Virus record (IMG/VR): IMGVR_UViG_3300032323_000873
Coordinates: 1-21,398 of that record
Length of the DNA: 21,398 bases
Source: a virus
Reading direction: 5' to 3' (one strand)
This document shows, piece by piece, positions 1-21,398 of this stretch. The notes under the pieces were generated by a model that did not search any database, was not told where the DNA came from, and saw only the letters and a list, made by a program, of their open reading frames with translations. Position numbers and translations under genes: made by a program. Every line of letters starts with the position of its first letter. The stretch's first letter is position 1.

Positions 1-34
1 GAACCGCTGGCCCGCCTGTGTTTGTGTTGCTCAT
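1..34 (-). CDS. 5' end of an unidentified gene, cut by the window edge
   Basis: Eleven codons are visible (MSNTNTGGPAV), starting at the ATG read leftward from 34. The start overlaps the stop of the preceding micro-gene in an ATGA arrangement, the usual junction in this operon. Too little is present to assign a family. The start is supported mainly by the coupling. Confidence 0.4.
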   Translation of the reverse strand, partial: MSNTNTGGPAV

Positions 35-123
35 TTGATGATCCTCATGAACGCGCCGCATCTGGCGCACTTGTAAATGGGTTGGCCTATGACGGCCTCC
101 CAACGATGCTGGCATTGGGTCAT
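31..123 (-). CDS. 30-aa zinc-ribbon-like micro-protein
   Basis: This short frame encodes 30 residues with a possible metal-binding pattern: C4-x2-H6 near the N-terminus and C19-x2-C22 (YKCARCGAF) near the C-terminus, the spacing of a minimal zinc knuckle or ribbon. The ATG overlaps the stop of the preceding gene (ATGA), and its Shine-Dalgarno GAGGAGG lies in that gene's last codons. Its own stop overlaps the next ATG. Zinc binding is inferred from the Cys/His spacing. Function is unknown; very small Cys2-type proteins are common in phage early operons. The double coupling and good ribosome site are the main reasons to call it a gene. Confidence 0.55.
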   Translation of the reverse strand: MTQCQHRWEAVIGQPIYKCARCGAFMRIIK

Positions 124-215
124 AGCGGTGCCTCCTCGTGGTTGTCAGGGTTAAATTTAGGGATTCGGTTGCCCGTGTCTTTGGGGTTTGGAAATGGTGG
201 GAAAGGCCACGTCAT
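120..215 (-). CDS. 31-aa Pro/Asn-rich hypothetical micro-protein
   Basis: A 31-residue frame (MTWPFPPFPNP at the N-terminus, HEEAPL at the C-terminus) begins one base after the stop of the winged-helix-like gene and ends in an ATGA overlap with the zinc micro-gene. The GGAGG embedded in the last codons of the upstream gene sits a few bases before the ATG and can serve as ribosome site. No domain is recognisable. It could be a true peptide or mainly a coupling leader for the next gene. Confidence 0.4.
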   Translation of the reverse strand: MTWPFPPFPNPKDTGNRIPKFNPDNHEEAPL

Positions 216-216
216 G

Positions 217-783
217 TCAGCCTCCGAAGATTTTACGCAGCTCATCGTACAGCGCACGGGCTTGCTTGATGCTTAAGCTGTTGAGCAAGTTCTCCGCATT
301 CCACGCCGTGTCAAAGGCGGCGATCTGCGGCGCGGCTTCTGCGGGGGCAGGTACGAACGGGGGGCGCGGCTTTGCCACTGTCTTTGGTGCGGGGGTTTGC
401 TCAGCCTTGCTTCGCACTGATTTCAAAGGCTTGTACTCTGATTGCTGCGCGAACAAGAAACCGTTGCGATCCGCAATTTGTCCCTGTTTGATGAACTGCC
501 CAAGCAGTGAAGACGTTGAGCTTTTGCTAAACCCCTGCTCCGTCAGTGTTTGCACAACCTCAGTGCGTTTCTTGCCGGGGTTGTTTAGGACAAAGTCGAA
601 CGTGGCGCGTGTCACGTTGTTGGTCGTGACGAAGAACTGTTTGGGCATGGTTGCCTCCTTGGCTTTGGTGGTGATGGATTCGATAGCGGCTTCGCCGCCT
701 TCGTCGTCCCAATCGGCAGGGAGCTGGGCACGGGGTTGGGCTTTTGCGAGCGCTTGCTCAAACGCGGTCTTGATGTCTGGCAT
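217..783 (-). CDS. Hypothetical protein with winged-helix-like domain
   Basis: 188 aa. Three parts are visible: an acidic N-terminal stretch (1-45); a compact region (about 50-112) whose predicted helices and terminal hairpin (DRNGFLFA) look like a winged helix-turn-helix; and a Pro/Ala-rich linker (130-152) leading to a C-terminal helix (about 163-187, SIKQARALYDELRKIF). DNA binding is inferred from this layout, not from a diagnostic motif. The ATG at 783 has an AAGGAA Shine-Dalgarno in the sequence GGAACATTCATC, which directly follows the stop of the 53-aa upstream gene. An internal Met at residue 46 (648) is a possible alternative start. It may be a regulator, or a structural protein that uses the fold for protein contacts. 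Confidence 0.82.
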   Translation of the reverse strand: MPDIKTAFEQALAKAQPRAQLPADWDDEGGEAAIESITTKAKEATMPKQFFVTTNNVTRATFDFVLNNPGKKRTEVVQTLTEQGFSKSSTSSLLGQFIKQGQIADRNGFLFAQQSEYKPLKSVRSKAEQTPAPKTVAKPRPPFVPAPAEAAPQIAAFDTAWNAENLLNSLSIKQARALYDELRKIFGG

Positions 784-795
784 GATGAATGTTCC

Positions 796-957
796 TTACT
801 TGGTTGCAGGTTGGTTGATGGGTACGGCGAGGAGCCATTTGTTTCCGAGCAGGCGCAGCGAGCGAGCCCACTGGCGCATGTTGTGTCGCTGCACATGGAC
901 TGGTGCCCAGTCGTTGCAGAAGTTTTTACGAGCGAGAGTCAAGAACTTCGTGTTCAT
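796..957 (-). CDS. 53-aa basic hypothetical protein
   Basis: A 53-residue frame beginning MNTKFLTLARKNF. It is rich in Arg, Trp and His (QRHNMRQWARSLRLLGNKW), so it is strongly basic and could bind nucleic acid. Its ATG overlaps the TGA of the preceding 162-aa gene in an ATGA junction. Its TAA is followed directly by the ribosome site of the next gene, so the frame fits the operon exactly. No family recognised. No other plausible frame occupies this interval. Confidence 0.6.
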   Translation of the reverse strand: MNTKFLTLARKNFCNDWAPVHVQRHNMRQWARSLRLLGNKWLLAVPINQPATK

Positions 958-1442
958 AGGTTGTACCTACCTTTCGTGTTGAATCTAGTGTGGCCGGGCT
1001 TGGGTTGCACGATGTTGTGCAACAGCTTGTTGACAGGCCGAAGCCCGTGTTCGACAACGATGTCGATGTCGTTCTTGATGCCGAACAACGTAGTGAACGT
1101 CTCCAGCATTGGGTTGAGTTCCCTGCATGCGAACCACAACGCGTCCTCGAAGTTCGGCTCGTAGTCATACAGTGCAGAGGTGGTCAACACTACGCACGCG
1201 CGGAAGTTCCCGATACGTGCGCTGCTGCCGATCTTGTCAGGATTGAGCCAAGAGCGCTGAGCCAGCTCAACGAAGCCGACAACGCCTATCTTGTCCCTCC
1301 AAGCAGTCAGCTCCGCGATCCGTTTCGTATCAGCAAGAACGAACCGTGCGTACCACGTGTGGTGCGGCACGAACACAGCCGTCCCCGTATAGTCGATCTT
1401 CAAGTCTTCCAACTTAAAAGGAGAATTTGTTGAGGATGTCAT
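954..1442 (-). CDS. Hypothetical protein, 162 aa
   Basis: The frame is open further upstream, but that part lies inside the preceding gene in another frame. The ATG at 1442 (MTSSTNSPFKLEDL) is therefore chosen, giving a 28-29 nt overlap with the upstream stop. The protein is a mixed alpha/beta chain: a segment around residues 20-40 (TAVFVPHHTWYARFVL), a charged helix (DTKRIAELTAWRDKIG), and a C-terminal half with LFGIKNDIDIVVEHGLRPVNKLL. No catalytic motif or family is recognisable. It sits next to the DUF3150-like gene and is probably co-expressed with the AAA+/VWA cassette. It ends in an ATGA overlap with the 53-aa gene. Confidence 0.78.
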   Translation of the reverse strand: MTSSTNSPFKLEDLKIDYTGTAVFVPHHTWYARFVLADTKRIAELTAWRDKIGVVGFVELAQRSWLNPDKIGSSARIGNFRACVVLTTSALYDYEPNFEDALWFACRELNPMLETFTTLFGIKNDIDIVVEHGLRPVNKLLHNIVQPKPGHTRFNTKGRYNL

Positions 1443-2292
1443 CAACGGCTTTCTTGGTATCTTGGCGCAGCGCTTCATCTTTGCGCAGGTCTTTGGGGTC
1501 CACTCCGCACAGCGTCTGCTCAAGGGCTTTGCGTGCGGCTTCGAGGTCCAGATCATTGACCACGTTGAGCGTCTTGGTCAAGTCGCACAGCTCCAAGGCA
1601 CCATCGACAAGGCTGTCGTGGAACCTGCGGGCCTTGGCTTCGCCCTCAACGTAGTCGGTGGTGAGCCGGTCAGACATGCGCTTCAAGTGATCCCCAAGGC
1701 GCTGGCGTACGTCCTGCATGGCGGCATCCACACGCTCCTGTGCAATGCGCTCTAGCTTGGCCTTGATGTCGTCCATCGCAGCGTTGCCCACGTCCACACG
1801 GAAGTCACCCGCCGTAGGCACAGGCAGATAGTTCACACGGAAGGCGAACTTGGTCATGATCTCGTTCTGTGATGGGTAGTCGTTGCGCTGAAACATATCG
1901 CCCAAGGCCATGGCCTGCGCTGTGATGAGCGTGGGGTAGATGTTGACGAACGACTCGACCAGCAACGCAAACTCTTCCTCGAAGCCGTTCATCTTGGTAG
2001 CGAAGCGCTCGAAGTTGGCAGTGGGCAGCAAGCGCAGGCCCGAGTCAGACCACGGCAACGTGTTGTCGTAGACGTATGAGCGAGCACGGCCGATCATCTG
2101 CTGAATGACCTCCAACTCTGTGCGACCTGCAAGCAGGTGCTTGTTGACGCGTGCGGCATCCTTGGCCGCAGCGTTCTTGGATGTGACGATCTCGTCGGTT
2201 GCGCCCCTGTCCAGCTTACGTGCGGTCCACACGCTGGCGTTGAATTCGGTGAGCATGGCGCAGGTGTCGATGTTGTAGCGAGTTGTGTTCAC
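1414..2292 (-). CDS. DUF3150-like protein, partner of the AAA+/VWA cassette
   Basis: 292 aa, mostly helical. The start codon is GTG at 2292, preceded by AAGGAGAACCAACC, the ribosome-site cassette of this operon. Near the N-terminus, NASVWTARKLD resembles the VWxGRKKL-type start of DUF3150 proteins. The middle has LPWSDSGLRLLPTANFERF followed by a helical segment, also as I recall that family. The C-terminal half (about 190-290) is charged and probably coiled-coil. From established knowledge, DUF3150 proteins often sit beside CobS/MoxR-type AAA+ and CobT-like VWA genes on mobile elements; the same trio occurs here. The family assignment is from memory of sequence style and context, so it is moderate. 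Function is unknown. Confidence 0.8.
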   Translation of the reverse strand: MNTTRYNIDTCAMLTEFNASVWTARKLDRGATDEIVTSKNAAAKDAARVNKHLLAGRTELEVIQQMIGRARSYVYDNTLPWSDSGLRLLPTANFERFATKMNGFEEEFALLVESFVNIYPTLITAQAMALGDMFQRNDYPSQNEIMTKFAFRVNYLPVPTAGDFRVDVGNAAMDDIKAKLERIAQERVDAAMQDVRQRLGDHLKRMSDRLTTDYVEGEAKARRFHDSLVDGALELCDLTKTLNVVNDLDLEAARKALEQTLCGVDPKDLRKDEALRQDTKKAVDDILNKFSF

Positions 2293-2304
2293 GGTTGGTT
2301 CTCC

Positions 2305-2535
2305 TTAGTAAATGTTGGATGCGTTGATGAAGTGTTGCTTGACTGCTCTCAGGGCCGTGCGCTCAATGTGGTTGGTGTGTGTGAGCAGCACGTCCGACCC
2401 AATCTCGTGCGCATTCGTCTTGATGTATTGGCGGACGATCTTCTCCACTGCATCGACGACTGCGCGTTGTATTGCCTCGTCGTGATCTGCGAGCAAGACC
2501 GTGTTGGCCAGTGCGGCGGGTATCGGTTGGTTCAT
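2305..2535 (-). CDS. 76-aa helical hypothetical protein
   Basis: A small, mainly helical protein (MNQPIPAALANTVLLADHDE at the start). Its middle, AVVDAVEKIVRQYIKT, is an amphipathic helix. The ATG at 2535 overlaps the stop of the 70-aa gene (ATGA) and is preceded by GGAGAACCAACC. The stop is followed 12 bases later by the GTG of the DUF3150-like gene, so it lies inside the AAA+/VWA operon. No family recognised. Confidence 0.75.
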   Translation of the reverse strand: MNQPIPAALANTVLLADHDEAIQRAVVDAVEKIVRQYIKTNAHEIGSDVLLTHTNHIERTALRAVKQHFINASNIY

Positions 2536-2744
2536 GGTTGGTTCTCCAGTCGGGTTGTCAAAAACAAATCGAGCACACGGGCGGACTGCACGCGTGACTC
2601 GTCGAAGGTCACTTGGGAAAGCTGTACGGCGTACACGACCCTGTCTTCGCGCTTTCTGTCGTGGATGCGTACCTCAACATCTTCACGCAGTGTTGGGCTG
2701 TACTTGTTGCCTACGAGATCGCAGGCCCAATAGAAGCGGCTCAT
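2532..2744 (-). CDS. 70-aa hypothetical protein in AAA+/VWA operon
   Basis: A small protein with MSRFYWACDLVGNKYSP at the N-terminus and strand-like segments (DVEVRIHD, DRVVYAVQL), suggesting a small beta fold. It is coupled by ATGA overlaps on both sides, to the VWA gene upstream and the 76-aa gene downstream. Its last residues LENQP are encoded by the ribosome-binding cassette of the next gene, so the tail may carry no protein function. No family recognised. Confidence 0.75.
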   Translation of the reverse strand: MSRFYWACDLVGNKYSPTLREDVEVRIHDRKREDRVVYAVQLSQVTFDESRVQSARVLDLFLTTRLENQP

Positions 2745-3925
2745 GGCTTGATCCTCAACACCTTGCCTGCGCGTGGCATGAAGTCATCGTTGTCCACTAC
2801 GCCCCAGAGGGTCGGCATGTCGGTCATGCGGTAGTCGGACTCGATGTAGCCATCGGTCAGCATGATGACAGCCTTGGCTTTGATCTTGTGCTCGGCCACG
2901 TAGTCAGCAACACACGACACAACAGTGCCGCCACCGCCCTTGGGTGCAAGCTGCGTGGCAATGTCTTGGTACTGCTCGGGCTTGAACACCTGATCGTTGC
3001 ACACCTGCGTGTCCCACCACAGCATGCGCACGCTGTCTGGCCGTGTGTTCTGCATGATGCGCGCCACCTCACCGAACACAACAGGGTAGGCCCAGTGCAT
3101 GGAGCCTGACGTGTCGCACGCAATGATGATCTCGCCAATGTTCTCGTCGAAGTGCGAAGGCATGATGAAGCCGGACGCAAGCAAGCGCTTGTTGGGTGGG
3201 CAGAAGCGCGAGTTCTCGTCGCCAACGCACACAGAACTGATGAAGTCCTGCAACGCATCGCGCCAGTTGGTCACGCGCTCCTGCGCTGTGCCAAGGATGT
3301 CACGGCCACCCTCTTTATCACCACGCATCTTGCGCACAAGCAACTCGCCTTGGCGGTTGGCATCGTCGACCATCTTGCCCAGCTTCTCGGTCTCCTCGGG
3401 CGTCATAGGGTCACCACCACCACCGCCGCTCATCTGGTGGTCGTCCATGGCCTGCGGCTGTTCGTCGGCATCCTTGAGCAACTCTTGCAGCACCTGCGGG
3501 TACGACATGCCCTTGAACTTCTCGTCGAACAGAACCTTGATCTTGGCCGGGAAGTCCATGAACTTGCGGTCAGGGTCAAGCTCGTCGATCAGGCCGTTGA
3601 CCACGTAGTCCATGGCCGCGTTGTTGATCTGCGGACCGAAGCGCTTGCTGTACCCGATGTACGTGGGCAAGACGCAGTGCTTGAGCGCTACGTGGAAGTT
3701 CTCGTGCAGCACAACGAAGCGCAGCTCCTTGCGTGTCAGGTCACTGATGAACGCTGTGCCGTACAGCTTGTCCTTGCCGTTGGTTGCAGCAGTGGGCATG
3801 TCATCACACACCTCGGACTTGCCCATGCACACGATGCCGGACAGCAGCGCGAACTTGTGGTGGCGCATCACGTCGATGTTGCACGCTTGGATTTTCTGGT
3901 TGGGGGTAAGTTTGTCAAAGCTCAT
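2741..3925 (-). CDS. VWA protein with DUF2201-type metallopeptidase-like domain
   Basis: 394 aa, two domains. The N-terminal part has the zinc-peptidase motif HENFH at residues 74-78 followed by H83, then NNAAMDYVVN (101-110), as in the DUF2201 metallopeptidase-like family. A Gly-rich, Asp-rich linker follows (about 155-185). The C-terminal part is a von Willebrand A-like domain: MIDAS start DTSGSM (271-276), GGGGT (330-334, near the conserved MIDAS threonine) and LTDGY (356-360). Such proteins are known partners of MoxR-like AAA+ ATPases, which here lies two genes upstream. Known: VWA domains bind metal and mediate protein-protein contacts. Inferred: it works with the AAA+ protein as a remodelling pair. 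The ATG at 3925 has the AGGAGAAGCAACC cassette and an ATGA overlap. Confidence 0.92.
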   Translation of the reverse strand: MSFDKLTPNQKIQACNIDVMRHHKFALLSGIVCMGKSEVCDDMPTAATNGKDKLYGTAFISDLTRKELRFVVLHENFHVALKHCVLPTYIGYSKRFGPQINNAAMDYVVNGLIDELDPDRKFMDFPAKIKVLFDEKFKGMSYPQVLQELLKDADEQPQAMDDHQMSGGGGGDPMTPEETEKLGKMVDDANRQGELLVRKMRGDKEGGRDILGTAQERVTNWRDALQDFISSVCVGDENSRFCPPNKRLLASGFIMPSHFDENIGEIIIACDTSGSMHWAYPVVFGEVARIMQNTRPDSVRMLWWDTQVCNDQVFKPEQYQDIATQLAPKGGGGTVVSCVADYVAEHKIKAKAVIMLTDGYIESDYRMTDMPTLWGVVDNDDFMPRAGKVLRIKP

Positions 3926-4281
3926 GGTTGCTTCTCCTGTTGAAGTTGTTTAAGTACCAGTTCTGTCGGATGGTAAAGCTCCGACATCTTTGGCTCGGTG
4001 TAGACCACGACGAAGTCAGACACCCCGAAGTGCATGGCCCACAAGAACGCGACGGTGTCACGTGCTGCGAACAACATGTCCTTTGTGTGCGTGGCCTTGT
4101 CGAAGAACTCACGGTGAACAAGGCGCAGGGCCTTGTCCTTGATGCCGCGCCCTACGTACAGCGAGACAGCCGCCTTGCCCTTTGCTGCGGTCATCCACAC
4201 CTTGGACACGATCACCATCTCGTCGTCAGCGTTACGGCAGAACAGGTTGATGTTCTGCGACTTGTCGTAACGTGTTGTCAT
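3922..4281 (-). CDS. Hypothetical protein, 119 aa; possible paralog of its neighbour
   Basis: Begins MTTRYDKSQNINLF and shows an alternating strand/helix pattern, with VHREFFDKATHTKDMLFAARD in the middle and AFLWAMHFGVSDF near the end. Its layout matches the upstream 103-aa gene: Y-D near the start, an LxHR-x-F-like motif, a T, a helix rich in L/A, then A-x-H-x-G. I infer a tandem duplication, at low identity. It lies between the AAA+ and VWA genes with ATGA overlaps on both sides, so tight co-production is expected. The final residues QEKQP are encoded by the next gene's ribosome-site cassette. Family unknown. Confidence 0.8.
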   Translation of the reverse strand: MTTRYDKSQNINLFCRNADDEMVIVSKVWMTAAKGKAAVSLYVGRGIKDKALRLVHREFFDKATHTKDMLFAARDTVAFLWAMHFGVSDFVVVYTEPKMSELYHPTELVLKQLQQEKQP

Positions 4282-4589
4282 TGCAGCTTGCTCCGCAAGT
4301 AGTACGCCTCGCCGTGCTGCACAGCGAATAGATCACACATGGTTCGCAGCATGCGGTGCTTCTCCACCTTGGGCGTGTCACGCGGCACGAACATGCGGTG
4401 CAGTACAACGCGGTGTGAGCGTTCTAAACGCGCCGTCATCACCGTCACCCAAAAGCCGTACACGGAGAGCATTGCCCATCCCTCCTTGTACGCCGCCTTG
4501 GCTTCGAGGCGCAGCCCTTTCGGGCCACGCACGAGTTCGCTGACGTCTATGTCTGTATTCACGTAGTCGTATTGGCTCATTGCGTTCAT
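4278..4589 (-). CDS. Hypothetical protein, 103 aa; possible paralog of its neighbour
   Basis: Begins MNAMSQYDYVNTDIDVSEL. The core has KEGWAMLSVYGFW, then RVVLHRMFVPRDTP, then a helix ending FAVQHGEAYY. The motif order resembles the next gene downstream. The ATG at 4589 lies three bases after the AAA+ gene's stop; Met-4 (4580) is an alternative, and neither has a strong Shine-Dalgarno, so translation may depend on coupling to the AAA+ gene. Family unknown. Confidence 0.78.
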   Translation of the reverse strand: MNAMSQYDYVNTDIDVSELVRGPKGLRLEAKAAYKEGWAMLSVYGFWVTVMTARLERSHRVVLHRMFVPRDTPKVEKHRMLRTMCDLFAVQHGEAYYLRSKLQ

Positions 4590-4592
4590 GAC

Positions 4593-5717
4593 TTACTTCG
4601 AGCTGAAGAAAATCTTGTGCGATGCCAAGAGCGAACCGAAGTTCGTCAACGACACATAGTTCGCGATGTTAGACGAGTTGGCCACGCTGTTGCAGAAGAT
4701 CGACTGCATCTCTGTGCGCATACGCAGCACGTACTCCACAACCTTGGCCGCATCGTCGCGGTTGTCAACGCGTGAGACGAACTGGAACACCTGCACAAGC
4801 TGAGCAGTAGGGTTGTCGGCCAGCGGCGCAGTCGCAGGGTCTTTGAGCACACGTTCGAGTGAGCAGATGTCACGGCCAAAGCGCACGAATGAAGACAGCG
4901 CCTCAGCAGTCGTGGCACCCAGCGTACCGATCAGCGCAGCCTCCAGCGTGTCATCGTCGAGCACACCGTCACCAGCATCGAGCACGTCACCCGCTGCAAC
5001 CAAGCTGCGCGGCGTAGCGTAGGCCAGTGCCATCGAGCGAGGGTTGAAGATGTAGCCGTTGTCCTTGGACTGATCCTTGCCCTCGTGCTTGCCGCCCTTC
5101 TCGTAGTCGAGGAACGAGTCCATGACCTGAGCGTAGCTGTTGACGAATGCAATCACCGAAGCGTTGACGCCCTTGTCGATGGCCCACTGCACCCACTCGC
5201 CAGCGGTAGGCTTGCGCATCTTGACGAACACGAGACGGTTGCGCAGGTGCGCTTGAATGCTATCGCCAAGACCCTCGACTGCAAGGTTGGTCGCACAGAA
5301 CACCACGCTGCCCTCGGGCATGTGGTAGTTGCCCACGCGGCGCTCATAGATGATCGGAGCCAGCACGTTCTTGATGAACTGCGGAGCCTTGGCGATCTCG
5401 TCGAGGAACACCATGATTGGCTTGGCACCGTTGACGCCCATCTGATTGGTGCGCGACACACCGAAGCGCTCGTTGGGCAGCTCGCGTGAGACACCGTTCT
5501 CGCGGTCGAGGTCAGGCATCCACACAGAACCATCGGAGAGCTGCGTGCAATCGACGGGGTCAACTGCGATGTGGCCAGCGAACTTGGGGTGCTTCTTGAG
5601 CGCGTGGAACAGCGCGGTCTTGCCGATACCGTTCTCGCCCTCGACGATGACGGTACGCTTGTCGCCCACAGCGGCGATGAGGTTGAGGACTTGAGTGAAA
5701 GAAAGCATTTTGTTCAT
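4593..5717 (-). CDS. MoxR/CbbQ-type AAA+ ATPase
   Basis: 374 aa. Visible ATPase motifs: Walker A GENGIGKT (27-34), Walker B IMVFLDE (101-107), a sensor-1 asparagine in FCATN (140-144), and RNR (159-161), which may contain the arginine finger. The region after Walker B (IYERRVGNYHMPEGSVVFCATN) is typical of MoxR-like ATPases, which form hexamers and remodel target proteins together with a VWA partner. That partner is three genes downstream. The C-terminal part (about 200-374) is helical and specific to this protein. The ATG at 5717 has TAGGAG nine bases upstream. A GGGAACA-type dyad 37-53 bases upstream of the start may control the whole cassette. The substrate in a phage setting is unknown. 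Confidence 0.93.
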   Translation of the reverse strand: MNKMLSFTQVLNLIAAVGDKRTVIVEGENGIGKTALFHALKKHPKFAGHIAVDPVDCTQLSDGSVWMPDLDRENGVSRELPNERFGVSRTNQMGVNGAKPIMVFLDEIAKAPQFIKNVLAPIIYERRVGNYHMPEGSVVFCATNLAVEGLGDSIQAHLRNRLVFVKMRKPTAGEWVQWAIDKGVNASVIAFVNSYAQVMDSFLDYEKGGKHEGKDQSKDNGYIFNPRSMALAYATPRSLVAAGDVLDAGDGVLDDDTLEAALIGTLGATTAEALSSFVRFGRDICSLERVLKDPATAPLADNPTAQLVQVFQFVSRVDNRDDAAKVVEYVLRMRTEMQSIFCNSVANSSNIANYVSLTNFGSLLASHKIFFSSK

Positions 5718-5752
5718 GATTGAAAACTCCTAGTGATGAAAGAAAGTGTTTG

Positions 5753-5771
5753 CGGGAACACCGTGTTCCCG
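5753..5771. promoter_or_regulatory. Palindromic operator-like site upstream of the AAA+ gene
   Basis: A perfect 19-base odd palindrome, arms CGGGAACAC and GTGTTCCCG around one C. It lies about 36 bases upstream of the AAA+ start. A near copy stands at 7198-7214; read on the minus strand both follow TAACCAA, so about 25 bases are shared. The core fits the family G[C/G]G[G/A]ACA-N3-TGT[C/T]C[C/G]C. It could be a dimer-binding operator; with a one-base centre it is less likely to act as an RNA hairpin. Confidence 0.6.
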
Positions 5772-5777
5772 GCTTGG

Positions 5778-5843
5778 TTAGATAGTGTATCTCATTTGTC
5801 CATTGTTTGACAACTCCTTTGCAAAAAGATTGATGAATGTTCC
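5778..5843 (-). other. Possible gene scar: ribosome-site copy plus short reading-frame remnant
   Basis: Read leftward, GGAACATTCATC (5832-5843) is identical to the ribosome-site sequence before the gene starting at 783, but no ATG follows. The frame continues for 17 codons (NLFAKELSNNGQMRYTI) to a TAA at 5778-5780. That TAA sits in the same TAACCAA context as the stop of the 226-aa gene beside the 7198 dyad. This fits a gene that lost its start and body by deletion. A three-codon minigene after AAAGGAG is an alternative. Confidence 0.3.
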
Positions 5844-5859
5844 TTCTCTCCCTGACGTG

Positions 5860-6795
5860 TCAGGGGTAGGCCGTGGCTGTGTTGGGGAAGTCCTTCGCGT
5901 CCATGAACGGGGCCAGTTGGATGGCGTCAGACCTGCGCTTGAGGGTGCTGCACTCTCGCTTGGCTATTCTCCACAACGCGTCAGCCAGAACCTTCTCTGT
6001 AACGTGTTCCAGTACGGAGTCGTTGGGGTGCTTGGCCATGGCTTTGGTTGCCTCATAGTCGAACACCTCCTCGGCCAGCCCCATGAACGCATTGATGCGC
6101 CTCTCTTGTGACTCCGGCTTGAGCATGTTGAACAGGTCGGATGTAATCGCCTCCAGTGCTTGGCGTGTGTCGAACCCCACGTTGATGCCTTTGAACGGTT
6201 CGAGCAGGTCGTAGTCGATGCGCATGCGCCCATGGAATTCGGGTATGCGCATGCAGGCCAGCGTAATGAGGTTCTCCATGTTGGCCCGTGCCTGCTTGTG
6301 CGCGGCTCTGTCGTCGGGGCTCATGCGCTTGATGTAGTGTGTGGTGTGTGATGACTTGGCCACGTCGATCAGGCGGCGATCAACAAGCCACAGGTCAGCG
6401 CTGAACGTGGAGCCCTTGTCCGTGATGCTGTCTCGGTTGGCGATAGGCAGCGCAACAAGCCGTCCGTCCGTTGTCATCCGGTTGTTTTGGTGGCGCACAT
6501 TGAGCACGTGGCGCATGAACTGTTTGCTCATGTTGGATGGGTGCCCGGTGTACAGCACACGCCGCCCGTCTGCTGTTGGTTTGTAGTAGCGTGCCATCAC
6601 GGTGCTGTGCAGGATCACATCGTAGTACTCGCCCTCGTTGCGTCGCTCGATGCGGTAGTGGTAGGAACGTGAGTCCTTGAGTGGGCGTTGGTTGTCGGCC
6701 CACTTGCTGCGCGGTTGCTTGGTGTTGTTGAACGTGCTGTGCGCTGCCTCCCATGACTCGATGCTGGGCAGGTTGTGTATGGATGTTGAAAACAT
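5860..6795 (-). CDS. Hypothetical protein, 311 aa
   Basis: The N-terminal third (MFSTSIHNLPSIESW onward) is rich in aromatic and polar residues and strand-like (SYHYRIERRNEGEYYDVILH), so probably beta. The rest is charged and helical (KQARANMENLITLACMR, FMGLAEEVFDYEATKAMAK). No nuclease, polymerase or ATPase motif is seen. The ATG at 6795 follows AAGGAGAAGCAACC, the standard ribosome cassette here. Its TGA (5860-5862) lies inside an inverted repeat, CCCTGAC-GT-GTCAGGG (5850-5865). It is the last gene before the AAA+ cassette. Family not recognised. Confidence 0.85.
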   Translation of the reverse strand: MFSTSIHNLPSIESWEAAHSTFNNTKQPRSKWADNQRPLKDSRSYHYRIERRNEGEYYDVILHSTVMARYYKPTADGRRVLYTGHPSNMSKQFMRHVLNVRHQNNRMTTDGRLVALPIANRDSITDKGSTFSADLWLVDRRLIDVAKSSHTTHYIKRMSPDDRAAHKQARANMENLITLACMRIPEFHGRMRIDYDLLEPFKGINVGFDTRQALEAITSDLFNMLKPESQERRINAFMGLAEEVFDYEATKAMAKHPNDSVLEHVTEKVLADALWRIAKRECSTLKRRSDAIQLAPFMDAKDFPNTATAYP

Positions 6796-6812
6796 GGTTG
6801 CTTCTCCTTGGG

Positions 6813-7178
6813 TTAAAAACTGGTGTGAAGTTCGTGCACTGTGCTGACGTAGTCGTACAGATCGCCGTTATCATCATTTGCACGGTAATCTTCTTGGCCG
6901 TCTTCTCCGAGCGCGATGAAACGGTAGATCGCTTCGTACAGTTCGACTGCTTCGTCCATGAGCGTGTGGTGGGCCTGCACATCGGGGTAGCTTTCGTACC
7001 ACTTCACATCGTTTTGCTTGAACGTGATGATCGGATCATCTGTTTGTTCGTGGCCCGTCTCTTCGATGGCCTGCGTTAAATTTGTGTCGTTCTTGGCCAG
7101 CATGAGCGTGACGAAAGCATCGCGCTGCGCGTTGTCTTTGAACTTGATGACGTACGCTACGTCTGATCTGTACCCCAT
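6813..7178 (-). CDS. Hypothetical protein of the MGYRSDV phage family
   Basis: 121 aa, acidic. The opening MGYRSDVAYVIKF is a start I recognise from small uncharacterised proteins in many phages. The middle holds PIITFKQNDVKWYESYPDVQ and the C-terminus is very acidic (ALGEDGQEDYRANDDNGDL), suggesting a small single-domain cytoplasmic protein. The ATG at 7178 has AAGGAGAAGCAACC before it. A GGGAACA dyad (7198-7214) sits 20-36 bases upstream of the start and may control it. Function unknown. Confidence 0.85.
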   Translation of the reverse strand: MGYRSDVAYVIKFKDNAQRDAFVTLMLAKNDTNLTQAIEETGHEQTDDPIITFKQNDVKWYESYPDVQAHHTLMDEAVELYEAIYRFIALGEDGQEDYRANDDNGDLYDYVSTVHELHTSF

Positions 7179-7197
7179 GGTTGCTTCTCCTTAAAGT

Positions 7198-7214
7198 GGG
7201 AACACTGTGTTCCC
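7198..7214. promoter_or_regulatory. Palindromic operator-like site upstream of the MGYRSDV gene
   Basis: A perfect 17-base palindrome, GGGAACAC and GTGTTCCC around one T, in the 42-bp gap between the 226-aa gene and the next start. Same family and flank as the site at 5753-5771, differing at the central base and immediate flanks. Likely a binding site for a dimeric protein. Confidence 0.6.
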
Positions 7215-7220
7215 GGTTGG

Positions 7221-7901
7221 TTAAATTAAAACGCCATCCTCGTCGAACATCCAGCCGTTGGACTCAGCGGCTTCGACCAGTGACTCGTCGCTGGTGAGAT
7301 GTTCGTACTCGGACTCAAGGTCGTCGTATATCTGGCGTGCGTAGGCTTGCGCCTCTTCGAGTATCCACGTCTCAAGGCTGTCGATCAGTTGGTCGATGTC
7401 CGCACCCTTGAACAGTTGGTAGATGTTCGCACGTTGCAGCGGGCCTTCCTCTTGCAAGCGCTCTTCAACGTCTGCATCAAGGCATTCGAGGTTGCTGTAC
7501 CCGATGCTCTCAAGGCGCATCATGTTGTCGTGCACGTAGTGGAAGCCACTGCGGTTGACGTTGGTGTACGGCTCGACCCAATCGTTGTTCTCTGCAATGA
7601 TGGCTTGCAGTACGAAGTATCGGCCGAAGTCAGGGTGATCTTCCTTGAGGTGGTAGTCCAGAAAGTTTTTGATGCGCACGATGCCTGTCCACGATGCGCC
7701 ATCACCTTGTGACCAGAAGCCTGAGAAGCGTATGTCCTCGATCTCGAAGCCGCGCTCGACGCCGTCTTGCTTGGCCATGTCGTAGACGTGCTCCCACCAC
7801 TCGTAGTCGAGCGTCTCGCAGAACCACTCGCGTGCTTTCTGTTGCGCCTTGGCGCTGAGTTCTCGGTAGCTGAACTCGGTCTGTATTGTTTCATTTTCCA
7901 T
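7221..7901 (-). CDS. Hypothetical phage protein with GFWSQGDGA motif
   Basis: 226 aa, acidic. The ATG at 7901 (MENETIQTEF) is preferred over an in-frame ATG at 7916 because GAGGAG lies at the right distance and the upstream frame lies within the previous gene's end. Motifs: a helical N-terminus (SYRELSAKAQQKAREWFCE), then FSGFWSQGDGASWTG (about 62-76) and an HYVHDN segment. WSQGDGAS is a hallmark I associate with a widespread uncharacterised phage family. No enzymatic residues are clear, and a protein-interaction role is only a guess. It overlaps the upstream 56-aa gene by 11 bases. Confidence 0.85.
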   Translation of the reverse strand: MENETIQTEFSYRELSAKAQQKAREWFCETLDYEWWEHVYDMAKQDGVERGFEIEDIRFSGFWSQGDGASWTGIVRIKNFLDYHLKEDHPDFGRYFVLQAIIAENNDWVEPYTNVNRSGFHYVHDNMMRLESIGYSNLECLDADVEERLQEEGPLQRANIYQLFKGADIDQLIDSLETWILEEAQAYARQIYDDLESEYEHLTSDESLVEAAESNGWMFDEDGVLI

Positions 7902-8061
7902 CTTTGTGCTCCTCAATGTCGGTCACGTTGTTCTCGCCGTAGTTGGGGCTGTGGTGTGGGAACAAGCGCCATGCGTGCTCCTCGGCTTGCTCTTCGTTCT
8001 CAGCCTGCACCTCGATGGTGTAGAACTCGATTGCTTGGATGTGTACTGTGTACGCCTTCAT
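7891..8061 (-). CDS. 56-aa acidic hypothetical protein
   Basis: Encodes MKAYTVHIQAIEFYTIEVQA, then an acidic helix (ENEEQAEEHAWRLF) and a polar tail. A strand-strand-helix layout is likely, similar to many small phage proteins whose sequence ends in AENEEQAEE-type helices. The ATG at 8061 overlaps the TGA of the upstream gene (ATGA), with AAGGAG placed in the last codons of that gene. The stop overlaps the next start by 11 bases. The fit of both junctions and the biased composition support a real gene. Confidence 0.7.
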   Translation of the reverse strand: MKAYTVHIQAIEFYTIEVQAENEEQAEEHAWRLFPHHSPNYGENNVTDIEEHKDGK

Positions 8062-8081
8062 TCCTCGTTCTCCTTTTGTTG
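8056..8081 (-). repeat. Gene-junction repeat, copy A
   Basis: These 26 bases match 8415-8440 with one difference (G at 8067, A at 8426). Each copy covers the 3' end of one gene, its ribosome site AAGGAGAA and the ATGA overlap into the next gene. Both upstream proteins therefore end in QQKENEE and both downstream proteins begin MK(A/H). It suggests duplication of a translation-coupling junction. Confidence 0.75.
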
Positions 8082-8420
8082 TGCGGTCACCCGCGAAGTT
8101 GCGGACAAAATGTCCGCGAGTTGTTTCTGCACGATGGCAAGCAGGTGCTTGGTGTGCTCCAGCTCTATCTTGGTATCGTGCATTTCTTTGAACGCCGCAT
8201 TGACCATATCCTGCGCAGCGGTCAGCGTCAGTGGTGTGGTGTACTTGGCCAACTCTTCAGCCGTCATGGCCTCAATCCACGGCTTAGCGCGGGTGATAAC
8301 GGCTTGGAACAGTGCCCCGTTTCGGTGGAACAAGCGCATGAACGTGCCCTGCTCGTTGCGCGCAAGCAGCGCCAGCATCTCGGCCATCAATTGGCCGTCA
8401 GGTTTGTCTTTGTGCTTCAT
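8058..8420 (-). CDS. Hypothetical protein, 120 aa
   Basis: Mainly helical: MKHKDKPDGQLMAEMLALLA, then RLFHRNGALFQAVITRAK, then a long helix (AAQDMVNAAFKEMHDTKIELEHTK) that may be a coiled coil. Near the end, ADILSA is encoded by a GCGGACA palindrome (8101-8117) embedded in the gene. The last residues QQKENEE come from the next gene's ribosome site. It is coupled by ATGA overlaps at both ends. No family recognised. Confidence 0.78.
   Translation of the reverse strand: MKHKDKPDGQLMAEMLALLARNEQGTFMRLFHRNGALFQAVITRAKPWIEAMTAEELAKYTTPLTLTAAQDMVNAAFKEMHDTKIELEHTKHLLAIVQKQLADILSATSRVTAQQKENEE
8101..8117. promoter_or_regulatory. GCGGACA dyad inside the 3' end of a gene
   Basis: GCGGACA-AAA-TGTCCGC, a perfect 7-base-arm palindrome located in codons for ADILSA of the 120-aa gene, about 40 bases before the next start. 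One of five GCGGACA dyads in the window. The placement just ahead of a start fits an operator, though it also has to code. Confidence 0.5.
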
Positions 8421-8440
8421 TCCTCATTCTCCTTTTGTTG
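8415..8440 (-). repeat. Gene-junction repeat, copy B
   Basis: Second copy of the 26-base junction described at 8056-8081, with one mismatch. It carries the end of the 90-aa gene, the AAGGAGAA ribosome site and the ATGA overlap into the 120-aa gene. Confidence 0.75.
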
Positions 8441-8689
8441 ACGGTATGCGTTGAGTGTGCGCCACTTGTCCAGCTCCTTGGTTGACATGACCTGCACTGC
8501 GGCGCTGCGCTTCGTATCGAACAGCGCGAAGCGGTACTCGTAGTTGTTCTCGTGGCCTGTGTACCCGGTCTGCTTGCCCACGTACATCTCCTCGATGGTC
8601 TCTGCCTGCTCAGCAAGGGCCACCATGGCGTCGAGCTGCTCTGCTGTGAGCAACAGCTCAGCGTTACCGAATCTAATCTTGAATCTCAT
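8417..8689 (-). CDS. Hypothetical protein, 90 aa
   Basis: The N-terminus, MRFKIRFGNAELLLTAEQLD, is strand-like followed by a helix (AMVALAEQAETIEEMYVGK); the middle (GYTGHENNYEYRFALFD) is polar with strand character. The layout suggests a small beta-alpha phage protein. The ATG at 8689 overlaps the previous TGA, with GAGGAG nearby encoding the upstream PEELL tail. The C-terminal QQKENEE is the junction repeat. Family unknown. Confidence 0.8.
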   Translation of the reverse strand: MRFKIRFGNAELLLTAEQLDAMVALAEQAETIEEMYVGKQTGYTGHENNYEYRFALFDTKRSAAVQVMSTKELDKWRTLNAYRQQKENEE

Positions 8690-9060
8690 AACAACTCCTC
8701 GGGTATGTTGATGTCGTCACCCAACTTGGATGCAACGTAGCACCGCATGGCGGCGATCAGGGGTGTGTAGCCCTGTTGTTTGTATGTCCAGTTGAACACC
8801 TCTACGGCTTGGCCTCCGTGCTGTACTAAGCGTGTCCCTTTGGGCGCATACGCCGCCCATAGTCCGTCTGGTGTTGATGACATTGCTATGTCCTCCCTGT
8901 CAATGATCGGCCCGCCTTGTGACCAGTCGGTTGATGGTTGCCACATTGCTGGCTCCCCTTCGTGGTAATACACGACAGAGCCCCGAGGGCCAAGTCCTAC
9001 ACCCGCACACTTCGCCACTGCCCAATCAAGGGCAGCGCCTGTCAGTTCAGATGTTTTCAT
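8686..9060 (-). CDS. NinX-like protein (DUF2591)
   Basis: 124 aa. MKTSELTGAALDWAVAKCAG at the start, QPSTDWSQGGPII in the middle (about residues 53-65) and TPLIAAMRCYVASKLGDDI near the end match my knowledge of the phage P22 NinX family (DUF2591): LxGxALDWAVA, PSTDWxQGGPII, AMRxYVxSKLGxEVxVP. Function is unknown; NinX belongs to the nin-region accessory genes of lambdoid phages. The frame extends upstream, but ATG 9060 is chosen because GGAGAGCAGG precedes it and because the upstream 45-aa gene's TGA overlaps it (ATGA). Presence outside a nin region shows that this family travels widely. Confidence 0.88.
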   Translation of the reverse strand: MKTSELTGAALDWAVAKCAGVGLGPRGSVVYYHEGEPAMWQPSTDWSQGGPIIDREDIAMSSTPDGLWAAYAPKGTRLVQHGGQAVEVFNWTYKQQGYTPLIAAMRCYVASKLGDDINIPEELL

Positions 9061-9194
9061 CCTGCTCTCCAATAAAACAAGTCCAACAATAGGACGACAA
9101 TGCACGCCACGTAGATGGCGCACGGGATGTAGCGTGAGACAGGTGGTCTCACATGTGTGGGGATGGGCTTTGCTGGCCCGGTGTATTTCTTCAT
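9057..9194 (-). CDS. 45-aa single-pass membrane protein
   Basis: MKKYTGPAKPIPTHVRPP is a basic, proline-rich N-terminus; YIPCAIYVACIVVLLLDLF (about 22-40) is one hydrophobic segment, ending YWRAG. The positive-inside rule predicts the N-terminus in the cytoplasm. The ATG at 9194 is preceded by AAGGAGCAACC, and the TGA overlaps the next start. Small phage membrane proteins of this kind can be holin-like or superinfection-exclusion peptides, but neither can be claimed. Confidence 0.65.
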   Translation of the reverse strand: MKKYTGPAKPIPTHVRPPVSRYIPCAIYVACIVVLLLDLFYWRAG

Positions 9195-9203
9195 GGTTGC
9201 TCC

Positions 9204-9686
9204 TTACAGCATGTTACGGATAGCGTCTTTGACCTTCTCGTCCCAGTCAATGTTGTCCAGCTCCTCGTCCACGTGCGTGGTGATGAGGTCGTTCACCTGA
9301 TCCTCTGTGACCCAGCCTTCTTGCGTGCGGGCGTACTCTTTCAGCGTCTCACGTGCGGTGTCAGCGGCTATGCGCTCCACGTCGTCGCTGTCGTTGTGCA
9401 CGTAGTTCTGCAGGTGGTAGTCCGTGGCGTTGTCAATCATGATCTCGATCCGTTTGTACATCTCCTCGTCCATGAGCTTGAGCGCGTTGCGGTTGTTCAC
9501 CAGTTCGTCGAATCTGTCCTCGACCAGCTTCTCCACCGCGTTCTGCAAGCCCAGCGCGATCTCGCTGCGCACGTATGCGGCCATGGTTTGGGTCAGTGCG
9601 TGGAACAGCCGCGATGCGGATGCCTCGTGTGGGTCTGGTGCCGGTGTGGGTTCGTCCATTGTGATGGGCATGTCGTTGAGGTTCAT
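9204..9686 (-). CDS. Hypothetical protein, 160 aa
   Basis: Acidic and helical: a Pro/Thr-rich N-terminus (DEPTPAPDPHEAS), then a long helical body with alternating charges (IALGLQNAVEKLVEDRFDELV), and a C-terminal helix ending AIRNML. A coiled-coil or helical bundle is likely. The ATG at 9686 (MNLNDM) is preferred because GGAG lies nine bases upstream; the ATG at 9701 has no ribosome site of its own. It sits ten bases before the 45-aa gene. Family unknown. Confidence 0.8.
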   Translation of the reverse strand: MNLNDMPITMDEPTPAPDPHEASASRLFHALTQTMAAYVRSEIALGLQNAVEKLVEDRFDELVNNRNALKLMDEEMYKRIEIMIDNATDYHLQNYVHNDSDDVERIAADTARETLKEYARTQEGWVTEDQVNDLITTHVDEELDNIDWDEKVKDAIRNML

Positions 9687-9709
9687 GATTGCGTTCTCCA
9701 TAAGTTGTT

Positions 9710-9728
9710 TGCCAGTGACCGACTGGCA
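9710..9728. other. Hairpin between two minus-strand genes
   Basis: Perfect 7-bp stem TGCCAGT/ACTGGCA with loop GACCG, in the 102-bp gap before the 160-aa gene. It stands beside the GCGGACA dyad at 9741-9757. It lacks a T-tract on either side and so is not a typical terminator. It could affect processing or translation of the downstream gene. Confidence 0.4.
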
Positions 9729-9740
9729 GCGGTTGAACTT

Positions 9741-9757
9741 GCGGACAGGATGTCCGC
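9741..9757. promoter_or_regulatory. GCGGACA dyad between genes
   Basis: GCGGACA-GGA-TGTCCGC in the gap between the zinc-finger gene and the 160-aa gene, 55 bases upstream of the latter's start. A perfect member of the dispersed dyad family and one of its intergenic copies, so not constrained by coding. Confidence 0.55.
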
Positions 9758-9776
9758 GAGTTACGAAACAGAGTTT

Positions 9777-9788
9777 GATGAATGTTCC
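9777..9788 (-). repeat. GGAACATTCATC repeat after a stop codon
   Basis: The same 12 bases stand at 784-795 (used as ribosome site) and 5832-5843 (no start codon). Here it follows the TAG of the zinc-finger gene with no ATG after it. The frame is open into the 160-aa gene's frame, so a non-ATG start or decayed start is possible but unsupported. Confidence 0.4.
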
Positions 9789-10538
9789 CTACAAGGTAGG
9801 GGTCGTGTGGCCTAGCCGTGCGGCCGGATCGCCATCTTTGGCCAGTGATGACACCTTGGCCGGTGCTTGTGGCTGTGCCGGTGCTGTCCATGTGGCCAAG
9901 CTGGGCATGCGCGCTCGTTTGCGGTACTCATGCGGCAAGTCTTCCCACAAACGCTTGATGCGCAGGCGCTCTTCCCATTCAAGGAAGGCTTGCCAGTCCC
10001 GGTGCTCGGGCGGCAAGCCTTTGCCCTGCCACAGGAACTTCATGCGCTCCCTCAGTTGGGACAGCACGAGCTTGTATTCCAAAAAGAATGTAAGGTCGAG
10101 ATCAGGCCATGCCTTCTTGACGTGCTTCTCTTGCTGCTGAATGGCAGCCAGCTCAGTGCGCAGCGCCGCCATGACCTCGATCCACGGCGCGGTGCGTGCA
10201 GCTGCCCATGCGGCGCTGGTGGCCATCTGCCTGTTGATCGTGGCCTTGACCTTGCGTTTCTCCAGCTCAGCGTTGGCCAGAGGGGCGTATAAATCCCCAC
10301 TGTTGACGCGGTTGTGGATTTCCTTGGCCGTGAGTTCGCGCAGCCCTCTGGTGCGCGGCTGACATGCCTTGCACATGGATGACTCGATTTCCACGCTGGC
10401 GTGGCCTGAATACCCTCGCGCTCGGGCCTGTGCTCGGGACAGATGGCGCTTGAATTCGGCCAATGGCTTGATGCTTTTGCAGGTCGCACACATGGCAGCA
10501 TGTGTGCCCGGTGCGGGTGAAAGGTAGTGTGTGTCCAT
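9789..10538 (-). CDS. Zinc-finger protein with CxxC-x35-CxxC pattern
   Basis: 249 aa from the ATG at 10538 (MDTHYLSPAPG), chosen because TTGGAG lies seven bases upstream; a longer frame to 10580 lacks such a site. MCATCKSIKPLAEFKR contains C17 and C20, in the form CxxCxxxKPxxEF that occurs in treble-clef zinc domains of HNH-type phage proteins. MCKACQP supplies C56 and C59. No HNH nuclease motif follows; the rest is long helices (about 85-215) and a Pro/Ala-rich tail. Zinc binding and nucleic-acid contact are inferred. It is the first gene after the iteron-like gap, so it might act there, but there is no direct evidence. Confidence 0.8.
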   Translation of the reverse strand: MDTHYLSPAPGTHAAMCATCKSIKPLAEFKRHLSRAQARARGYSGHASVEIESSMCKACQPRTRGLRELTAKEIHNRVNSGDLYAPLANAELEKRKVKATINRQMATSAAWAAARTAPWIEVMAALRTELAAIQQQEKHVKKAWPDLDLTFFLEYKLVLSQLRERMKFLWQGKGLPPEHRDWQAFLEWEERLRIKRLWEDLPHEYRKRARMPSLATWTAPAQPQAPAKVSSLAKDGDPAARLGHTTPTL

Positions 10539-10564
10539 GGTTTGCTCCAATAACATTGTAACGA

Positions 10565-10593
10565 AGTATATTCTGTTCACGTCTTACATTCTA
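10565..10593 (-). promoter_or_regulatory. Candidate promoter for the gene starting at 10538
   Basis: On the minus strand a good -10 hexamer TATACT (10570-10565) stands 27 bases before the start. The -35 position with 17-base spacing reads TAGAAT (10593-10588), a poor match, so an activator or a phage-modified polymerase may be needed. A GTGGACA half-site lies just upstream (10605-10611). Confidence 0.35.
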
Positions 10594-10604
10594 GTGGGCA
10601 TTGA

Positions 10605-10901
10605 GTGGACAGTCGCAAAGCCCCAATGTATGCGGGGTTCACGGGGTGCTGTCCACTTGTCTACAAAAATCCAAGAGAGCTAAGCCGAACAGGCAAAGGT
10701 GAAGTTTCTGGACAAAACTGTCCACTTGCACGCACATATATATATATATCTCTAAATCTCTATTTATATATAGTAGTGTGGTGGACAGTGGACAGTGAAC
10801 GCTAGTATCCATGCGGGTTAGCGGGTGTCCACGCGATGTCCGCTGCGTTGTAAGCGGTGGACATGCAAAATTTGCATAGTTGCGGACAATTTGTCCGCAA
10901 C
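10605..10901. other. Iteron-like repeat cluster with AT-rich tract: candidate origin or control region
   Basis: The gap 10539-10906 has no convincing gene. It contains eleven copies of the heptamer family (G/C)(T/C)GGACA on both strands: 10605-10611, 10650-10656, 10708-10714, 10719-10725, 10781-10787, 10788-10794 (a perfect tandem pair), 10826-10832, 10837-10843, 10857-10863, 10882-10888 and 10892-10898. An AT-rich tract (about 10735-10775) of TA repeats and short A/T runs lies in the middle, a possible unwinding element. CTGTCCACTTG occurs twice (10649 and 10718). Such a design is typical of replication origins with iterons, or of a densely occupied operator region. Which one applies cannot be told from sequence alone. 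Confidence 0.5.
10863..10877. other. Palindrome ATGCAAA-A-TTTGCAT
   Basis: A perfect 15-base odd palindrome at the edge of the iteron-like cluster, directly before the 12-base-arm dyad at 10878-10902. It may be an additional protein-binding site. Confidence 0.4.
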
Positions 10902-10902
10902 T
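10878..10902. promoter_or_regulatory. Longest GCGGACA dyad (12-base arms)
   Basis: Arms AGTTGCGGACAA and TTGTCCGCAACT around a single T, the longest and most perfect member of the dispersed family. It lies a few bases after the stop of the 63-aa gene and closes the repeat cluster. The one-base centre argues for a DNA-level dimer site and not an RNA hairpin. Confidence 0.6.
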
Positions 10903-10906
10903 TGGT

Positions 10907-11098
10907 TCACTTGGCACGCAAGGGGCGTGTGTCTGCCTTGTATGTGTCCCACGCAGCGTCACGGGCTCGGGCCTCTTCGATGACCTTGCGCTTGTAGGCT
11001 TTGTCCGTGGCTAGGCGCACGTAGTCTTCACGCAAGGCGCGGAGCTTGGCGCGTTCGGTCTCACGGATGCTGATGGTGTAACGGTTACGGTTGCTCAT
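10907..11098 (-). CDS. 63-aa basic protein, possible small DNA binder
   Basis: MSNRNRYTISIRETERAKLR: a short strand (YTISI) followed by two helices (ERAKLRALREDYVRL and KAYKRKVIEEARARD). Strand-helix-helix in about 45 residues with many Arg/Lys resembles a ribbon-helix-helix regulator. This is an inference from pattern only; a coiled-coil role is equally possible. The ATG at 11098 has AAGGAGAATCAACC before it. Its position next to the dyad and repeat cluster makes it a candidate for the protein that binds them. Confidence 0.7.
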   Translation of the reverse strand: MSNRNRYTISIRETERAKLRALREDYVRLATDKAYKRKVIEEARARDAAWDTYKADTRPLRAK

Positions 11099-11110
11099 GG
11101 TTGATTCTCC

Positions 11111-11272
11111 TTAGAAGCGAACGTGTTGGAAGTTGGTTGTGCGGGTTGTGATGGCTGCGAAAGGGGGCCAGTGCCCCCAGCGACCTAGAATGTATTGGCG
11201 ACACTGCGCACGCGTGCCTTCAAACATCACAGAGTATTTGTCGCCCCAGTCTCGGGTTACTACACGGTACAT
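11111..11272 (-). CDS. 53-aa hypothetical protein
   Basis: MYRVVTRDWGDKYSVMFEGT, then RAQCRQYILGRW, then FAAITTRTTNFQHVRF. A beta-hairpin, helix, beta-strand layout is likely. The ATG at 11272 follows AAGGAGCACATC; the longer in-frame extension to 11341 overlaps the upstream gene and has no ribosome site. Family unknown, but small proteins that open with a strand-turn-strand of this kind are common in phage early regions. Confidence 0.7.
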   Translation of the reverse strand: MYRVVTRDWGDKYSVMFEGTRAQCRQYILGRWGHWPPFAAITTRTTNFQHVRF

Positions 11273-11282
11273 GATGTGCTCC

Positions 11283-11468
11283 TTAAAGGGTTTCACGGAG
11301 GATGCAAAGGTCGCGGATGGCATCGAAGTAGCCTTCGTCATAGCCGGTCATGAACCAGCGAATGCGCTGGATTTCTCGGTCGATTTCGTAGTGCTCGAAC
11401 TCGCTGCAATCAGGGTCGCCCATGCGGTCGAAGAGGACAAGGGCTTGCAAAAGGTAGATTTCGGACAT
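11283..11468 (-). CDS. 61-aa acidic hypothetical protein
   Basis: MSEIYLLQALVLFDRMGDPD, then a helical, acidic body (EFEHYEIDREIQRIRWFM) and DAIRDLCILRETL at the end; all-helical. The ATG at 11468 has GAAAGG upstream. The frame runs on to 11666 but the upper part lies across the neighbouring gene and has no ribosome site. Family unknown. Confidence 0.7.
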   Translation of the reverse strand: MSEIYLLQALVLFDRMGDPDCSEFEHYEIDREIQRIRWFMTGYDEGYFDAIRDLCILRETL

Positions 11469-11478
11469 GGCACGCCTT

Positions 11479-11619
11479 TCAGTTGTTGAAGTCTGCGTTG
11501 TATGCGTCGAGCACGGACTCTTGCGACTCAATGTCGAAGTAGTCACGCCCTTCAGTGAGAGCGTCGCATTCGGCAAGGAATTGGGTGCGTTGGATGTTGA
11601 TGATGAGTTGTTTGGACAT
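11479..11619 (-). CDS. 46-aa hypothetical protein
   Basis: MSKQLIINIQRTQFLAECDA, then an acidic helix (FDIESQESVLDAYNADF). The ATG at 11619 follows CCGGAG at nine bases; a second in-frame ATG at 11640 has no ribosome site. Family unknown. Confidence 0.65.
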   Translation of the reverse strand: MSKQLIINIQRTQFLAECDALTEGRDYFDIESQESVLDAYNADFNN

Positions 11620-11690
11620 GGTTGAAACTCCGGTTGACATGGAAAGGAACAACGGGCCAGCACCATGCTGACACCGTTGCAGGGAAACTC

Positions 11691-11707
11691 GCGGACAACT
11701 TGTCCGC
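11691..11707. promoter_or_regulatory. GCGGACA dyad just after a gene end
   Basis: GCGGACA-ACT-TGTCCGC (with the inner A/T pair also matching). It stands three bases past the stop of the first minus-strand gene, in the 91-bp gap before the 46-aa gene. Confidence 0.55.
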
Positions 11708-11710
11708 AAC

Positions 11711-12112
11711 TTATTCAAAAGACAGCGACTCGCGGACAGCGCGCAGCAGGGCATCGACTTCTGCCTTGGTCAAACCCGCGCACACATCAACGATGGCGCT
11801 GACCTTGCGCTTGTTGACGACAACTTGTTCACGGTTGACTGGCTTTTTGGGCAAGTCAACCGACGGGAAGCACACGGACAAGACACGGTTCATGGCTTTC
11901 TCAGCCGCGCTGTCGCGTGGCAGCTTGGCACCACGTTGCCCCTGCTCGATTGTCACGTTGTACTTGGCCGCTGCCCAGTCCATTGCAAACGGCTTGGCCG
12001 CTGCACGACTGTCGATGCCAAGGGCCATTAGCCGTTCCGCAAAACTGGCGGACATGTTGTCCGCATCGTTGAACACGGCGTAGATGGCTTTGACGTTGAT
12101 TGCTTTACTCAT
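11711..12112 (-). CDS. First gene of the minus-strand operon, 133 aa, unknown
   Basis: The ATG at 12112 (MSKAINVKAIYAVFND) follows AGGAG eight bases upstream; a longer frame to 12166 lacks a ribosome site and covers the leader hairpin. The protein is helical and basic in its second half (VNREQVVVNKRKVSAIVDV). The segment MDWAAAKYNVTIEQGQRGAK is conserved-looking, but I cannot name a family. A GCGGACA dyad (12048-12064) encodes residues ADNMSAS (17-23). As the promoter-proximal gene it may be an early protein. Confidence 0.78.
   Translation of the reverse strand: MSKAINVKAIYAVFNDADNMSASFAERLMALGIDSRAAAKPFAMDWAAAKYNVTIEQGQRGAKLPRDSAAEKAMNRVLSVCFPSVDLPKKPVNREQVVVNKRKVSAIVDVCAGLTKAEVDALLRAVRESLSFE
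12048..12064. promoter_or_regulatory. GCGGACA dyad inside the first minus-strand gene
   Basis: GCGGACA-TGT-TGTCCGC, about 50 bases into the coding sequence (codons for ADNMSAS). A site this close to the start could block early elongation by an operator-bound protein. Confidence 0.5.
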
Positions 12113-12472
12113 GGTGAACACTCCTATTGGGTTGATGTCGTTAGGGAACCCCTCCCTAATCGACACCTCTACTGTACGAATGGGGGTGAAAGTAGGGGGT
12201 ATTTGGGGGCCAAAGACAGGCGGGGCGACCCCACCCTACCCCCACCAAGCCTTTTTGCAGCAGACAGGGCTAGTCCACATGAACACTATTCCCCACCCGC
12301 TTCCAGCAGTTTGTAAAATCTTTGACAAACACCGCCCCCCTTGCGCACGAAATGCGGCCCGCCTCAATTTTCTAAAAAACAGCAAAGAACCTTTGTCAAA
12401 CTGTGGACATACCACACTTGTTCCAAAATTCGGTGTACATTACGCCCAACGAGGTTACAAGGCCTACGCAGT
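12113..12472. promoter_or_regulatory. Divergent control region between early and structural genes
   Basis: About 360 bases without a gene, between the leftward and rightward operons. Contents: the leader hairpin (12137-12164); a G-rich block on the plus strand with runs at 12182-12186, 12195-12199, 12205-12209 and 12222-12225; C-rich segments (TGGGGGT at 12181 pairs with ACCCCCA at 12238); and two reverse-complementary elements, TTTGACAAA (12321-12329) and TTTGTCAAA (12392-12400). These give consensus -35 TTGACA hexamers on the plus strand (12322-12327) and the minus strand (12399-12394). No good -10 follows either. A GTGGACA half-site is at 12403-12409. A promoter role is expected from the divergent layout, but exact starts are uncertain. 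Confidence 0.5.
12137..12164 (-). promoter_or_regulatory. Leader hairpin of the minus-strand operon
   Basis: Stem GTCG-TTAGGGA pairing with TCCCTAA-CGAC (one bulged T at 12160), loop ACCCC. Eleven base pairs lie in the 5' leader, 25 bases upstream of the first start. No T-tract follows, so it could be a translational or stability element of the leader. Confidence 0.5.
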
Positions 12473-13081
12473 ATGTTTGAACATTTGGTGCAATTCAACC
12501 CGGAGCCAACACCGCCCGGGGTCATGACGAGACTGGCCGACGCTGAGCCGGGGGAAGTCCTGTCCGCGCAGGTGGCCACGGCCAGCTGGTTGCAAGAATT
12601 GGGCGCGCCGCCAGACGACGAAGTCATTGACGCGCTGGAGAAGGCCGACGCGCGCAAGGCGTTCCAAGCCCTGACCACCAACACAGACACGGCCGAGCAG
12701 AAGGCTGCGCTGGTCCAGCTCAAGACGCCCGAAGCTGTGCGCCACATCACGGGCATGCTGACGGCCTACGACTGGGAGTTCATCGAGCAGGCCAAGGAGC
12801 TTCGCGGCTACACGGTGGCCAAGCTGGTCGAGGAGACCACCAACGCCAACCCCAACATCCGATTGAAGGCGCTCGGCCTGCTGGGCAAGGTCACGGAGGT
12901 CGGGCTGTTCACCGACAAGATCGAGGTCAAGAAAACCGACATGACCGAAGACGAGATCGACAAGCGCCTCAAGGAAAAGCTGGCCAAGTTCATGAACGTG
13001 ACCGACGCCGACGTCACGGACATCACTGAAGTCACCCCCAACACCGAAACACCCGATGACGCCAGCAACACTGACGCCTGA
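12473..13081 (+). CDS. Probable terminase small subunit
   Basis: 202 aa from the ATG at 12473 (MFEHLVQFNPEP), with AAGG about ten bases upstream; the frame is open back to 12341 but without a ribosome site. The protein is helical and acidic: RHITGMLTAYDWEFIEQAKEL, then ANPNIRLKALGLLGKVTEVG (about residues 122-141), a phrase I associate with small terminases of environmental phages, and a very acidic tail (VTDITEVTPNTETPDD). It is first in the rightward block and overlaps the large terminase by 26 bases. Role: recognises phage DNA and loads it on the large subunit. The name rests on position and sequence style, as no clear helix-turn-helix is seen. Confidence 0.75.
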   Translation: MFEHLVQFNPEPTPPGVMTRLADAEPGEVLSAQVATASWLQELGAPPDDEVIDALEKADARKAFQALTTNTDTAEQKAALVQLKTPEAVRHITGMLTAYDWEFIEQAKELRGYTVAKLVEETTNANPNIRLKALGLLGKVTEVGLFTDKIEVKKTDMTEDEIDKRLKEKLAKFMNVTDADVTDITEVTPNTETPDDASNTDA

Positions 13082-14585
13082 ACAAGCCGCTGCGCTGTTC
13101 AAAAACCTCGGCAAGCTGACGGCGGCCGAGAAGTTGGAGGCGTTGGAGCTGCTGGACAAGGCGCAGGCGCACAAACAGAAGAGTTTGGCGCGCTCGGACA
13201 TGATCGAGTTCGCCAAAGCGGTGTACCCGGGCTTCAAAATCGGCCCGCACCACAGAAAACTGGCCAAAATCTTCTCGGAAGTGATCGCCGGGACCAAAAA
13301 ACGCGTGATCATCAACATCGCGCCGCGTATGGGCAAGTCCGAGTTCAGCTCCTACCTGTTTCCTGCCTTCTTTTTGGGCAATTTCCCCGAGAAGAAGATC
13401 ATCATGGGCACCCACACCGCCGGTTTGTCGGAAGACTTCGGCCGCCGGGTGCGAAATCTGCTTGCCGACGAGGACTACCATGGCCTTTTCCCCCGCACGC
13501 TGGTGGCCGACGATCAAAAAGCTGCCGGTAAATGGTCTACAAGTGCTGGTGGTCAGTACTATGCTGCTGGTGTCGGCGGCGCTCTTGCTGGTCGTGGTGC
13601 TGATCTGTTCGTTATTGACGATCCTCACTCGGAGCAGGACGTCAAGGCCAACTCACGGTTGGCTTTCGACACTGCGTGGTCTTGGTTCCAGACCGGCCCG
13701 CTCCAGCGACTGATGCCGGGCGGGGCGATCATCATCGTGATGACGCGCTGGGGCAAGCTGGACCTGACCGGACGCCTGATCGACTATCAGGCCAAGAACC
13801 CTGAGTCCGAGCCATGGGAGATCGTGGAGCTTCCGGCCATCTTGCACGAGGACACGGAGAACGAGAAGTCGCTCTGGCCCGAGCAGTGGCCGCTGGCCAC
13901 CCTCAAGGCCACCAAGGCCAGCATTGACCCGCAGTATTGGAACGCCCAGTACATGCAGCAGCCCACCAGCAACAGTGCGGCCATCATTTCGCGCAAGTCG
14001 TGGCGCGTCTGGGAACGGGACGAGCCGCCGCGCTGCGACTACATCATCCAGAGCTGGGACACGGCGTTTGAGACGTCGAACACGGCCGACTATTCCGCGT
14101 GCACCACGTGGGGGGTGTTCTACAACGAGGAAGAGAACGACAAGCCGCAGGTCATCCTGCTGGACGCGTTCAAGGACCGCATGGCCTTCCCAGAACTCAA
14201 GACCGTCGCGCTCAAACACTACAAAGAGTGGGAGCCCGATGCGTTCATCGTGGAAAAGAAGGCCGCTGGCGCGCCGCTGATCCAAGAGCTGCGGGCCATG
14301 GGCATCCCGGTCGAGGAGTTCACCCCCAGCCGGGGCAACGATAAAATCGTCCGGCTCAACGCGGTGTCTGACCTTTTTGCCTCTGGCGCGGTCTGGGCAC
14401 CGGACACGCGCTGGGCACGCGAAGTGATTGAGGAAGTCGCGTCCTTTCCCAACGGAGAGAACGACGACTTCGTTGACACCACATCTCAGGCACTGTTACG
14501 CTTCCGCCGGGGCGGCTTCATTCCGTTGGACACTGACGAGCAGGAAGAGCGCTTCTACCAAGCCCGCCGGGCTGCGTACTACTAA
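13056..14585 (+). CDS. terL: Terminase large subunit
   Basis: 509 aa, the packaging motor. ATPase: Walker A-like APRMGKS (89-95), Walker B LFVIDDPH (184-191, in GRGADLFVIDDPH), coupling segment IVMTRW (227-232). Nuclease: RNase H-like, with QSWDTA (332-337; D335), FIVEKKAAG (E400) and NGENDDFVD (466-474) as likely metal ligands. The C-terminal part matches the TIGR01630 type of phage terminase. Start ATG 13056 overlaps the small-subunit stop by 26 bases; no strong Shine-Dalgarno is visible, so coupling to upstream translation is likely. Codons for about residues 163-195 switch to T-ending forms (GCT, GGT, CGT), unlike neighbouring GGC/CTG-rich codons, an odd patch over Walker B. Confidence 0.95.
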   Translation: MTPATLTPEQAAALFKNLGKLTAAEKLEALELLDKAQAHKQKSLARSDMIEFAKAVYPGFKIGPHHRKLAKIFSEVIAGTKKRVIINIAPRMGKSEFSSYLFPAFFLGNFPEKKIIMGTHTAGLSEDFGRRVRNLLADEDYHGLFPRTLVADDQKAAGKWSTSAGGQYYAAGVGGALAGRGADLFVIDDPHSEQDVKANSRLAFDTAWSWFQTGPLQRLMPGGAIIIVMTRWGKLDLTGRLIDYQAKNPESEPWEIVELPAILHEDTENEKSLWPEQWPLATLKATKASIDPQYWNAQYMQQPTSNSAAIISRKSWRVWERDEPPRCDYIIQSWDTAFETSNTADYSACTTWGVFYNEEENDKPQVILLDAFKDRMAFPELKTVALKHYKEWEPDAFIVEKKAAGAPLIQELRAMGIPVEEFTPSRGNDKIVRLNAVSDLFASGAVWAPDTRWAREVIEEVASFPNGENDDFVDTTSQALLRFRRGGFIPLDTDEQEERFYQARRAAYY

Positions 14586-14599
14586 GAAAGAGTTACAAC

Positions 14600-17146
14600 A
14601 TGGCCACGAACATCGACAAGGCACTGTTTCAGCAGCCCACGGGCATTGCGGCAGCAGCCGAAGAGTTGAACCCGATCGAGATTGAGATCGTTGACCCCGA
14701 GGCCGTGCGCATCGACACGGGCGACATGGAGATTGCGATCGAAAAAGCCGAGCCTTCGGCCGACGACTTTGACGCCAACTTGGCCGAATACATCCCCGAC
14801 AGCGCCCTGCAGACCATTGCAGGTGACTTGGCCAGCGACATTGACAACGACCGCAACAGCCGCAAGGACTGGGAGAAGACCTACACCGAGGGCCTGAAAC
14901 TCTTGGGGCTGAACATGGAGGAGCGCACGGAGCCGTGGAACGGGGCCAGCGGCGTGTTCCACCCGATGATTACCGAGGCGGTTGTCAGGTTCCAGTCAGA
15001 AACCATCACCGAGACGTTCCCGGCCCAAGGCCCGGTGCGCACCAAGATTGTGGGCAAGGAGACGCCCGAGAAGAAAGCGGCGGCCATGCGTGTCCAAGAG
15101 GACATGAACTTCCAGCTCACAGAGAAAATGCAAGAGTTTCGCGCTGAGCATGAGCGCATGTTGTGGAGCCTCCCGGCCACCGGCTCCGCGTTCAAGAAGG
15201 TCTATTTCGACCCCAACTTCGACCGCCAAGTGTCGATCTTCATTCCGGCCGAAGACATCCTGCTGCCCTACGGCACCTCTGATATCCAGAAGTGCTACCG
15301 CGTCACGCACCAGATGCGCAAGACCAAGAACGAAATCAAGAAGCTGCAGGAAGCCGGGTTTTACTGCGACGTTGAGTTGGGCGATCCTGACAAAGCGATC
15401 AGTGAGATCAACAAGGCCAAGGACAAAGAGACCGGTTTCAGTGACCTGAACGATGACCGCTTCACGCTGTACGAGTCGCATGTGGACCTGTGCCTCAAGG
15501 ACGACCCGCTGTGCGACACGGATACGGAGATTGCTTTGCCATACGTGGTCACCATGATCCGTGGCACAAACACCGTCTTGTCTGTGCGCCGCAACTGGCA
15601 CGAGGACGACCCGCTCAAACTCAAGCGCCAGCACTTCGTGCACTACCAGTACATCCCCGGTTTTGGTGCGTACGGCTTCGGTCTGTTCCACTTGATCGGC
15701 GGGTTTGCCAAGTCGGCCACCAGCCTGATGCGCCAGCTGATCGACGCCGGTACTCTGTCCAACCTGCCCGGGGGCTTGAAGTCCCGTGGTCTGCGGATCA
15801 AGGGCGACGACACGCCGATCGCACCGGGCGAGTTCCGCGATGTGGACGTGGGTTCGGGCACCATCCGCGACAACATCCTGCCCCTGCCATACAAGGAGCC
15901 GTCTCAGGTTCTGATGACGCTGCTGGGTAACGTGGTCGAGGAAGGCCGCCGCTTTGCAGCTACGGCTGACATGAAGATCAGCGACATGGGGGCCAACGCG
16001 CCCGTGGGCTCCACGCTGGCGCTGCTCGAACGCCAGTTGAAGGTCATGACGGCAGTTCAGGCGCGTGTGCACTTCGCTCTGAAGCAAGAGCTGCAGTTGC
16101 TGGCCGCCATCATCCGCGACTACACGGACAACGAGTACTCCTACGAGCCCGATGGCGAAGAGGGACCCAAGGCCAAAGCTGCTGACTACGACCACGTGGA
16201 CATCCTGCCCGTGAGCGACCCCAACGCGGCCACCTTGTCTCAACGAGTTGTGCAGTACCAAGCCGTGATTCAGATGGCCCAGATGGCACCGGACATTTAC
16301 GACTTGCCCGCTTTGCACCGGGGGATGTTGGACATTTTGGGCATCAAGAACGCCGACAAGCTCGTGCCGCTGCCAGAAGACCAGAAGCCGACCGACCCTG
16401 TGACCGAGAACCAGAACGTGCTCAAGGGCGACCCGCTCAAGGCGTTCCTGCACCAGAACCATCAGGCGCACATTGCCGTGCACATGGCGCTCAAGAACGA
16501 CCCGATCGTGGCGCAGCTTGTTGGCCAGAGCCCGAACGCACCCAAGATTGCCGCCGCGCTCGACGCACACATTGCAGAGCACGTCGGGTTCCAAATGCGG
16601 CAGGAGATTGAGGCGCAACTGGGCATTCCGTTGCCGCCACAAGACGACAAGCTTCCTGTCGAAGTGGAGCTGGCGCTGTCAGAGATGATGGCCCAAGCAT
16701 CGCAGCAGGTTGTTCAACAGCACCAAGCACAAGCAGCTCAGCAGCAAGCGCAGCAGCAAGCACAAGACCCAGTCGTGCAGATGCAGATGCAGGAGCTTCA
16801 GCTCAAGCAGCAGGAGATTCAGATCAAAGGCCAAGCCGAAATGGCGAGGCTGCAGCTTGAACAGCAGCGGTTAAAGTTTGAGACACAGAAGTTTTCGGTC
16901 GAGGCTGCGGCTATGGCCGACAAGCAAGAGCTAGAAGAACAGAAGGTCTCCGGCCAGCTGGAGTTGGACGCGCTGCGCGTGGGTGCACAGATCAACGAGA
17001 GCAAGTTCAAAGAAACCGCTCGTCAAGAAGAAGCCGGTGTGCGGCTTGGCGCAGAGATTTCAAAAGCCAAGATGGAGCAGGCTATCAAGCTTGCACAGAT
17101 GGAAAGGCAGTCCCAGCAACCAAAGAAAGGTCCCGGTAACAAATGA
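14600..17146 (+). CDS. Portal protein (large type, Gln-rich coiled-coil C-terminus)
   Basis: 848 aa. Visible: an acidic N-terminus; EPWNGASGVFHP (about residue 111); HYQYIPGFGAYGFG (about 347-360); a central body with long helices; and after about residue 700 a Gln-rich, strongly heptad-like region (HQAQAAQQQAQQQAQD, then many E/Q/K repeats) to the basic end KKGPGNK. The order after the large terminase and the length suit a P22/podovirus-like portal, where the long C-terminal helical barrel extends into the capsid. The ATG at 14600 follows AAAGAG. It forms the dodecameric DNA gate and connects head to tail. Confidence is high for portal, lower for the virion type. Confidence 0.9.
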   Translation: MATNIDKALFQQPTGIAAAAEELNPIEIEIVDPEAVRIDTGDMEIAIEKAEPSADDFDANLAEYIPDSALQTIAGDLASDIDNDRNSRKDWEKTYTEGLKLLGLNMEERTEPWNGASGVFHPMITEAVVRFQSETITETFPAQGPVRTKIVGKETPEKKAAAMRVQEDMNFQLTEKMQEFRAEHERMLWSLPATGSAFKKVYFDPNFDRQVSIFIPAEDILLPYGTSDIQKCYRVTHQMRKTKNEIKKLQEAGFYCDVELGDPDKAISEINKAKDKETGFSDLNDDRFTLYESHVDLCLKDDPLCDTDTEIALPYVVTMIRGTNTVLSVRRNWHEDDPLKLKRQHFVHYQYIPGFGAYGFGLFHLIGGFAKSATSLMRQLIDAGTLSNLPGGLKSRGLRIKGDDTPIAPGEFRDVDVGSGTIRDNILPLPYKEPSQVLMTLLGNVVEEGRRFAATADMKISDMGANAPVGSTLALLERQLKVMTAVQARVHFALKQELQLLAAIIRDYTDNEYSYEPDGEEGPKAKAADYDHVDILPVSDPNAATLSQRVVQYQAVIQMAQMAPDIYDLPALHRGMLDILGIKNADKLVPLPEDQKPTDPVTENQNVLKGDPLKAFLHQNHQAHIAVHMALKNDPIVAQLVGQSPNAPKIAAALDAHIAEHVGFQMRQEIEAQLGIPLPPQDDKLPVEVELALSEMMAQASQQVVQQHQAQAAQQQAQQQAQDPVVQMQMQELQLKQQEIQIKGQAEMARLQLEQQRLKFETQKFSVEAAAMADKQELEEQKVSGQLELDALRVGAQINESKFKETARQEEAGVRLGAEISKAKMEQAIKLAQMERQSQQPKKGPGNK

Positions 17147-17337
17147 TCGCTGACTTCGCACGCGTATTGCGCGAGAAATTACGCACCGACATGAACAACT
17201 ACGCCGATGACTTGGCGGGTGGGGCATGCCGCTCTTTTGACGAATACCAAAAACTCTGCGGAATCATTCAAGGTCTTGCGACCGCAGAGCGTCACCTCTT
17301 AGACCTTGCAGAGAAAGTTGAGCAATCAGATGAGTGA
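17143..17337 (+). CDS. 64-aa helical hypothetical protein
   Basis: MIADFARVLREKLRTDMNNY, then DDLAGGACRSFDEYQKLCGI, then LATAERHLLDLAEKVEQSDE: all-helical. The ATG overlaps the portal's TGA (ATGA), and the gene overlaps the GroES-like start by 8 bases. Small helical proteins of this type, with a D-EYxxLCGxIxGL-like core, often follow the portal in such phages; function unknown. Confidence 0.8.
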   Translation: MIADFARVLREKLRTDMNNYADDLAGGACRSFDEYQKLCGIIQGLATAERHLLDLAEKVEQSDE

Positions 17338-17764
17338 AATCATTCTGCCTCCGGGCATCACACTGCCCAAACACATTCAACCGCTTGACGCTCCCGAGGC
17401 CGATGCGGACAACGAAACCAAAGCATCAGCGCTACCAGTCCCGACCGGGTACAAGTTGCTGTGTGTCGTGCCGGAAGTCGATGAAAAAATCGCCGGTACG
17501 ACCCTCGACCTCGTTCGAGATGCTGCAACCCTGAGAGCCGAAGAACATGCCACAACCGTGTTGTTCGTATTGAGGGTTGGTCCAGACGCGTACAAAGACC
17601 CCGCCAAGTTCCCGTCCGGGCCTTGGTGCAAAGAGGGCGACTTTGTGCTCGTGCGCACCTACACAGGTACGCGATTCAAGGTGTTTGGCAAGGAGTTCAG
17701 AGTTCTGAATGACGACCAAATTGAGTGTGTTGTGCAAGACCCTCGCGGTTATACCCGCGCATGA
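17330..17764 (+). CDS. GroES-like co-chaperonin protein
   Basis: 144 aa from ATG 17330 (MSEIILPPGI). After a disordered acidic N-terminus, VPTGYKLLCVVPEVDEKIAG (about 45-64) matches the start of the GroES fold. AGTTLDL occupies the mobile-loop position (compare KxAGGIVL in GroES). Next come VLFVLRVGPDAY and GDFVLVRTYTGTRFKVFGKE, matching the beta-barrel. Known GroES-type proteins, including phage T4 gp31, cap the chaperonin during capsid-protein folding. Its place between portal and scaffold suits that role. Whether it works with host GroEL is inferred. The short overlap with the upstream gene supports the start. Confidence 0.75.
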   Translation: MSEIILPPGITLPKHIQPLDAPEADADNETKASALPVPTGYKLLCVVPEVDEKIAGTTLDLVRDAATLRAEEHATTVLFVLRVGPDAYKDPAKFPSGPWCKEGDFVLVRTYTGTRFKVFGKEFRVLNDDQIECVVQDPRGYTRA

Positions 17765-17774
17765 AGGAGTAAAA

Positions 17775-18716
17775 ATGGCTGATCCCTACAAGTTCCCCGA
17801 TGAGGTCGAAGAGACCAAAATCGAGGTTGTCACAGACAACGATGTCGAAGTTGAAATCGTTGACGACACCCCCGAACGAGACCGTGGCCGCAAGCCGCTG
17901 GACCGTGAGGTGGCCGACCCCACAGACGAGGAGATTGAGAGTTACTCCGACAACGTCAAAAAGCGCATCAAGGACTTGACCCATGCACGTCACGACGAGC
18001 GCCGGGCCAAAGAGTCTCTGCTGCGTGAGAAACAAGAGCTGGAGCGTCTTGCACAGCACATGATGGCAGAGAACAACAAGCTCAAGCAGTACGTGAACAA
18101 CGGCTCTGAGCAGTATGCCGCCTCTGTTAAACAGATTGCAGACTCCGAAGTCGAGAAGGCCAAACGTGCTTTGAAAGAAGCCAATGAAGCGTTTGACACT
18201 GAGGCCATCATCGCTGCCCAAGAAGCGCTGATGGAGGCCAAGATGCGTTCGGAAGCTGCAAAAAATTTCCGTCCGACCCCTTTACAGGTGGACGAACCTG
18301 TTGTACAAACGTATCAACAGCAAGACCCGACACCCCAAGTCGATGAAAAGACGCTGCGCTGGCAGGCAAAAAACCAGTGGTTTGGGGCTCAAGGTTTTGA
18401 GGAACACACCAGCTTCGCACTAGGGCTGCACCAAAAGCTAGTGAACTCGGGGCTTGATCCCCGCTCTGACGAATACTTCGAGCGAATCGACGCTCGCATG
18501 AAGTCAACATTCCCGGACATGTTCGTGAATGAAGACCGGCCGAAATCCGGCGATGGCTCCCGACGACCTGCTTCTGTCGTGGCCCCGGCGACACGTTCGA
18601 CCGGAGTCCGAAAAGTTCAGCTAACCCCAACGCAACTCGCGCTGGCAAAAAAGTACGGACTGACCCCGCAGCAATACGCTGCTGAAGTAGCAAAACTGGA
18701 GAAATCAAATGGCTGA
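17775..18716 (+). CDS. Probable scaffolding protein
   Basis: 313 aa from ATG 17775 (MADPYKFPDEV), with AAGGAG six bases upstream. Very acidic N-terminus; a long charged coiled-coil (about 60-170: RREKQELERL-type heptads); a hydrophilic middle with QTYQQQDPTPQ; and a basic C-terminal part (RSTGVRKVQLTPTQLALAKK, then LTPQQYAAEVAKLEK). This composition and the location just before the head genes fit a phage internal scaffold, whose basic C-terminal helices bind the capsid protein. No enzymatic motif. It overlaps the next gene by 8 bases. Confidence 0.8.
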   Translation: MADPYKFPDEVEETKIEVVTDNDVEVEIVDDTPERDRGRKPLDREVADPTDEEIESYSDNVKKRIKDLTHARHDERRAKESLLREKQELERLAQHMMAENNKLKQYVNNGSEQYAASVKQIADSEVEKAKRALKEANEAFDTEAIIAAQEALMEAKMRSEAAKNFRPTPLQVDEPVVQTYQQQDPTPQVDEKTLRWQAKNQWFGAQGFEEHTSFALGLHQKLVNSGLDPRSDEYFERIDARMKSTFPDMFVNEDRPKSGDGSRRPASVVAPATRSTGVRKVQLTPTQLALAKKYGLTPQQYAAEVAKLEKSNG

Positions 18717-19167
18717 AACAATCAACCGGAATCCTCGTGCCCTTGAGGCACGCGACAAAACTACTCGGTACGTGTACACACCTCCGAGCGCGCTGCCTGA
18801 TCCGACGCCCGAACCCGGGTACGTGTACCGCTGGATTGCGACACACGTTCTTGGTGAGGCCCAAAACACGAACGTGTCTACCAAGATGCGTGAAGGTTGG
18901 GAGCCGGTAAAAGCAGTGGACCATCCCGAGCTTATGCTTGAGGGTAATGCAAAGACTGGCAACGTCGAACTTGGTGGCCTCATGCTCTGCAAGATGCCAC
19001 GTGAGCGAGCCCAAGCCCGTGATGAGTATTACGCCAAACAGGCACAGGCTCAGATGGAATCTGTGGATAACAGCTTCATGCGAAACAACGACCCCCGCAT
19101 GCCGCTTTTCGCTGACCGCAAGTCAACGACCAGTCGCGGTGGTGGTTTTGGTTCTGGTTCAAAGTAA
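18709..19167 (+). CDS. Hypothetical head-block protein, 152 aa
   Basis: Contains YVYRWIATHVLGE (about 39-51), STKMREGWEPVKAVDHPEL and GGLMLCKMPRERAQARDEYYAKQ. These belong to a small protein I recognise from the head-gene cluster of many environmental phages, but of unknown role. A long helix near the end and a Gly/Ser-rich tail (GGGFGSGSK) suggest a virion or assembly factor. It is coupled to the scaffold by an 8-base overlap. Confidence 0.8.
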   Translation: MAETINRNPRALEARDKTTRYVYTPPSALPDPTPEPGYVYRWIATHVLGEAQNTNVSTKMREGWEPVKAVDHPELMLEGNAKTGNVELGGLMLCKMPRERAQARDEYYAKQAQAQMESVDNSFMRNNDPRMPLFADRKSTTSRGGGFGSGSK

Positions 19168-19180
19168 CAAGGAGTCTTAA

Positions 19181-19783
19181 ATGTCGATGACAAACACCCC
19201 ATACGGCCTTCGCGCCGTAAACCGTAACGACGGCATGCCTTATGCTGGCGCTACGAGTCAGTTCCTGATCAACCCTGCAGGTCTGGCATCCAACATCTTC
19301 AATGGCCAAGTCGTTTTGATTAACGCCAACGGCTATATCGCTTTGGCTACCGCTACTGGTGCCGATCTGACAACAAACAACCTCGGCGGCGATACCCTCG
19401 GCGCTTGGGGCGTGTTCGTTGGCTGCTCGTACATCAACGCGCAAGGCCAGCAGATTTACGGTCAGTACTACCCCTCCGGCACAACCGGCGTGGTGACTGC
19501 ATACGTGATCACCGACCCGAACGTGACGTTCCAAGCTCAGTTGGATGGCCAAGTCACCCAAGCCGCTCTTGGCGCAAACACCTTCTTTGCCGCCGCACAA
19601 AGCTCCAGCACTGGTTCTACCACTACAGGTAACTCGACCAGCGCTCTGGAGTCCACTGTGGTGACAACTGCTGCCGCGTTCAAGATTATCGGCTTCGCTT
19701 CCCCGCTGTCCGATACTTACACTGAAGTGTTGGTGAAGTTCAACCCCGGCGCTCACGCCTACACCAACGCCGTTGGCATCTAA
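19181..19783 (+). CDS. Probable capsid decoration or minor head protein
   Basis: 200 aa, rich in Gly, Thr, Ala and Asn, low in charge, with beta-strand-like repeats. MSMTNTPYGLRAVNRNDG at the start, then GQVVLINANGYIAL, WGVFVGCSYIN and VTAYVITDPNVTF. This is the style of outer-surface decoration proteins placed just before the major capsid gene. AAGGAG precedes the ATG at 19181. The gene shows the T-ending codon bias of highly expressed structural genes. It could alternatively be a head-tail joining or spike protein. Confidence 0.75.
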   Translation: MSMTNTPYGLRAVNRNDGMPYAGATSQFLINPAGLASNIFNGQVVLINANGYIALATATGADLTTNNLGGDTLGAWGVFVGCSYINAQGQQIYGQYYPSGTTGVVTAYVITDPNVTFQAQLDGQVTQAALGANTFFAAAQSSSTGSTTTGNSTSALESTVVTTAAAFKIIGFASPLSDTYTEVLVKFNPGAHAYTNAVGI

Positions 19784-19796
19784 GGAGTAAACCACC

Positions 19797-20729
19797 ATGG
19801 CAATTTCACGCGCACAACTGCTCAAAGAGCTGCTCCCCGGTCTGAACGCTTTGTTCGGTTTGGAATATGCACGCTACGGCGAAGAGCACAAAGAGCTGTA
19901 CGAAACCGAGAAATCGGAGCGTAGCTTTGAAGAAGAAACCAAGCTGTCCGGCTTTGGTGCTGCACCTGTCAAGAACGAAGGCTCTGCCATCGCTTATGAC
20001 AACGCGCAGGAAGCCTTCACTGCTCGCTACACCCACGAAACCATCGCTCTGGGCTTCTCCATCACTGAAGAAGCTGTGGAAGACAACCTGTACGACAGTC
20101 TGTCTGCCCGCTACACCAAGGCTCTGGCTCGCGGTATGGCTTACACCAAGCAGGTCAAAGCTGCTTCCGTGTTGAACAACGGCTTCTCCGGCGCTTTCCC
20201 CGGCGGCGATGGCGTTTCTCTGTTCGGCAACAACTCTGGCGGCTCTCGCGTTGGTCACCCACTCGTGGGCGGCGGCGTGAACTACAACAGCCCCACCACT
20301 GGTGTTGACCTCAACGAGACTTCGTTGGAAAACGCAACGATCCAGATCGCTGCTTGGACCGATGAACGTGGTCTGCTGATCGCAGCCAAGCCAGTTAAGC
20401 TGGTGATCCCTCCATCGCTGATGTTCGTTGCCAAGCGTCTGCTTGACACCGAGCTGCGCGTGGCTACTGCTGACAACGACATCAACGCGTTGAAGCAGAT
20501 GGGCACCATCTCTGGTGGCTACACCGTCAACCACTTCTTGACCGACAACAACGCTTGGTTCCTGACCACAGACGTTCCAAACGGCTTGAAGCACTTCGAG
20601 CGTTCCGCCTTGGCAACTTCCATGGATGGTGATTTCGACACTGGCAACGTCCGTTACAAGGCTCGCGAGCGTTATTCGTTCGGCTGGTCTGATCCATTGG
20701 GTATCTGGGGTTCTTCGGGCTCTAACTGA
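19797..20729 (+). CDS. Major capsid protein (Mu gpT-like, HK97 fold expected)
   Basis: 310 aa. MAISRAQLLKELLPGLNALF leads into a helical arm; SFEEETKLSGFGAAPVKNEG and TARYTHETIALGFSITEEAVEDN resemble the E-loop and spine region of Mu gpT-type major head subunits. The end, ARERYSFGWSDPLGIWGSSG, is typical of that group. It is preceded by AAGGAG and followed by a strong terminator, both fitting high expression. A HK97-like fold is inferred from family knowledge. Confidence 0.9.
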   Translation: MAISRAQLLKELLPGLNALFGLEYARYGEEHKELYETEKSERSFEEETKLSGFGAAPVKNEGSAIAYDNAQEAFTARYTHETIALGFSITEEAVEDNLYDSLSARYTKALARGMAYTKQVKAASVLNNGFSGAFPGGDGVSLFGNNSGGSRVGHPLVGGGVNYNSPTTGVDLNETSLENATIQIAAWTDERGLLIAAKPVKLVIPPSLMFVAKRLLDTELRVATADNDINALKQMGTISGGYTVNHFLTDNNAWFLTTDVPNGLKHFERSALATSMDGDFDTGNVRYKARERYSFGWSDPLGIWGSSGSN

Positions 20730-20747
20730 TACTTCGGTGTCTGACAG

Positions 20748-20772
20748 AAAAAGGGGCCTTGTGCCCCTTTTT
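20748..20772 (+). terminator. Intrinsic terminator after the major capsid gene
   Basis: Perfect 10-bp stem AAAAAGGGGC/GCCCCTTTTT with loop CTTGT, followed by CTTTT. It stands 19 bases after the capsid stop and should end or reduce transcripts from the head block. On the opposite strand the A-run gives a second T-tract, so it may work in both directions. Confidence 0.9.
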
Positions 20773-20788
20773 CTTTTGGTGTATATTG
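20760..20788 (+). promoter_or_regulatory. Weak candidate promoter after the terminator
   Basis: TATATT at about 20783-20788, with TTGTGC 17 bases upstream, matches the -35 only in part, and this -35 lies inside the terminator stem. It could restart transcription for the genes after 20876, but the support is weak. Confidence 0.25.
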
Positions 20789-20875
20789 CATCAACCCCGG
20801 ACCATCCGGTGTATCTGACAGCTCCGGGCTGACGTCATGCAGACAGCTACACCCCAACCGCATGAGGAAAATATC

Positions 20876-21211
20876 ATGGCATTGACCACCTTCTCCGGCC
20901 CAGTACGCTCTTTGAACGGCTTCATTGCCAGCGATGGCAGCAATACCATCACCAAAGTACTGTCGGCCTCCGCTTCTTTGAACTTTGGCTCGATCAGCGC
21001 TGTTTCTCAGGCTGACCTGACCATCGCTGTTGTTGGCGCTGTCGTTGGTGATGAAGTTATCATGGCTCTGCCTGCCGCTCCCGCTGCTGGCATTGTGTTT
21101 AACGCATTCGTTTCGGCTGCTGACACCGTGACCATTCGCGCCTCCAACATCACTGCATCCCCTGTGGACCCCGCCGCTGCAACATACGGCGTCATCGTCA
21201 TTGCAGCTTAA
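20876..21211 (+). CDS. Hypothetical structural protein, 111 aa
   Basis: From ATG 20876 (MALTTFSGPVRSLNGF), with GAGGA upstream; the in-frame ATG at 20837 has no ribosome site. Ala/Val/Ser-rich, almost uncharged and beta-like (LTIAVVGAVVGDEVIM, ADTVTIRAS). The start MALTTFSGPVRS is one I have seen in phage virion proteins near the head genes. Likely a small virion or decoration protein; function not shown. Confidence 0.75.
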   Translation: MALTTFSGPVRSLNGFIASDGSNTITKVLSASASLNFGSISAVSQADLTIAVVGAVVGDEVIMALPAAPAAGIVFNAFVSAADTVTIRASNITASPVDPAAATYGVIVIAA

Positions 21212-21218
21212 TTGATCT

Positions 21219-21236
21219 CAGGGGCTTCGGCCCCTG
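21219..21236 (+). other. C(UUCG)G hairpin between structural genes
   Basis: Stem CAGGGGC/GCCCCTG with TTCG loop, an extra-stable tetraloop, seven bases past the stop of the 111-aa gene. The following CTTTAC is a poor T-tract, so partial termination or mRNA end protection is more likely than full termination. Confidence 0.55.
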
Positions 21237-21254
21237 CTTTACAGGAGATTAGTT

Positions 21255-21398
21255 ATGACGATGCAAACCGACGTCCTATCGGCGCATATCGAAGCTACGG
21301 GCACACTGGTGTCTGGCCGCACTCGCCTCAAGGGTTACCAGTGCATTTCTGGCGGCACAGCCGGGGATGTTATTTTCCGTGACGGCGGTGCCAGCGGC
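21255..21398 (+). CDS. 5' part of a structural gene, cut by the window edge
   Basis: Forty-eight codons are visible from ATG 21255 (MTMQTDVLSAHIEATG), with AGGAG before it. The text VSGRTRLKGYQCISGG and VIFRDGGAS suggests a small beta-rich virion protein of the kind that follows the head genes. The C-terminus is outside the window. Confidence 0.65.
   Translation, partial: MTMQTDVLSAHIEATGTLVSGRTRLKGYQCISGGTAGDVIFRDGGASG

Follow-up and report, generated by a model that had tools for sequence, protein, structure and literature searches.

The early modules of a large and almost unannotated family of freshwater bacterial viruses carry non-random symmetric dyads at conserved positions. Each lineage has a dyad sequence of its own, and this sequence is coupled to the N-terminal domain of the protein encoded by the first early gene. 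Because dyad and first-gene protein change together, the two look like a lock-and-key switch for genes; in the literature searched, of which coverage was partial, no description of such a system was found. We consider it likely that the dyads are dispersed operators for the first-gene regulator, that sites and regulator change in concert, and that the system most likely acts as a roadblock to transcription elongation.

The window is a virus record of 21,398 bp from IMG/VR (IMGVR_UViG_3300032323_000873). It contains exactly seven perfect 7-N3-7 dyads of any sequence, each 17 bp long, where about 1.3 would be expected by chance, and all seven stand exactly where the original prediction had placed them. 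Allowing up to two mismatches to the dyad consensus gave nine matches in the window (shuffled sequences: mean 1.1, maximum 3); no site had one mismatch, and the set is therefore all-or-none. Five dyads have GCGGACA arms and two have GGGAACA arms. All lie within the early module on the minus strand, and their predicted absence from the structural block on the plus strand was correct. The features are listed here, the dyads without strand.

4593-5717, minus strand: MoxR-like AAA ATPase (weak AAA matches), a distal gene with a dyad upstream
5754-5770: dyad GGGAACACCGTGTTCCC, GGGAACA dialect, in the leader of the MoxR-like ATPase gene
7198-7214: dyad GGGAACACTGTGTTCCC, GGGAACA dialect, in the gap that separates gene 7221-7901 from gene 6813-7178
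8101-8117: dyad GCGGACAAAATGTCCGC, in gene 8058-8420 at its 3' end, with gene 7891-8061 beginning 40 nt downstream; encodes ADILSA
9741-9757: dyad GCGGACAGGATGTCCGC, past the stop of gene 9789-10541, with gene 9204-9701 beginning 40 nt downstream
10882-10898: dyad GCGGACAATTTGTCCGC, 8 nt past the stop of gene 10907-11098
11691-11707: dyad GCGGACAACTTGTCCGC, 3 nt past the stop of the first early gene
12048-12064: dyad GCGGACATGTTGTCCGC, within the first early gene; encodes ADNMSA
11711-12112, minus strand: first early gene, type X, 133 aa, the proposed dyad-binding regulator
13056-14585, plus strand: large terminase, the marker for gathering the phage family

The GGGAACA pair lies 20-53 nt before gene starts, as had been noted, and the two dyads in coding sequence do force the residues ADxxSA (QLADILSATS at 8101 and DADNMSAS at 12048).

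A search with the terminase gathered 80 related loci at 80-97% identity, while a terminase scan of genome_contigs yielded no relatives. Dyad families were then sought without supervision in 212 contigs (arm of 6, spacer of 0-11, at least three copies). A private dyad family stands upstream of the terminase in most of the terminase relatives that include enough early sequence; none of the 212 shuffled contigs had one. The copies are near-identical within one phage and the arms differ from phage to phage: GCGGACA in the window, and elsewhere GTGGGACA, GTGATACA, AGAGAGA, GGGGACA, TGGGACA, TGATACA, TGAGAC, AGATAGA, GCTGACA, GCAGACA, TGGCACA, GGGACAAC, ACGGGGC and others. In the AGAGAGA phages the spacer varies from N2 to N4, which is unusual for a rigid dimer. 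The confinement seen in the window extends to relatives, since five contigs of 37-66 kb have every site with at most one mismatch in the early module and none elsewhere; two-mismatch matches outside it are few (G008) and occur at about the shuffled rate.

The first early gene product of the window, the candidate regulator, matched no Pfam or PHROG family. Relatives of this type X protein, and of the other first-gene types Y, W and U, were absent from 50,697 annotated phage records in protein searches. Profile comparison relates type X to type U, and a C-terminal domain is common to all first-gene types; conserved stretches in the full type X alignment are too few for alignment-based scans. AlphaFold (AF2) models, with mean pLDDT of 77 for type X and 83 for type Y, predict a common fold of three helices, a beta-hairpin and a further helix (H-H-H-b-b-H) plus two C-terminal helices. 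Foldseek comparison of these models with PDB and BFVD gave no significant match, and winged-helix proteins were frequent among the insignificant matches only.

The N-terminal part of this protein, sorted into classes with HMMs, predicts the dyad dialect. Class X goes with GC[G/T/A]GAC dyads, class Y with GTGNNAC (and GGGAACA), classes W/Z with AGA[G/T]AG and GGGGAG, class U with GGGAC types and CGGGGC, and class V with GGGACAAC and CTGGGG. Across 46 dereplicated loci, a shared dyad core was predicted by N-terminal similarity with an AUC of 0.95, against 0.72 for the C-terminal part and 0.62 for the terminase, relatedness being only partly controlled in this comparison; because many of the sequences are related, such association statistics do not count independent events. 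Two blind tests, from dyad to protein and from protein to dyad, both worked. When loci were fetched by the GCGGACA dyad only, the protein was encoded in 14 of the 19 loci with at least two dyads and in 4 of the 101 with one (Fisher 4e-11, relatives counted apart). A scan with GGGAACA only, in its first 120 stretches, returned three contigs with at least three copies, and all three encode type Y and also a related terminase. In the opposite direction, fetching by the type Y protein only brought in eight new contigs, among which L351/L352 and L362/L364 are close relatives, and 8/8 carried a dispersed dyad family of the GTGNNAC class.

These dialects change the reading of the window itself. It had been proposed that one degenerate consensus covers both arm types and that one regulator serves all seven dyads; neither holds, and there are two regulator dialects instead. 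GGGAACA is the dialect of the type Y proteins of L295, L325 and L344, whereas GCGGACA fits the window's own type X protein, and the window therefore looks like a mosaic. The type X protein would be expected to recognise the five GCGGACA sites and not the GGGAACA pair, for which a second regulator may be encoded outside the 21,398-bp fragment. L325 and L295, phages of the GGGAACA dialect, have an identical copy of the window's dyad at 5754, with closely similar flanks; L125 has two adjacent dyads there, one GCGGACA and one GTGAGAC-type. At the place aligned with the window's dyad at 7198, the dyad is GGGAACA in L325 and TGAGAC-type in L125. Non-cognate dialects thus occur at two sites in the window and at some sites in L125 and in L183, which mixes two.

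Certain residues of the protein covary with bases of the dyad. In type Y proteins dyad base 4 is best predicted by residue 86, where R accompanies G and any of T, Q or F accompanies A, with a single exception; residue 87 scores highly for base 5. In type X residue 75 follows base 3 (N or R with G, Y with T, D with A). All three lie in the predicted helix after the hairpin. Type Y columns 38 and 42 were set aside, since they are encoded by the in-gene dyad. With few sequences in the comparison and other type X columns scoring alike, the covariation is suggestive, and these residues may mark a specificity helix.

A check of positional conservation, as the original prediction had proposed, found the place kept between phages while the dyad sequence was swapped. 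Relatives' dyads occupy corresponding gene boundaries with different arms, and 39 between-contig matches, in which some sites are counted twice through AGAGAG register shifts, show homologous flanks around the same dyad place with different arms. Such swaps are seen as far as about 3 kb away from the regulator gene: about 3 kb past the first gene, L129 has AGAGAGA where L138 has GTGATACA, with matching flanks. Similarly, L115 and L148 carry GCGGACAACTTGTCCGC and GCTGACAACTTGTCAGC, respectively, at an orthologous place, and a GTGAGAC dyad, GTGAGACACCGTGTCTCAC, takes the place of the window dyad at 10882 in L125 and L127. Other sites are retained, such as the dyad at 8101, whose 17-mer is identical at L125:5099, and that at 9741, which is kept in L065 with an altered spacer.

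The dyads had been described as lying near gene boundaries; this stands, with the refinement that they hug the preceding stop more closely than the following start. Of 170 non-redundant sites, 71% have their first base between -12 and +30 nt relative to a preceding stop codon (background 10%), and for 60% the next start is at most 120 nt from the dyad end (background 28%); 29% lie inside ORFs (background 64%). No enrichment of promoters was found at the dyads, sigma70-like promoters lying near 6 of 185 sites. In L009, L038 and L039, which belong to a different phage group, a GCGGACA dyad fills the promoter spacer from TTGCAC to TATAAT, the classic place for an operator; type X protein was not found in these contigs.

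According to the proposed mechanism, the first early gene product would bind the dyads as a symmetric dimer whose two subunits each read one half-site of 6-8 bp, with specificity coming from the helix that follows the predicted beta-hairpin. Each lineage would have its own dialect, regulator and all sites shifting together. The bound regulator would stop or hinder RNA polymerase between genes, in the manner of a stoperator roadblock, and would curb transcription of its own gene by way of the sites inside that gene and just past it. We infer direct binding, dimerisation, repression and the block to elongation; the roadblock is the most likely mode, judged from site position, since the sites mostly come just past stops within the early operon and only a few are at sigma70 promoters.

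The regulator might instead be an activator or antiterminator that passes polymerase into the distal early genes by an N- or Q-like logic. It is encoded by the first gene of the operon and is followed by terminator-like dyads, and many distal genes have sites upstream. However, there is not one single site near the promoter but a series of sites at many gene boundaries, and Pfam, PHROG and fold searches revealed no similarity between the first-gene protein and known antiterminators. We think this unlikely.

The abundance of dyads after stop codons could also mean that they function as RNA hairpins in the early mRNAs, whether as intrinsic terminators or as processing or stability elements. The dyad after the first gene recurs across relatives with a T-run next to it on the sense strand in 21 of 38 cases, and never on the antisense strand; in L041, L069 and L107 a dyad forms the stem of a strong terminator. 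At the other sites, however, T-runs are rare (14 of 148). Among 186 non-redundant sites there was no excess of Watson-Crick pairs outside the arms and no consistent bias of G-T over A-C, the innermost mismatches being G-T in 7 cases and A-C in 10, so that flank pairing and wobble bias give the hairpin reading no support. The pairing pattern would fit half-sites that are read independently in duplex DNA. Structure alone also leaves unexplained why each phage has one stem sequence that tracks a protein domain, and the same dyad occupies the promoter spacer in L009, L038 and L039. RNA hairpins are therefore an improbable account of the sites in general. For the dyad after the first gene, which may double as a terminator because a T-run follows in 21/38, dual use is likely.

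Roles outside transcription, in DNA partition, replication-fork arrest or packaging, are very improbable. Centromere sites of phage-plasmids are likewise dispersed dyads with a cognate protein, and the early module contains a repeat-rich noncoding stretch. In contrast to such partition systems, no ParA-like ATPase was matched in 11 relatives (PF13614), and searches of 9-11 relatives, of which several are incomplete, for integrase, resolvase and ParA (PF00589, PF00239 and PF13614) gave no match. Lytic growth of the family is likely. The hugging of stop codons and the confinement to one operon also suit transcription better. That the dyads are a functionless repeat, due to chance or mobility, for which the near-identity of copies within a phage might speak, is hardly credible given the symmetric swaps at orthologous places, the conserved positions and the link to a single protein domain.

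Dispersed operators for a dimeric regulator, comparable to stoperators, had been the class proposed originally. This class remains the best supported, with the provisos that there is not one regulator and that the sites are symmetric and limited to the early module. Among known systems, the SAS/ESAS elements of Cluster K phages are gene-boundary repeats conserved by gene, with inverted-repeat parts and a genome-specific consensus; SAS is asymmetric, lies at start codons and has a proposed role in translation (PMC3203893). The dyads resemble them in being gene-boundary repeats with inverted symmetry and a genome-specific consensus, but the part of the source consulted describes no coupled regulator (PMC3203893). 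The stoperators of L5/Bxb1 (Cluster A) occur in many copies per genome, many in short intergenic gaps and few at promoters, and their consensus varies by phage in step with the immunity repressor; a site in L5 is an asymmetric 13-bp sequence in the orientation of transcription, these sites occur genome-wide, a monomer binds them, and the phages are temperate (PMC6550527, PMC9283540). The freshwater system shares with L5 many dispersed copies of one site, mostly away from promoters, whose sequence tracks a putative regulator between phages. Unlike those of L5, its sites are symmetric dyads of about 15-22 bp in the early module only, no lysogeny genes were found, and the first-gene protein has no Pfam, PHROG or significant PDB match. 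Because symmetry, distribution, apparent life style and protein family (as tested) differ, we do not file it as a member of the L5 stoperators.

Lambda-type operators are 17-bp dyads read by a dimer, but they cluster at promoters, whereas promoter-like matches stand near only 6/185 of the freshwater dyads. The hairpin promoters of the N4 virion RNA polymerase have a short stem and a 3-nt loop and serve early genes, and the MoxR-like ATPase is similar to that of N4-like phages; the window's ATPase resembles those of pYD6-A, VBP47 and others. Unlike N4 promoters, the dyads have variable spacers and no conserved loop base. The giant ORF of the relatives shows LPD38 only, with no polymerase domain found (the PF00940 profile search matched 0 control genomes). 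N4-type hairpin promoters were rejected on these grounds, the loops being unconserved and the giant ORF being LPD38 with no PDB match.

An isolate offers a way into the system. The early module of cyanophage MinM2 (OQ594354.1), a phage of Synechococcus, is of the same VWA/DUF3150/MoxR kind, and the phage has 17 copies of a dyad GGTTCAG-N1-CTGAACC; those in the early module lie mostly 0-17 nt past stop codons, often 4 nt, and some copies are also found in the structural part. Its first early gene product, WEV89279.1, is the only ORF of 873 with the shared C-terminal domain (E = 5e-9). The dyad and regulator can thus be tested in an isolate.

The analysis names a candidate regulator and its sites for a widespread, almost unannotated freshwater phage family. 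It provides about ten or more natural site/protein specificities, including the single-step pair L115/L148, a series useful for studying concerted change of a regulator and its scattered sites. It is a tentative thought, more doubtful than not, that the dialects of these probably lytic phages are incompatibility groups, in which a resident regulator would silence the early genes of an incomer with the same dialect and so drive fast diversification; the mosaics would then be group switchers. If the roadblock is true, the family would hold a stoperator-like system built on an unrelated-looking protein, apparently without lysogeny.

Such dyads stand in two further settings among the contigs and loci compared with the window. 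In a separate phage group (L009, L038, L039), the spacer between TTGCAC and TATAAT is exactly the GCGGACA dyad, with small genes of a different family downstream; in L041, L069 and L107, a strong intrinsic terminator has a dyad of the family as its stem, followed by GAGTTTTTTT.

L009: 4123, 4703, dyad as promoter spacer
L038: 4639, 5185, the same
L039: 3934, 4495, the same
L041: 6296, dyad-stem terminator
L069: 8095, the same
L107: 6082, the same

In the first early gene, the N-terminal and C-terminal domains are shuffled between phages independently of each other across all relatives. The gap between the terminase gene and the early module holds a near-identical AT palindrome of the AAATTTTTATAAAATTT type in several relatives.

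L209: 4 (G006: 9824 = L208: 9824), AT palindrome
L211: 4724, the same
L222: 6510, the same
L223: 14513, the same
L218: 14408, the same

The window and the isolate cyanophage MinM2 (OQ594354.1) share a gene module, whose MoxR-like ATPase in the window is weakly similar to N4-like phage ATPases. L205, L212 and L217 carry giant ORFs, 2230-2638 aa long, in which an LPD38 domain is present; their products are probably injected virion proteins.

Window 1414-5717: DUF3150-like, VWA/metallopeptidase and MoxR-like genes
L205: 10283-16975, giant LPD38 ORF
L212: 10056-17972, the same
L217: 5529-12332, the same

Window 10541-10906 is a noncoding, more AT-rich stretch. TGTCC/GGACA occurs there in 11 copies within 366 bp (30 per kb, versus 3.5 per kb in the window), a TATATA tract is also present, and the stretch may be an iteron-containing origin of replication.
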